Shown one piece after another: positions 1-64,000 of a DNA stretch of 64,000 nt. Source of the DNA: an uncultured Cryomorphaceae bacterium. GTDB lineage: Bacteria > Bacteroidota > Bacteroidia > Flavobacteriales > Schleiferiaceae. Where the stretch lies: contig CAKZJV010000007.1 of assembly GCA_937120475.1 (NCBI GenBank), forward strand, positions 62,001 to 126,000, read 5' to 3'. Position 1 is the first letter of the stretch. The number at the start of each line of letters is the position of its first letter. Made by a program: the position numbers and the translations under genes. The notes below the pieces were generated by a model, which made no database searches, was not told the DNA's origin, and saw nothing but the letters and a program-made list of their open reading frames with translations.

Positions 1-693
1 AGCCACCAACGCCTCCGGGGTGTGTAGGGTATCCCAATACTTAGGGGCTTCTGCTTGCTTGTGATGAATAACACGACCTTCACCATAAAGGACGGTGGCA
101 ATTTCCTTACCCCAGGGGTCATTGAGAATACGGGCCGCTGGATTACGAATGCGCAAATTGGGAGAGAGATTGATCAGCGCATGTACTTTATCTGGATAAT
201 CCGCTGCTAGTTTTAAGGCCAGGGGACTGCCCGTGGAAGTACTCATTATGATGACCTTATCTCCTAAAGTTTGGGCAATCACCAAAGCTTCCTTAGCTGA
301 TTCCCAGGCCGATTCAGGGCTAAAACCGCTAAGTGGCAAGGTATCTTTCAGGCCGTGTCCAGTTATGCGGGCCAGGTACATATTACTACCGAAATAACGG
401 GCTGTGTTAGTATTCACCGGGTGGCCTTCCATCCAACTGGCTGAAAAACCATGGAGGTACAGAAAAACAAATTCGGTGGTCGTACCGGTACTATCCGCCC
501 AAAAAATGTTGGCCTCGTTTTTATTGCGGAGTTTCAAACCCGCTTCTTTATCCTGAACGTAATCCTCTATTTTTTTAATACCCGGAACTTGAGGCAGTTT
601 AGAAGTGTATTCGGGCGTTTGAGGAACAGGACCAACCCAATAGATAAGGATTAGTACCACCAGTACGGTTAAGGCAAGCCACCGTTTTTTCAT
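1..693 (-). CDS. alpha/beta hydrolase, partial (3' end beyond window)
   Basis: The reading frame runs from an ATG at 693 leftwards and is still open at base 1, so about 231 N-terminal residues are seen. An N-terminal hydrophobic segment (residues about 4-22) suggests a membrane anchor or signal. An oxyanion-type LHGFSA segment near residue 90 and a nucleophile-elbow-like stretch STSTGSPLAL fit the alpha/beta-hydrolase fold, although the elbow is Ser-Thr-Gly rather than a plain GxSxG. The ATG abuts the stop of the downstream-strand neighbour (693/694), so it is probably co-transcribed after the DUF3299/ABC genes. Substrate unknown; an esterase or lipase-like role is only inferred. Confidence 0.75.
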   Translation of the reverse strand, partial: MKKRWLALTVLVVLILIYWVGPVPQTPEYTSKLPQVPGIKKIEDYVQDKEAGLKLRNKNEANIFWADSTGTTTEFVFLYLHGFSASWMEGHPVNTNTARYFGSNMYLARITGHGLKDTLPLSGFSPESAWESAKEALVIAQTLGDKVIIMSTSTGSPLALKLAADYPDKVHALINLSPNLRIRNPAARILNDPWGKEIATVLYGEGRVIHHKQAEAPKYWDTLHTPEALVA

Positions 694-1146
694 TTAGTCT
701 ATCTCTTTGGCTTCCCGCAAGATATAACTAAATTCATCTACGTCAGAATCATTGAGCTTTAAAAAACCGGTAAGGGTAACCACGTCATCGGTTTTGAATT
801 TACGGGGCCGTTCCTTGAACTTAAGGCTCATAACCGATTCAGGACCAGCACCGCCACAAAAAAAGCAAGCGCTGAAAGGATAAGCCGAAAGGGCATAAAC
901 ACCGCCTTCAACGTCTAATGGTATCATGTATCCTTTAATAATTACTCTTTTACCATCAACCTTTTGAATGTTCTCCGGAAAAACGGGTTTTACGTACCAG
1001 GCTTCCAGGTCGGGATAATACTTATCCTCAAACTTCACCCTGGCCAAAAATTTCCAGTCGATCAACTTAGCGGTATCGTCCTGGGCTTGTAGGTCAAGAC
1101 TGCCCAGCATCAGTAAAAGTACCGTTATGCGCAGTAGTGTCCTCAT
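694..1146 (-). CDS. periplasmic DUF3299-like protein, copy 1
   Basis: A 150-residue protein with an N-terminal signal peptide (residues 1-21, ending near LQAQ). The diagnostic segment is IPLDVEGGVYALSAYPF followed by CFFCGGAGPESV, with Cys94 and Cys97 forming a CxxC pair. This resembles the DUF3299 family found beside metal-linked FtsX/LolD-type ABC transporters in Proteobacteria (recollection of the family, not searched). Its start overlaps the end of the paralogous upstream gene by 4 bases. The CxxC could bind metal or be redox active. Function unproven. Confidence 0.7.
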   Translation of the reverse strand: MRTLLRITVLLLMLGSLDLQAQDDTAKLIDWKFLARVKFEDKYYPDLEAWYVKPVFPENIQKVDGKRVIIKGYMIPLDVEGGVYALSAYPFSACFFCGGAGPESVMSLKFKERPRKFKTDDVVTLTGFLKLNDSDVDEFSYILREAKEID

Positions 1147-1571
1147 CCGTTTAAACTGACGTTTTTAAGGATGAAAAACAAGCCGTACCCATCACGGTTC
1201 AATTGCAAAGTACCTTTTACCATCACAAAGGTGTCAGTGGCGAAGCGGCCTGGTGCCTTGGCAAAGCGCAATTCGATTACAGTTTCGGGGCCGGCATTTC
1301 CACAAAAAAAGCAGGATGTGAAAGGATTTTTGGAAAGAGCGTAAGTGTTGGCTTCTACGTCCACAGGTATCAGGTAGCCAGAAATGCTTACTTCCTGCCC
1401 TTCGTATTGTGAAACCAGTGCGGGGGGAAAGCGGGGTTCCATACGGGCATCACCATCCTGGTAATTATTGGTGTAGGTGGTCATACCCAAAACTTCCCAA
1501 ACCAGGGGTTTTTGAGCACTTAAGGAAAGTGAGAAAAAAAGGCTGATGAACAAAGCTGATTTACGAAGCAT
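1143..1571 (-). CDS. periplasmic DUF3299-like protein, copy 2
   Basis: A 142-residue secreted protein with a signal peptide (residues 1-19). It is a tandem paralogue of the next gene: it shares the SGYLIPVDVEANTYALS and CFFCGNAGPETV segments, with Cys87 and Cys90. It lies between the permease gene (11-base overlap at its start) and copy 1 (4-base overlap at its end), so the order permease, copy 2, copy 1 is one transcription unit. The two copies differ in length and N-terminal half, so they are not a recent duplication. Probably a periplasmic partner of the ABC system; direct role unknown. Confidence 0.7.
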   Translation of the reverse strand: MLRKSALFISLFFSLSLSAQKPLVWEVLGMTTYTNNYQDGDARMEPRFPPALVSQYEGQEVSISGYLIPVDVEANTYALSKNPFTSCFFCGNAGPETVIELRFAKAPGRFATDTFVMVKGTLQLNRDGYGLFFILKNVSLNG

Positions 1572-2823
1572 TGCCTAAAGTTTTGGAGATGTTTAAACGA
1601 AACGCTTGTAGTGACGGCAACAATGAAGCCAGAAAACCGATGCCTAAAATGAAGAATAGCAGATAAAGCTCCTGAAGGGTGAAAATCGGTATTTGCAGGT
1701 TATAACTATACTCCCGGTCGGCCAGTTGTGAAAGGCCCCACAGCCCGAGTTTACCCAAGGCGATGCCAATCAGGTAGCCGATGCAGGAAATAATGAGTCC
1801 TTCAAGTATTACCAATATAAATAGTTGACCACGGCTGGCCCCCATGGAACGTAGTAGGGCCAACTCGAATTTGCGATCTTTTAAACTTTGGTAGAGCGAT
1901 ACAAAAACACTGATTCCGGAAATGATTACAATGAGGATTGCCAGCATACGTAGGGTTTGAATACCGTTGCCCATCAAAGCAAAAAGGCGATTGATCTCTA
2001 TAGCCGGCAAAGCCGCCTGCATAGGGGTGTTTTGGTTTACCATCCGCGGTACGGTCAGGTTGCCCATTGGGCTGGTAAACTCAATCAGGGCAGCGGTAAT
2101 TTCACGGGGAGTAGAATGCTCATGAGCGGAGTGTTCTTCCTCCTCTTCGTGGTGATGATGTTCATCTTCCTCTTCATGATGGTGTCCCGCCCCATGGTCG
2201 GCATGGCCTTCTTCGTGCACCGACCAAACACTTTCAATGGGGGTAAGGATGAGTTTGTCCACAACCGTACCACTAGGCTCTAAAATTCCACTTACCGTGT
2301 AGGCAAAGTGATCGTGTTCATCCATATCATTTTGCAAACCGTGGCTGCCGTTAAAGGTGTCGCCCATTTTGAGCCCGGTAAGCCGGGCTACCTTGGCACC
2401 AATTACCACCTGCCCGGGAGAGGACCATATTTCACCTTCTTTTAACAGAACCTTGTAATGCTCCAGGTAGCCAGGTTCGGTACCTACAATGCGGTAACCC
2501 TGGTAGTTATCGCCATAGGCTAAGGGAATACCCTTTTTAACCATAGGGTGGCGGAGTAGCTTTTGGTATTCTGCCAAGGGAATATTGCCCGTAGGAGCAT
2601 CCATTTGATATACACTGCTGAGGATCAGTTGCAGAGGGCTGCCCTTGGCACCTACCACCATATCAATATCCCGGATGTTGCGGGTAAACTGATCTTCAAT
2701 TTGCTGCGAGGCTGACATTAGCAGGGAGATGATTCCCGTTCCGAAAGCCAACAATAGCACGCTCAGAAAAGTGGCAAGCGGCCTTTGCCGACTGTTTTTC
2801 CAACTGATCATAAACCAGTTCAT
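1561..2823 (-). CDS. FtsX/MacB-type ABC permease with His-rich loop
   Basis: A 420-residue inner-membrane permease. One transmembrane helix lies near residues 16-40, followed by a large periplasmic domain, then three C-terminal helices (about 292-315, 337-362, 383-405), the usual FtsX topology. Residues 203-236 contain 13 histidines interspersed with Glu and Asp, strongly suggesting divalent-metal binding. The start overlaps the ATPase gene by 4 bases. Permeases of this class with DUF3299 partners belong to zinc-starvation regulons in some Proteobacteria (family knowledge recalled). Here the metal link is inferred from the His-rich loop; no Zur site was identified. Confidence 0.85.
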   Translation of the reverse strand: MNWFMISWKNSRQRPLATFLSVLLLAFGTGIISLLMSASQQIEDQFTRNIRDIDMVVGAKGSPLQLILSSVYQMDAPTGNIPLAEYQKLLRHPMVKKGIPLAYGDNYQGYRIVGTEPGYLEHYKVLLKEGEIWSSPGQVVIGAKVARLTGLKMGDTFNGSHGLQNDMDEHDHFAYTVSGILEPSGTVVDKLILTPIESVWSVHEEGHADHGAGHHHEEEDEHHHHEEEEEHSAHEHSTPREITAALIEFTSPMGNLTVPRMVNQNTPMQAALPAIEINRLFALMGNGIQTLRMLAILIVIISGISVFVSLYQSLKDRKFELALLRSMGASRGQLFILVILEGLIISCIGYLIGIALGKLGLWGLSQLADREYSYNLQIPIFTLQELYLLFFILGIGFLASLLPSLQAFRLNISKTLGNAS

Positions 2824-3446
2824 ATTTCAATACGGTTTTGGAAGATTTCCTTCAGGCGGTTGTCGTGGGTTACCACAATTAAAGCAGAATTATTTTCAAG
2901 GGCAGTTTTTTGTAACAATTGCGCTACCCGCAAGGCGTTTTCATCGTCCAGGGCAGAGGTAGGCTCATCGGCCAATAAAAGGTCCGGTTGATTGATAACC
3001 GCCCTCGCAATGGACGCCCGCTGTTGCTCGCCAATACTGAGTTCATAGGGTTTCTTGTGTGCTTTATCAGCGATGTTCAAAAACGCAAGCAGGCTTTCTA
3101 TCTTTTCGGAGGAAGGTTTTTTCCGGGCCAGGCGCATGGCCAATTGAAGGTTTTCGGCTACGCTCAAAGCTTTCAAAAAATAAGAGGTTTGAAAAACAAT
3201 ACCGATATGCCTGCCGCGAAAGCGATCTCTTTGTTTACTGCTTAATTCCACCAGGTTGGTGTCCCCGATCTTTACGGAACCGCCTTGCGGAACCAATAGC
3301 CCGGCCAAAAGGTGTAAAAAAGTAGTTTTGCCGGTACCGGAATTTCCCAAAACCAACAGGGAGCTGTTGCGTTCTAATGTAAGGTCGGGAAAACGCATCG
3401 GGTTACTTCCGGGATAAGTATAGGAAAGCTCGTGAGTGTTAACCAA
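2820..3446 (-). CDS. LolD/MacB-type ABC transporter ATP-binding protein
   Basis: A 208-residue nucleotide-binding subunit. It shows Walker A GNSGTGKTT (residues about 33-41), a Q-loop in GIVFQTSYF, an ABC signature LSIGEQQRASIARA (LSxGx variant), Walker B LLLADEPTSALD and a switch histidine in VVTHD. It overlaps the FtsX-type permease by 4 bases, so the two form one transporter. This NBD class powers mechanotransmission or lipoprotein-type ABC systems. A possible -7 element (TAGCTTTG on the minus strand, 3468-3475) lies 22 bases before the ATG, but no good -33 partner was seen. Confidence 0.88.
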   Translation of the reverse strand: MVNTHELSYTYPGSNPMRFPDLTLERNSSLLVLGNSGTGKTTFLHLLAGLLVPQGGSVKIGDTNLVELSSKQRDRFRGRHIGIVFQTSYFLKALSVAENLQLAMRLARKKPSSEKIESLLAFLNIADKAHKKPYELSIGEQQRASIARAVINQPDLLLADEPTSALDDENALRVAQLLQKTALENNSALIVVTHDNRLKEIFQNRIEI

Positions 3447-3492
3447 TGACCTGAATTTTAAGAATTACAAAGCTAAGCTTTAAAGAAGAAAA

Positions 3493-3852
3493 ATGATGAA
3501 AACCCTTGTTATAGGAGCCAGTCACAAACCGGAACGTTACAGTTACAGCGCGGTGAAATTGTTGAAAGACTATGATCATGAAGTTGTAGCTCTGGGCCGC
3601 AGGGCCCGTGAGGTAGGAGATTGGGAAATACTGGAAGGTAAACCTGATTTAAAAGATATTGACACCGTAACACTTTATTTAAGTGCTCAAAATCAATCGG
3701 AATATTACGACTACCTGAAACAACTGAAACCGCGAAGGGTAATTTTTAATCCCGGTGCCGAAAATGCTGAGCTGGCCCGTGAGTTGGAAGCCAGCGGCAT
3801 TGAAACTGAGAATGCCTGTACCCTGGTGTTATTGAATACGGGTCAGTTCTGA
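3493..3852 (+). CDS. CoA-binding-like protein (YccU/CoA_binding_2 family)
   Basis: A 119-residue single-domain Rossmann protein. It begins MKTLVIGASHKPERYSY, the typical nucleotide-binding turn of the CoA_binding_2 family, and has VALGRRA and VIFNPGAEN segments at the positions expected for CoA contacts. Members are small cytosolic proteins of unknown physiological role. Two ATG codons stand side by side at the start; either may be used. It diverges from the ABC operon (46-base gap) and its end overlaps the convergent lipoprotein gene by 10 bases. Confidence 0.8.
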   Translation: MMKTLVIGASHKPERYSYSAVKLLKDYDHEVVALGRRAREVGDWEILEGKPDLKDIDTVTLYLSAQNQSEYYDYLKQLKPRRVIFNPGAENAELARELEASGIETENACTLVLLNTGQF

Positions 3853-4334
3853 GTTTTAACCAGCACATTTTCTTCCTCGGTATTTATGCTCACCAACACA
3901 TCATTGCCCACCAGTTGCATGCGTTTCATGCTGAAACAGGCCATGCCGGTAAGCAACTGTTCGCAAAGCCCGGCATTTTTTACCCATAGGCTGGTGCGTA
4001 CCTTAGGAAAGGTAGGTTCCTCGGTATTTTCCTCCCACATTATAAGGTGAGGAGTTCCCTCGTTGCAACCACTGTATTGGTAGGTAATGCAAAGGCATCC
4101 TTCACGCAGTTGGTAGTCCACCAGGGTAGTCGCATTGTAAAGTGCAGAATCCACAACGTCCTTGGGCATGGTAAGGTCCAGGCAATAAAGCTCTTCCAGT
4201 TCTTTTTGGCCACTGTCCTGCGAAAGTTGACCCAGGTCGCTGTTATCCGACTTTTTGGGTTGAGGTTGCGAAGAGGATGACTTACAAGCTACGGTGGCCA
4301 TCAGGGCCAACATCAAATAAAGGTGGATCTTCAT
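3843..4334 (-). CDS. putative lipoprotein, unknown function
   Basis: A 163-residue protein whose N-terminus (MKIHLYLMLALMATVAC) is a lipoprotein signal with Cys17 as the acylated residue, followed by a Ser/Gln/Lys-rich linker. The remaining domain contains several Cys residues (in CLDL, CLCITYQYSGC and CEQ) that may form disulfides. It lies 4 bases after the stop of the T9SS protease gene on the same strand and probably shares its transcript. I do not recognise the family. Confidence 0.6.
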   Translation of the reverse strand: MKIHLYLMLALMATVACKSSSSQPQPKKSDNSDLGQLSQDSGQKELEELYCLDLTMPKDVVDSALYNATTLVDYQLREGCLCITYQYSGCNEGTPHLIMWEENTEEPTFPKVRTSLWVKNAGLCEQLLTGMACFSMKRMQLVGNDVLVSINTEEENVLVKTQN

Positions 4335-4338
4335 GATT

Positions 4339-5994
4339 TTAGTTTAGTACCAACACCTTTTGGCTGATCGACTCTTCATTGCGCAGTACCAGTAAAATGT
4401 ATAGCCCGTTTCGCCAGGAGTAGGTATTCACCTCCTGGTCGGTACCGGCTATCGCCACGGTTTTGCGGTCGTAAACCACTTTACCACTGTAATCAAAAAT
4501 CAAGATTCGAAGATCATCCGTAGGTGTTCCTAAGTTTTTGATAGCAAGAACACCGTCACGCACCGGATTGTTGACAATGATGATTTCATTTCCTGCCGCG
4601 GGAATGCTATCTCCCCGGTAAGACCCGCCAATCGCTAAAAAGCCATTGCTTGCGGGATCCAGCCAATCCATTAAACGCCTGGTGGGAGTATTGCCGTTAC
4701 GCGACCAACTGTAGCTGAACTTACCGAAGTAATCTTCTCCATTGAGGTTGTTGCAACTGGCCGAACCACCGGTAAGCACCCCTCTTATCAAGCCGTTTTC
4801 ATCATAAAGCGGGCAACCGGATGATCCTGCTTCGGTAGTGCCGTGCCCATTGGTGGTAGCATTCCAGTTTACTACCCAGTGGGTATTGCTGGCCTGGCTG
4901 GTAAAGGAACCCGAACTGGCCGGGTTAAAATAGGTGGATATCTTCTTAATATCTCCACTGGGGTGGTGGATGGTGGCCCCCATTTGAGGGTTGGAATCTC
5001 CTTTACGGTTCCAGCCCGCGTAATACACATTGTAGGAATCCGGAATAGAGGTATTGAGCCGTAATAGCAAAAAATCCGAACCGCGATCACCTCCGTTATC
5101 ATCACTATTGGCCAACAGGCTGGCTCCAACTACTTGCTGCTGATCGAGGGTGCCTTCCGAAGGAGGATTGGTACAATCAGGTGATTGATAATTGAAGAAA
5201 AACACCCAATCATCCAGGTCTTCGGAACTGACCAGGGTACCCGGTGATAACAATCCACAGTGCTCGGCCGTGAGTAAATAGGGCTCATAGGTGTAATTGG
5301 AGGTACTAATTACACTACCCGTGCAAAAACCCAGGGCCGAGCCTAGTCTTACGAAAATGCGAACCACGGAATTCTTAATGTCGGAGTAAGGGATACCTTC
5401 ATTGCAGTTTACATTTACCTGGCAGAATTTGCTATTACCAAAATCACTGGTTTTCCATTGTGGGGGATTCCATTGTGGGGGAATAGTTTCTAGGCTCATG
5501 CCATAAAGCTTTACCTGGCAACGGCTTCCGGTAGCTCGCACCAGTTGAATTACCTGTCCTTCGCTAACGGGTTTAAAAAGGTGTTTGGGCCCTTGTAAAT
5601 TCTGATGATGTACCATTTCCAGCACTCCGCCATCGGTACTTCTTAAATAAATGGTATCCCGCCTGCCCAGCGACTCAATGTTGGCGTAAACGCGGCTTTG
5701 TACATGGGTATGTGAAAGATACCAGCGGTAAATGGTGGAATTATTACGGCTACTTTGTTCTGCTGATCTGAGGTCAAGGTCAATCTCCCGGAAAATTCCG
5801 GAAACTGCGATTCGCGTAAAGGACTGCAAGGAATCCTTTTTATACTGAAGCTTCTCGGGGGTTATGGATTGGGAAAGGTGAACCCGGGTGGGTGGTTGGC
5901 CCCATAAGGTGATCGAAAAAAAACAGAGGAGTAGGGTTATCCCGGCCTGCTTAAGAGAGTAGTCTTTGGCGCAATAAAAATTCCAATTGCTCAT
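4339..5994 (-). CDS. secreted trypsin-like serine protease with T9SS sorting domain
   Basis: A 551-residue extracellular protease of the lysyl-endopeptidase/trypsin type. A signal-like hydrophobic stretch (residues about 17-31) follows a long polar N-terminus. The catalytic triad can be read as His245 (LTAEHC), Asp307 (RGSDFLLLRL) and Ser392 (AGSSGCPL); paired Cys flank the sites. Residues about 470-551 form a Por-type (type A) T9SS sorting domain ending in QKVLVLN. The ATG lies 44 bases inside the 3' end of the upstream response-regulator gene; no later in-frame start precedes the signal segment, so the overlap seems real and may couple translation. Confidence 0.85.
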   Translation of the reverse strand: MSNWNFYCAKDYSLKQAGITLLLCFFSITLWGQPPTRVHLSQSITPEKLQYKKDSLQSFTRIAVSGIFREIDLDLRSAEQSSRNNSTIYRWYLSHTHVQSRVYANIESLGRRDTIYLRSTDGGVLEMVHHQNLQGPKHLFKPVSEGQVIQLVRATGSRCQVKLYGMSLETIPPQWNPPQWKTSDFGNSKFCQVNVNCNEGIPYSDIKNSVVRIFVRLGSALGFCTGSVISTSNYTYEPYLLTAEHCGLLSPGTLVSSEDLDDWVFFFNYQSPDCTNPPSEGTLDQQQVVGASLLANSDDNGGDRGSDFLLLRLNTSIPDSYNVYYAGWNRKGDSNPQMGATIHHPSGDIKKISTYFNPASSGSFTSQASNTHWVVNWNATTNGHGTTEAGSSGCPLYDENGLIRGVLTGGSASCNNLNGEDYFGKFSYSWSRNGNTPTRRLMDWLDPASNGFLAIGGSYRGDSIPAAGNEIIIVNNPVRDGVLAIKNLGTPTDDLRILIFDYSGKVVYDRKTVAIAGTDQEVNTYSWRNGLYILLVLRNEESISQKVLVLN

Positions 5995-6412
5995 TAGCCC
6001 GTTCCAGTTTCATGATGAGTTCCTTGTTTTCGCGCCTTAACCGGAATACTTCGTAAGCACTTTCGATGGTTGCTCTTAATTCGGCCTCCTGCCAAGGCTT
6101 GTTGAGGTATCGATATACCTGTCCTTTATTAATGGCATCGATCACCGCGTTGATATCGGAATACCCGGTAATAAGTATTCGCATAGGTTCAGGATTAATT
6201 TTCTGAACCTCCTCTAAAAATTCAATGCCCGTCATCTCAGGCATTCGCTGATCGGTAAGAATAATATCGAGTGGCTGGTTATCGAAAATCTTTAGTGCCT
6301 CCTTTCCTGATTCTGCAATGTACACATTGTATTCCCTTCTGAAAGTCGCTTTGAATGCCTGAAGGTTGTGAACTTCGTCATCCACATACAAAATGTTTAT
6401 TTTTGCACTCAT
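5951..6412 (-). CDS. single-domain response regulator (RpfG-type receiver) with C-terminal coiled coil
   Basis: A 153-residue protein made of a receiver domain (residues 5-120) and a Glu/Arg/Leu-rich coiled-coil tail. Phosphoacceptor Asp54 lies in ILTDQRMPEMTG, the acidic pair in YVDDE, and the conserved Lys in YRYLNKPW. It has no DNA-binding or enzyme domain. It is divergent from the E1-like gene at 6504 and closely resembles the receiver domain of the hybrid kinase encoded at 11686, so it is probably an output or competitor of the same signalling set. Confidence 0.87.
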   Translation of the reverse strand: MSAKINILYVDDEVHNLQAFKATFRREYNVYIAESGKEALKIFDNQPLDIILTDQRMPEMTGIEFLEEVQKINPEPMRILITGYSDINAVIDAINKGQVYRYLNKPWQEAELRATIESAYEVFRLRRENKELIMKLERANEQLEFLLRQRLLS

Positions 6413-6503
6413 TTTTGGTTCCAGGAATATTAAGATGAGCCAAAGTAAATCATAATTTTATACAATATCTTATTTTATCACCGGAATCCAAGCAAAAAAA
6501 AAT

Positions 6504-8819
6504 ATGACAAGAAATGACCTTACGGGTTTGCGGCAAACTTTTAAGGCTCTGCAAAAAACTGATAATCAAATTTGTAAGCCTGATATTTTTAATTTATCGG
6601 TTTCAGATGACAGCGAGCGTTTCCATGAACTGATTAGCCGTAAACCATGGTTATTTGGTCACGACAACCTTGAGGGTCAGATCAAAGAACTCTACAAGAT
6701 AAGACACCCTGAAGAGCGACTGAGTGAAGCTGACCTGCAAGAAGCTTATAACAAATGGAAGGCTGATAATGAAAGTTTTACGTACGGAGTTTGGGTGCAT
6801 TATCCGTGGAACAATAACGTGGTGCATCTGGTACGCGAAGATGAATTTATTGAGCTCAGAACTTCGCGAAATAAATACAAGATCACGGCCGAAGAACAGG
6901 AGTTTCTCTCCAAAAAGATTGTAGGGGTTATTGGCCTTTCTGTTGGTCAGTCAGCGGCCGTTACCATGGCTATAGAACGTATTTTCGGAACACTGCGTAT
7001 TGCGGATTTCGACACTCTTGAACTGACCAACCTTAACCGCATCAGAAGGGGAGTAGAGGCACTGGGACAACCTAAAACCACGATGGTAGCCCGCGAAATT
7101 GCCGAGATTGATCCTTTTTTGAAGGTAGAGGTTTTTGAAGAAGGTATTACGGAAGATAATTTAGACCATTTCCTTACCGGTGGTGGTAAAATGGATGCAC
7201 TCATTGAAGAATGCGATGGTTTGGACATTAAGGTTCTGGCCAGGTTAAAGGCAAGGGAATACGGTATCCCGGTTATTATGGATACCAGTGACCGGGGCCT
7301 GCTGGACATTGAACGCTTTGACCTTGAACCCGATCGGAAAATATTTCATGGCTTAGTGCCGGAAGACCGTTTGCGAAACCTGAAGGGCCTATCCACCGAA
7401 GAAAAGGTACCTTACATATTGGATATGGTGAATGCCGAGGGTTTTTCCAAAAGGTTTAAAGCTTCCATGCTGGAAGTTAATCAAAGCATTACCACCTGGC
7501 CTCAACTCTCTACTTCAGTAACCATGGGAGGGGCTATGGCAGCCGATATTTGTAGGAGGGTTTTATTGGATCAGCTTCGCATTTCGGGCCGGTTTTATAT
7601 AGACATGGAGGAATTGATCAAAGACCCTGACGACAACGATAAAACACCCAGCTTTAAAAAAAATCCACTAAATCCTGTTAATCTTGAGGAAATTGCGGCC
7701 AACTTTGATGAATTTATGATATCAACAACGGTTGGTGAAAAATTGTCGGAAAAAACTGTCAGTGATTTGGTGGAGCATGCTACATTTGCCCCTTCTGGTG
7801 GAAATATACAGCCGTGGAAATGGTATTACAAGGAAGGTGTTATTTATCTTTTTCATGACCAAGCACACTCCCGATCGTACCTGGACTACCTAAATAGAGG
7901 TTCCCTTATTGCTTTGGGAGCGGCCGCTGAAAACATAGTACAACGAGCTACTGAACTGCAATTGGAAACTGATATTCAAATAAAGCCAAATGATTATCCC
8001 TCGCTTATTGCGGCTTTCCAATTCCGCAAATCAGAAAAGGGTACCGCTTCCAATTCGTTTGCGGATTTGGGTTTTATGATAAAGAAACGCTTAACCAACC
8101 GTAAGTTGGGAAATCGGGCAGAGCCCCTTGATACCAAGGTGGTGGAAGATTTAAAGCGGTTGGTGGCTGAAAATAAAGGTTACCAGCTACATATAGTAGA
8201 TGGTGACCGAATTAAGGATTTAAGTGAGGTCATTGCCCGGATGGAACGTATTCGAATTCTGGACGAATGGGGGCATCATGATTTTATGAACGAAGTGCGC
8301 TGGACACCCGAAGAAGCACGAAAAACAGGTGATGGTATCGATTTAGCTACCCTGGATATGAGTCAGTCGGATAAGGCAGGTTTGCGTTTGCTCCGTGACC
8401 AGGAAGCCATTGCTCATCTTCGAAACTGGAATAAGGGTATGGGCTTTTTGAGTATGACCCGTAAGGCCCCTTTGAATTCTTCGGCCCTCTGTTTGATCAG
8501 CTGTGATGAGCATTCAGATGAAGCGGTTTTTACCGGAGGGCGCGTATTGGAAAGAGCCTGGCTTTATGCAAATTCCAAACAAGTTGCCATGCAACCGGTT
8601 ACCCCAGCCACCTTTATGTTTTACCGTTTGCTAATGGACGACTCCAGCTTAAGGCCGGAAGTACGTAAGGAAATGATGGAATTACACCGGCAGTTTACCA
8701 CTATTCTCAATCTGGATAAGGGAACCAACAGCCTTTTCCTCTTTCGCCTGTTTTACGCAGAGGAGCCTGAGGTAAAGTCGTACCGTTACCCGCTGGATAA
8801 AGTTTTATTGATCAATTAA
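6504..8819 (+). CDS. E1/ThiF-nitroreductase fusion, Rv1355c (MoeY) family
   Basis: A 771-residue two-domain protein. Residues about 130-390 are a ThiF/MoeB/E1-like adenylation domain: the nucleotide motif is GVIGLSVGQSAAV (from 141), followed by ADFDTLELTNLNRIRRG with the conserved Asp and Arg. Residues about 410-760 are nitroreductase-like, with the FMN-binding segment APSGGNIQPWKW near residue 428. No metal-binding CxxC pairs of classical ThiF proteins are evident. The arrangement matches proteins named after M. tuberculosis Rv1355c, whose reaction is not established to my knowledge. It starts the plus-strand signalling cluster and is followed after 10 bases by an acyltransferase-like gene. 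Confidence 0.85.
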   Translation: MTRNDLTGLRQTFKALQKTDNQICKPDIFNLSVSDDSERFHELISRKPWLFGHDNLEGQIKELYKIRHPEERLSEADLQEAYNKWKADNESFTYGVWVHYPWNNNVVHLVREDEFIELRTSRNKYKITAEEQEFLSKKIVGVIGLSVGQSAAVTMAIERIFGTLRIADFDTLELTNLNRIRRGVEALGQPKTTMVAREIAEIDPFLKVEVFEEGITEDNLDHFLTGGGKMDALIEECDGLDIKVLARLKAREYGIPVIMDTSDRGLLDIERFDLEPDRKIFHGLVPEDRLRNLKGLSTEEKVPYILDMVNAEGFSKRFKASMLEVNQSITTWPQLSTSVTMGGAMAADICRRVLLDQLRISGRFYIDMEELIKDPDDNDKTPSFKKNPLNPVNLEEIAANFDEFMISTTVGEKLSEKTVSDLVEHATFAPSGGNIQPWKWYYKEGVIYLFHDQAHSRSYLDYLNRGSLIALGAAAENIVQRATELQLETDIQIKPNDYPSLIAAFQFRKSEKGTASNSFADLGFMIKKRLTNRKLGNRAEPLDTKVVEDLKRLVAENKGYQLHIVDGDRIKDLSEVIARMERIRILDEWGHHDFMNEVRWTPEEARKTGDGIDLATLDMSQSDKAGLRLLRDQEAIAHLRNWNKGMGFLSMTRKAPLNSSALCLISCDEHSDEAVFTGGRVLERAWLYANSKQVAMQPVTPATFMFYRLLMDDSSLRPEVRKEMMELHRQFTTILNLDKGTNSLFLFRLFYAEEPEVKSYRYPLDKVLLIN

Positions 8820-8829
8820 TGAAGCACTT

Positions 8830-9546
8830 TTGTTAAAAATTCGCGCATACCGGGCCATAGACGACATACAATCGTGTGAAAAATACGCGATAGGACATGA
8901 GAATGTACTGAAAAGCTATGGAATAACAAAAGTTACTTCAGCCAATTACGAATGGTTTTACAATCCGGAGGTTTATGTGATTGCAGTGGAATCTGAAGAC
9001 GAAGTTTTAGGAGGAGCCCGTATTCATGGCTCCGGAGGAAACCAGCCTCTACCTATCGAAGAGGCTATTGGCTACATGGACCCCGGTATTTATGAACTGG
9101 TTCGTAATTTTAAAAAGGAAAAAACCGGTGAGTTATGTGGTTTGTGGAACTCACGAGCTATTGCCGGAAAGGGTATAAGTGTAATTTTGACAAAAGCTTG
9201 TGTGGCAAAAGTTGGAGTAGCCATTGCAAATGTTTTGGAACTACGCAGTTTGTTCGTATTATGCGCCCCCTATACGGTGAAAATGGTGGAAGACGTAGGT
9301 TTTGAAATTATTCCTACACTGGGTGATCAGGGAACCTTTCCTTACCCCAAAGAAGACATGATCGCTACAGCGTTGATGATTAAAGACGTAGCAGGACTAA
9401 GCCAGGCGGATGAAACAAAAAGGAAGGACATATTCGACCTTAGGCATGAGCCCCGGCAAATTCGCAAAGAGGAGGGAACACAGGGTTTACTGGACATAGA
9501 ATACGATTTATATATACCCCAGCTCGATGAAGATGAGCAAAATTAG
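8830..9546 (+). CDS. GNAT/autoinducer-synthase-like acyltransferase (tentative)
   Basis: A protein of about 238 residues. The N-terminal part (EDEVLGGARIHGSGG) and central part (GLWNSRAIAGKGIS, then FVLCAPYTVKMVEDVGFE) resemble GNAT-fold N-acyltransferases: a beta-strand exposing a conserved Arg, a Gly-rich pantetheine-like loop, then a VGF/E strand. No ATG is available: TTG at 8830 is the likely start, with ATT at 8815 as the alternative after an in-frame stop at 8809. It lies between an E1/nitroreductase fusion and a sensor kinase, so it may modify a small molecule made by the cluster. The assignment rests on pattern only. Confidence 0.5.
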   Translation: MLKIRAYRAIDDIQSCEKYAIGHENVLKSYGITKVTSANYEWFYNPEVYVIAVESEDEVLGGARIHGSGGNQPLPIEEAIGYMDPGIYELVRNFKKEKTGELCGLWNSRAIAGKGISVILTKACVAKVGVAIANVLELRSLFVLCAPYTVKMVEDVGFEIIPTLGDQGTFPYPKEDMIATALMIKDVAGLSQADETKRKDIFDLRHEPRQIRKEEGTQGLLDIEYDLYIPQLDEDEQN

Positions 9547-11689
9547 TTACCAGCTGATTTTTATTTACTGTTTAACCTTAATCTTTAGCCCGGGGATGCA
9601 AGCCCAGGTTAATGTCGGTTCTGAAAAATTAGCCAACATTGGTAAGCAACTATATCAGTCCACTGACAGTAGCTGTGCTTCTATAGAGGAAATAATTAGT
9701 TCCGAATTTGAGCAGGGCGAGGTTCAGGTACCTCTATTTGACGGTTCAGCCTCCTGTTTATGGTTTCGTTTGCCGGTTGCCAATAACTCAGGTGAAGATC
9801 AATTACTCTTAGAGATATATAACCCGTCCATCGACCTGGTAGAACTCTACTACCTCAACCAAAGTGGTAAATGGGTTTCCGAAGCACAGGGTCGAAATAT
9901 TCCCATTAAGGAGTGGGATTTTTCATTGCCCAATATCATTTTTGAGTTGGATATTGAGAATGGCAGCAGTAAAGACTACTATCTTAAGGTGTCCAACCCC
10001 GAGCAATTCAGCCTTCCTGTAAACATTGGGTTGAAGGATGAGGTAATGATTACCAGCTATCGCGACCAGATACTTTTTGGTCTGTATGCGGGAATCATGA
10101 TTGCCCTTTTCCTGTATAACATCTTCATTTACTTTTCAGTAAGGGACCGCAGTTACATTTATTACGTGGCCCATACCCTTTTTGTGCTGCTTACCCAGGC
10201 TTCGGCTTTCGGTTTTGCTTACTTGTACCTGTGGCCTAACAACAGTTGGCTGGCCCAACACAGTTTTGTGTTGTTTACTTGCCTGGTAACCCTGGTGGGT
10301 ATCCGTTTCTTTTTTGAATTTTTAAAGGTTAAAACCTATTTACCCCGTTTTTACGTGTTTTTCAGGGTTGCGGAGGTGATATACCTCATTATTATGATAG
10401 TGGATATCATAGACCTTCGAAACCTTTCCTACCAAATGCTTTTTCCTTTACAAGGAATTATTGTGATCAGCATTTTCACGGCATCTCTTATGATTTTAAG
10501 GATGGGATATCAACCTGCCAAAATATACGTACTGAGTTGGAGTGTGCTTTTAATTGGGGTGCTGGTATATACCCTTAAAGATTTCAATATCCTTCCTTAT
10601 AACTATTTTACCGTCCATACCATCCAGATTGGGTCGGCACTGGAGGCCGTGTTACTTTCTTTCGCACTGGCCGATAAGATTAATATTCTAAAGCGGGAAA
10701 AGGAAGAATCGCAACTGGAAGCACTGCGTGTTTCAAGGGAAAATGAAAAGATTATACGGGAACAAAACGTGGTTTTGGAACAAAGGGTTTTGGAGCGAAC
10801 CATGGAGTTGCAGGAAGCCAACGAAGAATTACAAGTTACCCTGGCGAACTTGAAAGATACCCAAACCCAACTGGTGGATGCCGAAAAAATGGCATCACTC
10901 GGTCAGCTTACGGCCGGTATTGCCCATGAGATTAACAATCCTATCAATTTTGTGACTTCCAACATTGCTCCATTGCGGAGAGACCTTGTAGAGATCTATG
11001 AAATTGTAGATACCTATGCCTCCGTTTCCCTGGAGAATGCCAGGGCCGGGTTGGAGAAGGCTCATGCCTTACAGGAAGAGTATGACTTTGAGTATTTAAA
11101 GGAGGAAATAGAATCACTGGTAGATGGAATTTCAGATGGAGCCACCCGTACCTCCGAAATTGTAAAAGGATTACGTACCTTTAGTCGGCTTGATGAAGAT
11201 GATATCAAGCAAATCAATGTTGCTGAAGGCATTGAAAGTACCCTGGTCCTGCTTCGTAATAAAACCAAAGACATTGTTGAGGTGGAGACCGACTATGAGC
11301 CCGGAATACCTGAAATAGAGTGCTATCCGGGTAAACTGAACCAGGTTTTTATGAATATCTTATCAAACGGTATTTACGCTGTAAATAATAAGAGGTATGA
11401 GGAGGGCGAAAAACCTACCCTCAGCATTAAAACCCGTAAAGCAGAGGGTAGTAGGGTGAGTGTACACCTGGCCGATAATGGCATCGGTATGAATGAGGAA
11501 ACTCAAAAGAAAATTTTCGAACCATTTTTTACTACAAAGGACGTAGGTGAAGGAACCGGTCTCGGTATGTCTATTGTGTTCAAAATAATTGAAAAGCACA
11601 ATGGAACAATCAGTGTAAACAGTACGCCCGGTGTAGGAACTGAATTTATAATAACTTTGCCTATGAGCCAGCCAAACTCATCTGAATGA
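9527..11689 (+). CDS. 7TMR-DISM sensor histidine kinase
   Basis: A 720-residue membrane kinase. Signal peptide (1-26), an extracellular 7TMR-DISMED2-like beta domain (about 40-175), seven transmembrane helices (about 185-385), a coiled coil (about 392-455), a HisKA domain with phospho-His467 in GIAHEINNPINF, and a HATPase domain with N-box (NGIYAV), G1 (DNGIGM) and G2 (GTGLGMSIV) boxes. The extracellular DISMED2 class is thought to bind carbohydrates or other small ligands. The ATG lies 20 bases inside the acyltransferase gene and the stop overlaps the next gene by 4 bases (ATGA), so synthesis of enzyme and sensor is coupled. Confidence 0.9.
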   Translation: MKMSKISYQLIFIYCLTLIFSPGMQAQVNVGSEKLANIGKQLYQSTDSSCASIEEIISSEFEQGEVQVPLFDGSASCLWFRLPVANNSGEDQLLLEIYNPSIDLVELYYLNQSGKWVSEAQGRNIPIKEWDFSLPNIIFELDIENGSSKDYYLKVSNPEQFSLPVNIGLKDEVMITSYRDQILFGLYAGIMIALFLYNIFIYFSVRDRSYIYYVAHTLFVLLTQASAFGFAYLYLWPNNSWLAQHSFVLFTCLVTLVGIRFFFEFLKVKTYLPRFYVFFRVAEVIYLIIMIVDIIDLRNLSYQMLFPLQGIIVISIFTASLMILRMGYQPAKIYVLSWSVLLIGVLVYTLKDFNILPYNYFTVHTIQIGSALEAVLLSFALADKINILKREKEESQLEALRVSRENEKIIREQNVVLEQRVLERTMELQEANEELQVTLANLKDTQTQLVDAEKMASLGQLTAGIAHEINNPINFVTSNIAPLRRDLVEIYEIVDTYASVSLENARAGLEKAHALQEEYDFEYLKEEIESLVDGISDGATRTSEIVKGLRTFSRLDEDDIKQINVAEGIESTLVLLRNKTKDIVEVETDYEPGIPEIECYPGKLNQVFMNILSNGIYAVNNKRYEEGEKPTLSIKTRKAEGSRVSVHLADNGIGMNEETQKKIFEPFFTTKDVGEGTGLGMSIVFKIIEKHNGTISVNSTPGVGTEFIITLPMSQPNSSE

Positions 11690-12789
11690 CCACCTCTACA
11701 CAATCAAAAAAGCATATTAAGGTATTGTACCTCGATGATGAGGACAATAACTTAAGGTCGTTTAAAGCAGCTTTCAGGAGGGAATACGACATTTACACGG
11801 CCAACACTTCGGAACAGGCTTATGAAGTAATTAAATCGGTAAAGCCCCAGGTGATTTTTTCTGACCAGAGGATGCCTGTAACTACCGGTGTTGATTTTTT
11901 CAATGCCGTAAGGCAAATATTCCCTGAGCCTGTTAGGATATTAATAACCGGTTACACCGATATTAACGATATCATAGAGGCTATTAACAAGGGGCATATC
12001 TACCGCTACATTACCAAACCCTGGAATGAGCATGAAATAAGGGTAGCCATTGATAATGCCTACGACCTTTACCTTACCCGAAGAAAACTGGAAAATAAGG
12101 TGGAGGAACTGGAAAAGATCAACCACGAATTAAGCCGCTTTATTTACAGTGCCTCGCATGACCTTCGCGCTCCCTTAGCAACCTCATTGGGGGTGATAAG
12201 GGTAGCTAACCATGAGGTAACCGATCCATTGGCGAAAGACTATTTTGAAAAAATAGAGAAGAGCGTAAAAAAACTGGACGTATTCGTTCACCATATTATC
12301 GATTATTACAAGAATGCAAAAAAGGAGGAAGACATTCACGAAATTCAATTCGATAATGTGCTGGAGGAAGTTATTGAGACTGTGAAAAGTGGGCTGGGTA
12401 CCGCTGAACCACACATTGAATGGGAAGTGGACCAGGACAATAAATTCATTGGGGATGAATTTCGTTTACGTATCATTTTAAGCCATCTTATCAGCAATGC
12501 CATAAAATTCAAGCGCAGGGATCAGGAAGAAGCTAGAGTTGATATAGCCATTAAATCAGACCTGGAACAAGCGGTAATTATGGTTAAAGATGCCGGAATG
12601 GGAATATTGGAAGAACATATTCATAAGGTGTTCCATATGTTCTTTAAATCCAATGATGAACGTACCGGATCGGGGATAGGCCTTTATATTGTAAAGGAGG
12701 CTTTAAATAAAATGGGAGGTTCCATATCCGTACAATCCAAGCCCAGCTCAGGAACCGTTTTTACCATTGAAATTCCCAATAAGTTATGA
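11686..12789 (+). CDS. response regulator receiver-histidine kinase hybrid
   Basis: A 367-residue soluble protein. The N-terminal receiver has Asp60 in VIFSDQRMP, the acidic residues in YLDDED and Lys in YITKPW. A short coiled coil leads to a HisKA domain (His158 in SASHDLRAP) and a HATPase domain (KDAGMGI, GSGIGLYIV). With an RR at the front and kinase at the back it can take a phosphate from the membrane kinase and pass signals on to the small receiver encoded next. It overlaps both neighbours by 4 bases (ATGA). Its receiver is a close paralogue of the protein encoded at 5951-6412. Confidence 0.9.
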   Translation: MTTSTQSKKHIKVLYLDDEDNNLRSFKAAFRREYDIYTANTSEQAYEVIKSVKPQVIFSDQRMPVTTGVDFFNAVRQIFPEPVRILITGYTDINDIIEAINKGHIYRYITKPWNEHEIRVAIDNAYDLYLTRRKLENKVEELEKINHELSRFIYSASHDLRAPLATSLGVIRVANHEVTDPLAKDYFEKIEKSVKKLDVFVHHIIDYYKNAKKEEDIHEIQFDNVLEEVIETVKSGLGTAEPHIEWEVDQDNKFIGDEFRLRIILSHLISNAIKFKRRDQEEARVDIAIKSDLEQAVIMVKDAGMGILEEHIHKVFHMFFKSNDERTGSGIGLYIVKEALNKMGGSISVQSKPSSGTVFTIEIPNKL

Positions 12790-13190
12790 GCGATGCCCTC
12801 GTGGACATAATTATGATTGTAGATGATAATCCAACGGATAGGTTCGTCCACAAGAAGTTATTGGAAATCCACAACATTGCCGGCAAGATTATGGAATTTG
12901 AATCCGGAAAAACGGCCTTACAATATCTTAAGACTACCGAAAATCCGGATGAAATGCCGGATATTATCCTGCTCGATATCATGATGCCGGAAATGGATGG
13001 TTTCGACTTTATGGTGCATTTCAATAATCTTCTCGATCGCTTCCCCAAGGTGGCGGATGTGTATATGCTCAGCTCCACGGACGATGAAAAAGATATTCAA
13101 CGGGTTCGGAACAATCCACTGGTTAAAAAGATGCTCCGAAAACCTTTTGCCCCTGATGCCTTTAAAAAGGCTATTAAAACTCAGACTTGA
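12786..13190 (+). CDS. CheY-like response regulator
   Basis: A 134-residue stand-alone receiver domain. The acidic pair is in IVDDNPTD, phosphoacceptor Asp64 is in [12 protein letters not shown], the conserved Ser is in MLSSTDDE and Lys is in LRKPFAPD. There is no output domain, so it likely works by protein contact or as an Asp in a phosphorelay. It is the last gene of the coupled chain (ATGA overlap with the hybrid kinase) and its 3' end overlaps convergent prfC by 17 bases. Confidence 0.9.
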
Positions 13191-14757
13191 GGTGGAACTT
13201 TAGCTGATCGAATTTTTCACGGGCCATATTCAGGCTAAAAGAAGAGTCGGCTAAAAAAACCAAACGATCAAACTTATCACGTGCGAGGTATCGGGATTTT
13301 AAGCGCCTGAATTCCGCCAGTTGCTCTTCATTGTTGGATTCCACCCAACAAGCTTTATACGCCTGATAGTTTTCGTAGGTACACTTGGCACCATACTCAT
13401 GCTCCAGGCGGTATTGTATAACCTCGTACTGTAAGGCCCCAACCGTACCAATAATCTTTCTTCCGTTATTTTCAAGTGTAAAAAGCTGTGCCACCCCTTC
13501 ATCCATCAGTTGATCGATGCCCTTATTCAATTGCTTGGCTTTCATGGGATCGGCATTGTTGATAAACCGGAAATGCTCGGGCGAAAAGCTGGGAATGCCT
13601 TTAAACTCCAGTTGTTCACCGGAAGTAAGGGTGTCGCCAATGCGAAAATTACCAGTGTCGTGCAAGCCTACTATATCACCAGGAAAAGCTTCGTCCACCA
13701 CACTTTTTTTAGAAGCCATAAAAGCAGTGGGATTGCTAAAACGGAGGTCTTTATTAATTCGGGTATGGCGATAAGCCGTGTTCCTTTCGAATTTTCCGGA
13801 AACAATTTTAAGGAATGCCAGGCGATCGCGGTGCTTGGGATCCATATTGGCATGAATCTTAAAAACAAAACCGGAAAACACGGTCTCGGCCGGTTTTACT
13901 AACCGTTGTTCAGCGGCTTTAGGTAGTGGCTCGGGTGCAATTTCCACAAAGCAGTTGAGCAATTCCTGTACACCAAAGTTATTAAGGGCACTACCAAAAA
14001 ACACCGGAGAGAGCTGGCCTTTCAGGTAGCTTTCACGGTTAAACTCCGGGTAAACACCATCCACTAACTCAAAGTCTTCCCTTAGTTCAGTGGCGTATTC
14101 CTGGCCGATATATTGGTCAATGGCAGGGTCATCAAGCCCTTCGATTTTTATGCTTTGTGCTATCTTTTGCTTTTTTTGTTCAGTGTACAACTGCAGGTTC
14201 TGTTCCCATAAGTTATATATACCCTTAAAATCCTGGCCCATGCCAATGGGCCAACTAAGCGGGCACACCGTAAGGCCCAGCTTTTGCTCTATCTCGTCCA
14301 ATAGATCGTAAGCATCTTTACCTTCCCGGTCCAGCTTATTAATAAAAACTATTATAGGGGTATCGCGCATTCGGCAAACCTCTACCAGCTTTTCGGTTTG
14401 TGCTTCCACGCCTTTAGCCACATCAATTACCACAATAACACTATCTACAGCGGTAAGAGTGCGGTAGGTATCCTCGGCAAAATCCTGGTGACCGGGCGTA
14501 TCCAGAATATTTATTTTTTTGGAGCGGTACTCAAAACCCATTACCGAAGTAGCTACGGAAATACCCCTTTGCCGTTCGATTTCCATAAAGTCGGAGGTAG
14601 CTCCCTTTTTTACCTTATTGGATTTTACTGCACCGGCCTCCTGTATGGCACCACCGTATAGCAATAGCTTTTCGGTAAGCGTAGTCTTTCCTGCATCAGG
14701 ATGGGAAATGATGCCGAAAGTCCTTCTTTTCTTGATTTCTTCTTGAATGCTACTCAT
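13174..14757 (-). CDS. prfC: peptide chain release factor 3
   Basis: A translation GTPase that recycles RF1/RF2 after termination. G1 motif [15 protein letters not shown]2 region with [11 protein letters not shown]3 DTPGHQDF and G4 NKLDRE are all present, followed by the RF3 C-terminal domains. The frame extends upstream to an ATG at 14769, but the second Met at 14757 ([15 protein letters not shown]) gives the family's usual N-terminus and is preferred. Full length (527 residues) matches known RF3. Convergent with the signalling cluster. Confidence 0.95.
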
Positions 14758-14782
14758 AAAGGGCGGCAAATGTACTAACTAG

Positions 14783-14811
14783 TTGTAGTATTACCATTTT
14801 TTGTAAATTTG
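14783..14811 (+). promoter_or_regulatory. Bacteroidota-type promoter for the MerR/CarH-like gene
   Basis: TTG at 14783-14785, an 18-base spacer, then TAAATTTG at 14804-14811, an exact match to the Bacteroidota -7 consensus TAnnTTTG. It lies about 100 bases upstream of the ATG at 14914, giving a long leader that contains a GGAGGGAG/CTCCCC pair and could be a self-regulation region. No mapping data; assigned by pattern. Confidence 0.5.
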
Positions 14812-14913
14812 TTGAAGTTTTCTTAAAAGAAATTGAACAAACCGATTTTACCGAGGTTCTTTTATAAGGAGGGAGTAAATCAACTCCCCTTGTGTTGAAT
14901 TGGAAAGAGGGGT

Positions 14914-15801
14914 ATGGAGTCAAAGTATTCGATAAAAGATTTAGAGCAGCTATCAGGCATCAAAGCCCACACCTTAAGGGCATGGGAGCAACGGTACAGT
15001 TTGATAGAGCCCCTCCGTACCGAAACAAACATCCGCTATTACGTGGATGAGCACCTTAAAAAAATCCTGAATATTGCTGTTCTTGTTAAAAGCGGGATGC
15101 GCATCAGCAAGGTAGCAGAGTTATCATCGGAAGAGCTGCGAACTGCGGTTATTGATGCAGGCAGGTATCAAGGCAACTACGATAGTCAGATCAATGCGAT
15201 GAAGATATCCATGATGGAATATGATGAATATCTTTTCGAATCCATTTTTAATAAGTGCTTAATACAATTTGGTACCGAAGAAACGCTTACGCGAATTGTC
15301 GGAGCCTTTATCCAGCAGGTAGGTCTGCTTTGGCAGGCCGGTGCTATCAACATCAGCAACGAGCATTTTATTTCCAACCTCATCAAGCAAAAGCTTTTTT
15401 CGATTATTGATCAAACCATGTTGCCCAATCCTAAGCAGGGCAAGAGTTACGTGTTATATCTGCCAGCTGATGAGCTTCACGAGCTAGGTTTGTTATACCT
15501 CTATTACTTTCTCAAAAAGCAGGGGCACCGGGTTATTTACCTGGGGCAATCCGTTCCCATTGAATACGTAAAGGAGGTAGCAGAGAAAACACATATCGAT
15601 CAGTTTATTTCCATTTTTACCACCCGGCCCCATTTCGAGGAATTCGATCTTTATTTCGACCGTGTCGGTGAAATGTTCGATCCTAAGAACTATAAATTCT
15701 TCATTACAGGGCTACAGGTAAGCCAGTACGATGGCAAGAAAGTGCCGAAGTACATAGAGATGAGCCCAGACCTGGAAACTCTCAAAAAGAATTTCATTTA
15801 A
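14914..15801 (+). CDS. MerR-family transcription factor with B12-binding domain (CarH/LitR-like photoreceptor)
   Basis: A 295-residue regulator. Residues 4-75 are a MerR winged helix (SIKDLEQLSGIKAHTLRAWEQRY). The C-terminal half is a methionine-synthase-type four-helix cap plus Rossmann cobalamin domain. The light-sensing signature W-x9-EH is intact: Trp140, Glu150, His151. The lower-ligand motif appears as ExHxxG with His189 (DELHELGL). In CarH proteins adenosylcobalamin keeps a tetramer on DNA in the dark and light releases it. Placed directly before an ECF sigma factor and the crt genes, it most likely represses them in the dark. The role is inferred by homology. Confidence 0.87.
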   Translation: MESKYSIKDLEQLSGIKAHTLRAWEQRYSLIEPLRTETNIRYYVDEHLKKILNIAVLVKSGMRISKVAELSSEELRTAVIDAGRYQGNYDSQINAMKISMMEYDEYLFESIFNKCLIQFGTEETLTRIVGAFIQQVGLLWQAGAINISNEHFISNLIKQKLFSIIDQTMLPNPKQGKSYVLYLPADELHELGLLYLYYFLKKQGHRVIYLGQSVPIEYVKEVAEKTHIDQFISIFTTRPHFEEFDLYFDRVGEMFDPKNYKFFITGLQVSQYDGKKVPKYIEMSPDLETLKKNFI

Positions 15802-15814
15802 CCTTTAACAAAAC

Positions 15815-15838
15815 GGTGAAGCTGTTCAGCTTGTAACC
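15815..15838 (+). terminator. probable intrinsic terminator after the MerR gene
   Basis: The stem AAGCTG (15819-15824) pairs with CAGCTT (15827-15832), with an outer GGT/ACC closing pair at 15815-15817 and 15836-15838. A T-rich run (TCTTTTTTT) begins about ten bases later. The loop is only two bases, so the fold may open slightly. It would separate the regulator from the sigma-factor transcript. Confidence 0.4.
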
Positions 15839-15937
15839 ATTTTAATCTTTTTTTAAATTTTGGAGCCAAAAGGTTTGTTTATCAGTTGCCTAAGACTGTG
15901 ACTTTTGCTATTGTATCGTAAAATACCTACAGAAAAG

Positions 15938-15968
15938 TTTGCAGATTTCGAATTGTTGTTTAACTTTG
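15938..15968 (+). promoter_or_regulatory. Bacteroidota-type promoter for the sigma factor/crt operon
   Basis: TTTG at 15938-15941, a 19-base spacer and TAACTTTG at 15961-15968, an exact TAnnTTTG match. The start codon of the sigma gene lies about 50 bases downstream. This is the likeliest target for the CarH-like repressor, although no clear operator palindrome was picked out. Confidence 0.55.
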
Positions 15969-16017
15969 ACTAAGATTTACTTAAACAAAATAACAAACAC
16001 CTCAAATTATTAACATC

Positions 16018-16521
16018 ATGTCAAAGTCAGAATTTGGAACACTGATTCTTTCGCACCAAAGCTTCTTGCAACAGCTAGCCATGAAATTGACCAAGAGCTT
16101 TGAAGATTCAAACGACCTCATGCAGGAAACTTATTTTAAAGCCTTAAAGAATAAGGACAAGTTTCAGGAAGGTACCAATATTAAAGGTTGGCTTTACACC
16201 ATAATGAAGAACACTTTTATTAATGCCTACCGTAAAAAGAAAAACCAGAACACCTTTGTTGACGAAACCGACAACAAGTACTTCATCAATATGGGTGAAA
16301 CGGAGAAATCCGTACAAACCGATTCCGTAGTGGATCGGGAATATATGATGAAGCAAATCAATTCGGTTGAGAAAACCTATGTAGAAACCTTCATGATGTA
16401 TTATAATGGGTATAAGTATGAAGAGATAGCCGAAATTCTTGAAATACCCTTAGGTACTGTAAAAAGTCGTATTTTCCTGGCTCGTAGGAAAATGATGGAC
16501 AAGTTGAAGGATTATCGCTAA
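16018..16521 (+). CDS. ECF-type RNA polymerase sigma factor
   Basis: A 167-residue sigma-70 family member with region 2 (residues about 10-80; DLMQETYFKALKNKD, then NIKGWLYTIMKNTFIN) and region 4 (about 110-165; YKYEEIAEILEIPLGTVKSRIF with the recognition helix). It has no extra C-terminal domain and no adjacent anti-sigma gene. It stands 24 bases before crtI and after a CarH-like gene, an order common to Bacteroidota carotenoid clusters, so it probably transcribes the crt genes. No Shine-Dalgarno site is obvious in the AT-rich leader. Confidence 0.92.
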   Translation: MSKSEFGTLILSHQSFLQQLAMKLTKSFEDSNDLMQETYFKALKNKDKFQEGTNIKGWLYTIMKNTFINAYRKKKNQNTFVDETDNKYFINMGETEKSVQTDSVVDREYMMKQINSVEKTYVETFMMYYNGYKYEEIAEILEIPLGTVKSRIFLARRKMMDKLKDYR

Positions 16522-16545
16522 CAAAAACCGAGGTAGTGTACTATA

Positions 16546-18039
16546 ATGAAAGGAAAGGTCATAGTAATCGGTTCGGGTTTCGCTGGCCTTTCGGCTGCTA
16601 CTTCGCTGGCTGAAAAAGGATTTCACGTACAAATATTAGAAAAGAATGACCAGCCCGGTGGACGGGCTCGGTCATTTTTTGAAGAGGGTTATACCTTTGA
16701 TATGGGCCCTAGTTGGTATTGGATGCCGGATGTTTTTGAATCCTATTTCAACCGTTTCGGGAAATCCGTATCAGATTATTACGATCTCATCCGTCTGGAC
16801 CCTTCGTACCGCGTGTACTACGGTGAGAATGATTACATGGATATACCGGCCTCACTCGAGGAGCTATACCAGATATTTGAGGAAATAGAAGCGGGTAGTG
16901 GTGCAAAACTCAAAAAATTCCTCTCCGAATCAGCTTACAAGTACGAGGTAGGAATACAAGACCTGGTGTATAAACCGGGTCGTAGCCTGCTGGAGTTTAT
17001 GGATTACCGGGTTATAAAGGGCTTTTTTCAATTGGACCTGCTGAAATCCATGCGCACTTACGTACACACCTATTTTAAAAATCCCCGGTTAAGGCAACTA
17101 ATGGAGTTTCCCATTTTATTTCTCGGTGGAACTCCCAAAAATACACCCGCCCTTTACAGCCTTATGAATTATGCGGATATGGCCCTGGGTACCTGGTATC
17201 CAAAGGGCGGTATGCATAAAATAGTGGAAGCCATGGTTTCGCTGGCGGAGGAAAAAGGAGTGGAAATTATTACCGAAGCCGAAGTTCTGAGCATTGAAGT
17301 GGGCTCCGGAAATACGGCTGAAAAAGTAGTGACCAAAAACGGTGAATATAAAGCCGATATAGTAGTAGCCGGGGCGGATTACCACCACGTAGAACAAAAG
17401 CTTTTACAACCGGATTACCGGAAATACTCCAAAGACTATTGGGACAATCGAAAAATGGCCCCCTCCAGCCTTATTTTTTACCTGGGTGTAGGCAAAAAAC
17501 TCAAAAACTTAGAGCATCACAATTTATTTTTTGATGAGGATTTTGATCAACACGCTCAAGACATATATGACCAGCCCAAGTGGCCTGGAAAACCCTTATT
17601 TTATGTTTCGGTTACTTCCAAAACCGATGACACCGCACCCGCTGGCTGTGAAAACTTGTTTATATTAATGCCTGTGGCTCCGGGACTTGAGGATGATCAC
17701 TTTACCCGTGAACGTTACTACGATATAATTATAAAGCGATTGGAGAAACTTACGAACCAGGATATTGCGGACTTCGTAAATTATAAGAAATCATACGCTC
17801 AATCTGATTTTATATCGGATTACCACGCTTTTAAAGGCAATGCCTATGGTTTAGCCAATACATTAAAACAAACAGCTATCTTAAAACCCTCATTAAAAAG
17901 CTCAAAAGTTCAAAACCTCTACTACACCGGTCAATTAACCGTGCCTGGTCCGGGAGTGCCCCCGGCCTTGATTTCAGGAGAAGTAGTTGCACGGGAGGTA
18001 CAAAAGGACTTTAGCCGTTCCAACAAGGTTGCCATATGA
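16546..18039 (+). CDS. crtI: phytoene desaturase (CrtI type)
   Basis: A 497-residue FAD-dependent desaturase converting phytoene to lycopene by successive dehydrogenations. The N-terminal dinucleotide site is VIVIGSGFAGLSAATSLAEK with Gly9-x-Gly11-xx-Gly14, followed by LEKNDQPGGRARS. The C-terminal carotenoid-oxidase signature includes NLYYTGQLTVPGPGVPPALISGE. Length is typical. It overlaps crtB by 4 bases (ATGA). Confidence 0.95.
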   Translation: MKGKVIVIGSGFAGLSAATSLAEKGFHVQILEKNDQPGGRARSFFEEGYTFDMGPSWYWMPDVFESYFNRFGKSVSDYYDLIRLDPSYRVYYGENDYMDIPASLEELYQIFEEIEAGSGAKLKKFLSESAYKYEVGIQDLVYKPGRSLLEFMDYRVIKGFFQLDLLKSMRTYVHTYFKNPRLRQLMEFPILFLGGTPKNTPALYSLMNYADMALGTWYPKGGMHKIVEAMVSLAEEKGVEIITEAEVLSIEVGSGNTAEKVVTKNGEYKADIVVAGADYHHVEQKLLQPDYRKYSKDYWDNRKMAPSSLIFYLGVGKKLKNLEHHNLFFDEDFDQHAQDIYDQPKWPGKPLFYVSVTSKTDDTAPAGCENLFILMPVAPGLEDDHFTRERYYDIIIKRLEKLTNQDIADFVNYKKSYAQSDFISDYHAFKGNAYGLANTLKQTAILKPSLKSSKVQNLYYTGQLTVPGPGVPPALISGEVVAREVQKDFSRSNKVAI

Positions 18040-18872
18040 AAGCACTTTTTGATAAAATATCAGACAAGACCAGTAAAATGGTAACGACCAGTTACAGCAC
18101 TTCTTTTTCGCTGGGCATTTTCTTTTTGGATCGTGTTCTCCACAAACACATTTATGCTATTTATGGCTTCGTGCGGTTTGCGGATGAGGTAGTGGATACT
18201 TTTCACGATTATGATAAGCGAGAATTACTGGATGACTTTAAGAAACAGACTTTTACCTCCATTGAAAGAGGAATTAGCCTGAATCCAATATTGAACTCTT
18301 TTCAGGCTACGGTCAATGAATTCAATATCGATCACCAGCTTATCGAAACCTTCCTCAAAAGTATGGAGATGGACATTGACCCCTCTCAATATGATGGTTC
18401 TCAATACGATGAGTACATACTTGGTTCAGCCGAAGTAGTAGGCCTTATGTGCCTTAAAGTATTCTGCTATGGCAACCAGGAGCAATATGAAGCACTCAGT
18501 CCACAAGCTATGAAGTTGGGTTCGGCTTTTCAAAAGATTAACTTCCTACGGGATCTTAATGCCGATTATTACCAATTAGGGCGAGTATATTTTCCAGGCG
18601 TTGATATTACTGAGTTTACCGATCGGGTTAAAACGGAGATTGAAGCCGATATTGAAAAAGATTTCCGCCAGGGCTACGAAGGTATCTTAAAGTTACCCAA
18701 AAAAGCCCGTTTCGGAGTTTATATAGCTTATGTATATTATTACGCTTTGTTTCAGAAAATTAAGGCTACCCCGGCTCATGTTATCCTGAGCAAAAGAGTA
18801 AGAATTCCCAATACCAATAAGTATGGTTTGCTGTTAAGTTCCTATTTTAGGCACAGTTTTAACCTCTTATAA
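18036..18872 (+). CDS. crtB: phytoene synthase
   Basis: A 278-residue squalene/phytoene-synthase family enzyme that joins two geranylgeranyl diphosphates. The first Asp-rich motif is Asp50-x3-Asp54 (RFADEVVDT) and the second lies in NFLRDLNADYYQLGR. The N-terminal TSYSTSFSLG segment is typical. Its length is slightly short, as in many Bacteroidota. It follows crtI with a 4-base overlap. No geranylgeranyl-diphosphate synthase or lycopene cyclase gene is present in the window. Confidence 0.93.
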   Translation: MKALFDKISDKTSKMVTTSYSTSFSLGIFFLDRVLHKHIYAIYGFVRFADEVVDTFHDYDKRELLDDFKKQTFTSIERGISLNPILNSFQATVNEFNIDHQLIETFLKSMEMDIDPSQYDGSQYDEYILGSAEVVGLMCLKVFCYGNQEQYEALSPQAMKLGSAFQKINFLRDLNADYYQLGRVYFPGVDITEFTDRVKTEIEADIEKDFRQGYEGILKLPKKARFGVYIAYVYYYALFQKIKATPAHVILSKRVRIPNTNKYGLLLSSYFRHSFNLL

Positions 18873-18888
18873 AATATTTTCCCTTTAA

Positions 18889-19419
18889 ATGGCTGAAAAT
18901 GTGGTGCTCGTTGATGAGCAGGATAACGAATTGGGATTGATGGAAAAACTGGAGGCCCACCGCGAGGGGCGGCTTCACCGGGCTTTTTCGGTTTTTGTTT
19001 TAAATAGCAACGGAGATTTGCTCATGCAGCAAAGGGCTTTCCATAAATATCACTCGGGTGGACTATGGACCAATACCTGTTGCAGCCACCCTCGTTATCG
19101 CGAAAAAACTGAAGATGCGGCCCATCGCAGACTACAGGAAGAAATGGGCTTTGATTGCCACCTGGATAAAATGTTTCATTTTATTTACCGTGCTGAATTT
19201 GATAATGATATGGTAGAGCATGAGTTCGACCATCTTTACGTAGGTTATTCGGATACCGACCCGGTAATTAATCCGGAAGAAGTGGCGGCCTGGAAATGGA
19301 TGAGCCTGGCAGAGGTGGAAAGAGATTTGGATGCAAATCCTCACCTCTACACCGAATGGTTCAAGATTATTTACCAACGTTTTTCCGATCAAGTAAAACA
19401 AGGCACGTGGAAATTGTAA
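18889..19419 (+). CDS. idi: isopentenyl-diphosphate delta-isomerase, type I
   Basis: A 176-residue Nudix-fold enzyme interconverting IPP and DMAPP. The active-site Cys is in WTNTCCSHPR and the Glu-bearing Nudix-like helix is in AAHRRLQEEMGF. Type I isomerase is needed where IPP comes from mevalonate, which fits the HMG-CoA reductase gene at 28.8-30.1 kb. It starts 16 bases after crtB and its stop overlaps the next gene by 13 bases. Confidence 0.94.
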   Translation: MAENVVLVDEQDNELGLMEKLEAHREGRLHRAFSVFVLNSNGDLLMQQRAFHKYHSGGLWTNTCCSHPRYREKTEDAAHRRLQEEMGFDCHLDKMFHFIYRAEFDNDMVEHEFDHLYVGYSDTDPVINPEEVAAWKWMSLAEVERDLDANPHLYTEWFKIIYQRFSDQVKQGTWKL

Positions 19420-19820
19420 CCGTAAACCGTCACGCTCATTTTAATGCGGCTCATCGTTTATATAATCCCGATTGGGATGATGAGCGTAATGAAGCGGTTT
19501 TTGGTAAGTGTTTTAATCCTAAATACCACGGCCATAATTACGAAATGATCGTTTCGGTTACCGGGCCGGTGGATCCGGAAACTGGCTACGTATTGGATAT
19601 GAAATGGTTGAAGGATCTAATTGCCGAACGGGTGGAAGACTATCTCGACCATAAAAACCTGAATGAGGAAGTACCGGAGTTTGCAGAACTCAACCCTACC
19701 GTTGAAAACATCGTGATTCTTATCTGGAAACGGTTAAAACCGGCCCTGAATCCTGAGTTCAAATTGAAGGTAACCTTGTTTGAAACTCCCCGTAATTTTG
19801 CGGAGTATAACGGCTCCTGA
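19407..19820 (+). CDS. 6-pyruvoyl-tetrahydropterin synthase / QueD-family protein
   Basis: A 137-residue T-fold protein. GTG at 19407 is chosen because translation from it gives the family N-terminus VEIVTVNRHAHFNAAHRL; an upstream extension would only read the idi gene in another frame. Zinc ligands are the two His in RHAHFNAAH and those in KYHGHNY; the Glu in TLFETPRN completes the active site. It could make 6-carboxytetrahydropterin (queuosine) or a pterin/folate-type cofactor such as the photolyase antenna. Its lodging between idi and the photolyase makes the last idea attractive but unproven. Confidence 0.85.
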   Translation: MEIVTVNRHAHFNAAHRLYNPDWDDERNEAVFGKCFNPKYHGHNYEMIVSVTGPVDPETGYVLDMKWLKDLIAERVEDYLDHKNLNEEVPEFAELNPTVENIVILIWKRLKPALNPEFKLKVTLFETPRNFAEYNGS

Positions 19821-19878
19821 TTCAAATTTTCATTGAACTTTTTCGGCTTGTTTCCCTTTTGATATAAACTTTTAAAAG

Positions 19879-20574
19879 GTGAAAACAATATTGGTAATTG
19901 GTGGCAGCTCGGGAATAGGCAAACAAATAGTTTCCGACCTGCTTCAAAAAGACTATAAGGTAATCGCAGCCTCGCGCTCTATTCAATCGGCTGACTTGCC
20001 GGAGGAAGTGGAGAAGCAACAGTATGATGTTACCAGCGATGAGCAACTGGATATACCCGAACAATTGGATGGCCTGGTCTATTGCCCCGGAACCATAAAT
20101 CTCAGGCCCTTTAACCGGATTAAAATTTCGGATCTACAATCAGAACTGGAAATTAATTACCTGGGGGCCGTTAGAACCTTGCTGCAATGTTTGAACAGTC
20201 TTAAAAAATCGGAACAGGGCAGTGTGCTTCTTTTTAGTACCGTAGCGGTTCAAACAGGTATGCCCTTTCACAGCGGCATCAGTGCGGCCAAAGGAGCGGT
20301 AGAGGGTTTGGTAAGAAGTCTTGCAGCTGAGTATGCACCGCACATCCGGTTTAACGCCATAGCCCCTTCATTAACGGACACACCTTTGGCTGAAGGCTTA
20401 TTATCCAACGACAAAAAGAGAGAGGCGAACACCGAACGTCATCCCCTGAAAAGAATTGGTACCGCAGAGGATATTAGCCGCATGGCTACCTATCTTTTGG
20501 GTGAGGAATCGCGTTGGGTTACCGGGCAGATTTTTACACTCGATGGTGGGATGTCTGCACTGCGCCTGCTTTAA
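19879..20574 (+). CDS. SDR-family oxidoreductase with substituted catalytic Tyr
   Basis: A 231-residue Rossmann protein beginning with GTG. The nucleotide motif is GGSSGIG (residues 8-14). The active-site region reads FSTVAVQTGMPFHSGISAAKG: Lys138 of YxxxK is kept but the Tyr position (134) is Ile, and the NNAG motif is replaced by YCPG. The C-terminus (WVTGQIFTLDGGMSALR) is standard. It therefore may bind NAD(P)H without classical SDR catalysis. It sits 10 bases before the photolyase gene in the light-responsive operon. Confidence 0.85.
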   Translation: MKTILVIGGSSGIGKQIVSDLLQKDYKVIAASRSIQSADLPEEVEKQQYDVTSDEQLDIPEQLDGLVYCPGTINLRPFNRIKISDLQSELEINYLGAVRTLLQCLNSLKKSEQGSVLLFSTVAVQTGMPFHSGISAAKGAVEGLVRSLAAEYAPHIRFNAIAPSLTDTPLAEGLLSNDKKREANTERHPLKRIGTAEDISRMATYLLGEESRWVTGQIFTLDGGMSALRLL

Positions 20575-20584
20575 CCGGTAAACT

Positions 20585-21886
20585 ATGGCTGAAAATAAAC
20601 TTGCCGTATTCTGGTTCAGGAGAGACTTGCGATTGGAAGATAATGCCGGTTTGTACCATGCCTTAAAATCAGGTTACCAAGTGCTACCGGTCTTTATCTT
20701 CGATAAGGATATTCTTGCCTCCCTGAAAAAAGAAGATAAAAGGGTTTTATTCATCCACCAAGAGGTACAGCGGCTTCAGGCGGAGCTCAAAAAGCTGGAC
20801 TCAGGTTTAGCCACTTTTTATGGTAAACCGGAAGATGTGATTAAAAACCTTATCAAAAAGTACCCGGTAGCCGCGGTGTATTGCAACCGTGACTATGAAC
20901 CATACGCACTTCAAAGGGATAAGGCTATTTATAAGATGTTGGAGGACAGGGGTATTGACTTTAAAGGATTTAAAGACCAGGTGATTTTTGACCGGAATGA
21001 GGTACTTAAGGATGACGGTGATCCCTATACGGTTTTTACCCCCTATATGCGCAAGTGGAAAGCAGCCCTCAAACCCTTTCATCTTAAAAGTTACCCCACA
21101 CTGCAGTATGCAGGTGCCTTTAACAGGTTTTTACCGGGCAAAGCTCCAACACTGGAAGAAATGGGTTTTGAAGCCTCCACCTTCGAATTTCCCTCCAGGG
21201 AGATTGATGAGAAGAAGATCAGCCAATACCATAAAAAGCGGGATATCCCCTCTATTGAGGGTACCAGTCGTATGAGTCTGCACCTTCGTTTCGGTACGGT
21301 TAGTATTCGTGAGTTGGCCCGGGCCGGAAAAGAGGGTAATGAAAAATACTTCAATGAACTGATATGGCGCGATTTTTATCAAATGATACTGTACCATTTT
21401 CCCCATACCGTTGCGGAAGCCTTCCGGCCTGCTTATGACCGTATAGAGTGGGAAAACAACGAAGAGCATTTTGAGCTTTGGTGCCAGGGCAAAACCGGGT
21501 ACCCGTTAGTAGATGCCGGAATGCGTGAATTGAGTACCACCGGATTTATGCACAACCGCATTCGTATGCTGGTAGCCAGTTTTTTAACCAAGCATTTATT
21601 GATCGATTGGCGATGGGGAGAAGCCTGGTTTGCGGAAAAACTGCTGGATTTTGAGCAGGCTTCCAACGTAGGTGGCTGGCAGTGGGCAGCGGGTAGTGGC
21701 GTTGATGCAGCCCCTTATTTCAGAATATTCAATCCCACCCTTCAATTGGAAAAATTTGATCCGGATTACCAGTATGTCAAGCAATTTGTACCCGAATACG
21801 GTACCGGGGAATACCCGGAACCTATAGTAGATCATAAGGAAGCCCGGCAACGCGCTATCAATCGTTTTAAAGCGGCCCTGAATTAA
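20585..21886 (+). CDS. phr: deoxyribodipyrimidine photolyase / cryptochrome-family protein
   Basis: A 433-residue flavoprotein. The N-terminal antenna domain begins VFWFRRDLRLEDNAGL; the C-terminal FAD domain contains RFGTVSIRELAR, LIWRDFYQMILYHFP, MRELSTTGFMHNRIRM and the QWAAGSGVDAAPYFRIFNP segment of class I CPD photolyases. It likely repairs UV cyclobutane dimers using blue light. It is the last gene of the plus-strand run beginning at the crt cluster and its stop overlaps convergent manC by 4 bases. Confidence 0.93.
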   Translation: MAENKLAVFWFRRDLRLEDNAGLYHALKSGYQVLPVFIFDKDILASLKKEDKRVLFIHQEVQRLQAELKKLDSGLATFYGKPEDVIKNLIKKYPVAAVYCNRDYEPYALQRDKAIYKMLEDRGIDFKGFKDQVIFDRNEVLKDDGDPYTVFTPYMRKWKAALKPFHLKSYPTLQYAGAFNRFLPGKAPTLEEMGFEASTFEFPSREIDEKKISQYHKKRDIPSIEGTSRMSLHLRFGTVSIRELARAGKEGNEKYFNELIWRDFYQMILYHFPHTVAEAFRPAYDRIEWENNEEHFELWCQGKTGYPLVDAGMRELSTTGFMHNRIRMLVASFLTKHLLIDWRWGEAWFAEKLLDFEQASNVGGWQWAAGSGVDAAPYFRIFNPTLQLEKFDPDYQYVKQFVPEYGTGEYPEPIVDHKEARQRAINRFKAALN

Positions 21887-22968
21887 AGGTGCTGGTCCCC
21901 GTGCTTTAGTTTGATATCGTTCACAAAAGATTTGATCAGTTGCTCGTGTTCTCTTTTGCAGATGAGTAAACTGTTACCTTCGTCCACCACAATAAAGTTC
22001 TCCAGGCCTTCCACCACGGCCAGCTTATTTTTAGGAATCCGAATCAGGTTGCCATTGCTGTTATAGGTCATGGTAGTATCGTTGTACACCACATTGTCGT
22101 CTTCATCATGATTGGAAAGGGTATAGAGGCTCCCCCAAGTTCCTAAATCGCTCCAGCCAAATTCCGAAGGGATTACGTACACATCCGTAGATTTCTCCAT
22201 AAGGCCGTAATCAATAGACTCATTTTGACAGGTAGGATAAATTTTTTCTACAAAAGCTTTTTCCTGTGGGCTGCCAAAATGCTTACGGCCCGCTTCAAAG
22301 GTGGCGAAGATGTCGTGCATATGAAGATCCATCTCCTTCATTACCGTGGGTATAGACCATATAAAAATCCCGGAATTCCATAAAAAGTCACCGCTATCAA
22401 TAAACTGTTGGGCCATCTCTTCATTGGGCTTTTCGGTAAAGGTTTTTACCTTTTTTATTTCGGCATCATGGGATTCGTCAGCATCTACAAACTGAATGTA
22501 ACCATAGCCTGTATCCGGCCGGTGTGGCTTAATACCCAGTGTAAATAAGTACGGGTTTTGAGCAGCGTTTTCAACCGCTTTTTTTGCTATGCGTGTAAAC
22601 TCTTCTTCATTGGATACTAAATGGTCTGATGGGGCTACGACCATTACCGCATCGGGATCCTGACTTTGAATATGAAAGGCTGAATAGGCAATACAAGGAG
22701 CGGTGTTGCGCCTGGCCGGTTCAGCAATTATATTTTCTACGGGTAATCCGGGTAACTGTTTTTTGACCAGTTTCTGGTAGTTTTTATGGGTAACCACCAG
22801 TATTTTTTGGGGGTCGGTAATTTTGTTTAACCTGCGGAAAGTTTGTTGCAAAAGGGTTTCCCCGGTACCTAGAATATCATGAAATTGTTTGGGAAACTTG
22901 GATGTGCTGACCGGCCAGAAGCGGCTCCCTATACCTCCGGCCATTATCACACAATAGGTGTTGCTCAT
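21883..22968 (-). CDS. manC: mannose-1-phosphate guanylyltransferase
   Basis: A 361-residue nucleotidyltransferase making GDP-mannose. The signature is MAGGIGSRFWPVSTSKFPKQF, with VVAPSDHLV and FTEKPNEE further on. It has no C-terminal isomerase domain. A TACTTTTG (-7-like) lies on the minus strand at 22986-22993, 18 bases before the start, without a clear -33 element. It supplies precursors for surface polysaccharide or glycoprotein. Confidence 0.93.
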   Translation of the reverse strand: MSNTYCVIMAGGIGSRFWPVSTSKFPKQFHDILGTGETLLQQTFRRLNKITDPQKILVVTHKNYQKLVKKQLPGLPVENIIAEPARRNTAPCIAYSAFHIQSQDPDAVMVVAPSDHLVSNEEEFTRIAKKAVENAAQNPYLFTLGIKPHRPDTGYGYIQFVDADESHDAEIKKVKTFTEKPNEEMAQQFIDSGDFLWNSGIFIWSIPTVMKEMDLHMHDIFATFEAGRKHFGSPQEKAFVEKIYPTCQNESIDYGLMEKSTDVYVIPSEFGWSDLGTWGSLYTLSNHDEDDNVVYNDTTMTYNSNGNLIRIPKNKLAVVEGLENFIVVDEGNSLLICKREHEQLIKSFVNDIKLKHGDQHL

Positions 22969-23097
22969 GATGCAAAATTGTTTGGCAAAAGTACAAATAT
23001 GACTTCGGGAATGAAGAAAAAATTAGAGCTGCCATTTTTGTAAATTTGCGATTTTGCCTACCCAACAGGCAAGAGTTTCGAATTTAAAATAGGAATA

Positions 23098-23679
23098 ATG
23101 CTGAATATCGTTTTGTTTGGTCCCCCCGGAGCCGGAAAAGGAACACAATCTAAAAAACTGGTCGAAGAGTTTAAATTGATCCACCTTTCCACCGGTGATC
23201 TTTTGCGTTCGGAAATACAAGCGGGTACTGAACTCGGTATGGAAGCCAAAAAGTTAATGGATGCGGGTAAGCTGGTGCCTGATGCCGTGGTAATCGGTAT
23301 GATCCGCCAAAAGCTTCAGGACAATAAACAAGCCGAAGGTTTTATTTTTGATGGCTTTCCACGCACTCAAAAGCAAGCGGAAGCACTGGATGAACTTCTT
23401 GAAAACGAAGGAACCTCCATTACCATGATGCTGGCCCTTGAAGTGGAAGAAGAGGAGCTGGTAAAACGTTTATTGGAAAGAGGAAAAGAATCAGGCAGGG
23501 CCGATGATCAGAATGAAGAAGTGGTACGGGAACGCCTGGTGGAATACGAGAATAAAACGGCCGTTTTAAGAAACTACTACCAGCAGCAGGATAAATTCCA
23601 GGGCGTTAACGGCCAGGGAAGTATCGAAGAAGTATATCAAAGGCTTTCTGCCAGCATTGCAGCGGCTAAACAGGACTAA
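23098..23679 (+). CDS. adk: adenylate kinase
   Basis: A 193-residue cytosolic kinase, AMP + ATP = 2 ADP. P-loop [10 protein letters not shown] (residues 8-17), AMP site [16 protein letters not shown] motif [14 protein letters not shown] and [10 protein letters not shown]. The short form without a zinc LID is as in other Bacteroidota. A TAAATTTG (-7-like) lies at 23041-23048 with no good -33 partner. It overlaps obgE by one base (TAATG). Confidence 0.95.
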
Positions 23680-24680
23680 TGAACAGCAATTTTGTTGACT
23701 ACGTAAAAATTTACGTTAAATCCGGGAAAGGAGGTGCCGGATCGGCTCACCTGCACCGCGAAAAATTTGTGCCTAAAGGTGGCCCTGACGGAGGTGATGG
23801 AGGCCGGGGCGGTCATATTATTTTACGGGGCAACAGCCAGTATTGGACCTTGCTTCACCTTAAGTACCGCAAACATATTAAGGCCAGTGCCGGAGCTAAT
23901 GGCAGTAAAAACCAAAGTACCGGTGCCCAGGGTGAAGATGAAGTACTGGAGGTACCCCTGGGTACGGTAGCCCGTGATGCCGAAACAGGCGAGGCTCTCT
24001 TTGAGATTACCGAAAACGGTGAAGAAAGAGTTTTAATGAAAGGTGGCCGTGGAGGCTTGGGGAACGTACACTTTAAGTCCGCCACTTTTCAAACCCCTCG
24101 CTTTGCTCAGCCCGGAGAACCCGCTGAAGAAGGTTGGCGTATTCTTGAATTAAAAGTATTAGCTGATGTGGGCCTGGTTGGTTTCCCCAATGCAGGCAAA
24201 TCTACTTTGTTATCGGTATTATCAGCAGCTAAACCTGAAATAGCCGATTACCCTTTTACCACCCTGGTGCCTAACCTGGGTATGGTTTCGTATCGCGATT
24301 ATCGCTCCTTTGTAATGGCGGATATCCCCGGGATTATCGAAGGGGCCAGCGAGGGTAAAGGCTTAGGACACCGTTTTTTAAGGCATATTGAGCGTAACTC
24401 GGTGCTTCTGTTCCTCGTGCCAGCCGATACGGAAAACATCGCCAACGAATACCAGATATTATTGAGTGAACTCAAAAAGTACAACCCCGAATTGCTGGAT
24501 AAGGACCGTTTACTGGCCGTTAGCAAATCGGATATGCTGGACGATGAATTGAAGACTCTGCTTTCTGAACAGCTCAAGAAAGAACTACCCGAAAACCTGG
24601 ATTGGCTATTCCTGTCCAGCGTAACTCATCAAAACCTGGATGTGCTGAAGGATAAACTCTGGAATATGCTCAACCACTGA
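23679..24680 (+). CDS. obgE: Obg GTPase
   Basis: A 333-residue ribosome-associated GTPase. The N-terminal Gly-rich Obg fold (residues 1-158) is followed by a G domain: G1 [10 protein letters not shown]3 DIPGIIEG and G4 SKSD. The C-terminal OCT domain is missing, as in many short bacterial Obg proteins. It acts in 50S assembly and stringent control. Directly coupled to adk by a one-base overlap. Confidence 0.95.
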
Positions 24681-24682
24681 TT

Positions 24683-25243
24683 ATGGAGCAACTGCTGAGG
24701 TGGGATACCGAACTATTTTTGGCTCTCAATAACCTGGGCCGGGAAAGCTGGGATTCGTTTTGGCTGGCTTTGAGCGAAACGGCTACCTGGATACCCTTGT
24801 ATGCCTTGTTGCTGTTTTTACTCTTCCGTACGCTTTCCCTTAAGGTTTTCGGGCTTACCGTACTCCTTATAGTCTTAAATACCTTTCTAACGGACCAGGG
24901 TAGTGTACAACTATTCAAGGAGCAATTCCAACGCTTAAGGCCTTGCCATGTAGAAGCCCTACTGGAAAAAATGCGCCTGGTAAAAGAAGGTTGCGGTGGT
25001 AAGTTTGGGTTCGTATCCAGTCATGCGGCCAATACATTTGGTCTGGCCGTTTTAGCCGGTAATATTTTAAAGCTCAAGTATCGTTTTGCACTGGTGGGAT
25101 TACTGCTGTGGGCTACCCTGGTTAGTTTCAGCCGTATTTACTTGGGGGTGCACTATCCACTTGATATTTTATGCGGAGGCATTTTTGGCGCCTTGTGCGG
25201 AGGGCTGGTTTTGCTGATCTTCAAAAAAATTAATAAAGCGTGA
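24683..25243 (+). CDS. PAP2-family phosphatase
   Basis: A 186-residue membrane phosphatase with about five helices. The three signature blocks are present: KEQFQRLRP, SSHAANTFG, and SRIYLGVHYPLD with the catalytic His residues. It may dephosphorylate undecaprenyl diphosphate or phosphatidic acid. Starts 2 bases after obgE and overlaps crcB by 4 bases. Confidence 0.9.
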   Translation: MEQLLRWDTELFLALNNLGRESWDSFWLALSETATWIPLYALLLFLLFRTLSLKVFGLTVLLIVLNTFLTDQGSVQLFKEQFQRLRPCHVEALLEKMRLVKEGCGGKFGFVSSHAANTFGLAVLAGNILKLKYRFALVGLLLWATLVSFSRIYLGVHYPLDILCGGIFGALCGGLVLLIFKKINKA

Positions 25244-25617
25244 ACTGGCTGGCGGTATTTATCGGTGGTGGTTTGGGGAGCCTCTTGAGGTACGCCCTTA
25301 GCCGTGGCATGCTTACCCTTAAATCCGAACCCTTATTTCCGATGGCTACTTTACTGGCTAATGTAATGGCCAGTGCATTGCTGGCCGTAGTAGTATTCTG
25401 GTTAGCCGGTGCCCGGCAATTAAACGAAAGCTGGCGGATTTTTTGGGCGGTTGGCTTTTGTGGGGGCTTTAGTACCTTTTCCACCTTCAGTCTTGAAAAC
25501 TGGGTGCTCTATAAAAATGGTCAATACGGTTTAATGGTGATGAATATACTTCTCAGTGTTGGGCTGTGCCTGCTGGTCTTTTTCTTAATAGACCGAAAAG
25601 CAGGGATGGAACTTTAG
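25240..25617 (+). CDS. crcB: fluoride efflux channel
   Basis: A 125-residue four-helix membrane protein of the CrcB/Fluc family that exports fluoride. It shows GGGLGSLLRYALSR at the N-terminus, the channel segment GFCGGFSTFSTFS and a conserved Asn in LLANVMASALLAV. It starts with GTG within a GTGA overlap with the PAP2 gene. No fluoride riboswitch is expected inside this operon position. The stop overlaps a convergent gene by 4 bases. Confidence 0.93.
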   Translation: MNWLAVFIGGGLGSLLRYALSRGMLTLKSEPLFPMATLLANVMASALLAVVVFWLAGARQLNESWRIFWAVGFCGGFSTFSTFSLENWVLYKNGQYGLMVMNILLSVGLCLLVFFLIDRKAGMEL

Positions 25618-27803
25618 CGAAGGAGTGTTACCGTTCCGTGTTTGGTAATATCACGGGCCCTGAAACTGGTACCGACTACCAGTTGATATGTGTAGAGTCC
25701 GTCCGATGCTTCAGAACCTACGTTGCGTACCCTTCCGTTCCAACCTTCATCCATATCGGAAGATTCGTAAACCAATTCGCCCCAGCGGTTAAAAATGCGG
25801 ATCACAAAACTTTCAGCCCCGGTAATTTTAAAGGTAAATAGATCATTTATACCGTCACCGTTAGGGGTAAAGGCATTCGGTACATAAATATTGAGGGGTG
25901 CCTCTACAAAAACCGTTTTTAAGGTGGAGTCGGAGCAGCCGTTTTCATTGTAAGCTATGTGCGTAATGATGTAAGTTCCCGTATCCTCAAAAACAATGGT
26001 TTGCTCTTTAAAGGATTCAAGGGTTTGAAAACCCCGGATGAAGGTTTCGGTGTGGGTAAAGTTCTCCGACAGGTTGGTGAGCAGTAAAACCGGGTCGTAA
26101 ATGGTGAGGTATTCTTCCGAGGTTTTTAATTTAGAAACGGGTTTGGAATAAATGCGGATACGATCGGGGAAAACCTCGTAGAGCGAATCCTTGCAACCTT
26201 CGAAGGTTTGGATGGTATGTATAACCGTGTAAACTCCCGGTTCCTGATAAGCATGGGTGGGACTGGGTGCTTTGGAAGTATTGCCGTCACCAAAATCCCA
26301 AAAATGCGAAATAGGCGAGGAGGCTGTACTGGCATCCCTGAATTTAATGGGTACGTTAACGCAAACCTCCGTTTCAGGAACCACATGGGAGAGGTCCGGA
26401 TTATCCACTACTTCTATAGTATCGAAAACAATGTCCTCACAACCGAAATCCTTAACGGTAGCCTGCACCCAATAAACTCCGGGTTGTAAAAACTGGATAT
26501 TCTTAGGGTGTAACAACTTGGAGGTAAATCCTACGTTGGTAGCACCCCCAAAATTCCATTCGGCTGTAGCATTATTACTGTAATTGCCACTCAAGGTAAA
26601 ATCGAAGGTATTGGTGTTAAAGCAAACCTCACCGGTTCTTTCGTGGGTGATGGTAAGCGCATAATTCAATTTGAAGGTATGTACGGTTGTATCGGCACAA
26701 ACATCGCCTGGGTTCGCAATAAGTGTAACGGAATAAGTCCCGGTATCGGGATAGGTGTAGGTAGGGTGCTTTACCCAGCTGGTATCGCCCAGAGTGGTAC
26801 TATCACCAAAGTCCCATCGATAGGTAGTGGCGTTGCGGGAGAGGTTGAAAAAATCTACATGCAGGCCATTGCAAATAGTGCTGGGGTTAATGTCCTGCGT
26901 CTCCATTTGGCTAATAGTGGTTTTGCAGGCATTGGAAACATTGAATTGAAAATCCCTTCGAACCGTACTTACGGGAACCCCACTGCGGTATTCGGTTACG
27001 CAAATGGCAAAAACGTATTGCCCCACCTGGGTGGGCCTGCCACTTAATACTCCGGTTAACGGATCGATACTGATGGTAGGGTTGGAAGAGGTAATCGGGT
27101 CCGAAGCTGTAAAGCCTTGGGCAAATGGTACTGCCGTGTAGGGAGGAGGTGCTGCGGTGCCAGGTTTGGGTGAATCGAAACCGGTACTACTGGAATTTTT
27201 TCCTCCGCCATGGAGGGGTGAGCATAACTCGTAGTGAAGACTGTCACCATCAGCATCTGAAGCCGACATATCCAGGTTTAAAGGTTGATCAATACAGAGC
27301 ACCACCGGGGGTGTATCATTGAAAGCCGGACTACTGTTGCAACCAACGTCATTACTGGGAATGTTTACGGTGTAGGTATTGCCCCAGTCATCAGAGTTGG
27401 TAACGTTGCGAATGGTCGCATTACGGCAACAGCGTTGGTGGTTGATGGTATATCCTCCCGCCCGGGGCGGTAAATTGGTGGTAAAGCGATAGATAGCTCT
27501 TTCGGTACAAACGGAAAGCGGTAGTACAGTGCAGGAGTTTGGAGCTTCTACCGGCAAACGACTACTGCCTAGCATCGGCACATCAATATCCTGTATAATG
27601 GTGTTGCTGCTGGAGTAAATGGTTATGGAAGCAAAAGGGTCGAAAGGCGCACCGGATGAAAAACAATCCCGATAGATAATGAGGGTAACTTCGTAATCAT
27701 TATTTCCCAGGCATTTATAGGTGATTTCTCCTCCTACCAGGTGAGCAGCAAAAGCCGGGTAAGAAGCAATGATCAACAGGGAAATTAGTAATCGTTTTAC
27801 CAT
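25614..27803 (-). CDS. large PKD-domain surface protein with gliding-type (CHU_C) T9SS sorting domain
   Basis: A 729-residue exported protein. Signal peptide (residues 1-19), an N-terminal Ig-like region beginning LVGGEITYKCLGNNDYEV, then PKD-type repeats with the WDFGDS/HTYPDTGTY, WNFGGA and WDFGDGNTS patterns, and a C-terminal domain of about 90 residues starting IYVPNAFTPNGDGINDLF and containing IRIFNRWGELVYES and GWNG. This end is the gliding-motility-associated (type B) T9SS signal. Likely an adhesin or matrix protein at the cell surface. Only 71 bases separate its start from the GHMP kinase stop. Confidence 0.88.
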   Translation of the reverse strand: MVKRLLISLLIIASYPAFAAHLVGGEITYKCLGNNDYEVTLIIYRDCFSSGAPFDPFASITIYSSSNTIIQDIDVPMLGSSRLPVEAPNSCTVLPLSVCTERAIYRFTTNLPPRAGGYTINHQRCCRNATIRNVTNSDDWGNTYTVNIPSNDVGCNSSPAFNDTPPVVLCIDQPLNLDMSASDADGDSLHYELCSPLHGGGKNSSSTGFDSPKPGTAAPPPYTAVPFAQGFTASDPITSSNPTISIDPLTGVLSGRPTQVGQYVFAICVTEYRSGVPVSTVRRDFQFNVSNACKTTISQMETQDINPSTICNGLHVDFFNLSRNATTYRWDFGDSTTLGDTSWVKHPTYTYPDTGTYSVTLIANPGDVCADTTVHTFKLNYALTITHERTGEVCFNTNTFDFTLSGNYSNNATAEWNFGGATNVGFTSKLLHPKNIQFLQPGVYWVQATVKDFGCEDIVFDTIEVVDNPDLSHVVPETEVCVNVPIKFRDASTASSPISHFWDFGDGNTSKAPSPTHAYQEPGVYTVIHTIQTFEGCKDSLYEVFPDRIRIYSKPVSKLKTSEEYLTIYDPVLLLTNLSENFTHTETFIRGFQTLESFKEQTIVFEDTGTYIITHIAYNENGCSDSTLKTVFVEAPLNIYVPNAFTPNGDGINDLFTFKITGAESFVIRIFNRWGELVYESSDMDEGWNGRVRNVGSEASDGLYTYQLVVGTSFRARDITKHGTVTLLR

Positions 27804-27874
27804 GGTATGACCTAAGGCATTCCAACCTTAAATGTAAGCAATTGAGATTAAAAAAGGAAACTGCGGGAACTCGC

Positions 27875-28780
27875 TTAAAGGTTGCTTACAATCAGTTCGT
27901 TAAGCGTAAAAACAGTGGGGTATCCTTTGTCCTTAAAATAGTCCGGGGCATTTTCACCCAGGGCCATTACAAAATCACCTCCCCACGCACCCATGGATTT
28001 AATGCTTCCGTTAAAGTCTGGAAAAAGTAAATCCTTCACCTTCGGTAATTGCAGGGCCGGAGCCATCAGGTTTTCATGATCATTCATGGCAAGGCCTAAT
28101 TCTGCGGTGGTTTGCGCTTGTAAAAAACGCTGGGTCAATGCGGTAGCTTTTTCACTTAAAGCGGCCGGATCAAAGTGTTTTGATTTTTCATAGCGTTTTA
28201 CCTCGGCCTCACTTTTTTGCTTTTGATTGAGGTGTACAAAAACAAGCTCGTTGAAGACTACCGGTAACTGCACCATTTTCCAGTGGCTTTGCCCTTGGTT
28301 CAAAGTGTAAACGATGGCTTGTTGAGAACCAGCACAGGCCACATCATAACCACTGCCACGGCTGGTTGCCTTAAACAATTGCATGGCGTTACACCCACTC
28401 CATTGCGCTATAAGGTGTATCAGGGTGCTGCTGCTGCCCAAACCCCAGTTGTTGGGAAACTCCAGGTGGGTGACCACCTTTTGGCCTTGGAGAAACTCCT
28501 TTTTACCAAGCTTCAGGGCGGCTTTTAAAATGTTTTGTAAATGCCGGGCTTTTTCACCATCACTACTATAAAGAATGGAAAGATCTCTCGAAAAGCGGGC
28601 TTCAAACCAAATGGTTTTTTCATGATTCAAACTGACCCATTGGAGCTGGTCTTTTTCTCCCGGTTCAACTGAAAGGGTTTGCCCATAGCGCGTAGGAAAA
28701 GCCAAAGCTTCTGCTCCTGATAGAACTGCGTATTCGGCTGTAAGCAGGAGTTTACCGTTGGCGCGGTACGTTTGGGTCAA
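27875..28780 (-). CDS. GYDIA-type GHMP kinase (mevalonate pathway)
   Basis: A 301-residue GHMP-superfamily kinase. The N-terminus RANGKLLLTAEYAVLSGAEA is mevalonate/phosphomevalonate-kinase-like. The ATP loop is NNWGLGSSSTL, and the family tag GYDVACAGS corresponds to GYDIA in relatives. It follows the HMG-CoA reductase gene by 4 bases on the same strand, so it most likely phosphorylates mevalonate or phosphomevalonate. Which step is unknown. Confidence 0.85.
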   Translation of the reverse strand: MTQTYRANGKLLLTAEYAVLSGAEALAFPTRYGQTLSVEPGEKDQLQWVSLNHEKTIWFEARFSRDLSILYSSDGEKARHLQNILKAALKLGKKEFLQGQKVVTHLEFPNNWGLGSSSTLIHLIAQWSGCNAMQLFKATSRGSGYDVACAGSQQAIVYTLNQGQSHWKMVQLPVVFNELVFVHLNQKQKSEAEVKRYEKSKHFDPAALSEKATALTQRFLQAQTTAELGLAMNDHENLMAPALQLPKVKDLLFPDFNGSIKSMGAWGGDFVMALGENAPDYFKDKGYPTVFTLNELIVSNL

Positions 28781-28784
28781 AACC

Positions 28785-30137
28785 TCAGGATTTTTTTATA
28801 CCTACCTCGGACTTCTCAATACCGCGTACTTCACAAAACTTTTGTACGGCTGCACTATGAGAAACGGTATTGTGTTTAAAGTGGTCAATAATAATGGCCT
28901 TTTCTGCTTCGGTGGCTTCTAGTTGATTGAGGATGTTGAGCAGGTGCATCTTCATGTGGCCTTTCTGAATACCGGTGGTAACCAGTGCGCGCAGGGCAGC
29001 GAAATTTTGCGCTAAACCCGAGCTGGCTACTATGGACATTAGCTCAGCGGCAGTGGGTTTACCCAGCATTTCCAATGAAAATTTCACGAGCGGGTGAAGC
29101 GTAGTCAGCCCACCCACCGTGCCCAGCGCCAGGGGTACCTCTATCCAAAAGCGGAATTTACCGTTTTGAACCGTGCAATGGGTGAGGCTGGTATATTGCC
29201 CCGAACTGGAGGCGTACGTATGGCAGGCGGCTTCTACGGCACGAAAATCATTACCGGTAGCAATGATCACCGCATCAATGCCATTCATAATACCTTTATT
29301 ATGAGTGGTAGCCCGGTAAGGCTCTACTTCAGCAATGTGAACGGCCCGTGCAAATTTGGAAGCAAATTCCTCGGGACTAATGCCGGAACCATCGTCCAGG
29401 TCTTCTATGGGGCATGAAACCTCGGCCCGCACCAAACATTCCGGAGTATAATTGCTGAGGATGCACATGATAACCTGCACTTCTTTTTCGGCTTCTGTAA
29501 AACGATGATCCTTCGCCAAGGCTTCTGTAAAAGTTTTGGAAAACTGTTCCAGGCAGGAGTTGATAAAATTAGCACCCATAGAGTCGCAGGTTTCGAAGCG
29601 TGCTTCCAACTGGTAATAATGATCTATGGCATCGGTACGGTCGCGAAGTTCAATGCTTTGAATACCACCACCGCGAGCCCGCATATTGGCGGTTATGGAT
29701 GAGGTGTCCTCGAAGAAGCGCTCTTTAACCGATTCAAAGAAGGAGTGCAGCTTTTCAGGGTCGCCCGGATATATAAAATGTACATGGCCGATTTTAACGG
29801 TCGAAATAATGGTGGTACGGAACCCACCTCTTTCCAGCCAAAAGGAAGCACTCTTGGAAGCAGCGGCTACCACAGAGCTTTCTTCAATAGCCATAGGCAG
29901 GGTAAACATTTTACCGTCCACTTTAAAATTGGGAGCTACTCCGTAAGGCGTATAAAAATTGGAGATGGTATTTTCAATAAACTCATCGTGAAGTTTTTGA
30001 AGTTTGGCATCGGAGTTCCAATACTTTTTGAGGGTTTTGTAAGCTTGTTCCTGATTGTCGAAATAGTTGTTGACCAACCATTCTATCTTTCCTTCTTTGG
30101 ATAGTTTTGAAAACCCCTTTATTCTTTTTTCGGCCAT
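28785..30137 (-). CDS. hydroxymethylglutaryl-CoA reductase, class II type
   Basis: About 450 residues. HMG-CoA reductase, class II (bacterial) form, reducing HMG-CoA to mevalonate. Signature blocks seen: an ENTI motif with the catalytic Glu, DSMGANFINSCLE, the NYTPECLVRAEVS lysine-loop region, GTVGGLTTLHP, and a C-terminal KGHMKMHLLN with the catalytic His. An upstream ATG at 30158 exists, but MAEKRIKGFSKLSKEGK from 30137 is the expected start. Paired with the GHMP kinase, it supplies isoprenoids for the crt genes and quinones. Confidence 0.93.
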   Translation of the reverse strand: MAEKRIKGFSKLSKEGKIEWLVNNYFDNQEQAYKTLKKYWNSDAKLQKLHDEFIENTISNFYTPYGVAPNFKVDGKMFTLPMAIEESSVVAAASKSASFWLERGGFRTTIISTVKIGHVHFIYPGDPEKLHSFFESVKERFFEDTSSITANMRARGGGIQSIELRDRTDAIDHYYQLEARFETCDSMGANFINSCLEQFSKTFTEALAKDHRFTEAEKEVQVIMCILSNYTPECLVRAEVSCPIEDLDDGSGISPEEFASKFARAVHIAEVEPYRATTHNKGIMNGIDAVIIATGNDFRAVEAACHTYASSSGQYTSLTHCTVQNGKFRFWIEVPLALGTVGGLTTLHPLVKFSLEMLGKPTAAELMSIVASSGLAQNFAALRALVTTGIQKGHMKMHLLNILNQLEATEAEKAIIIDHFKHNTVSHSAAVQKFCEVRGIEKSEVGIKKS

Positions 30138-30217
30138 TGGGCAATGTTTAAAACGCAAATATACAAAGGCTCTTAACCCCGGATTATTTTAATTTGTTGT
30201 CACAAACTTCTGTTAAA

Positions 30218-30349
30218 ATGCGGGAAACCAAATGTGAGCACTCTGGTTTTTGTACCAATGGCGAACTGGAGAAGTGCAATTATTGTGGTAACACACTAAA
30301 CCAGGCCTTCCTGGAAGAAAGAGAGTCCCTTAAGAATATAAGGGTATAG
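30218..30349 (+). CDS. small Cys-rich protein (43 aa), possibly 5' part of a frame-split gene
   Basis: ATG at 30218 opens a 43-codon frame whose product has four Cys in a C-x5-C-x7-C-x2-C arrangement (KCEHSGFC, then KCNYCGN), a zinc-ribbon-like pattern. It stops at TAG 30347-30349. The next frame (-1) continues at once with a plausible coding stretch to 30588, suggesting that both are halves of one protein. A CCCTTA/TAAGGG hairpin (30327-30344) covers the junction. No family recognised. Confidence 0.4.
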   Translation: MRETKCEHSGFCTNGELEKCNYCGNTLNQAFLEERESLKNIRV

Positions 30350-30588
30350 AAATCCCGTTTATTCCTATCAATCCTGACGTTCCATGGTGGAAACAGGAAT
30401 TAATTCATGAGCTGGAGTTAAAACTCTCTGCGCAGGTACACGTGGACGATATTGCACGGGTTACCTGCTCTACCACGGGACGTTACTATTTTTTAGGTGT
30501 ACCTCCCGATATTCAAAATGTATGGGAAGCGGTAGCCTGGACCTTCGGGAAAATACCCGAAGAGTATCGGCCTATCGAAGAAAGTTAA
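30334..30588 (+). pseudogene. 3' fragment of the split small gene, no start codon
   Basis: An open stretch of 84 codons following an in-frame TAA at 30331. It reads IPFIPINPDVPWWKQELIHE onward and ends PEEYRPIEES. It has no ATG, GTG or TTG near its beginning (first GTG about 100 bases in), yet has a good amino-acid composition with many Trp, Tyr and Pro. It is one base behind the Cys-rich frame. It could be a sequencing error, a decayed gene or a -1 frameshifted product. Its stop overlaps the stop of the convergent gene (TTAA at 30585-30588). Confidence 0.45.
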
Positions 30589-31715
30589 GGTTGTTTTTTG
30601 GCCGCCAGGCTGCGGAAGAAGTCTTTTGGAAATCCAAAGGGGAAAGTATCAAGGTTCGCTTCGGTGGAAATGATCACTACAATGTCTGAATGCGCAGCAA
30701 TTTCAACCGGGTTTAATTGTTCAACCGGTACTTTAGAGTTATCAAAGTGAACCTCCGACCGGTTGTAATACCAATAGTGGCCACCCGTATCGGCCACTTC
30801 AAAAAATTCATCCAACTGGTACAGGTTCCAGTAAAAGCTGTCACCAATGGCAAAAATCCGGGTTTTTCTTCCGCTGGTACCTATCTCTATTTCGGGAAAC
30901 AGGTTAGAGTTGAGGGGGTATGGCAATAACAGGTTAAGATTATCGGCCAGGTCCAGGTCCGATGGCAGGGTACTATCTGCCAGGTAATGGCCCCTAACAC
31001 GTGCTTGCTTTAAACTTTCGGGATTCCTGCGGTTCGCGTAACTGAGAATACTGTCCAGGCAAAGCCCCATGCCGTAAGCCGACCAGTGTGTACCGGAGTT
31101 GGGAAACATCTTTTTACCCATTTCTGGTTTCATATCCAGGAACACCTGGTTGAAATCCACCACCTTTATATCGGTGCTATCCAGAGCGGACAGGTATGTT
31201 TTGTAGTTGTTGGGAAGCACTTCCTCTTTGCCATAATTGGCACGTAAATACTCGGGCATATAACGAGCCTTGTTCGCCCCAATGATCACCATAAACGGCA
31301 CCCCGGATTGTTCAAGGTGATCCTTAAGTTCCTGAATACGTTTAACACGCTCCCTTACCGTATCCACCGGCTGAGCCAGGTATCCCCGGAAGTGACCCCA
31401 GTACATCCATTCGTAAAGTTGATTTTCGCGGGCTAGTATTACGTGGGGTACCCCTTTATTAAAAAGCCGGAACCTGAACTCATTGTGCAGCCGTATAAAG
31501 GTGGGCCTGAAACCCATCTTGTATTCGTAATAAGCAGAATAGAGATCCTGAAATTCACCACTGAACCAGGTGTTCAGGCTAAGCGGAACGGTGTCAGGCA
31601 TGTTATAAGCACCCGATAGTGGTGCTTCGTCAATAATTTTATAACGAGCCTGCACTATGGTCATTAAAAGAGCGGCCAGCACCCCGAAAAAGAATATGTT
31701 TTTAAGCCATTTCAA
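30585..31715 (-). CDS. AlgJ/AlgX-like SGNH-hydrolase protein, polysaccharide O-acetylation
   Basis: A 376-residue protein with an N-terminal membrane anchor (residues about 5-22) and a periplasmic SGNH-like domain. The ARENQLYEWM segment and the FPNSGTHWSAYG motif (His of the catalytic site) and the Ser-containing IGDSFYW block are characteristic of AlgJ/AlgX/DltD-like partners of MBOAT transferases. The start overlaps the MBOAT gene by 4 bases. Together they probably transfer acetyl groups onto an exported polysaccharide. Confidence 0.82.
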   Translation of the reverse strand: MKWLKNIFFFGVLAALLMTIVQARYKIIDEAPLSGAYNMPDTVPLSLNTWFSGEFQDLYSAYYEYKMGFRPTFIRLHNEFRFRLFNKGVPHVILARENQLYEWMYWGHFRGYLAQPVDTVRERVKRIQELKDHLEQSGVPFMVIIGANKARYMPEYLRANYGKEEVLPNNYKTYLSALDSTDIKVVDFNQVFLDMKPEMGKKMFPNSGTHWSAYGMGLCLDSILSYANRRNPESLKQARVRGHYLADSTLPSDLDLADNLNLLLPYPLNSNLFPEIEIGTSGRKTRIFAIGDSFYWNLYQLDEFFEVADTGGHYWYYNRSEVHFDNSKVPVEQLNPVEIAAHSDIVVIISTEANLDTFPFGFPKDFFRSLAAKKQP

Positions 31716-33121
31716 AACCGGAAATAAATAAAGGGGTTAAAGCCCGATCCGGATATTGCACCAATGCATAAGGGTAGTATGATGAGGATAATTACGATCA
31801 TGATTAAAGTGCGTAAGGTGGCCGGACGCTCAAAAAGGAAGCGGTGTTGCCAAACTTCTACCCGGGGTATAATGGCCATGAATGAAAACAAAAAAGCCAG
31901 GGTAATGACCAGCCAAAATTCAACATCCAGCCTGGGCCCACCGTCAAACCCGGTAAACATTTTCCCCACAAAAAATAGGGCCTGGTCCAGGGTTTCTGAC
32001 CGGAACAATACCCATCCCAACAGGACAATGAAAAAGGTTAGTAGGGTGCAGAATATTGGCGGAAGGCGGTCATAAAACTTCCTGAGAAAAAGCCGCTCTA
32101 AAACCAGGAAAAATCCATGGTAAATACCCCACCAAACGAAAGTCCAGGAGGCTCCGTGCCAAAGTCCGGAAAAGATAAATACCGTCCACAGGTTTACGTA
32201 AAGCCGGACGCCCTTTACACGATTACCACCTAAGGGTATATACAGGTAGTCGCGCATCCAGTTGCTAAGGGTAATGTGCCAGCGCCTCCAAAATTCGGTT
32301 ATGCTGCGGGATACGTAGGGGTTGTTGAAATTTTCAGGGAATTTGAAACCCATCATCCTCCCCAGGCCAATAGCCATATCGGAATAGCCGGAAAAGTCGA
32401 AGTATATCTGAAAGGTGTAGCATATAGCACCGTACCAAATGGTACCGGCATTCACTTTTTCGGCATCATCGGCATTAAAAACCTGGTCGGCTTCCACACC
32501 CAGAACGTTGGCGATAAGTACTTTTTTACCTAGTCCGATTACAAAACGGAAAAGGCCCAAAAAGCGATTGTCGGCATTGATCTCCTTTTTACGATCGAGT
32601 AACTCATCGGCAATTTCATTGTAGCGAACTATGGGGCCTGCAATAAGCTGTGGAAAAAGTATGATGTACAGCAAATGGTCGTGAAAATATTTGAGCCGGG
32701 GCCGCACTCCGCGATATACATCGATTAGGTAACTGATTTTTTGGAAAGTGAAAAAAGAGATGCCGATCGGTAGGGCAACGGCGGTCCATTCCAGTTGCTC
32801 AAAGCCAAAGTTTCCGAGCATCAGGTTGGTGTTTTCCACAAAAAAGTTGGCGTATTTAAAGTAGGCCAAAAGCCCGATGTTCAAAATCAGAGACACCCAC
32901 AACCAAAATTTTCGGTTTTGAGAGTGGAAGGTTTTGCTGATAAGGAAATCAAGGGCTACGCTACCGATCAGTACAAACAGGAATAACGGAGCTCCCCAGG
33001 CGTAGAAAAAAGCACTTCCGGCAAGGGCCCAAAAATTTTTAAGGCGGTAGGGTACCCCATAATAAACAAGGAAAAAGATGGGTATAAATACCAGTAAGAA
33101 AAGGTTACTGCTAAATATCAA
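31712..33121 (-). CDS. MBOAT-family O-acyltransferase (AlgI-like)
   Basis: A 469-residue multi-helix membrane enzyme of the AlgI/DltB type. The first segment FSSNLFLLVFIPIFFLVYY, the WRRWHITLSNWMRDYLYIPL block and the catalytic-His segment FSGLWHGASWTFVWWGIYHG are diagnostic. It moves acyl groups across the inner membrane to a periplasmic acceptor enzyme. The neighbour at 30585 is the partner. No polysaccharide synthase is linked in the window, so the polymer is unknown. Confidence 0.93.
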   Translation of the reverse strand: MIFSSNLFLLVFIPIFFLVYYGVPYRLKNFWALAGSAFFYAWGAPLFLFVLIGSVALDFLISKTFHSQNRKFWLWVSLILNIGLLAYFKYANFFVENTNLMLGNFGFEQLEWTAVALPIGISFFTFQKISYLIDVYRGVRPRLKYFHDHLLYIILFPQLIAGPIVRYNEIADELLDRKKEINADNRFLGLFRFVIGLGKKVLIANVLGVEADQVFNADDAEKVNAGTIWYGAICYTFQIYFDFSGYSDMAIGLGRMMGFKFPENFNNPYVSRSITEFWRRWHITLSNWMRDYLYIPLGGNRVKGVRLYVNLWTVFIFSGLWHGASWTFVWWGIYHGFFLVLERLFLRKFYDRLPPIFCTLLTFFIVLLGWVLFRSETLDQALFFVGKMFTGFDGGPRLDVEFWLVITLAFLFSFMAIIPRVEVWQHRFLFERPATLRTLIMIVIILIILPLCIGAISGSGFNPFIYFRF

Positions 33122-33211
33122 TGGGGAGTACCGGTTTAATCAGGTTTCTAAGTTCAGTTGAGGATATAACGATGAAAAGTGGCCGATGCGTATTCAAGTA
33201 AGCGGAGACGT

Positions 33212-33793
33212 TTAATGATGCCGCTCATAATAGTTTTTGAGCTTGGTGTTGTATAGCTCTGCCATGCGGGCTTTGCTTTGCTTAATCAATGAAAAAAACA
33301 CGTATTTTCTTTCGTAGTAGGGAAAAGGATCTTCCAGGGGAACCATATACTGATCCATTAAAACGAGGGCGCTGATACCGAGCTTTTCGGTTTCACTGAA
33401 TTCGGCTGTAAAAAAGGGCCGGGTAGTCAGTTTTTCGAGGGGTACCTCGTTTTGGTCATAGTCGAAAACAACTCCCGCCAGTTCGCCCTTGCGTATAGCT
33501 TCGGAATGCGGTGCGTAAAAAAAGTAAACCGGGCAAAAATCAAAAGTTTTTTGAAAAGAAAGGATGGTTTCACGGTTTTCCTGGTATTGCTCGCTGGCGG
33601 CTTGCTGAGCCATTTTCTCCCGCCCTGATTCTTTCAGCAGGTCTATTTTTTTTTGATTGGTTTGCAGCCTTACCAGTATAAAGCTTTGCTTTAGTTGCTG
33701 AATGTTGGTTTTGGCTTCTTCAGCTTTATCCTGTGCCCGGGCGTGCCACGATCCGAAGGCCAGAAGCAGGAGGAGGGGTATTGCTCTTAACAT
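33212..33793 (-). CDS. exported protein, unknown function
   Basis: A 193-residue protein with a signal peptide (residues 1-20, ending ARAQ). It has a helical Lys/Gln/Glu-rich middle and a C-terminal half with aromatic residues (FDFCPVYFFYAPHSEAI, PFPYYERKYVFFSLI) and ends YYERHH. It lies 90 bases upstream of the MBOAT gene on the same strand and may belong to that transcript. I do not recognise the family. Confidence 0.6.
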   Translation of the reverse strand: MLRAIPLLLLLAFGSWHARAQDKAEEAKTNIQQLKQSFILVRLQTNQKKIDLLKESGREKMAQQAASEQYQENRETILSFQKTFDFCPVYFFYAPHSEAIRKGELAGVVFDYDQNEVPLEKLTTRPFFTAEFSETEKLGISALVLMDQYMVPLEDPFPYYERKYVFFSLIKQSKARMAELYNTKLKNYYERHH

Positions 33794-33905
33794 AGTTTAA
33801 AACGGGGTTAGTTAGCTTGCGGAAAGTTAAGAATACCCGGTAATATGGAAAAAAGCAGAAGGTAATTTGAAAATAAACAGTGGCCCCTAAGCTACTGGTT
33901 ATTAA

Positions 33906-34343
33906 TTAATATTGCGAGGTAAGCGTAATTGAGGCATTGCCAAACTGTATGCAATTGATGCCATTATTCAGGTCAATGGCCGTCATTTTGACGGTTATAA
34001 CATCCCCGCAGCTAGCCTGGAAGGGGAAGGTTTGGCCGGCTGCACCAATGGAGCCCCCGGTTACATAACTGCCATTTACATAGATATACACTACCGCCTT
34101 GTGACTGGGACAAAGATTAAAGTTAACCACGTTTACGCAGAAACGTTGGGTTAGCGGTACAATAGGACCGGTACACGAAACTTTATATTCAAAACCATCG
34201 TCCAGTCTAAACGGATTACAATCACCCACACAGGCTTTTCCCCTAACATTGGAGAAGCACCTTTGGGAGGAAATTTGGGCAAAGCCCAGATCAGGAATAG
34301 AAATCAGGGTGGCTAAGGCAAATAAGAATACGAACTTTTTCAT
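33906..34343 (-). CDS. small secreted Cys-containing protein, unknown function
   Basis: A 145-residue protein with a clear signal peptide (residues 1-22). The mature part contains about seven Cys (in QRCFSNVRGKACVGDCNPF, VSCTG, RFCVNVVNFNLCP) and looks like a disulfide-bonded beta domain. No T9SS tail is seen. It stands alone, 112 bases from the next gene. Family not recognised. Confidence 0.6.
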   Translation of the reverse strand: MKKFVFLFALATLISIPDLGFAQISSQRCFSNVRGKACVGDCNPFRLDDGFEYKVSCTGPIVPLTQRFCVNVVNFNLCPSHKAVVYIYVNGSYVTGGSIGAAGQTFPFQASCGDVITVKMTAIDLNNGINCIQFGNASITLTSQY

Positions 34344-34646
34344 GACATTTTAGAATTTAAGAGTAGAGGGGCCACTGTTTGGTTATAAAATACTTAGGAG
34401 GTACAATTTAATGAAAAAGTATTTGATAATGAGGGTTTAAGAATAAATCCAAAGTTTAATCTTATCCATAATATTCCACGGTAAAAAACAAGTTGTTTGT
34501 TATCAAAAAATTATAAAGTAAAATTTCAACGGCTTTAAGCATAAAATAAAATGCCAGTTGCCGCGAATGAGCATGTGCAGCAACAACGAATGGTCTCTTC
34601 CGGTACCCTGTAGCAGAGAATGCTTTAATTTCATGTTTTGAAATTG
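34344..34646. other. AT-rich intergenic region, no gene seen
   Basis: About 300 bases between divergent genes at 34343 and 34647. It is A/T-rich, with no frame longer than about 20 codons and no convincing TAnnTTTG promoter on either strand. It presumably carries the promoters for both flanking genes. Confidence 0.5.
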
Positions 34647-35402
34647 ATGAATGCCTCTGTGCAGCACCCGATAATTATAGCTCTTTGGAGTGGTCCGCGT
34701 AATGTTTCCACTGCGTTGATGTATTCCTTCGCGCAGCGAAGAGATACGAAAGTGTTGGATGAACCTTTATTCGGCCATTTTTTGAAACATACCGGGGTTT
34801 GGCGTCCTTCACGGGAAGAGGCATTGGCCACGATGGAATCCCGCGCAGAAGTTTTACTGACTCAGTTTTCCCAGCCAGCGGATCGGTCTTTTTTATTTTT
34901 AAAAAACATGGCTAATCATCTGGAGGGTTTACCGATGGATATAAGCTTGAACTATCGTAATGTGATTTTGACCCGGCATCCGGCCAAAGTGCTTAGTAGC
35001 TACGTTCAACAGGTGGAAAACCCCACTGAACTGGATTTATGCTACCGCCATCAACTGGAACTGCTGGATTATCTGGTACAAAATCAGCAAACCTTTTTTG
35101 TAATGGATTCTGACCAGCTCCTGCAAAACCCGGAATCTATGTTACGTGATATGTGTTCTGGCCTTAAAGTACCTTTTGATCAGGCTATGCTAAGCTGGCC
35201 GGCCGAACCACGACCCGAGGACGGTATTTGGGCCAAGTACTGGTACGCTAACGTTCATAAGAGTACGGGCTTCCATAAACCGGACACGCATAAAGAATAT
35301 ACGGTGCCTGGGCATTTGCAGGAACTTTTATCTTCCAGCCTGGAGTATTACCAAAAAATCAAAGAATATGAGCAAATACAACCTACCCGATTCGCGGAAT
35401 GA
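34647..35402 (+). CDS. sulfotransferase-like P-loop protein
   Basis: About 251 residues from ATG at 34647; a TTG nine bases earlier is less likely. The N-terminal PAPS-loop-like motif ALWSGPRNVSTALMYSFAQR and the later RNVILTRHPAKVLSSYV segment match the sulfotransferase-like family. It overlaps the next gene, a class-IV aminotransferase-like protein, by 35 bases. Plants have single proteins that appear to join these two domains (recollection), so the pair probably acts on one metabolite. The acceptor is unknown. Confidence 0.75.
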   Translation: MNASVQHPIIIALWSGPRNVSTALMYSFAQRRDTKVLDEPLFGHFLKHTGVWRPSREEALATMESRAEVLLTQFSQPADRSFLFLKNMANHLEGLPMDISLNYRNVILTRHPAKVLSSYVQQVENPTELDLCYRHQLELLDYLVQNQQTFFVMDSDQLLQNPESMLRDMCSGLKVPFDQAMLSWPAEPRPEDGIWAKYWYANVHKSTGFHKPDTHKEYTVPGHLQELLSSSLEYYQKIKEYEQIQPTRFAE

Positions 35403-36267
35403 AAACACCTATGTATATGTTAATGGCCTCGTAAAAAGAGAAGCAGCTGCTATTTCACCCCTTGATAGTGTGGTACAAGGTGGCGATGCGGTATGGGAAG
35501 GCTTACGGGTTTATAAAGGCAAAATTTTTCAACTGGAGGAGCACCTGGACCGGCTTTTTGCTTCCGCTCATATTTTGTGTTTTGAAAATATTCCTTCAAG
35601 AGAGGAAGTGAAGAAAGCCATTGGTGACACCTTGCGTAAAAACAATATGACCGATGGTGTACACATCCGTCTTACCCTGACCCGGGGAAAGAAAACCACT
35701 AGCGGCATGAACCCTAAACTCAATACGCTGGGATGCACCCTAATTGTACTGCCAGAATATAAAGGCTTTGTGTATGGCGAAGATGGTTTGAAACTGGTTA
35801 CTTCAAGCGTTCGCAGAAATCCACCGTTTGTCCTGGATTCCAAAATCCATCACAACAATTTGTTGAATAACATCCTCGCCAAAATAGAAGGTAACAATGC
35901 CGGGGCGGATGATGCTATTATGCTGGATGTGAACGGCTTTATTGCTGAAACCAACGCAACCAACATTTTTATAGTGAAGTCCGGGAGACTGTTCACTCCT
36001 TTTGCAGAAGCCTGCCTGCCGGGCTTTACCCGTGCCAAGGTGATAGAACTGGCGCGGAAGCATGACATTCCTGTGCAGGAGAAAAACCTTAGTCTGGCGG
36101 AACTCTACACGGCTGATGAAGCCTTTACCACCGGTACCATGGGCGCATTAAGTTGGATTAAGGAAGCGGATGGCCGGATAATAGGTAAGGGTGAAAAAGG
36201 GGAGATGGTGAAGCGTTTGCAGGAGTTGTATGCCGAGGCGGTGGAGCGGGAGGCGGTGATGTTTTAA
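35368..36267 (+). CDS. class-IV aminotransferase-like protein (BCAT-like)
   Basis: A 299-residue PLP-fold type IV protein related to branched-chain aminotransferase/ADC lyase. Features: VYVNGLVKREAAAISPLDSV at the N-terminus, GGDAVWEGLRVYKGKIFQLEEHL, the Schiff-base Lys region DSKIHHNNLLNNI, a phosphate-binding segment NGFIAETNATNIFIV, and the C-terminal FTTGTMGALSW. It starts within the sulfotransferase-like gene. It could be ilvE-like, but the context suggests a distinct substrate. Confidence 0.85.
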   Translation: MSKYNLPDSRNENTYVYVNGLVKREAAAISPLDSVVQGGDAVWEGLRVYKGKIFQLEEHLDRLFASAHILCFENIPSREEVKKAIGDTLRKNNMTDGVHIRLTLTRGKKTTSGMNPKLNTLGCTLIVLPEYKGFVYGEDGLKLVTSSVRRNPPFVLDSKIHHNNLLNNILAKIEGNNAGADDAIMLDVNGFIAETNATNIFIVKSGRLFTPFAEACLPGFTRAKVIELARKHDIPVQEKNLSLAELYTADEAFTTGTMGALSWIKEADGRIIGKGEKGEMVKRLQELYAEAVEREAVMF

Positions 36268-36290
36268 GCTCGCAACTGCATTAATTAAAA

Positions 36291-37412
36291 TCAAATAATT
36301 CCCAAGCTACTTACAACCGAGCTTAAGATGGGCCCAAGTATAGATAAGCTGATCTTAAGGTTGGTAGCTGTGGAATGCTTTAAAAGCAGGATATCACTGA
36401 TCTGTGTAAGATCATCCTTGGTCAGTATATCCTTCTTTTTATCGTGGTCAGAGGCCGTACCCAAAGGGTTTTTGGCTTTGATGTCACCCAGTATTTTTCG
36501 GCCTTTCTGCTTCAGTTGAAAATACACCGGCAGGTAAATAAGCGCCAGGAATAGGGTAAAGCCCATGCTGTAAAGAAAAACAAATTCCTGTGGTGCGATC
36601 AATTCACCTATGCCGGGCAGGGCCTGGATGATCATTTCACGATTGAAAATAGCGGTAATTACGCCTCCACTAACCAATATAGCGAGTATCACTAGAAACA
36701 AATCCAACCATTTATTAAGTTCGTTAAATCGCTTCACAAGTTCTTTGGAGGTGGTGAATTTCTTCTCAATGGAGGGAATTACACTGTTCACCAGGTAAAT
36801 ACCACAGATCGCGAGAATCGAGGTGATATTGCTTAGGATCATTAAGTGCCTGCTTACGGAATTAGCTTCATTCAGTAGAATACCGAACGATTCCATAGCT
36901 GGAAAGAAACTAAGGAAGTAGGAGTGCTCTGAAAACCATTGGTTACCAAGCCAGAGCCCGCTGGAAAGGATTACAGCAAAACCCAGAATAAGGATGGACC
37001 ATAGAAAGCTGAATATGAGAGTAAACCAAGAGATTTGATATCGTCTCACGACCTTCTTCATGGCACTTAAAACCGGTATCATTAAAATCCATGAAAGTCC
37101 TACTAAAATGCAAATGAGGTAGAGCCACACCAGGAAACGGGTATGGTAATTAAAGAAAAGATCGGTGCTGAGGTCCAACCAAACTTCACCACGATGAGGA
37201 TCGGGGAGAGGGGTGTTGAGAGTGTCGGTCTGTATTTTTATGCGGTAGCAATTTACTTCCTTAAAAGACCTTTGCTGAATATCGGTAATAACGACTTCTT
37301 TGTTGTGAGCCATGTCAAAATTTATATGCTTGGATAGTAAGTATATCGAGAAAATTACACCGCCTAAGAATAGGATAACCATTACAAATGGTTGCCAGGC
37401 CTGGAATTTCAT
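36291..37412 (-). CDS. membrane protein, unknown function
   Basis: About 373 residues from ATG at 37412; a TTG at 37439 gives nine more residues. It has about six predicted transmembrane segments (near residues 9-27, 96-118, 135-160, 183-215, 240-262, 275-300) and a charged C-terminal region with KKDILTKDDL. The far C-terminus is hydrophobic. No family recognised. It is convergent with the aminotransferase gene (23-base gap). Confidence 0.65.
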   Translation of the reverse strand: MKFQAWQPFVMVILFLGGVIFSIYLLSKHINFDMAHNKEVVITDIQQRSFKEVNCYRIKIQTDTLNTPLPDPHRGEVWLDLSTDLFFNYHTRFLVWLYLICILVGLSWILMIPVLSAMKKVVRRYQISWFTLIFSFLWSILILGFAVILSSGLWLGNQWFSEHSYFLSFFPAMESFGILLNEANSVSRHLMILSNITSILAICGIYLVNSVIPSIEKKFTTSKELVKRFNELNKWLDLFLVILAILVSGGVITAIFNREMIIQALPGIGELIAPQEFVFLYSMGFTLFLALIYLPVYFQLKQKGRKILGDIKAKNPLGTASDHDKKKDILTKDDLTQISDILLLKHSTATNLKISLSILGPILSSVVSSLGII

Positions 37413-37556
37413 AAGAAAAAGGTTTGGGTTGACTCTCAAATATACCCAAAACTGGAGTAAAGAAAATTATAAAAACCGGTAATCCCGGGTAGAATATTTA
37501 TTACCCGCCAGCCGTTTTAACTCAGGGAATTCGAATCAACTTCAAAAAAACAACCT

Positions 37557-39029
37557 ATGAGAACCTGTTTTCTGCTTTTTGTGATTGGGGCAAGTCTTAT
37601 TCTAAATGCCCAGCGACCTGAATTTACTGTTCACTCCAATGGATTGATGTACAACGATACTACTATGGAACAGCTTCATTTCATTGTAGATTCGCTTAAC
37701 CTGAAGTTTAAAAGTTGTGAACTCCATAAAACGTTTAGGGCTAAATCTCAGGCCCTGGCACATCACATTTCCCTGAAAAAGGACCAGGTACAAGAAGCGC
37801 GGGAAGATATGAAACGGGGAATAAGCCCGGAAGCTTTTATTAAGAAGTATCCTAAAGCAGAAGTACAGCGTAACCTTTTGGTGGTACCCTACCGGTACAC
37901 GGCTTATGACGGTGAAAAGAAAATTGAGTTTAGTGAGGTTGCCTATGACGGTGGTTACGGTCGTGAAATTGAGATTAAGCACGAAGAGGGCGCATATAAC
38001 CAAAAACGAAAGAATAGTTGGTTGCTTAAATACTGGCCAGGCAGTGAGTACTCGGATGAGTCCGTATCCGCTTTCTATTTTGTAACAGAATTCAAACAGC
38101 CGGCTTTGCCCGAAACCTATGCACGTATGGTGCAGTATTCGGAGTGTATGGTAGATACCAATGCGCAGATTTTTTTTGAAGGTGCTGACAAAACGGGAGT
38201 GCGTTACAGGTTCCGTTTAAATTCTGCCGCGCAGGAGTTTATAGATTATGTGCATAACATGACGAACTACCCTACTATGGAGGTGAACATGGACAATTAC
38301 GAAGAGTATCACCAAAAATATGCAGAATGGGACTCTACCCGATGGGTTATGATTGAGGAAGAATTGCTTAAAGAGGAAGAATTTCAAAATCTGCTGACCG
38401 AGGCGGTCCGTATGTCTTTAGATAGTGGGGGTACAGATGATGAGTTTGAAGAATACGTTATGCGGTATCATTCCGCAGAGGCTGTTTTGCACATGAAACG
38501 AAGTCGCAGGGTAGTAGGTGGGTGCAGCCGGGATCAGGCCCCTCGTTATCACGCCCTTAAAATTGCGTTGTTATCCGCTGAGACCGTGAATTGGGAAACC
38601 TTTTTACGGGCCCATCTGGATATTATGAACGATCGCTTTGAGCGGGTATCAGACGGGAGTTATGCCTGGGGAGAACGAGGGACTTATATCCGCGAATTGG
38701 AAGAACTGGAAATAGACGTACAAAGTCTTTTGTTAGGTATATCCCTGCGGGTGGAGAACCCGGGGCAAAATCATTATTTCGGAAGCATTCACCGCATTGG
38801 CCGGGCCTTGGCGGAATCGCAAAACCGGGAGAAAATCGACAGTACCATGCTGGCGATGATCAGGGATAATGAGCTGGATGATTACAACCGTTTGTTGGCC
38901 TATTTTCTCTTTCTCAACTGCAACCACTATTTGGAAGATGAGGAGCTAAAAAGGCGTGGTAAAGAATCCCTGAAGCTGGCCATTGCAGAAATGCCGGAGT
39001 ATATGGTTTCACAACTGGAATTAGAGTAA
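37557..39029 (+). CDS. secreted protein, unknown function
   Basis: A 490-residue protein with a short signal peptide (MRTCFLLFVIGASLILNAQ). The rest is acidic and soluble, without T9SS or barrel features. Segments such as SWLLKYWPGSEYSDE and YAEWDSTRW are Trp-rich. It lies between a lone membrane protein gene and a two-component operon, both on the other strand. A hairpin (CGGGTA/TACCCG, 37486-37507) stands about 50 bases upstream. Family not recognised. Confidence 0.6.
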   Translation: MRTCFLLFVIGASLILNAQRPEFTVHSNGLMYNDTTMEQLHFIVDSLNLKFKSCELHKTFRAKSQALAHHISLKKDQVQEAREDMKRGISPEAFIKKYPKAEVQRNLLVVPYRYTAYDGEKKIEFSEVAYDGGYGREIEIKHEEGAYNQKRKNSWLLKYWPGSEYSDESVSAFYFVTEFKQPALPETYARMVQYSECMVDTNAQIFFEGADKTGVRYRFRLNSAAQEFIDYVHNMTNYPTMEVNMDNYEEYHQKYAEWDSTRWVMIEEELLKEEEFQNLLTEAVRMSLDSGGTDDEFEEYVMRYHSAEAVLHMKRSRRVVGGCSRDQAPRYHALKIALLSAETVNWETFLRAHLDIMNDRFERVSDGSYAWGERGTYIRELEELEIDVQSLLLGISLRVENPGQNHYFGSIHRIGRALAESQNREKIDSTMLAMIRDNELDDYNRLLAYFLFLNCNHYLEDEELKRRGKESLKLAIAEMPEYMVSQLELE

Positions 39030-39057
39030 AACCAGGCTTTCGGAGGTGGTTATCCAA

Positions 39058-39738
39058 TTAGGAGTTCAACTCTTCCAGTGAAACCAGTTTTTGATTGAGA
39101 GCGTAAAGCACCAAACCCACCCGTGATCTCACATCCAGTTTTTCAAAAAGCCGGGCGCGGTAACCGTCAATGGTTTTAACGCTCAAACACATAATATCGG
39201 CAATTTCCTTATAGGTGTATTCTGAGCAGGAGAGTTCGATAAAGCGGAGTTCTTGTTCATTGATCTCCTCCGTCATGCCGTTATGTCCACCTGGGCTTTG
39301 AATAACACTCACCAGTTTACCGGCAATGTATTCGCTGTGGTAATAGCCTTGCTTTACCACAGAATGGATAGCCTTTTTTAATTCTTCCGGTTCAATGTCT
39401 TTATTAAGGTAGCCATTGACACCGGCTTTCAGCATTTTAACCAGGGTGGTTTCATCGTCCATCATACTTAATGCGAGTATGGGAATATCGGGAAATCGCT
39501 GCCGGACTTCTATAGCGGTTTGGTAGCCATTCAGCACTGGCATGTGAATGTCTAGTATGACCAGGTCCAGGTCACTTTCGTTCTTGTACCACTTCAAAAA
39601 CTCTTGTCCGTGGCCAAAATCCTGCACTACTTTAAAAGATGGATCTACCTGGTGTACTAAGTTGGCCAAACCCTGCCTGAAAAGCTGGTGATCATCTACC
39701 AGGGCTATTTTTACCGGAGGGTTTGAGTGGATGGACAT
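39058..39738 (-). CDS. NarL/LuxR-family response regulator
   Basis: A 226-residue DNA-binding regulator. The receiver has the acidic pair in LVDDHQ, Asp63 in VILDIHMPVLNG and Lys in YLNKDIEPEE; the LuxR-type helix-turn-helix (residues about 168-215) reads SEYTYKEIADIMCLSVKTIDG. It overlaps the histidine kinase gene by 47 bases, so it is certainly co-transcribed with it. Confidence 0.93.
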   Translation of the reverse strand: MSIHSNPPVKIALVDDHQLFRQGLANLVHQVDPSFKVVQDFGHGQEFLKWYKNESDLDLVILDIHMPVLNGYQTAIEVRQRFPDIPILALSMMDDETTLVKMLKAGVNGYLNKDIEPEELKKAIHSVVKQGYYHSEYIAGKLVSVIQSPGGHNGMTEEINEQELRFIELSCSEYTYKEIADIMCLSVKTIDGYRARLFEKLDVRSRVGLVLYALNQKLVSLEELNS

Positions 39739-40510
39739 GATTTTGCAGTGGATAAATTACCTCAATAAAAGTACCTTTATTTTTTAAACTTTGGATATCA
39801 CATTTAGCTCCAATTATTTTACAACGGTCTCGTATAGTGTTTAATCCGTTACCCGGATTTTGATTCGGATTGAAACCCCGGCCATCATCCTGCACTTTTA
39901 ATACTAGGCTTTGCCCTGTATTATAAAGGTTGATTTTAGCGCTAACGGCTTCCGAGTGTTTCAAAATATTGTGGATCATTTCCTGGCTCATGCGGTAGAG
40001 GAAGAGGGCAATTTCCGGGCTTAGGGAAAGATTTTGTGTTTCATCATGAAACGCTATTTGAATAACACCGGTAGTGTTAACCCTGTCCAGGTCTTTACGG
40101 ATCATATCCGAAAGGTCAATCTTGGAAAGATCCTGGGCGTAGAGCTCATTGGTCAGTTGCCGCATATCCTGGATGAGGCGGGAGAGTAGTGTTTTGGATT
40201 CCTCCAGATATTGATTTTCACCTTGTATTTCTGCTTGCAGCAGGTTCATATTGATCTTGATCAGGGAAGCAATCTGTCCCAGGTTATCATGCAAGTCGCG
40301 GGCCACGCTATGCAGGGTTTCTTTGCGGATCTCAATTTCACTTTCCAAAAGAGCTTGTTGGAACTGCTGTCGCTCCAGGCGGAATTTGAGTTGGGCACGG
40401 GAGTAGAGGATGACAAAGAAAATGATGAAAACTGACAAGACTATAAAAAGTATAGTCCCTGCCATTAGAGGGATTACGAATCCATCATCTAGAAGTGCCC
40501 CTTCCTGCAT
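39692..40510 (-). CDS. NarX/DegS-type sensor histidine kinase
   Basis: A 272-residue kinase with one N-terminal transmembrane helix (residues 14-36), a coiled coil (40-70), a HisKA_3 dimerisation domain with His74 in RDLHDNLGQIASL, and a HATPase domain with DDGRGFNPN. It has no extracellular sensor domain, so the signal probably comes from the adjacent membrane protein (26-base overlap) or from inside the cell. Partner of the LuxR-type regulator. Confidence 0.9.
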   Translation of the reverse strand: MQEGALLDDGFVIPLMAGTILFIVLSVFIIFFVILYSRAQLKFRLERQQFQQALLESEIEIRKETLHSVARDLHDNLGQIASLIKINMNLLQAEIQGENQYLEESKTLLSRLIQDMRQLTNELYAQDLSKIDLSDMIRKDLDRVNTTGVIQIAFHDETQNLSLSPEIALFLYRMSQEMIHNILKHSEAVSAKINLYNTGQSLVLKVQDDGRGFNPNQNPGNGLNTIRDRCKIIGAKCDIQSLKNKGTFIEVIYPLQNHVHPLKPSGKNSPGR

Positions 40511-41228
40511 TTGCTAAAATTGTTACAAGGTATAGAGAATAAAAAACCATATTGGCTATCCAAATAATATAATAGCCCCATTCTGGTAGGGATTGTCCTA
40601 TTCTAAGTATATGGTTCAGTACTCCAAAAAAAAGAAAAGTTGTTGAAAAAAATATGATGTTTGCGGTTGCAAACCAAAAGTCTGGATGGTGTACAGGTGA
40701 TAAGATACTGGGGTTTTGAAGCATTTGATATAAGACAACAAGGGACGAGAAAATAATATAGATACTTAATGCCATAATTCCCTTCGAAGGGAACGTTATA
40801 AAATTTTTGCAATTAAATAAGAAAAATAAACCTAATGTTATTCCAGCTCCAATTATCATGTACTTTACCTTTTGATTTATTATTATATTTTTAAAGATTA
40901 GGGGATATAAACAAAATTGAAGTAATAGTATGATGTTGTATATCGGAAAGTTAGTCCCAGCATTGAAAGCATAAATCTTACCGATAATTTCAGCTATAAA
41001 AATAAAGGTAACTAATGCAACTAAATATTTATAGGGATTACTTAGACTAAAGAACTTGAGATACCCAATAATGATAGTGAGAGCTAGGAGTAGAATGTAG
41101 CAAGAAAACATCGAAGCATGTAAAGCTTCGATGTCTAAAGTATTTAAATCTACATTGTAGTATTCCGTTAACCATGATCGGAGGGACCTCCGGTTCTTTC
41201 CAATAGAGTATATAAGTTTGTAGGGCAT
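40485..41228 (-). CDS. multi-pass membrane protein, unknown function
   Basis: Six or so helices over the last 200 residues, for example FSCYILLLALTIIIGYL and IIFFSTTFLFFGVLNHI. DNA here is markedly AT-rich: bases 40861-40920 contain only 11 G/C of 60. ATG at 41228 makes a 61-base overlap with the upstream gene; the alternative ATG at 41111 (MFSCYILL) starts just before the first helix and inside a hairpin. It likely feeds the sensor kinase that overlaps its end. Possibly acquired DNA. Confidence 0.6.
   Translation of the reverse strand: MPYKLIYSIGKNRRSLRSWLTEYYNVDLNTLDIEALHASMFSCYILLLALTIIIGYLKFFSLSNPYKYLVALVTFIFIAEIIGKIYAFNAGTNFPIYNIILLLQFCLYPLIFKNIIINQKVKYMIIGAGITLGLFFLFNCKNFITFPSKGIMALSIYIIFSSLVVLYQMLQNPSILSPVHHPDFWFATANIIFFSTTFLFFGVLNHILRIGQSLPEWGYYIIWIANMVFYSLYLVTILANAGRGTSR
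41108..41134 (-). terminator. 10-bp hairpin at the gene junction (attenuator or terminator candidate)
   Basis: ACATCGAAGC (41108-41117) and GCTTCGATGT (41125-41134) are perfect inverted arms with a 7-base loop. On the minus strand it is followed by TTTTCTT and lies 34 bases after the stop of the 41168-41596 gene, so it looks like a weak intrinsic terminator; it also covers an alternative start of the membrane protein gene. It may be coding coincidence. Confidence 0.35.
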
Positions 41229-41596
41229 ATTTCAGGGCATGGTTGACAATAATCGAAGACGGGGGCAGATTGAATTTCTCTTGTTAGACTACCATCCTGA
41301 CCTTGAAATTTTACACCTGCAATAACGGTCGTTACGTCTTGGCCATTGCTGGTTTCTCTTACCGCAAAGATAAGTGCCACTTCATCAATGGATTCATCAG
41401 CGAGGATGCTTCTCAAATTATCTGCATCAACCATCAAAGCATTTAGACGTTTTCCAGATGGAGTTGGGATTCTGAAGAGGTGATCTAAATAGCGATTAAT
41501 CATGGGTTTGGCATCAGCCCATGTAAAAGTTTCTGTTGATTCGGGTTCAACGCTTCTAATCGCTTGACCTTCAAATTTTAATTCTGAGGCTTTCAT
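41168..41596 (-). CDS. hypothetical protein with C-terminal Cys cluster
   Basis: A 142-residue soluble protein. It has no signal peptide. Its last third carries DYCQPCPEICPTN, a C-x2-C-x3-C cluster that might bind metal. A minus-strand TAAATTTG (41622-41629) lies 26 bases before the ATG and could be its -7 element. It heads a four-gene minus-strand chain ending with a LuxR-type regulator. No family recognised. Confidence 0.55.
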   Translation of the reverse strand: MKASELKFEGQAIRSVEPESTETFTWADAKPMINRYLDHLFRIPTPSGKRLNALMVDADNLRSILADESIDEVALIFAVRETSNGQDVTTVIAGVKFQGQDGSLTREIQSAPVFDYCQPCPEICPTNLYTLLERTGGPSDHG

Positions 41597-41781
41597 TTAA
41601 AAAAAATTTTGATTAATGAGTCAAATTTAGCCAATACTAGGGCATGTTAAATGTAATTATTTGATATTCAGGAATACTCCTTATAGACATGAAGGTTTTT
41701 CCCAATGACTTGCAGGATATTTCCTCTTGAACGGCCATCTTTTTCAATAGACTTTTGATTTCCATTAAAATCAATGGTAAC

Positions 41782-42105
41782 ATGGAAAATCTAAAAGTAA
41801 TACCCCGTATTAAAGAAGTTAAGGTAAGTATCCTTAAGCCAAACCCACCGATACTCCAAATTGAAGCTCTGGGCGAGGTTAATTCCGGAGGCTGGACCCA
41901 AGGCACATTACTACCTTATGTATATATCGTTCCGCCAAAAGATGGTATTTACGAGTTTGATTTTGTAGCCCTTGCCCCAACCGGGCCTGCTACTAGAGCC
42001 CTGGAGGATATTGAAGCCAGCTATGACTGGCGTGACTTTCCGAAGGATCTTAAGGGTGTGCGTGTCCATGGAGCGGAAAACAGTAAGGAAACTCTAATTA
42101 AATAA
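41782..42105 (+). CDS. hypothetical protein
   Basis: About 107 residues from the ATG at 41782 (a TTG at 41755 is possible). It contains a well-formed beta-rich segment LPYVYIVPPKDGIYEFDFVA followed by APTG and DWRDFPKDLKGVRVHGAENS. No signal or membrane segment is present. It starts a plus-strand run with the next two genes. Family not recognised. Confidence 0.5.
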   Translation: MENLKVIPRIKEVKVSILKPNPPILQIEALGEVNSGGWTQGTLLPYVYIVPPKDGIYEFDFVALAPTGPATRALEDIEASYDWRDFPKDLKGVRVHGAENSKETLIK

Positions 42106-42116
42106 ATTCTATAATC

Positions 42117-42323
42117 ATGAAGTACGTAGTTATTTTAAGGGAAGAAGCAACCTCCTTGCTCATAGCCGATGAATATTTTGATGCTTGTCCCCCTTCAACA
42201 ATCTATTACAACAACACCGTTCACCACCCCAAAGTAGAGGATGTTGAAAATTGTGGTTCTGTAAAAGCAGTTCACTCCGTAACCGGTAAGTCTTTAACAG
42301 CAAAGGCGGTAGGTATAAAATAA
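42117..42323 (+). CDS. small hypothetical protein
   Basis: A 68-residue protein, no signal peptide, with two Cys. It lies 11 bases after the previous gene and 6 before the next, so it is probably co-transcribed. Nothing in it identifies a family; it may be a small partner protein. Confidence 0.45.
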   Translation: MKYVVILREEATSLLIADEYFDACPPSTIYYNNTVHHPKVEDVENCGSVKAVHSVTGKSLTAKAVGIK

Positions 42324-42329
42324 AAAGCT

Positions 42330-43709
42330 ATGAAAAAGTATACAATTTTAGCAATGCTCTGTCTGAGCCTGGTGGGTTATGGCCAAAGCACCAGGCTCTA
42401 CAAAAAGTTGAAAGACGTAATTCCGGTAACGAAGACTGACGAAGCTAATAAACTGGTACAAGTGACCATGCCAGAAGCTATTGTAAAGCCTCATTCAAAA
42501 ACAAGCAAACCCAGAAAGATATTCTTAACCGATCTGTCAGACCGGGGGCAGGCTGCTTACATTAAGGGCTATGGCACCACCATTGGCAGCGGGCAGGGTG
42601 AGGTTTTGCATAAGTTATTGTCCAAACCCTTGAAGGAAGTGATAAAGAAGAAACAATCGGTACACGAAGATTATACCTTTTATGACCTGCACCTGGAGTT
42701 TGATGTCCGCAATGTCCATAGCCCCATAGATGCCAATGACGGTAGAATAGGTCAACTACAGCTTAGCCTAGAATTGGATAACACTACAGATCTGGAATTT
42801 GTAGCTTTTAAAAATCTGAACACCCGCTACGAAATAGTGGATTTCGGTGATATAGAGGTATCCAGAACCCGCAATTTCTCTTTGAGTGCAGGGCTAGAGC
42901 TGGGGAGTACAGGGGCAACAGAACTGAATAATACTACAACGGGCGAAACAAGCTCATCCGATGCTTCAGCCACCCGGGGTATAAGCGGCACTTTTGGAAG
43001 CACAAAAACTATCAATGAAACCATAAGCCAGAAAAAGAGGGTTATTGCACAAATGGGTACCATGTCAGACGATGGGTTTTCAATTTTACAGCAAGGTGCA
43101 CCCGGGAAGGATTTGGAAGGAAAGGTGGTGGTAGATGCCGTGGTTCAGGTAAAACAAGCCATAACCAATAGTTTCTTTTGTTTCTCCAAGCTTTATGATG
43201 ATAGAGGTAATCCTACCGCCCAGGTAGGGGTAAAAATATTCCATTACTACGGCAGTTTGCCGCAACTAGACTCCATAGACGCTATTACGGCTACCCTGAA
43301 ATACAATTTTGAATACCGGAACATTCTTAATAAACAAGGAACAAAAACCGAACATCAATCCGATGATAAAATAGCTATACATATCCTGAATAATGGTGAG
43401 CTTGTACAGTCGGAGAAAGTCTTATTGAATAAAAAGGATTTCACCAATACTACCACCTATTACACTATTAATGAAAAACCTAGTAATCGGTTGTTTATAG
43501 ATTATTACGGTCATAAAATGGAGCTTAAATTAAAGACCATTGATGAAGCAGCTGAATTCCTGCTTTGGTTAAAGCGGACATCTTCCCTTAAGGTAGAAGA
43601 TCAGGCTTTATATTTCGGAAAAAATGAGAATTCAGCTGTGGCTCTTACCACATCCCAGCTTAATAAACTAGAACCCTTCCGGAACCAACTTAAGATGAAA
43701 AATGAATAA
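42330..43709 (+). CDS. exported protein with Ser/Thr-rich segment, unknown function
   Basis: A 459-residue protein with a signal peptide (residues 1-19, ending GYGQ). Residues about 190-235 are rich in Ser, Thr, Gly and Asn (TGATELNNTTTGETSSSDAS), a flexible or glycosylated linker. The flanking regions are beta-rich. No T9SS tail is seen. Third gene of the orphan set; family not recognised. Confidence 0.55.
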   Translation: MKKYTILAMLCLSLVGYGQSTRLYKKLKDVIPVTKTDEANKLVQVTMPEAIVKPHSKTSKPRKIFLTDLSDRGQAAYIKGYGTTIGSGQGEVLHKLLSKPLKEVIKKKQSVHEDYTFYDLHLEFDVRNVHSPIDANDGRIGQLQLSLELDNTTDLEFVAFKNLNTRYEIVDFGDIEVSRTRNFSLSAGLELGSTGATELNNTTTGETSSSDASATRGISGTFGSTKTINETISQKKRVIAQMGTMSDDGFSILQQGAPGKDLEGKVVVDAVVQVKQAITNSFFCFSKLYDDRGNPTAQVGVKIFHYYGSLPQLDSIDAITATLKYNFEYRNILNKQGTKTEHQSDDKIAIHILNNGELVQSEKVLLNKKDFTNTTTYYTINEKPSNRLFIDYYGHKMELKLKTIDEAAEFLLWLKRTSSLKVEDQALYFGKNENSAVALTTSQLNKLEPFRNQLKMKNE

Positions 43710-43782
43710 TTAATAATTAAAGGCTGTAGTTGCTTAGTTTATAGGAAAATAGCAACTTTAAAATACCAAACTCTCCCAAACC

Positions 43783-44847
43783 ATGAACATCCTGAACCTC
43801 CCCATCCTGGAAATACTCATCTCCATGGTGTTTATTTTCGCCCTGCTCAGCGTACTGGTGTATTCACTGGTGGAGTGGTACAACCACAAAACCAAGGCCC
43901 GCGGCAAAATGCTGAAGGATTCTATTTACCAGATGCTGGACGACCCTCTCAACGCCAATTACGGTGCGCTGCTTTACCTGCATCCGCTCGTTAGAGGTAC
44001 GGTAAATTACAAGAACAACCGCCCCCCGCAGTACCTGGACAGCACCCTTTTTGCAGAAGCCCTGATAGACATCATCAGCCGCCAGTGGGAAGATGAGGGT
44101 GAAGAGGTGGGGATAGTGGTGAACACAGACGGATCGAAGGAATTTGACTTAAAGCCTGATCCCGCTAAACCGGAGCTTCACAAGCTCACCGACCGTGAAC
44201 TATTCCAAGAGGGCATGGCCCGGATGTCGGACAGCCCTTTTAAAGAGCTGCTGGAATCCTTTTGCCGCAAATCAAAAGGACGCCCGGAACTCATTCTCCT
44301 GATCCGGCAGTGGTTTGACAGCCAGCAGGACCGCGTTTCCGGTTGGTATAAAACCAAGCAGATCCCCAAAAACTGGGTTTTTGCCGTGCTTGTTACCCTC
44401 TTTTTAAACGTAGATAGTTTTTACCTCTACCAGGTAGTGGCGGAAAACAAAGGTATACGCGATGGCCTGGTGAGTATGGCCATGCAGGCAGATTCAACGG
44501 TGCTCCAAAAGGAGGCACAGGAGCAAATACAGTGGAGCCTGGACCACCTGGGGCAAACCAACCTTCCCCTGGGCTGGAACAAGGATATTGCCCCATTGAG
44601 CTGGTGGAGCAAGGACCAACCGACCAAGCCGGAGTCTAAAGCACTGCAGTACCATTACCGCAGAAATTTTAAACCCCAATGGTACGATTATGCCCTTTAC
44701 GTTTTCGGACTGTTCTTTAGCATGCTGATGCTCAGCTTTGGGGCCCCCTTCTGGTTTGATACCCTCAATAAACTCATCAACATCCGCAAGGCCGGTAAAA
44801 AGCCGCAGGCTGTACATACCCCAACGCCCAAAACCACCAATAGCTAA
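43783..44847 (+). CDS. membrane protein, unknown function, paired with the amidohydrolase
   Basis: A 354-residue protein with an N-terminal helix (residues 8-28), a long charged cytosolic region (30-190), and about two or three more helices (NWVFAVLVTLFLNVDSFYLY; YALYVFGLFFSMLMLSFG). The C-terminus GAPFWFDTLNKLINIRKAGKKP looks like a conserved signature. The Trp-rich SGWYKTKQIPKNW precedes the second helix. It lies 5 bases before an amidohydrolase gene and both have higher GC than their neighbours. Function unknown. Confidence 0.6.
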   Translation: MNILNLPILEILISMVFIFALLSVLVYSLVEWYNHKTKARGKMLKDSIYQMLDDPLNANYGALLYLHPLVRGTVNYKNNRPPQYLDSTLFAEALIDIISRQWEDEGEEVGIVVNTDGSKEFDLKPDPAKPELHKLTDRELFQEGMARMSDSPFKELLESFCRKSKGRPELILLIRQWFDSQQDRVSGWYKTKQIPKNWVFAVLVTLFLNVDSFYLYQVVAENKGIRDGLVSMAMQADSTVLQKEAQEQIQWSLDHLGQTNLPLGWNKDIAPLSWWSKDQPTKPESKALQYHYRRNFKPQWYDYALYVFGLFFSMLMLSFGAPFWFDTLNKLINIRKAGKKPQAVHTPTPKTTNS

Positions 44848-44852
44848 GAGCC

Positions 44853-46172
44853 ATGGAAAAATTCACCAACGCCCATATTCACGTTTTTACCGGTGACTGT
44901 GCCCCGGATAGTTTCCTGAAAGTCATTCCCATAAGCCTGGTCCGCAAATTCCCCAGGCGCTTAAAGTGGTTGATCCAGACCCGGGGAGTGCGCAGCCTCA
45001 TCGTATGGTTCGCCTCCTGGGGTTCAAGGCGGGATGCCCAACTGCGCAACACGGTAGAAAAATACATCAGCTTCCTGGAAATAGGCACCACTGCCACCCA
45101 ACTGGAAATCTTCATCAAAGGTTTCAAGGTAGCCAAGAGCTATTCCGCTTCGCCCCGGATTGTGGCCCTGCCGCTGGACATGGACTATATGGATGAGGAT
45201 CAGGAAATTGTAATGAACTACAACACCCAACTGAAGGATGTAAAGCGCATTAAGAAGTATTACCCGGATAATTTCTTTCCCTTTTTATGCGTGGACCCCC
45301 GTAAACACCAGGGTGAAAATATGCTGCGCTGGGCCCGGAAATTCTTTACCCGGGGCATACGCAGCAAGGAAAGCGAAAAGGTGCATCCCTTTTTCAGCGG
45401 TATTAAAATATACCCGGCCCTGGGCTTTTTTCCCTTTGATCCTGCCCTGGATGAGTTGTACGCCTTTGCCGAGGAGCACGGCCTGCCCGTTATGTCGCAT
45501 TGCACCCGGGTGGGCTCTCAGTATGTGGGAAAAAACATCCGCAGCCTTATTCCCCAGCAGCCGGCCATGATCGGAGTGCCCGGCCACCCGGACTACGAAC
45601 AGGCCCGCCAGGAGATTATAGACAGGATCGCACGATACGATGAAAAAGGCTGGTTGAAGTACACCACCGCTAAGAATAATGATTATGCCTGCGACCTCTT
45701 CGGGCATCCCCAAAATTATGTTCCGGTGCTTTTAAAATATCCTCGCCTTAAAATATGCCTGGCCCATATGGGAGGCTATTCCGAAATACTGAAGCTGAAA
45801 AAAGGGCCCGATGAAGTACAAGAGGTGGATCAGAAAAACTGGTTTGGACTGATCAAAGAGATGATGCAGCAGTACCCTAATTTTTATACGGACATCTCCT
45901 ATACCCTTTCCGGCCTGCAGGCCCATAAAAAGCTTTCCAGGGCCGATGCCCGCTTTATACGCTCGGAGATCAACGCCTTCCTGGATACGCCCGTTCAATC
46001 CACCGGAGAGGCGGACGAGCCGATTGGAAAGCGTGTGCTGTTCGGTACCGATTTTTACATGACCGAGCAGGAAGCCCGGGAACCAGAGCTGTACCAGATG
46101 GCGCGTGAACATCTTCCGCAATGGTTTAAGCGCATGGCGGGGGAAAATTGTGAGCGGTATCTGGGGTTTTAA
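44853..46172 (+). CDS. amidohydrolase-2 family metal-dependent hydrolase
   Basis: A 439-residue TIM-barrel hydrolase. The metal-binding N-terminal HxH is in NAHIHVFTGD, a later His is in MSHCTR, another in LAHMGG, and the catalytic Asp in LFGTDFYMT. These match the amidohydrolase_2 group. There is no signal peptide. It is 5 bases after the membrane-protein gene, so the two probably act together. Substrate unknown. Confidence 0.75.
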   Translation: MEKFTNAHIHVFTGDCAPDSFLKVIPISLVRKFPRRLKWLIQTRGVRSLIVWFASWGSRRDAQLRNTVEKYISFLEIGTTATQLEIFIKGFKVAKSYSASPRIVALPLDMDYMDEDQEIVMNYNTQLKDVKRIKKYYPDNFFPFLCVDPRKHQGENMLRWARKFFTRGIRSKESEKVHPFFSGIKIYPALGFFPFDPALDELYAFAEEHGLPVMSHCTRVGSQYVGKNIRSLIPQQPAMIGVPGHPDYEQARQEIIDRIARYDEKGWLKYTTAKNNDYACDLFGHPQNYVPVLLKYPRLKICLAHMGGYSEILKLKKGPDEVQEVDQKNWFGLIKEMMQQYPNFYTDISYTLSGLQAHKKLSRADARFIRSEINAFLDTPVQSTGEADEPIGKRVLFGTDFYMTEQEAREPELYQMAREHLPQWFKRMAGENCERYLGF

Positions 46173-46215
46173 GTAGGAAAACACCAAACCTATCCAAAAC
46201 AGTTAGTATCCATTT

Positions 46216-46231
46216 ACTTTAGCGCTAAAGT
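46216..46231. repeat. 16-bp perfect palindrome ACTTTAGCGCTAAAGT
   Basis: A complete self-complementary 16-mer 99 bases before the hsdM remnant's ATG. It shares the TTTAGCG/CGCTAAA core with a second hairpin at 46283-46300. Such paired sites can be operators of a restriction-modification controller or transposon scars; which is unknown. Confidence 0.5.
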
Positions 46232-46282
46232 TTGAAGGGCTTTTGGCCTCCTTAAAAGCAACCTTTTAGGTAGCTTCCCTTA

Positions 46283-46300
46283 TTTTAGCTTACGCTAAAA
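46283..46300. repeat. hairpin TTTTAGC-TTAC-GCTAAAA
   Basis: Seven-base arms (46283-46289 and 46294-46300) around a four-base loop, 15 bases before the ATG of the hsdM remnant. It repeats the core of the palindrome at 46216-46231. Confidence 0.45.
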
Positions 46301-46314
46301 ACCGTTATAAAACC

Positions 46315-46668
46315 ATGATCAAAATCCTACAACTCGAAAAAACCCTTTGGGCCACGGCCGACAAGCTGCGCAACAATATGGGTGTGGCCGAATACAAGCA
46401 CGTGGTGCCGAGTTACCCAGCATATCATCAAAATGTAACAGGCTCTTGCAAGAATGCCACCACCCAGGAGATCCGAAAGAACATCCACATCCTTACCCCC
46501 GGCCGTTACGTGGGCTTTGCCGAAGAAGAGGATGACGGTATCCCCTTTGGCGACAAGATGCAACAACTCACTGCAGAACTAGGCGAGCAGTTTAAAGCCT
46601 CCCAGGAGCTGGAACAGCAGATACGGGAGAATTTGAAGGGGATTGGGTTTGAGGTAGCAGAAAACTAA
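46315..46668 (+). pseudogene. internally deleted type I restriction-modification methylase (hsdM remnant)
   Basis: The 117-residue product joins the usual HsdM N-terminus (TLWATADKLRNNMGVAEYKHV) directly to an HsdM C-terminal tail (GSCKNATTQEIRKNIHILTPGRYVGF, then FGDKMQQLTAELGEQFKASQ). A full HsdM is about 500 residues; the methylase domain with the NPPF motif is missing. No hsdS or hsdR gene is in the window. The frame is nevertheless open, so a small protein could be made. It lies between the amidohydrolase and the KAP NTPase. Confidence 0.8.
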
Positions 46669-46679
46669 ACGGTTCATCC

Positions 46680-49571
46680 ATGCTCTCCTTTAAAAAGAAA
46701 AATAAAGAAGAAACAAATTTATTTATTGCTCAGATTATTGAGGAATACGGATACTATCTATCAGTTCCTCCAACCGATCCAAAATCACCTCATTTAATTG
46801 GTTCTAAATATAATGGAGGTCCGGTTGTAGGTCTGATTTATAATGAACACTCGGTAAAGGATTCTGCAAGTTGGAATGGTATTGCAAAAAGAATACATGA
46901 TTTAACATATGAATATATAGATGAATGCCTGATTGTAGTTTTAACCTCCAATCGTATTTCCAGAGATTTTAAATCTTTTATTAACAACGCTATTGAGGAG
47001 TATATATCGTCTGGTCTTGAGAAAAAACGGTTTGAAAAAAGGGCAAAGATTAGATTTTTTAGCCTCTTGGATCTATGGAAAGTAGTTCGGAATTCTCCTA
47101 ATTGGATGGATGATGCCCAAAAAAATGGTTTTGTCATTGAGAGCAATGGCCTTGCTTCAAAAGAATTCCTCGCTGAGCCTTACACAAGCAGAAAGTACAA
47201 AATCAGAGAGAGTTTATTATCCTTAAAAAAAGAGTTGGAGAGGAAATATGACGATTATACTCGGTCCACTGAATTTTATTACCAAAAGGCTCGGGAAGTT
47301 TTTTTAAAATTACAGAATTATGATAAAAAAGATACTCCTTTTTATAAAGGAGAAGGACAGACAAAAGCTGTAAATGATCCTGAAAACGCATATTATTCTT
47401 TTGTTCAGTTAAAAGAGTATTGGGATAAATACTCCAAAGGCCAAAAGCTTTCTCCCTCGGCCTTTGCATTTTATTTGGAAGAGGAAGAAGATGAATATTC
47501 TTTGCACGATTTATTCATTCTAATTAACCGTTTCATTGCTTATATATATAACGATACATGGAATCAGGCTGAATTTAATGAGTACAAACCTCCAAGAGTA
47601 TTACTGAACAACTCTGTTGAGATTCTCCCTGAACACTCAATTGGCGGATTCCTGGACTATGCTGCCAACGGCTTTTATCTGGGGGAAAGAAGTAAGAGAC
47701 GCATGCATTATGCCATAGAGTATTTGCAAGATCCCCAAAACTTGTTCATTACTTTTCCAAAATACCATGAAGAAAGGATTAGCAAAATATTTCTGGGTGG
47801 TATTTATGAAGGGAAGGATTTTCATGAAAACCTCAAAAAGTTTTTTGATTCATTGAATTTCTCTATTAATTCAGAGGAAAATCGGACGGCTTTTTATACA
47901 AGGGTTCTTTACGATAGAAAAGTCAGAACTCTATGGGAAATGAGAACCATAGTTGAGGAGGAGGATGAAGATGTAGCTGGTGATGATTATGATGCGGAGC
48001 GTGAACGAGAAGAGTTGAATAATAGCCGTGAAAAAATACCCTTTCATCTCGATCAGGTGGTAAAAGAAGATAAACTGGGTCGAAAGCCCATTGCTAAAGC
48101 CTTTGCCCGCTTGATTAAAGAGGACATATTCACTAAGGAACTCTCCCACTCCTTTATGGTACACTTACAAGGGGAATGGGGTTCGGGGAAATCCTCCTTC
48201 ATGAATTTTATAGAAGAAGAACTGAACCAGGGAAAAACCCAATGGATAGTAATTAACTACAATGCCTGGCAAAACCAGCATATTGAACCGCCCTGGTGGA
48301 CTTTAATTGATCAGGTTTATCGCCAATCTAAGCAGAGTTTGAAAAGAGGCGATAGATTTATTTTTTGGATTCGAGAAAGATGGCGTAGGGCGATTTGGTA
48401 TAAGGGATGGCAAAAAGCAATGAGCCTGTTCTTAACCCTTTTACTTGTTCTTTTACTCATTCGTTTTGCTCAACCCATATTGACCTTCGCAACTTCAGGT
48501 GATCTGAGTCATAATGATACGGGTATCACACTTGAGGTTATAACGAAGTTGATCATTTCTTTGGCTTCAATGGTGGGAATAATATTCTCTTTTTCTCAAT
48601 TTATATCCGCTCCACTTTTTGTTAATACTTCCAGGCAGGCAGAATCTTTTGTCAAACGGGCTACCGACCCTATGACAAGAATCAAAGATCACTTTGGACG
48701 TTTGGTGAATAATATTGTATCTAAAGAAAAGCGGGAATTGCTCATTTTTATTGACGACATCGACCGTTGCAACCGGGAGTTTATCGTGGAGCTGCTAGAA
48801 GGCATTCAAACCCTGTTTAAAGAAAAACGGGTGCTTTACATTGTGGCGGGTGATAAGCAGTGGATCACCAAAAGTTTTGCCAATACCTATCAGGAATTTA
48901 GCGTAGAGAAGGAAGGAGGAAATGATCGCCTGGGTGAACTATTCCTGGAAAAAGCCTTTCAGCTCTCTTTCCGTATGCCTGAAGTGTCGGAATCTGCCAA
49001 ATGGGAATTCTGGAACCATATTATAGGGGAGAAAAAAGAAGAGCAGAAACAAAGCTTTCAGGAATTAAATGCAGAGAAACAGCAGGAGGTGAGACAAGTT
49101 ATTTCAACCAGCACCGAAGATATTGCCAGTTCTGAATTTATGAACCGTATGGAGCAGGATTTCAACCTGCGCAGTGATGATGTGTCTGACCTGGTGATTG
49201 AAGAAAAGATCAGCGATCAGGAGGAGTTAAAACATCTGCTCAATGATTTTCACTCCTATATCAATACCAACCCAAGAGCCATCATCCGCCTAGCCAATAA
49301 TTACAGCATGATCCGCTCCACGCTGATCGCGGAACGTAAAGATATTTCGACCCGCCATGTTTTCCGTTGGCTGGTTATTGAAGACCTGATCCCTAAAGTA
49401 AGAACGCAGATATACACCTTCGGTGAGTTCAAGGAACTGGAAGAGTTTATAGAAAAAAATGCAGCTAATGATACGGTAAGGAAAAATTGCATGAAGCTCT
49501 TGAAAGGAGGGGAAGAAGAATTTGATGGTGCGTTGACCTTGGAAGAAATCCATAAAATCATTGGCCGGTGA
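46680..49571 (+). CDS. KAP-family P-loop NTPase with transmembrane insert
   Basis: A 963-residue protein. An N-terminal region of about 450 residues, without recognised domain, precedes the KAP domain. Walker A GEWGSGKSS is at residues 498-506, two transmembrane helices interrupt the P-loop fold (about 580-602 and 620-642), and Walker B LLIFIDDIDR is at 687-696. This interrupted fold defines the KAP family, which includes plasmid and phage-exclusion proteins. Base composition is mosaic: 46681-46740 has 14 G/C of 60 whereas 48721-48780 has 27 of 60. It follows an hsdM remnant by 11 bases. Confidence 0.82.
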   Translation: MLSFKKKNKEETNLFIAQIIEEYGYYLSVPPTDPKSPHLIGSKYNGGPVVGLIYNEHSVKDSASWNGIAKRIHDLTYEYIDECLIVVLTSNRISRDFKSFINNAIEEYISSGLEKKRFEKRAKIRFFSLLDLWKVVRNSPNWMDDAQKNGFVIESNGLASKEFLAEPYTSRKYKIRESLLSLKKELERKYDDYTRSTEFYYQKAREVFLKLQNYDKKDTPFYKGEGQTKAVNDPENAYYSFVQLKEYWDKYSKGQKLSPSAFAFYLEEEEDEYSLHDLFILINRFIAYIYNDTWNQAEFNEYKPPRVLLNNSVEILPEHSIGGFLDYAANGFYLGERSKRRMHYAIEYLQDPQNLFITFPKYHEERISKIFLGGIYEGKDFHENLKKFFDSLNFSINSEENRTAFYTRVLYDRKVRTLWEMRTIVEEEDEDVAGDDYDAEREREELNNSREKIPFHLDQVVKEDKLGRKPIAKAFARLIKEDIFTKELSHSFMVHLQGEWGSGKSSFMNFIEEELNQGKTQWIVINYNAWQNQHIEPPWWTLIDQVYRQSKQSLKRGDRFIFWIRERWRRAIWYKGWQKAMSLFLTLLLVLLLIRFAQPILTFATSGDLSHNDTGITLEVITKLIISLASMVGIIFSFSQFISAPLFVNTSRQAESFVKRATDPMTRIKDHFGRLVNNIVSKEKRELLIFIDDIDRCNREFIVELLEGIQTLFKEKRVLYIVAGDKQWITKSFANTYQEFSVEKEGGNDRLGELFLEKAFQLSFRMPEVSESAKWEFWNHIIGEKKEEQKQSFQELNAEKQQEVRQVISTSTEDIASSEFMNRMEQDFNLRSDDVSDLVIEEKISDQEELKHLLNDFHSYINTNPRAIIRLANNYSMIRSTLIAERKDISTRHVFRWLVIEDLIPKVRTQIYTFGEFKELEEFIEKNAANDTVRKNCMKLLKGGEEEFDGALTLEEIHKIIGR

Positions 49572-49632
49572 CCCCCAAAAAACCAAAATTCTCATTTTTA
49601 TTGATACCAACGGGCTGCGGCAAACCAATGGG
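49568..49632 (+). repeat. diverged gene-fragment repeat, copy 1
   Basis: It starts in the stop region of the KAP gene (GTGACCCCC) and reads, in one frame, KTKILIFIDTNGLRQTNG. A second copy lies at 49904-49966. Between the copies many differences in the ILIxI segment fall at third codon positions, as expected for former coding DNA. Confidence 0.6.
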
Positions 49633-49686
49633 GTATACCTCGTCCGGTTGTCGGTAGGGAAGCCTCTCTATTAAAGATGGACAAAC

Positions 49687-49752
49687 TACTTCCGGTCTTG
49701 TTTTCGATACAATCCGCTTTGGGCGGATCACTCAAACTGACAACCGGAAGTA
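49687..49752. repeat. nested inverted repeat
   Basis: TACTTCCGGT (49687-49696) and ACCGGAAGTA (49743-49752) form ten-base arms. Inside lies a second hairpin ATCCGC-TTTGG-GCGGAT (49712-49728). The whole could fold into a long structured RNA or be the end of a mobile element. Confidence 0.5.
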
Positions 49753-49803
49753 AACAAATACCTTTTGAACCTGGACAGAGCTGGAAAACGGATTCGAAAA
49801 GTG

Positions 49804-49859
49804 CATGTCATCCCGAGTGCTCCGGGGCCAGCCCCGGAGTGTATCGAGGGGTGAACATG
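49804..49859. repeat. GC-rich hairpin within an intergenic repeat-like element
   Basis: CTCCGGGGC (49820-49828) and GCCCCGGAG (49831-49839) make a perfect nine-base stem. It is flanked by imperfect outer arms starting CATGTCATCCCGA and ending GAGGGGTGAACATG. The TCATCCCGAG/CGAGGGGTGA pattern resembles interspersed elements common in Bacteroidota genomes (recollection). Confidence 0.55.
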
Positions 49860-49903
49860 TTATGTCATGCCCATTTACCCTTCATCAAACGCTTCCGCTT
49901 TTC

Positions 49904-49966
49904 GTGACACCCCAAACCAAAATCCTCATCTATATCAATACCAACGGGCTGCAGCAAATCGAGGGC
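49904..49966 (+). repeat. diverged gene-fragment repeat, copy 2
   Basis: It starts GTGACACCCCAAACC and reads TKILIYINTNGLQQIEG, then runs on in an open frame of 36 codons ending TIPG and a stop. It pairs with copy 1 at 49568-49632. The rest of 49572-50091 holds no supportable gene; it is flanked on the right by the aldehyde dehydrogenase stop. Confidence 0.6.
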
Positions 49967-50091
49967 AGAACGACCTCCTGCATTGTGCGGATCATTCTTA
50001 CTATACCGGGATAATTAGCAAAATGCTTAAAATCAAAAAAGTTCAAGGAAGGCTACGAATACCCTTAAAAATTAAGTGTGGGGAAAGATAC

Positions 50092-51447
50092 CTATTTCAC
50101 ATAAACCGTTTTACGGTTCACAAATTCCAGGATACCGTCTTTGGAAAGCTCACGGCCATAGCCAGAGTTTTTGGTGCCGCCAAAGGGCAATCGTGGATCG
50201 GACTTTACCAGCTCATTTACAAAGTAGGCACCGTCCGGTACTTCACCGGCCATTTCAAGGGCTTTATCAATATTTGTAGTGCATACGGTAAGTCCTAAAC
50301 CAAAGGATGATTGCCGGGCCAGGGCAAAAGCCTCTTCTATATCACGGGCTTTGATCATAGCCGCCAGTGGACCAAAGGTTTCTTCGTCAAAAGCGGCCAT
50401 ACCGGGTTTTACATTACCAAGCACCGTAGGCTCGTGATAACAATTGTCTTGTTGTCCACCGTATAACAATTTTGCACCTTGTGAAAGGGATTCCTGTTGT
50501 TGTTTATGGAGCTTATCCGCCAGGTCTTTACGGGCCAACACGCCAATTTTTGTGTCTTCTTCTTCGGGATTTCCTGATTTTAGCTCTTTAACACCGTCAA
50601 TAAACTTCTCTACAAAAGCATCGTAAACGGAATCCACCAGGATAAAACGTTTGGCGGAAATACAGCTTTGTCCGCAGTTCATCATACGCGCGGTGAGAGC
50701 CGTTTTTACCGTTTCATCCAAATCGGCATCTTCCAGAACAATAAAAGCATTGCTACCGCCTAATTCCAGCAATGATTTCTTTAGGTATTTTCCAGCAAGA
50801 GCTGCCACGGCAGAGCCTGCGCCACCACTTCCCGTAAGAGAAACAGCCTTGATGGCATCGTGAGACAATATTTGTTCCGTAGTATCGTGATGTACGATCA
50901 GGCTTTGAAACACTCCTTCAGGGAAACCTGCTTTAGAAAATACGCCCTCTATCATTTCGGCACAGCCAAATACATTGGGTGCATGTTTTAATAAGGCGGT
51001 ATTGCCTGCCATCAAGGTAGGGGCCGCAAAACGGAAAACCTGCCAGAAGGGAAAGTTCCAGGGCATAATGGCAAACACCGCTCCGATAGGGTCATGGCGC
51101 ACAAAACTCTGCGAGGCTTCCGTTTTAATGTGTTCTGTTGCCAAAAAGCTCTCCGCGTTTTCGGCATAGTACTCACAGGCCCACGCACATTTTTTCACCT
51201 CGCCTTTGGCTTCGGTTATCGGTTTACCCATTTCACGCGTAATCATCAGGGCATACTCATCTACATTTTCACGAAGCACTTCAGCGGCCTTATTCATCAG
51301 TTTGGCCCGTTGGCTGAAAGGTTGTTTTTTCCAGCTTTCAAAAGCTTCCCCTGAGCCGTTCAGCTTTTGATTAAGGCTATCTTTAGTAAGGCCCTCGTAG
51401 GTGCCAATGGTTTCATTTGTATAGGGGTTTATACTTTGGAACTGCAT
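50092..51447 (-). CDS. NAD(P)-dependent succinate-semialdehyde dehydrogenase-like aldehyde dehydrogenase
   Basis: A 451-residue aldehyde dehydrogenase. Catalytic Glu228 lies in LLELGGSNAF and nucleophile Cys262 in NCGQSCISAKR; the nucleotide region is SLTGSGGAGSAV. It begins SINPYTNETIGTY as in the SSADH group. It would oxidise succinic semialdehyde to succinate, the last step after the GABA transaminase encoded 7 kb upstream in the same run. It is the last gene of the six-gene run. Confidence 0.88.
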   Translation of the reverse strand: MQFQSINPYTNETIGTYEGLTKDSLNQKLNGSGEAFESWKKQPFSQRAKLMNKAAEVLRENVDEYALMITREMGKPITEAKGEVKKCAWACEYYAENAESFLATEHIKTEASQSFVRHDPIGAVFAIMPWNFPFWQVFRFAAPTLMAGNTALLKHAPNVFGCAEMIEGVFSKAGFPEGVFQSLIVHHDTTEQILSHDAIKAVSLTGSGGAGSAVAALAGKYLKKSLLELGGSNAFIVLEDADLDETVKTALTARMMNCGQSCISAKRFILVDSVYDAFVEKFIDGVKELKSGNPEEEDTKIGVLARKDLADKLHKQQQESLSQGAKLLYGGQQDNCYHEPTVLGNVKPGMAAFDEETFGPLAAMIKARDIEEAFALARQSSFGLGLTVCTTNIDKALEMAGEVPDGAYFVNELVKSDPRLPFGGTKNSGYGRELSKDGILEFVNRKTVYVK

Positions 51448-51462
51448 ATCGGAAAAATGAAT

Positions 51463-52947
51463 TTATTTAGTAAGGCTACCTTGTAATTGCGGTTTTCTTT
51501 TGTCTTCAACCATTTCAGAGGAGTATTGTGCGCGGATAGCATTAATCCAATTCCTGGCGCGTTGTGTAAGGCGGAAATCATCCGTCATCATACGTCCGCG
51601 TGATACGAGGATGCCCATGTCGGCACCTTCATAGAGGTAATCGCCTTTTTTAGTGATACGCAGGAAGAAGGCTTCACTTTCGGTTTCCACTGCCCTGCGG
51701 TGGGTGTCCATCCGGTCGAATTGAATGTGGCCGGTGTCGTACATTTTCCAGATACCGGAGCGAGGAGCCTCGTGCACATACTCTATGGTATCCTCGGTAT
51801 GCTTAATGATCAGCTGACTCCAGCTATCCATGTTCTCCTGGCGTGCCCAGCGCTTGTTGAGTTCATTTACGCTCAGTTCGTAATCCACATTCATATATTC
51901 CAGGATGTGGAATATAAACAGGGGAGCATCAGCCAACGCAAAAACAGCGTGGTTGGTAATGGAGCTGGCACCGGTAATCCTTGGGTTCAACTCTCCTAAA
52001 TAAAGTTGCCCGTTATCCTGATCGATCAAAAAATCCAGTTCAAAATAGCCTTTATAACCGCTCTCCCGCAGCTGATCGCCAAACTGCTGGGTGTATTTTC
52101 TCGCTTTTTGGCGAAGACCAGCAGGGAAGGCGTTCGGGAAAATTTCATTGCCACACCATCCACCTTTGTAAGGAGTAAGCTCTTTAAAACCCACCAGTTC
52201 TGTCATCAGCGGAGCAACAATAGTTCCGTGACGGGTTACACAAGCCTCAATGGCCGTTCCGCGAGGATTGATACGTTTCATAATCTTAACCTCACTTTCC
52301 TGGGTGATTTCATCGGCATGTTTGTCAAACTCCTCTTCATTGGAGATGAAAAAAGTGGTATGTCCGGAATCCCCGAAAGGGGTTTGAATTACCAACTCCT
52401 CACCCAGGTGAGCCGAAACTTCGCGCAGTTGCTCATAATCCGTGACGGGTGAAAGTACGTAGGGAACGCAGGGCACACCGGCTTTTTCGGCAATACGGTT
52501 GGTATTTACCTTGTTATCCATGGAAGTACGCTTTTGGGCACTGGGGAACATAATCTTCAGCTTTTGTTCCTTGGCCAATTCCTCCGTTTTTTCATCAAAC
52601 ATCAGGAAAAGAGCTTTCCCGTTGCGTCCCCCCTTGGAACGGGTTTTCAGGTAGTCCTGAACTTCAGGGTGTTGAAGCAGGTAATTGTTAATATCTTCAA
52701 TACCTTCAAAATCATCGTGGGGTATCTCCTCCTTGGGTGAAAATACGTTGGGGTGCTGCCCGTCAAAACATTCTATATAGCAGATAAAGCGGAAACCTTT
52801 AATCCATTCATCAGCTCCCAACAGGTTGAAATTTGTGGCACTGATAAAGTAAATGGGTGTTTCGTTCTTGTAAAAAAACCGTCTGATATCGGCAATACCC
52901 TTGAGTTTTACGGGGTCCTTCTTTTTACTTTTTTTCTTCGTGTCCAT
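51463..52947 (-). CDS. ATP-grasp ligase (biotin-carboxylase-like), unknown substrate
   Basis: A 494-residue ATP-grasp enzyme. Features include VIQTPFGDSGHTTFFIS (ATP loop), GGWCGNEIFPNAF, and a metal-binding GELNPRITGASSITNHAVFA. Its N-terminus is Lys-rich (KKKSKKKDP), and the C-terminal 120 residues form an extra domain. It lies 15 bases upstream of the dehydrogenase gene and 6 bases after the decarboxylase-like gene. It probably ligates an amino acid or polyamine; a role in the operon's pathway is inferred. Confidence 0.78.
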   Translation of the reverse strand: MDTKKKSKKKDPVKLKGIADIRRFFYKNETPIYFISATNFNLLGADEWIKGFRFICYIECFDGQHPNVFSPKEEIPHDDFEGIEDINNYLLQHPEVQDYLKTRSKGGRNGKALFLMFDEKTEELAKEQKLKIMFPSAQKRTSMDNKVNTNRIAEKAGVPCVPYVLSPVTDYEQLREVSAHLGEELVIQTPFGDSGHTTFFISNEEEFDKHADEITQESEVKIMKRINPRGTAIEACVTRHGTIVAPLMTELVGFKELTPYKGGWCGNEIFPNAFPAGLRQKARKYTQQFGDQLRESGYKGYFELDFLIDQDNGQLYLGELNPRITGASSITNHAVFALADAPLFIFHILEYMNVDYELSVNELNKRWARQENMDSWSQLIIKHTEDTIEYVHEAPRSGIWKMYDTGHIQFDRMDTHRRAVETESEAFFLRITKKGDYLYEGADMGILVSRGRMMTDDFRLTQRARNWINAIRAQYSSEMVEDKRKPQLQGSLTK

Positions 52948-52953
52948 ATAGAT

Positions 52954-55707
52954 TTATTTAGTGGTGAGTTTATTTTGTTTGGCTGCAGCCAACGCATTGA
53001 GAGAAGTGGCAGTTTTTTTACGGTCCAAAACGCTTTGTTTAAAAACCCTCAAACCCAGGTCGCCACGGTAGCCATGAATTTCAGATACGTCCAAAGCCAG
53101 TAAAAACTGGATGATTTCCTGGCTCACCTCCTGCCCGGGCACCAAAACCGGAAAGCCGGGAGGATAGGGTATTATAAAGGAGGAGGCTACCAAGGTACGG
53201 CCATCGTTTATGGCCGGTAAGCAATCCTTCAAGGGGATATAATCAAAATTGTCTTCATCATAAGAGAGGAAATAAGCCTCTCTCAAATTGCCACCGGGAA
53301 CCCCGGGAACCGCCTGGAAAGACTCGTGAAAATGACTGAAATCGGGCAGGGGAGGCACCTGGTCGGTAAGGGATTGAATGCGAGCGTGTCGGATCTCTTT
53401 TTCTTTGGTATTCAAAGCTGCAAATTCTTCATCCAACTCATCTGATATTTTTAGAAGGGCGTTGATGAGATAGGCGATGCTACCGCGTGTAGTGCCGATG
53501 TTAGTCATAAATAGCACCGTGTTCCGGGAGGTCTTATTGATCTGGATATTGAATTTATCCATCAGGAATTTATTCTTGAAGGTATCACCATCCACTCCGG
53601 TGCGGCCGATGTGCAGGGTAATTTTGGTGGGATCCAATACAAACTCATCCTGCTCCCAGGCTTTTTCCATACGATTCCAACCCGTGGCTTTGCCGTAGTA
53701 CTCCGAAAGTCCGGATTGCCGGTATTCATCAGGAATAAAATCACGGATGGTCAATACATCGAAGTACTTGTTTAATTGTGGCGTATCGTTCACTTTGGCA
53801 CGTAGAAGCATCGCCAGCTCCACACTTTTTTCCACCAATTCAAAGCCTTCGAATTGTATTTGTCTGCGGCCAACATCTAAAGAAGCCAGCATTTGGTAAT
53901 TGGGAGAGGTGGAGGTGTGCGTCATGTACGCCTCCAGGAAGGTACTTTCGCTTTTGCGCCTGAAGTCCTCATCCCAAATATGAATCATAGATCCCTGCCT
54001 GAAACTGCTCAGCGTTTTATGGGTGCTCTGGGTAGAATATACGCGTATGCGTACCTTATCCGGATCAGGCATTTGTGGTGTTTCGCCTTCTTTGAGCTCC
54101 TTTAAGTGCTTGGTATAGGCAGCCCGGTACGATTTACTCCGGTACTTTTCGTGTAGCCTGCGTGCGGCAAACATGCCTGTGCGCTGCTTGTAGGTGTACG
54201 TAAATCCTGCAAAGGCAAACCAGGCCTCATCCCACAGGAAGATCATGTCCGGCTTAATAGCCAGAATTTCTTCCATCACCCTCTCCGTGTTGTACACCAG
54301 ACCATCAAAAGTACAGTTGGTGAGCAGTACCATCTTCACGTGATTCAGTCGTCCGGCTGCTTTAAGTTGTAATAGCTTTTGTTTGATGTGCTGCAAAGGC
54401 ACAGCTCCGTACATGGAGTACTTTTCGATAGGGTAGGAGTCCAGGTAAACGGGGTAAGCACCGGATAATACAATGCCGTAATGATGCGATTTGTGACAAT
54501 CATGGTCAATAAGAACCACATCTCCCGGTTGCACCAGGGCCTGCATTACTATTTTATTGGCAGTGGAGGTGCCATTGGTCACAAAATAAGTTTGCCGTGC
54601 ACCGTAGGCGGCACGTGCCTTTTCCTGGGCCTTCTTTAAAGGGCCGGATGGCTGTAGCAATGAATCAAGCCCACCGGTGGTTGCTGAAGTTTCGGCCAAA
54701 AACATATTGCGGCCGTAAAAATTTCCGAAATCCTGTATCCACCGCGATTTAAAAACGGAATTACCCCGTGAGATAGGCATAGCATGAAAGATACCCGTAG
54801 GTTTTTGGCTATAGTTCATTAAAGCCGAAAAGAAGGGCGTTTCATATCTCTCACGTATACCGCGCAGGATGGTCAGATGGATTTCCTGGAGGTCTTCTCG
54901 CCTGTAAAATATACGCCTGAAGGTTTTTATGGTACGCTCCTGCAATTCCGCCAGTGCCGTATCAGTTACATAATATACGTCCAGTTCAGGCCGCAGCTGA
55001 CGAATAAGATTGCCCAATATCGGTCCTAACTGAACCTCAGCCTTATTGGCATAATTCAGGCGTAAGGCATTTTGCATGTAGGGTTTGATGAGCGGAGTGG
55101 TATTCCTGGAGAGGTACGATGGAGAAGAGCGGATAACCACCGATTGTATATTGTAATTAAAGAGCAGTGCCAGCAATGCATCCTGAAAGGAAGGTTGAAC
55201 CACAACTCCATAAATGAATTGTTCGGTGGAATCCCTCAGTTCAGCGATTTTTCGCCTCAAATCCTTCTCCTCTTCTCGGGAAAGGTCTTCTACAAACAGT
55301 ACTTCAAAATAATTTTTGGGTGGCAGGTTAGAAGAGGGGGTAAATTCATTGTCTTCCAGCTTTTCATGTTCATCACTTTTAAGAAATTGCGGGTCACTAC
55401 GGTAGCTGTCACTCACTAATTCACGTGTGGTATCCGAAACATTACGGGCCAGGGCACTATACTCATGGTGCTTGAGGGAGTCTGTCAAGCTCTCTATGCG
55501 CCTTGGTCCGGGAAAAGCGAAAAACTTTTCCAGTCCTTTTAACTCTTTTAAAAGCTTAGTGGCTTCTTCACTTAATCTTTTTTCATTGGCTGAACCTCGG
55601 TGACATCTTGCTAATTCGGCAGAGGCATCTTTGAGCTTATTCCAATGCATTACCCGCAGCTGCCCCATATTATAGAAGGGAGCACTTTGTTGTTCTTTTT
55701 TACCCAT
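52954..55707 (-). CDS. Lys/Arg-decarboxylase-like PLP enzyme with N-terminal extension
   Basis: A 917-residue fold-type I PLP protein. An N-terminal region of about 330 residues (partly coiled-coil and receiver-like, as in inducible decarboxylases) precedes the catalytic domain. The domain begins at SATTGGLDSLLQPSGPLKKAQE, carries VTNGTSTANKIV, the DEAWFAF block and Schiff-base Lys564 in STQSTHKTLSSFRQG. This pattern is of ornithine/lysine/arginine decarboxylases. It would yield a polyamine or diamine feeding the GABA steps; substrate unproven. Confidence 0.8.
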   Translation of the reverse strand: MGKKEQQSAPFYNMGQLRVMHWNKLKDASAELARCHRGSANEKRLSEEATKLLKELKGLEKFFAFPGPRRIESLTDSLKHHEYSALARNVSDTTRELVSDSYRSDPQFLKSDEHEKLEDNEFTPSSNLPPKNYFEVLFVEDLSREEEKDLRRKIAELRDSTEQFIYGVVVQPSFQDALLALLFNYNIQSVVIRSSPSYLSRNTTPLIKPYMQNALRLNYANKAEVQLGPILGNLIRQLRPELDVYYVTDTALAELQERTIKTFRRIFYRREDLQEIHLTILRGIRERYETPFFSALMNYSQKPTGIFHAMPISRGNSVFKSRWIQDFGNFYGRNMFLAETSATTGGLDSLLQPSGPLKKAQEKARAAYGARQTYFVTNGTSTANKIVMQALVQPGDVVLIDHDCHKSHHYGIVLSGAYPVYLDSYPIEKYSMYGAVPLQHIKQKLLQLKAAGRLNHVKMVLLTNCTFDGLVYNTERVMEEILAIKPDMIFLWDEAWFAFAGFTYTYKQRTGMFAARRLHEKYRSKSYRAAYTKHLKELKEGETPQMPDPDKVRIRVYSTQSTHKTLSSFRQGSMIHIWDEDFRRKSESTFLEAYMTHTSTSPNYQMLASLDVGRRQIQFEGFELVEKSVELAMLLRAKVNDTPQLNKYFDVLTIRDFIPDEYRQSGLSEYYGKATGWNRMEKAWEQDEFVLDPTKITLHIGRTGVDGDTFKNKFLMDKFNIQINKTSRNTVLFMTNIGTTRGSIAYLINALLKISDELDEEFAALNTKEKEIRHARIQSLTDQVPPLPDFSHFHESFQAVPGVPGGNLREAYFLSYDEDNFDYIPLKDCLPAINDGRTLVASSFIIPYPPGFPVLVPGQEVSQEIIQFLLALDVSEIHGYRGDLGLRVFKQSVLDRKKTATSLNALAAAKQNKLTTK

Positions 55708-55710
55708 GTT

Positions 55711-56112
55711 TTATTTGGTTGAATGTAATGCCAGTTTGTTTCCTTCAGAGTCAACAAACAGCGCAAAATGGCCTGCATCGTGAATGATTTCAGTTTTAGG
55801 CAGAATGATTCGTCCTCCCATTTCAGTTACCCGTGGTAACATGGTGCTGATATCTTCCGAAGCATTCAGGTAAAGTAAAGATCCGGATTCGGTGGGTATG
55901 CAGCCCTGGCCTTTCACCAGAGCACCGCCAACCTTAGAATCTCCCGGGAATAAAGCCATGGCATAATCACCTTGCTCCACCACCTGCATTTCCATTCCAT
56001 AAAGATGATTGTAAAAAGCAACGGCTCTTTCAAGGTCCACTACGGGAATCTCGAACCAATTAACAAAGTGTTTCGGAGTTTTTGGTTTTCGTTTTGAAGT
56101 AAGATTTCCCAT
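55711..56112 (-). CDS. VOC (glyoxalase/dioxygenase-fold) family protein
   Basis: A 133-residue VOC-fold protein with two beta-alpha-beta3 units. The first has NWFEIPVVDLERAVAFYNHLYGMEM; the second has IILPKTEIIHDAGHFALFVDSEGNKLALHS. Metal ligands of the fold (His/Glu) are only partly evident. It lies 3 bases from the decarboxylase-like gene in the operon and may detoxify or modify an intermediate. Confidence 0.8.
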   Translation of the reverse strand: MGNLTSKRKPKTPKHFVNWFEIPVVDLERAVAFYNHLYGMEMQVVEQGDYAMALFPGDSKVGGALVKGQGCIPTESGSLLYLNASEDISTMLPRVTEMGGRIILPKTEIIHDAGHFALFVDSEGNKLALHSTK

Positions 56113-56139
56113 ATATGTAGTGATTTTAAAGTTAAGTTC

Positions 56140-57066
56140 TTATTCTTCCAAACCCATAGGCATTTGAAATTGTGATCCCATTTCCTTGGCTTCCATTTGC
56201 TTTAATTCAGCTAATTGCTCCACTTTTTGTGGTTTGATCAATGGCCCCAGAGATTCCAGGTAAGAATGTTTATCTTTTTTGTAGATGCTAAAGTCTCCAA
56301 GATGATCCCGGAAACTCTTCAAGGGCTGCCCTAACCTCATAACACCCAGTTCGCGGCTACGCTTAACCCTTTCCAGGTCAATTTCAATGGGAAAGATTTC
56401 TTCCGTGCTTCCGGCCTGATAAAGTACGCGACCATCCGGGCCACATACCATAGATCGGCCAATACCTCCTGAATCCAATCCGTTCACATCAAAAAAGTAG
56501 CACTGGTTCACAGCGGCCATGGTCTGGTCAATCGAATGTTCGATATCACGGTCCATGGTACCGGTCATGGTAGGGTGGAGGATCACCTCCGCGCCCATTA
56601 CGGCCAGGGTTCTGGTAGTTTCAGGAAACCACATATCGTAACAAATGGATAGCCCGAAACGACCTACGTTGGGAATGTCGAAAATGCAAAAATCACTTCC
56701 GGGAGTAACCCCCACTTCGTAGGGATAAAATGGAAACATCTTTCTATAACGGGTTACCACTTCGCCCTCGGGGTTAATGACAATGGAAGTATTATAAATC
56801 TTATCGTCCACCTTTTCGAAAACAGAGCCAGGTACCAACCATACCTTATGCTTTTTAGCCATGGCCTGCATTTCCCTTTCAAAGCTATTAGGAAGAGGCT
56901 CTGCATAATAGGTGAGGGGGCCATGATAACATAATTCACTGAACATGACCAGATCTACGGCTGGATATACGTTCATAGTAATATCCAATTTAAGTTTCAT
57001 CATTTCCAGGTTGGAATGGGTAGCAGAAACTTTCATCTGGATACCGGCTATGGTAAATGCTTTCAT
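56140..57066 (-). CDS. nitrilase-superfamily carbon-nitrogen hydrolase
   Basis: A 308-residue amidase-type enzyme. The nitrilase triad is Glu44 (FSELCYHG), Lys109 (RYRKMFPFY) and Cys142 (SICYDMWFPE), with the helper segment HPTMTGT. It has no ligase or synthetase domain. It overlaps gabT by one base (TAATG). A hydrolytic step on an amide, such as an N-carbamoyl or gamma-glutamyl intermediate, is inferred from the context. Confidence 0.85.
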   Translation of the reverse strand: MKAFTIAGIQMKVSATHSNLEMMKLKLDITMNVYPAVDLVMFSELCYHGPLTYYAEPLPNSFEREMQAMAKKHKVWLVPGSVFEKVDDKIYNTSIVINPEGEVVTRYRKMFPFYPYEVGVTPGSDFCIFDIPNVGRFGLSICYDMWFPETTRTLAVMGAEVILHPTMTGTMDRDIEHSIDQTMAAVNQCYFFDVNGLDSGGIGRSMVCGPDGRVLYQAGSTEEIFPIEIDLERVKRSRELGVMRLGQPLKSFRDHLGDFSIYKKDKHSYLESLGPLIKPQKVEQLAELKQMEAKEMGSQFQMPMGLEE

Positions 57067-58382
57067 TATAGAGTTTTAGTGTATTTTTTAATTTGATTAG
57101 ATAGGATATCAAGACCTTTGTTCAGTTCTTCATCAGTAATTACAAGGGGCGATAAGATACGGATTACATTTTTATGCATACCGGCACTGATGAGAACCAG
57201 CCCCTCCTCTGCACAACCTTTTACAATTTTGGTACACAGCTCACCGTCCGGCTGGCGGTGGTCTCCGTTTTTAATAAACTCGATCCCTATCATGGCTCCC
57301 AGTCCACGAACATCTCCTATAGCGGCATTTTCAGCTTTCAGTTTTCCCATCCGGTCAAAAATGATACGGCCGATGTGTTTGGCGCGGCTGTTCAGGTCCT
57401 GATCTTTCATTAGTTTAATGGTAGCCAGGGCAGCTGCACAACTGATGGGGCTTCCTATGTAAGTACCACCAATACTTCCCGGTGAAGCGGCATCCATAAG
57501 TTCGGCACGGCCTACAACAGCGGCTATTGGTAAGCCCGACCCCATAGATTTGGCGTAGGTGCTGAGGTCTGGCTGTACTCCGTATTCCTGCCAACTAGCC
57601 CAGTTACCCGTGCGGCAAAATCCGCTTTGTACTTCATCCATTATTAAAAGTACATTGTGCTTATCGCAGAATTTCCGCAGGCCTTCAAGGTATTTTTTGG
57701 GAACGGGGTTAAAGCCACCCTCTCCCTGTATGGGCTCCAGAATGATAGCCGCCAGGTTGTCGGGAGCGACCCTGTTATTAGTACTTTCCTCTAATTGGCG
57801 CAGCTGCTCTTCTACAAATTCATCTTCAGAAAGGCCCTGGCCCAAATGGTAGTAATTGGGGAAAGGAATGCGGTAAACCTCCGGGGCAAAGGGCCCGCAA
57901 CCTACCTTATAGGAAATTTTACTGGTAAGGGTCATAGCCATCATGGTACGGCCATGGTAGGCATCGGTAAAACATAAAATACCTTGCTTACCAGTTGCCT
58001 GCCGTGCAATTTTAACCGCATTTTCCACCGCCTCGGCTCCGGTGCTGATCAACATCACTTTGGTGTGATCTCCGTGCGGCAATATCTCCGCAATTTTCTC
58101 GCATAATTCTACGTAAGGTTCATAGGAAACCACGTTAAAACTGGTGTGAAGGTACTTTTCGGCTTGTTGTTTAATAGCCTCTACCACGGTGGGGGGGCAG
58201 TGGCCGGCATTGACCACACCAATGCCACCGGCAAAATCAATAAGTTCACGACCGTCTTCATCGGTAATAATAGCTCCACGGGCATGGCTTACTGTAGCAG
58301 TATTGAATACGCCTACACCGTTGGCTACTACATTTCGTCTGCGTTCCATCAGGTTTTCAGACTTGGATAAATTGGAAATCAT
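57066..58382 (-). CDS. gabT: 4-aminobutyrate aminotransferase-type class-III transaminase
   Basis: A 438-residue PLP enzyme of the GABA/ornithine/acetylornithine group. The characteristic motifs are STGAEAVENAVKIARQATGK, EPIQGEGGFNPVP, DEVQSGFCRTGNW and the Schiff-base Lys278 in YAKSMGSGLPIAAV. It moves the amino group of GABA to 2-oxoglutarate and leaves succinic semialdehyde. First gene of the six-gene minus-strand operon; the upstream gap to the tRNA terminator is 199 bases. Confidence 0.87.
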   Translation of the reverse strand: MISNLSKSENLMERRRNVVANGVGVFNTATVSHARGAIITDEDGRELIDFAGGIGVVNAGHCPPTVVEAIKQQAEKYLHTSFNVVSYEPYVELCEKIAEILPHGDHTKVMLISTGAEAVENAVKIARQATGKQGILCFTDAYHGRTMMAMTLTSKISYKVGCGPFAPEVYRIPFPNYYHLGQGLSEDEFVEEQLRQLEESTNNRVAPDNLAAIILEPIQGEGGFNPVPKKYLEGLRKFCDKHNVLLIMDEVQSGFCRTGNWASWQEYGVQPDLSTYAKSMGSGLPIAAVVGRAELMDAASPGSIGGTYIGSPISCAAALATIKLMKDQDLNSRAKHIGRIIFDRMGKLKAENAAIGDVRGLGAMIGIEFIKNGDHRQPDGELCTKIVKGCAEEGLVLISAGMHKNVIRILSPLVITDEELNKGLDILSNQIKKYTKTL

Positions 58383-58581
58383 ATTTTAAGTTTTAGTAAA
58401 GCTCAGGTTCACTTTCAGAACAATAGTATAAAGGTTGCTTCGGGAAATAAGTTAAGCTATATTAATCAAATTATTGAGACAAAGAGCCTGGGACTAAAAG
58501 ATCATTACCAGCCATCGAAGGTGTTTGCTGAACATGGATATTCAGGTAATGGTGCGGCCTTGTCTCCTAAAGGAATAGACA

Positions 58582-58611
58582 AAAAAGCCCGTTTGAAAAA
58601 ACGGGCTTTTT
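58582..58611 (-). terminator. bidirectional intrinsic terminator behind tRNA-Phe
   Basis: AAAAAGCCCGTTT (58582-58594) and AAACGGGCTTTTT (58599-58611) form a 13-base perfect stem around GAAA, with A/T runs on both sides. On the minus strand it immediately follows tRNA-Phe. The gap to the gabT start at 58382 (about 200 bases) shows no other feature I can support. Confidence 0.9.
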
Positions 58612-58617
58612 AAGAGG

Positions 58618-58690
58618 TGGTGCCAGCTGGAATCGAACCAGCGACACAAGGATTTTCAGTCCTTTGCTCTACCAACTGAGCTATGGCACC
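58618..58690 (-). tRNA. tRNA-Phe (GAA)
   Basis: A 73-base cloverleaf read on the minus strand: GGTGCCA acceptor arm, AGCTCAGTTGGTAGAGC D-arm, GGACTGAAAATCC anticodon arm with GAA, and GCTGGTTCGATTCCAGC T-arm. The 3' CCA is not fully encoded. A strong terminator follows. A TACATTTG at 58782-58789 on the same strand may be its -7 element, without a good -33 partner. Confidence 0.95.
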
Positions 58691-58804
58691 TCTACAGTTT
58701 TAAGGTTTAAAGTTAAGAGGTTTAACGTTCCAGCCTTAAGACTTATAACCACAAACGCTTACTTATCCTGTTTGCGGGGCGCAAATGTAAAGATTTTTTC
58801 AAAT

Positions 58805-58838
58805 TTGAAAAGAAATTTTTCATCCGTCTTTACATTTG
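58805..58838 (+). promoter_or_regulatory. Bacteroidota-type promoter for coaX
   Basis: TTG at 58805-58807, a 23-base spacer (long but within the reported range) and TACATTTG at 58831-58838, an exact TAnnTTTG. The coaX ATG lies 22 bases after it. Confidence 0.45.
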
Positions 58839-58860
58839 TCACCGATCTATTTCAAAATCC

Positions 58861-59583
58861 ATGAATCTGGCAATCGACATTGGCAACAGTAGGGTAAAAG
58901 TTGCTCTTTTCAAGCAAGGGCAATTGGTGGCAAAGACTATCCTGGAAAGTTTCAGCCCGGCCCAGGTGGAAAAGTTCTGGAGCGATTATGGAAACCCCGA
59001 ACGGGCCATAGTTTCGAACGTTGGCGAAGAGACCAAGCTGCCCGTACGTTGGAATTTTCCTAGTTTGATTTTGGATTCGCAAACCGCACTTCCCTTTCAG
59101 AGTGAATATAAAACGCCACAAACCATCGGGAAAGACCGCCTGGCCCTTGCCGCTGCGGCCAGGTTTCAGTATCCCGCCCAGGATTGCCTGGTAATAGATG
59201 CCGGTACCTGCATTACCTATGATTTTGTAAATCGCTCTGGAAATTACCTGGGCGGTGGAATTAGTCCGGGTTTAAAAATGCGTTTGCAATCGTTACCCCA
59301 TTTTACCTCGCGCTTACCTTTGGTAGAGGCAAAACCCCACTTTGAGCTTATCGGCCAAAGTACCGAGAACTCCATATTAAGCGGTACCGTTGGCGGTATA
59401 ATCCGTGAGGTTGAAGGCACAATAGCCGAATATAAAAGCCGTTATCCTCAACTGGTAAGCATTGTCACCGGGGGAGATATGCTTTGGTTTGATGACTTAC
59501 TAAAAAATAGCATCTTTGCAGCGCCCGATTTTTTAATGATGGGCTTGAACTATATTCTGGATTATAATGCAGAAAGGCTTTAA
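58861..59583 (+). CDS. coaX: type III pantothenate kinase
   Basis: A 240-residue ASKHA-fold kinase for the first step of coenzyme A synthesis. Phosphate motif IDIGNSRVKVALF (residues 4-16), catalytic segment CLVIDAGTCITYDFV, and GGGISPGLKMRL. No type I or II kinase features. Its end overlaps the next gene by 17 bases. Confidence 0.93.
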   Translation: MNLAIDIGNSRVKVALFKQGQLVAKTILESFSPAQVEKFWSDYGNPERAIVSNVGEETKLPVRWNFPSLILDSQTALPFQSEYKTPQTIGKDRLALAAAARFQYPAQDCLVIDAGTCITYDFVNRSGNYLGGGISPGLKMRLQSLPHFTSRLPLVEAKPHFELIGQSTENSILSGTVGGIIREVEGTIAEYKSRYPQLVSIVTGGDMLWFDDLLKNSIFAAPDFLMMGLNYILDYNAERL

Positions 59584-60895
59584 TGGGATTTTATTAGTCC
59601 CTTTTTTTGTTTTATCTCTAACTCTCAACGCCCAGGTGAATTCTGTATCACCTTATTCTAAGTTCGGCTTGGGTGATCTATATGCCGAAACTTATGCACG
59701 TACTCAGGGTTTTGGCGGTGCGAGCTTAGGCCTTATCGATCCGCTTAACATTAACTTTAGCAACCCAGCCAGTTACTCCTCGTTGGAGCTGTCCACCTTT
59801 GAGTTAGGTTTTCAGGTTGGTCAGGTAGAGCAAAAACAATTGAACCCTGATATCACTCAAATAAACGGTAATGCTGGTTTGAGATATATGGCGTTCGGAG
59901 TACCCTTAACCGAATGGTGGGGTTCTGCTATCGGCTTACAGCCCTACAGTTTTAAAGGTTACGATATTTCTTCAACACGAACGTTGAACGATACTATAAA
60001 TGTTACCGATCGCTTTGCGGGAACAGGAGGCCTTAACCAGTTTTACTGGGGAAACTCTTTTAAGGTAGCCAAGGGTTTATCGCTGGGCTTTAATACCCGC
60101 TTTATTTTTGGGAAGATGGAGGAAGTAAACTACGTATTGTGGAACACCAGCCGCTTTTACAATACCAAGATAGAGGAGGAAGTGCAGGTAAAGGGCCTCT
60201 ACCTGGACTATGGTTTACAGTACGAGTATGAATTTAAAAATCAAACCAGCCTGGGTGTGGGGCTTACCTATAGTAATAGTATGTCTCTCAACGCGGAGGT
60301 AGGCAATTTCGCGTATAATTTTATAGGTGTACCGGGTCGCGAAACGCCTTTCGATAGCTTGTTAACCAGCGGGTCTCAAAACTCATCCATCAGAATGCCG
60401 AGTGAATTTGGCATAGGCTTGACCTACGGTAAGATGGATTCACGGATATTAAAACAAAGCTGGGCCATTATGGCTGATTTTGAAATGTATAACGCTTCCA
60501 AGTTTGAGAATTATGACGGCAGCAGTTTTCTTAGTGATGCCTACAAATTGCAAATGGGAGGATACCTGGTTCCGCGTTTTGCTTTTGAAAACCTGGGCCG
60601 GAGTACGTCATACCTCAGTGCGGTGGAATATCGGGTAGGAGGTTTCTTTGAAAAAACGCCCTATACCATTAACAACACTGATATATTGAACTATGGCATA
60701 ACATTTGGGTTAGGTTTACCGATTCGTCAAAAAGGTCTGGGGCCCGGTGAAGTAAAGGTAAGTACCCTTAATACCGGAGTAGTTTTGGGCCGCAGGGGTA
60801 CAACTGAAAATGGTTTGATACAGGAAAGTTATCTTAACGTTTACCTGGGGATAACCCTCAATGATAAGTGGTTCATTAAATATAAATACCGTTAA
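59567..60895 (+). CDS. outer-membrane beta-barrel protein
   Basis: A 442-residue protein with a signal peptide (residues 1-22, ending LNAQ). The mature chain is rich in alternating aromatic/Gly strands (PYSKFGLGDLYAET, FGGASLGLIDPLNINFSNP, YLDYGLQYEYEFKNQTSLGV) and ends with KWFIKYKYR, typical of a Bacteroidota outer-membrane barrel. The coaX/barrel/TPR/lptC/gldE order is one I recall from related genomes. Specific role unknown. Confidence 0.8.
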   Translation: MQKGFNGILLVPFFVLSLTLNAQVNSVSPYSKFGLGDLYAETYARTQGFGGASLGLIDPLNINFSNPASYSSLELSTFELGFQVGQVEQKQLNPDITQINGNAGLRYMAFGVPLTEWWGSAIGLQPYSFKGYDISSTRTLNDTINVTDRFAGTGGLNQFYWGNSFKVAKGLSLGFNTRFIFGKMEEVNYVLWNTSRFYNTKIEEEVQVKGLYLDYGLQYEYEFKNQTSLGVGLTYSNSMSLNAEVGNFAYNFIGVPGRETPFDSLLTSGSQNSSIRMPSEFGIGLTYGKMDSRILKQSWAIMADFEMYNASKFENYDGSSFLSDAYKLQMGGYLVPRFAFENLGRSTSYLSAVEYRVGGFFEKTPYTINNTDILNYGITFGLGLPIRQKGLGPGEVKVSTLNTGVVLGRRGTTENGLIQESYLNVYLGITLNDKWFIKYKYR

Positions 60896-60943
60896 AAAGG
60901 CGAAAGTTTAATTTATTTCTAATTACCGATAAACAATAGAAAA

Positions 60944-62353
60944 ATGAAAAAACTGGTTTGGATTTTAATAGCTGTGATAGGAGTGAGCGCTGCTACCCAG
61001 GCCCAATCCAAATGGGGTGAAGACAGTATAAAATGTCGCGAAAACCTCTACATCTATTACGAATTGGCAAAAAGTAAAAACTACAAAGATGCCTATGAAA
61101 GCTGGAAGTATGTATTCGATAACTGTCCGGCTTCCAGTAAAAATAATGTCATTTTTGGCCCGTATATCGTAGAGGCAAAGATCAAAGCTTCGGAAGATGC
61201 GGCTAAGAAAGAAGAGTTCAAAGAACTTTTGATGGCGGTTTATGACAAGCGTATAGAGCTGTATCCGGATGATGAAGCTTACGTTCTGGAACGTAAAGGC
61301 CTGGATATGCTGCAGCATTATCCTGACAGCACCTATAAAGCCTATAAAACCTTTAAAAAGGCTTTGGAACTGAGTGCCGAGCACAGTGCAGCATTTTACA
61401 ATGCTTATTTTATAGCTGCAGCACGTCTCTTTAACGATGATATATTTGAAATTGTAGATGTTTTCCAGGCATATAACGTTGTACAGGAAGGTTTGGAATA
61501 CAACAACAACGTATTGAACCGCCAGATTGCAGAGCTAAAAGCCAAAGAAGAGGCTGGAACCATTAGTGATAAAGATAAATCGGAATTGGAGAAGGCAGAG
61601 CGCGAGTTAGAGCGTTTTGATGACGTAGCCTCCAACAACGAAAAAATACTGGGACCCATCGCTACCTGCGATAAATTGAAACTACTTTACAATAAAGAAG
61701 CTTTTGAAGCTAATAAGGCGGATGCCACTTGGTTAAGAAGAGCTTCTAAAATGCTGGCCAAAGAGCGCAAAACGGATGAAGGTGAAGCAGAGGATTGTAC
61801 GGACAACCCCATATTCTTTTCTGTAGCCGAAGCATTATACCAAATTGAGCCCTCGGCCAGTGCAGCACGTTCAATGGCAATTATGGCCTTTAAGAATAAT
61901 GAATACGGCAAGTCGGCCGGTTACTTTAAAGAAGCGGCCGAACAGGAAGTAGATCCTAAAAAGAAGGCATCGGATTACTTGCGAATTGCCGTAGCTAACC
62001 AGAAGTTGGGGCGTTTGGCCGATGCTAAAAATGCAGCCATGAAAGCAGCCTCCCTACGCAAAGGATGGGGAGATCCATACATCGTACTGGCCACTATTTA
62101 CGCTCAGGCTGACGGTACTTGTGGTGCCAATGTTTTCGAAAAGAAGGCGGTATATTGGGCGGCTATCGATAAATTACAGTATGCCCGCAGTATTGATGGT
62201 GATGTGAGTGGTAAGGCCAATAAACTGATCAGTTTGTACAAGCAGCAGTTGCCCGACAAAGGAGTAAGCTTCCAGTTGGGTCACGAGCAAGGTGAAAAAT
62301 TCACCCTTGGCTGTTGGATCGGTGAAACGGTTACCGCGGACTGGAATATATGA
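60944..62353 (+). CDS. exported TPR-repeat protein
   Basis: A 469-residue protein with a signal peptide (residues 1-20, ending TQAQ). Helical pairs such as YPDSTYKAYKTFKKALELS, AFKNNEYGKSAGYFKEAAEQ and NQKLGRLADAKNAAMKAAS are TPR repeats. It may help the adjacent outer-membrane protein or envelope assembly. Overlaps lptC by 4 bases. Confidence 0.83.
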   Translation: MKKLVWILIAVIGVSAATQAQSKWGEDSIKCRENLYIYYELAKSKNYKDAYESWKYVFDNCPASSKNNVIFGPYIVEAKIKASEDAAKKEEFKELLMAVYDKRIELYPDDEAYVLERKGLDMLQHYPDSTYKAYKTFKKALELSAEHSAAFYNAYFIAAARLFNDDIFEIVDVFQAYNVVQEGLEYNNNVLNRQIAELKAKEEAGTISDKDKSELEKAERELERFDDVASNNEKILGPIATCDKLKLLYNKEAFEANKADATWLRRASKMLAKERKTDEGEAEDCTDNPIFFSVAEALYQIEPSASAARSMAIMAFKNNEYGKSAGYFKEAAEQEVDPKKKASDYLRIAVANQKLGRLADAKNAAMKAASLRKGWGDPYIVLATIYAQADGTCGANVFEKKAVYWAAIDKLQYARSIDGDVSGKANKLISLYKQQLPDKGVSFQLGHEQGEKFTLGCWIGETVTADWNI

Positions 62354-62919
62354 TCGCCTTTCAAATAATCTTAAAAAGGAGCATAGCGGTTTTAACCGCT
62401 ATGCTTTTTTTATACGCTTGCGAAAACGACATCAACGAGGTTAAAGACCTTACCCAGGATGAAAAGATTCCCCTGGAAGTTCAGGAAAACCTGGAGCTGG
62501 TGTACTCGGACAGCAGTTTTATGAAGATGGAACTAAAAGCTCCACTGGCAGAAAACTACCCACAGCTTGAAGAGCCGGAGATGGTGTTTTCCGAGGGCAT
62601 TAAAGTGCGTTTTTTTGATAGCTATGGCCAGGAAGATTCAAGGCTGAGGGCCAATCACGCCATTTACTACTCGGGAAAACGCTTCTGGCATGCACAAGGA
62701 GATGTGGTAGTGGTAAATAAAAAGGGTGAGCAACTCAATACCGAAGAACTTTTTTGGGATGAGAAAAAGGAAGTTATTTATTCCGAAGTGTTTGTAAAGA
62801 TCACCACCCAGGACGAGATAATTATGGGTGAAGGTTTTGAAGCTGATCAAAATTTTACTAATTATACCATATCAAAAGTAACCGGTCAAATTACCATTGA
62901 GGATGATGAAGATCTTTAA
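62350..62919 (+). CDS. lptC: LPS export periplasmic protein LptC
   Basis: A 189-residue protein with a lipoprotein-like N-terminus (LFLYAC, Cys24) and the LptC beta-jellyroll: EPEMVFSEGIKVRFFDSYGQ, LRANHAIYYSGKRFWHAQGD and TEELFWDEKKEVIYSE. It would link the LptB2FG transporter to LptA. It starts in an ATGA overlap with the TPR gene. The Cys lipobox, absent from E. coli LptC, is common in Bacteroidota. Confidence 0.88.
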   Translation: MIAFQIILKRSIAVLTAMLFLYACENDINEVKDLTQDEKIPLEVQENLELVYSDSSFMKMELKAPLAENYPQLEEPEMVFSEGIKVRFFDSYGQEDSRLRANHAIYYSGKRFWHAQGDVVVVNKKGEQLNTEELFWDEKKEVIYSEVFVKITTQDEIIMGEGFEADQNFTNYTISKVTGQITIEDDEDL

Positions 62920-63112
62920 AATTGTGGAAGTAGCCTGGATTGTAGTAGCGGTAATTTCAGGTTTAGAGCTTATCCGCCTTTGGGGTAGTGGCCAGGTAAA
63001 ATTCTGGTACTTCCTGGGTTTTATGGTAGTGGCCATTTTTATGTTCTTTTTCCGGAGGAGGCAGCGACAACGCATGGAACGCTATAAGCGGGAGCATCCC
63101 AAGGAGCAATGA
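62903..63112 (+). CDS. small two-helix membrane protein
   Basis: A 69-residue protein with two transmembrane segments (residues about 5-25 and 33-51) and a strongly basic tail (FFRRRQRQRMERYKREH). Two ATG codons at 62903 and 62906 are equally possible. It overlaps lptC by 17 bases and the next gene by 4. Role unknown. Confidence 0.65.
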   Translation: MMKIFKIVEVAWIVVAVISGLELIRLWGSGQVKFWYFLGFMVVAIFMFFFRRRQRQRMERYKREHPKEQ

Positions 63113-64000
63113 GTATAGTTGGCTACATCCTGCTTTCCATTCTTTTTTCGGCCTTTTTTTCGGGTATAGAAATAGCTTTTGTTTCCTCCAACAAGTTTCA
63201 CATTGAAATTGAAAACAAAAAGGGAAACTTTGCCTATCAGGTGATCAGTTTCCTGGTGAAAAACCCTTCCCGCTTTATAGCCTCTATGCTGGTGGGTAAT
63301 AATATAGCTCTTGTACTTTACGGCATATTTATGCCCGACCTTTTGGATCCGCTTTTGGGAGGATTGGGCAACGAGTACGCACTGCTGCTGGCCCAAACCG
63401 TGCTTTCCACCATCATAATACTGGTTATTGCGGAGTTTTTGCCCAAAGCGGTTTTCAATACACACTCTACCAGGCTTCTGGAGATTTTTGCGGTGCCCAG
63501 CTCCTTTTTCTACTTTCTGTTTTACCCGGTGGTAAGCCTTATGATGGGCATCAGTAATTTTGTAATGCGGTACATACTGCGCACCAAAACCGATGAGTCA
63601 CAGCATGTTTTTGACCGGGTTGATCTCGATAATTATATCCGTGAACGCACCGATAGTTCGGGCAATACCGAAGAAGAAGAAGACCCGGAGATTCAAATAT
63701 TCAGAAATGCCCTGGAATTCAAAGAGATAAAAGCCCGCGAGTTTATGGTGCCCAGAACGGAGATGGTGGCCATGGACGTAAGCCAGGGCATTAAGGATTT
63801 AAAAGCTGGTTTTATGGAATCCAGCCTTTCCAAAATTTTGATCTATAAAGGCTCGGTAGATAATATCATCGGCTACACCCATAGTTTTGAGCTTTTTAAA
63901 AAACCCAAAAACATCCGTTCTATCCTACGGCCGGTGAGCTTTATTCCGGAAAGTATGCCCGCCAATGAAATATTGAACCTGCTCATTCGCGAGAGGCGCA
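63109..64000 (+). CDS. GldE-like CNNM/CBS-domain protein, partial (3' end beyond window)
   Basis: ATG at 63109 overlaps the previous stop by 4 bases and the frame remains open to the window end (297 codons seen). Four helices form a DUF21/CNNM domain (residues 1-150: LLSILFSAFFSGIEIAFVSSN, then AEFLPKAVFN), followed by the CBS-pair region beginning EFMVPRTEMVAMD. This fits the gliding-motility GldE/hemolysin-C group. Whether it is truly GldE cannot be settled from the truncated frame. Confidence 0.85.
   Translation, partial: MSIVGYILLSILFSAFFSGIEIAFVSSNKFHIEIENKKGNFAYQVISFLVKNPSRFIASMLVGNNIALVLYGIFMPDLLDPLLGGLGNEYALLLAQTVLSTIIILVIAEFLPKAVFNTHSTRLLEIFAVPSSFFYFLFYPVVSLMMGISNFVMRYILRTKTDESQHVFDRVDLDNYIRERTDSSGNTEEEEDPEIQIFRNALEFKEIKAREFMVPRTEMVAMDVSQGIKDLKAGFMESSLSKILIYKGSVDNIIGYTHSFELFKKPKNIRSILRPVSFIPESMPANEILNLLIRERR

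Follow-up and report, generated by a model that had tools for sequence, protein, structure and literature searches.

A conserved six-gene operon with a possible role in GABA conjugation in an uncultured Cryomorphaceae bacterium

The GABA shunt runs through GAD, GabT and SSADH/GabD, while the Puu (gamma-glutamylputrescine) pathway employs a glutamine-synthetase-type ligase, a PuuD-type hydrolase and an oxidase. Carnosine and homocarnosine synthesis and the insect Black-Ebony-Tan cycle draw on an acidic decarboxylase, a ligase joining an omega-amino acid to an amine and the C45-type hydrolase Tan, carnosine synthase being an ATP-grasp enzyme and insect Ebony an NRPS-like one. The butirosin enzymes BtrJ and BtrK follow a logic of ligation before decarboxylation, and PylC is an ATP-grasp ligase of L-lysine and D-ornithine.

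A locus from an uncultured Cryomorphaceae bacterium (GCA_937120475.1, contig CAKZJV010000007.1) was compared with these systems. It lies in a stretch of 64,000 nucleotides, here called the window, from whose first letter all positions are counted. A first-pass annotation of the locus had called its gene combination undescribed, and a literature search on the gene set and families likewise returned no description among the matches listed.

Layout and conservation of the operon

Six open reading frames were located on the minus strand, encoding a class III aminotransferase (GABT), a nitrilase-superfamily amidase (NIT), a small glyoxalase-fold protein (VOC), a large OKR-fold PLP decarboxylase (DC), an ATP-grasp protein (GRASP) and an aldehyde dehydrogenase of the YneI/Sad type (SSADH). 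Their coordinates gave the intergenic gaps of -1, 27, 3, 6 and 15 bases listed in the first-pass annotation, and the catalytic residues it had named in DC, NIT, GABT and SSADH were found at the positions claimed. The operon was flanked on either side by plus-strand open reading frames, and directly upstream were a tRNA-Phe (gaa; 58616-58690, minus strand) and a terminator-like stem (58611-58582, minus strand). An Rfam scan of 49500-59000 detected nothing besides this tRNA, and a promoter scan showed no excess (14 found, 15.9 expected).

The six genes form a conserved operon, an arrangement beyond coincidence. Covering 80 of at least 455 relatives, 83 loci were mapped, of which 15 with too little upstream sequence were excluded from the counts. 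In all of the remaining 68 the genes present kept the order GABT-NIT-VOC-DC-GRASP-(C45)-SSADH, where C45 is an Ntn-hydrolase found in the operon of many relatives, and the conservation of order in Bacteroidota that had been put forward as a check was thereby confirmed. The gene set and order of the window operon were matched exactly in eight loci, and GABT-NIT-DC-GRASP occurred in that order in 62. NIT and GABT were both present in 62 loci and both absent in six, and VOC-DC-GRASP was also found lacking both, which suggests that the operon is divided into 'make' and 'break' halves. Neither NIT (1e-20) nor GABT (1e-100) was matched genome-wide in the five VOC-DC-GRASP genomes searched, whose completeness was unstated, and in one further genome (G301, carrying locus L076) NIT and GABT formed a separate pair apart from DC and GRASP. 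Some proteobacterial loci had NIT with no GABT found nearby (L091, L092, L105 and L096), and in L097 the sole candidate was a class III aminotransferase of 35% identity, encoded on the opposite strand.

DC and GRASP shared a locus in 68 of 68 cases and lay no more than 700 bases apart in 62. The trees of the two proteins agreed (r 0.914 over 77 loci, a value reached in none of 999 permutations), an agreement that shared descent alone could explain. VOC (55711..56112, 133 aa; PF00903, 1.1e-6) was present in 54 of the 68 loci, perhaps serving the 'make' half in an accessory role; an alignment of 22 sequences contained no invariant His, and Trp19-Phe20-Glu21 was invariant.

Transaminase, dehydrogenase, amidases and ligase

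The assignment of GABT (57066..58382, 438 aa) as a 4-aminobutyrate transaminase was based on a TIGR00700 score above the cut-off (511.1 against 506.65 bits) together with the PLP lysine, Lys278, which was kept in 57 of 57 homologues. Matches to PF00202 (2e-126) and to the 4-aminobutyrate aminotransferase structure 1sf2 (1.6e-118) were also strong. SSADH (50092..51447, 451 aa) contained the aldehyde dehydrogenase domain (PF00171, 6.5e-130) with catalytic Glu228 and Cys262, both retained in 59 of 59 homologues, and matched the succinate-semialdehyde dehydrogenase structure 4it9 (1e-127), although it fell below the NCBIfam cut-offs of PRK09406 (510.7 against 730), PRK13968 (475.4 against 855) and TIGR01780 (323.3 against 646.35). 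Among the 68 loci the dehydrogenase was only about 24-32% identical in 11 and absent within reach in 18. Four of the 11 were checked, and in one (L066) the slot was filled by a different, GabD-type enzyme scoring 723.6 against the succinate-semialdehyde dehydrogenase cut-off of 646.35, while those of L060, L069 and L078 did not pass it. The GABT score and the L066 enzyme support the GABA-to-succinate end proposed in the first-pass annotation.

NIT (56140..57066, 308 aa) combined a CN_hydrolase domain (PF00795, 6e-32, 111 bits) with the Glu-Lys-Cys residues of the nitrilase superfamily (Glu44 in 60 of 60 homologues, Lys109 in 60 of 60 and Cys142 in 59, with one gap), alongside Glu117. No NCBIfam equivalog cut-off was exceeded; the best match, N-carbamoylputrescine amidase (AguB, TIGR03381), reached 84.3 against 410.25, followed by weak scores to formamidase (80.6 bits) and aliphatic amidase (74.9 bits), both ammonia-releasing enzymes. 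C45 was rejected as a general component of the system, having no match in the window genome. In the genomes of 14 loci lacking it, a C45 match was found in seven at E 1e-10, six of them over the cut-off, and four of these matches were in frames of 556-574 aa that may be other paralogues.

GRASP (51463..52947, 494 aa) exceeded the cut-off of NF005096 (799.5 against 684 bits). Its ATP-grasp fold retained Lys146, Glu303, Glu319 and Asn321 in 81 of 81 sequences, residues that we take, from the alignment, to bind ATP and metal. Searches with an AlphaFold2 model (pLDDT 81.9) returned only a broad group in which PylC, biotin carboxylase and PurK were tied for best Z (about 22-24), with no substrate singled out. 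The position of Glu296 of E. coli biotin carboxylase, the catalytic Glu after the N-x-R motif, was occupied in GRASP by Ala327 (RIQVE against RITGA), and this residue was Ala in 78 and Val in three of the 81 sequences.

Substrate of the decarboxylase

DC (52954..55707, 917 aa) contained the major domain of the Orn/Lys/Arg decarboxylases (PF01276, 7.7e-77, 259 bits) and the PLP-binding Lys564, kept in 84 of 84 homologues in an alignment that excluded copies of 800 residues or fewer. Against a reference set of Lys/Arg decarboxylases, Asn724 aligned with a Glu of AdiA (6q6i) and LdcI (9e0m), which in LdcI is Glu526 and which we take to bind the distal amine. All 84 homologues carried Asn at this site, so that the domain and the lysine of a basic amino acid decarboxylase were present and its Glu was not. 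In PMC5607190, LdcI Glu526 is given as a probable substrate-binding residue. Among solved structures DC matched 9n0n, a 'Probable amino acid decarboxylase' (3.2e-241, residues 13-905), whose companion entry 9N0O is Rv2531c according to PMC12910592.

A sister group of decarboxylases was also considered. In six of six loci examined an aspartate-type antiporter gene, aspT, adjoined the decarboxylase; an aspartate 4-decarboxylase was also found in three of these, and an HdeA-family gene in two of the three (L106 and L108, closely related), with Asp-Al_Ex and HdeA confirmed by Pfam in L106. One locus was divergent from Lrp, SSADH and class III aminotransferase genes. These loci are few and in part close relatives. 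The three aligned sister proteins (L099, L100 and L102) carried the same Asn and Arg as DC, and of the 32 plasmids that gave a match to GRASP, none was among the six sister records.

The first-pass annotation had read DC as a Lys/Arg-type decarboxylase supplying an amine. This was not supported, given Asn724 in every homologue, the antiporters beside all six sister enzymes examined and family profile searches in which none of the six operon proteins was a dedicated agmatine, putrescine or cadaverine enzyme, although it is possible that a promiscuous GABT and aldehyde dehydrogenase act on amines. We favour glutamate, or another acidic amino acid, as the substrate of DC, with GABA as the predicted product, and the replacement of Glu by Asn is a single-residue change that yields a sharp substrate prediction. 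Rv2531c has the same Asn and an Ile at the position of Arg728, and the reading of the Asn724/Arg728 region as acid-binding is therefore weak. GAD (TIGR01788) was over its cut-off in none of four operon-bearing genomes, the best match in the window genome scoring 63.5 against 380.4 bits outside the operon. Other PF00282 decarboxylases occurred in all four genomes, the window genome having one match outside the operon, so DC need not be the sole source of GABA.

In three plasmid loci of one proteobacterial lineage (L091, L092 and L105), NIT, GRASP and C45 were found with arginine-to-GABA genes in place of DC, which would make GABA the intermediate common to both versions. Less than 9 kb from the lone DC of L098 were genes for argP, arginase and ornithine cyclodeaminase. 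Both L068 and L091 have an amino acid permease, but the two share only 25% identity over 459 aa and were discarded as a substrate clue.

Candidate pathways and described systems

The explanation that we tentatively place first is a GABA-centred conjugation operon with its 'make' and 'break' halves. DC would produce GABA by decarboxylating an acidic amino acid, of which glutamate is the likeliest, and GRASP would form an ATP-driven amide bond between GABA or a relative such as beta-alanine and a second molecule, in the manner of carnosine synthase or insect Ebony. NIT, with C45 in many relatives, would hydrolyse this amide to free GABA, which GABT would convert to succinic semialdehyde and SSADH to succinate, these last two steps resting on family-level evidence. 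The data are compatible with the earlier suggestion of a ligated intermediate that the amidase later cleaves. Against this explanation, an operon that both builds and hydrolyses the same conjugate would seem futile unless the two steps are separated in time or space. The arrangement suggests storage, protection or transport of GABA in amide form in some bacteria. It is conceivable, if doubtful, that it represents an undescribed pathway present in Bacteroidota, in phyla neighbouring them and in Proteobacteria, symbiotic plasmids among them, with an OKR-fold enzyme turned glutamate decarboxylase, a new GABA-conjugating ATP-grasp family and a dedicated NIT and C45 freeing GABA, the altered decarboxylase being shared by the Rv2531c family.

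The futile cycle would be avoided if ligation came first, GRASP making a gamma-glutamyl amide that DC converts to a GABA amide, from which NIT or C45 frees GABA for GABT and SSADH. The proximity of DC and GRASP and the agreement of their trees favour this order, as does the amidase travelling with GABT. We nevertheless consider it unlikely; the three aligned sister decarboxylases have the same Asn and Arg, their group has aspT beside the decarboxylase and lies outside the GRASP-bearing plasmids, and in L091, L092 and L105 GRASP accompanies a DC-free route to free GABA.

Also unlikely is the route outlined in the first-pass annotation, Puu-like with other enzymes, in which DC would form agmatine, cadaverine or putrescine, ligation would protect it for GABT and SSADH, and NIT would deprotect the product to GABA on the way to succinate. 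Class III aminotransferases and aldehyde dehydrogenases are able to use such amines, and the family of DC agrees with this route. Asn724 and the sister loci with antiporters led us to lower it from first choice, while the arginine genes, both those with GRASP and C45 on the plasmids and those near the DC of L098, are the reason that it stays among the rivals. GABT passed a GABA-specific cut-off, and the operon has no ureohydrolase, although four PF00491 matches lie elsewhere in the window genome. In addition, adi (Rv2531c) is not crucial for growth on arginine according to a section heading of PMC4569260.

Decarboxylation of glutamine to 4-aminobutyramide, deamidated by NIT to GABA for GABT and SSADH while GRASP acts separately, appears improbable. 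A neutral side chain fits the loss of the acidic residue, NIT scores weakly to ammonia-releasing amidases and is paired with GABT in the 68 loci, but no role is left for GRASP, which accompanies DC more constantly than any other gene, and the literature search listed no such pathway among its matches. That GRASP is a true biotin-dependent carboxylase subunit, as its annotation 'biotin carboxylase' (PRK06524) and fold tie imply, was rejected as very improbable in the absence of the catalytic Glu. Moreover, none of the six genes encodes a carboxyltransferase or a biotin carrier, and among solved biotin carboxylases the highest sequence score was 29.8 bits.

The putative GABA conjugation operon can be set beside several described systems. 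Rv2531c of M. tuberculosis (9n0n/9n0o/9n0p) is a full-length homologue of DC (E = 3.2e-241) with the same Asn and with Ile for Arg728, its activity being described as uncharacterised in PMC12910592. PylC gave the highest Z of GRASP in the VIA-align list (23.8), tied with biotin carboxylase and PurK and at 9-10% identity, a likeness of fold from which no substrate was deduced. The sister decarboxylases, with an adjoining antiporter and, in two closely related loci, an HdeA-family gene nearby, recall the GadB-GadC-HdeAB acid resistance of E. coli, a likeness limited to that group as the window operon has no antiporter. The GABA shunt ends with the same two enzyme families and probably passes through the same intermediates, whereas the operon has a decarboxylase of the OKR fold in place of GAD and builds in a ligase and amidases. 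With the Puu pathway it shares the logic of ATP-dependent conjugation, aldehyde dehydrogenase, amide hydrolysis and GABA transaminase, but its ligase is of the ATP-grasp type, its hydrolases are nitrilase and C45, it has no oxidase, and neither a Puu-type (glutamine-synthetase) ligase nor a PuuD-type hydrolase was found among the six proteins. By its predicted enzyme types the operon would resemble carnosine and homocarnosine synthesis and the insect Black-Ebony-Tan cycle. The operon places both the decarboxylase family including Rv2531c and an ATP-grasp family with a misleading 'biotin carboxylase' name in a concrete, testable context.

Gene content and conserved order

The six minus-strand ORFs of the operon (50092-58382), their gaps and the catalytic residues named in the first-pass annotation were all confirmed by direct check. 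By family profiles (Pfam, NCBIfam) the first four encode, from 5' to 3', a class III aminotransferase exceeding the GABA-transaminase cut-off (GABT), a nitrilase-family amidase scoring under every specific cut-off (NIT), a VOC protein and an Orn/Lys/Arg-fold decarboxylase (DC). GRASP is an ATP-grasp protein exceeding the NCBIfam cut-off of PRK06524 'biotin carboxylase', and SSADH is an aldehyde dehydrogenase closest to YneI/Sad-type SSADH, under the specific cut-offs. The GABA end of the operon is well supported at the family level.

Plus-strand ORFs lie on either side of the operon, and a tRNA-Phe (gaa) gene with a terminator-like stem (58582-58690) is located directly upstream of its start. 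tRNA gene sites are a common location of horizontally acquired genes, and PRK06524 had a patchy distribution across the phylum, occurring in 4 of the 296 genomes sampled (the window's own counted). A 963-aa plus-strand ORF (46680-49571) is located in a lower-G+C stretch, with G+C of 0.359 at 47-48 kb versus 0.415-0.517 in the remaining 1-kb blocks of 44-64 kb.

Relatives were drawn from a scan of named genomes, and titles among the best 80 of at least 455 included Flavobacteriales, Cytophagales, Saprospiraceae, Ignavibacteria, Calditrichaeota and Gemmatimonadaceae bins. These 80 and three further genomes gave 83 mapped loci, 68 of which had enough upstream sequence to be counted. DC and GRASP were present in all 68, GABT and NIT in 62 each, VOC in 54, an aldehyde dehydrogenase in 50 (39 with at least 50% identity) and C45, an Ntn-hydrolase (PF03417/NF040521), in 49. 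Order conservation, a check proposed in the first-pass annotation, was borne out in 68/68 loci, the genes present following a single order; all seven genes occurred in 26 and exactly the window's six in 8. Gene content and conservation are both firmly established.

DC and GRASP were less than 700 bases apart in 62/68 loci; the interval held a permease in L062, L068 and, judged by an equal gap, L089, two larger ORFs in L069 and L073, and unresolved sequence in L080. Their trees agreed (r 0.914, 0/999 permutations as high, 77 loci) as co-inheritance predicts, and common descent alone could give the same. A 233-aa protein without a Pfam match was found in three loci, its L040 copy (10461-11162) standing where C45 would be, after GRASP and before SSADH. 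Many of the named carriers (L010-L057), such as Gillisia, Psychroflexus, Salegentibacter, Polaribacter and Gelidibacter, come from cold or saline places, a pattern that may reflect sampling bias.

The ligase and two candidate halves

The predicted GRASP model (pLDDT 81.9) resembled the biotin-carboxylase fold across about 380 residues, with PylC, biotin carboxylase and PurK level at Z 23-24. The site of the biotin carboxylase catalytic Glu held Ala in 78/81 and Val in 3/81 sequences, which favors an amide-forming ligase over a carboxylase. Literature searches, with most subscription papers outside their reach, turned up neither the operon nor a function for PRK06524.

We tentatively favor a GABA-centred conjugation operon, in which DC would make GABA, GRASP would conjugate it, NIT (with C45 in many relatives) would release it, and GABT and SSADH would degrade it. 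NIT and GABT were both present in 62/68 loci and both absent in 6/68. Neither NIT (E limit 1e-20) nor GABT was matched in five genomes of unstated completeness with only VOC-DC-GRASP; the GABT limit was 1e-100, which weaker aminotransferases would escape. The L076 locus consisted of DC-GRASP-C45, while GABT and NIT formed a separate adjacent pair elsewhere in the genome. From these genomes, DC-GRASP can exist without the GABA-degrading pair, suggesting that the operon may consist of two halves, one for making and one for breaking. Counting against two halves, NIT occurred without GABT nearby on plasmids L091, L092, L105 and L096, and plasmid L097 had only a distantly related class III aminotransferase.

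Proteobacterial versions and a possible arginine route

Plasmids of Roseobacter, Pseudorhodobacter and Cupriavidus carried NIT-DC-GRASP-C45, and those of Rhizobium and Sinorhizobium carried DC-GRASP-C45 with an ABC transporter and an amidase. Shinella, Roseateles XES5 and Sinorhizobium RAC02 represent one lineage (shared operon genes 90-98% identical) with GRASP-C45 and an orthologous NIT, 55% identical to that of the window, beside a 2-ketoarginine decarboxylase, agmatinase, aldehyde dehydrogenase, D-amino acid dehydrogenase and racemase-arginase fusion. This gene set fits an arginine-to-GABA route, which if true would make GABA the intermediate common to this version and the window's.

The same lineage is the best argument for the polyamine/arginine route of the first-pass annotation, which we consider unlikely. 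The proteobacterial loci having NIT without GABT nearby shift the balance slightly from the GABA-centred conjugation operon towards this route.

The annotated alanine racemase of L091 (12770-14557) is an ornithine-racemase-like domain fused to an arginase-family domain. In Rhizobium leguminosarum Vaf10 (L104, 1-10425) DC-GRASP-C45 adjoins nifHDKE; there, as in L094, the annotated DC is shorter and a small ORF comes after it. On S. meliloti pSymA (L093) the DC-GRASP interval includes a 35-residue piece (8765-8869) with 71% identity to Shinella NIT, perhaps a NIT remnant.

Decarboxylase substrate

The best solved relative of DC was M. tuberculosis Rv2531c (9n0n, E 3.2e-241), described in PMC12910592 as an enzyme without known activity; according to a section heading of PMC4569260, growth on arginine does not crucially require its gene, adi. 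The 'VEKTG' Glu of LdcI and AdiA aligned with Asn724 in the window's DC and with Asn in Rv2531c. In LdcI this residue, Glu526, is probably substrate-binding, from docking and an earlier proposal given in PMC5607190. Asn724 was kept in 84/84 DC homologues and Arg728 in 83/84.

The GAD cut-off was reached in none of four operon-bearing genomes, and other group II decarboxylases (PF00282) occurred in all four. On rhizobial plasmids L106, L107 and L108 an OKR-fold decarboxylase was accompanied by AspT antiporter(s) and an aspartate 4-decarboxylase, with an HdeA-family gene added in L106 and L108, possibly an acid-resistance island.

A sister DC clade of six members (support 1.0) adjoined an aspT antiporter in 6/6 loci examined out of a larger set of sister matches, some of the six from closely related strains. 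Three of the six included an aspartate 4-decarboxylase, two of these (L106 and L108) also an HdeA-family gene, and one locus was oriented divergently to genes for Lrp, SSADH and a class III aminotransferase. Glutamate would be the simplest choice for DC, which would yield GABA, since GABT and SSADH follow. Known decarboxylase-antiporter pairs offer a basis for comparing substrate type, and by analogy with them the aspT pairing of the sister clade gives moderate support to an acidic DC substrate.
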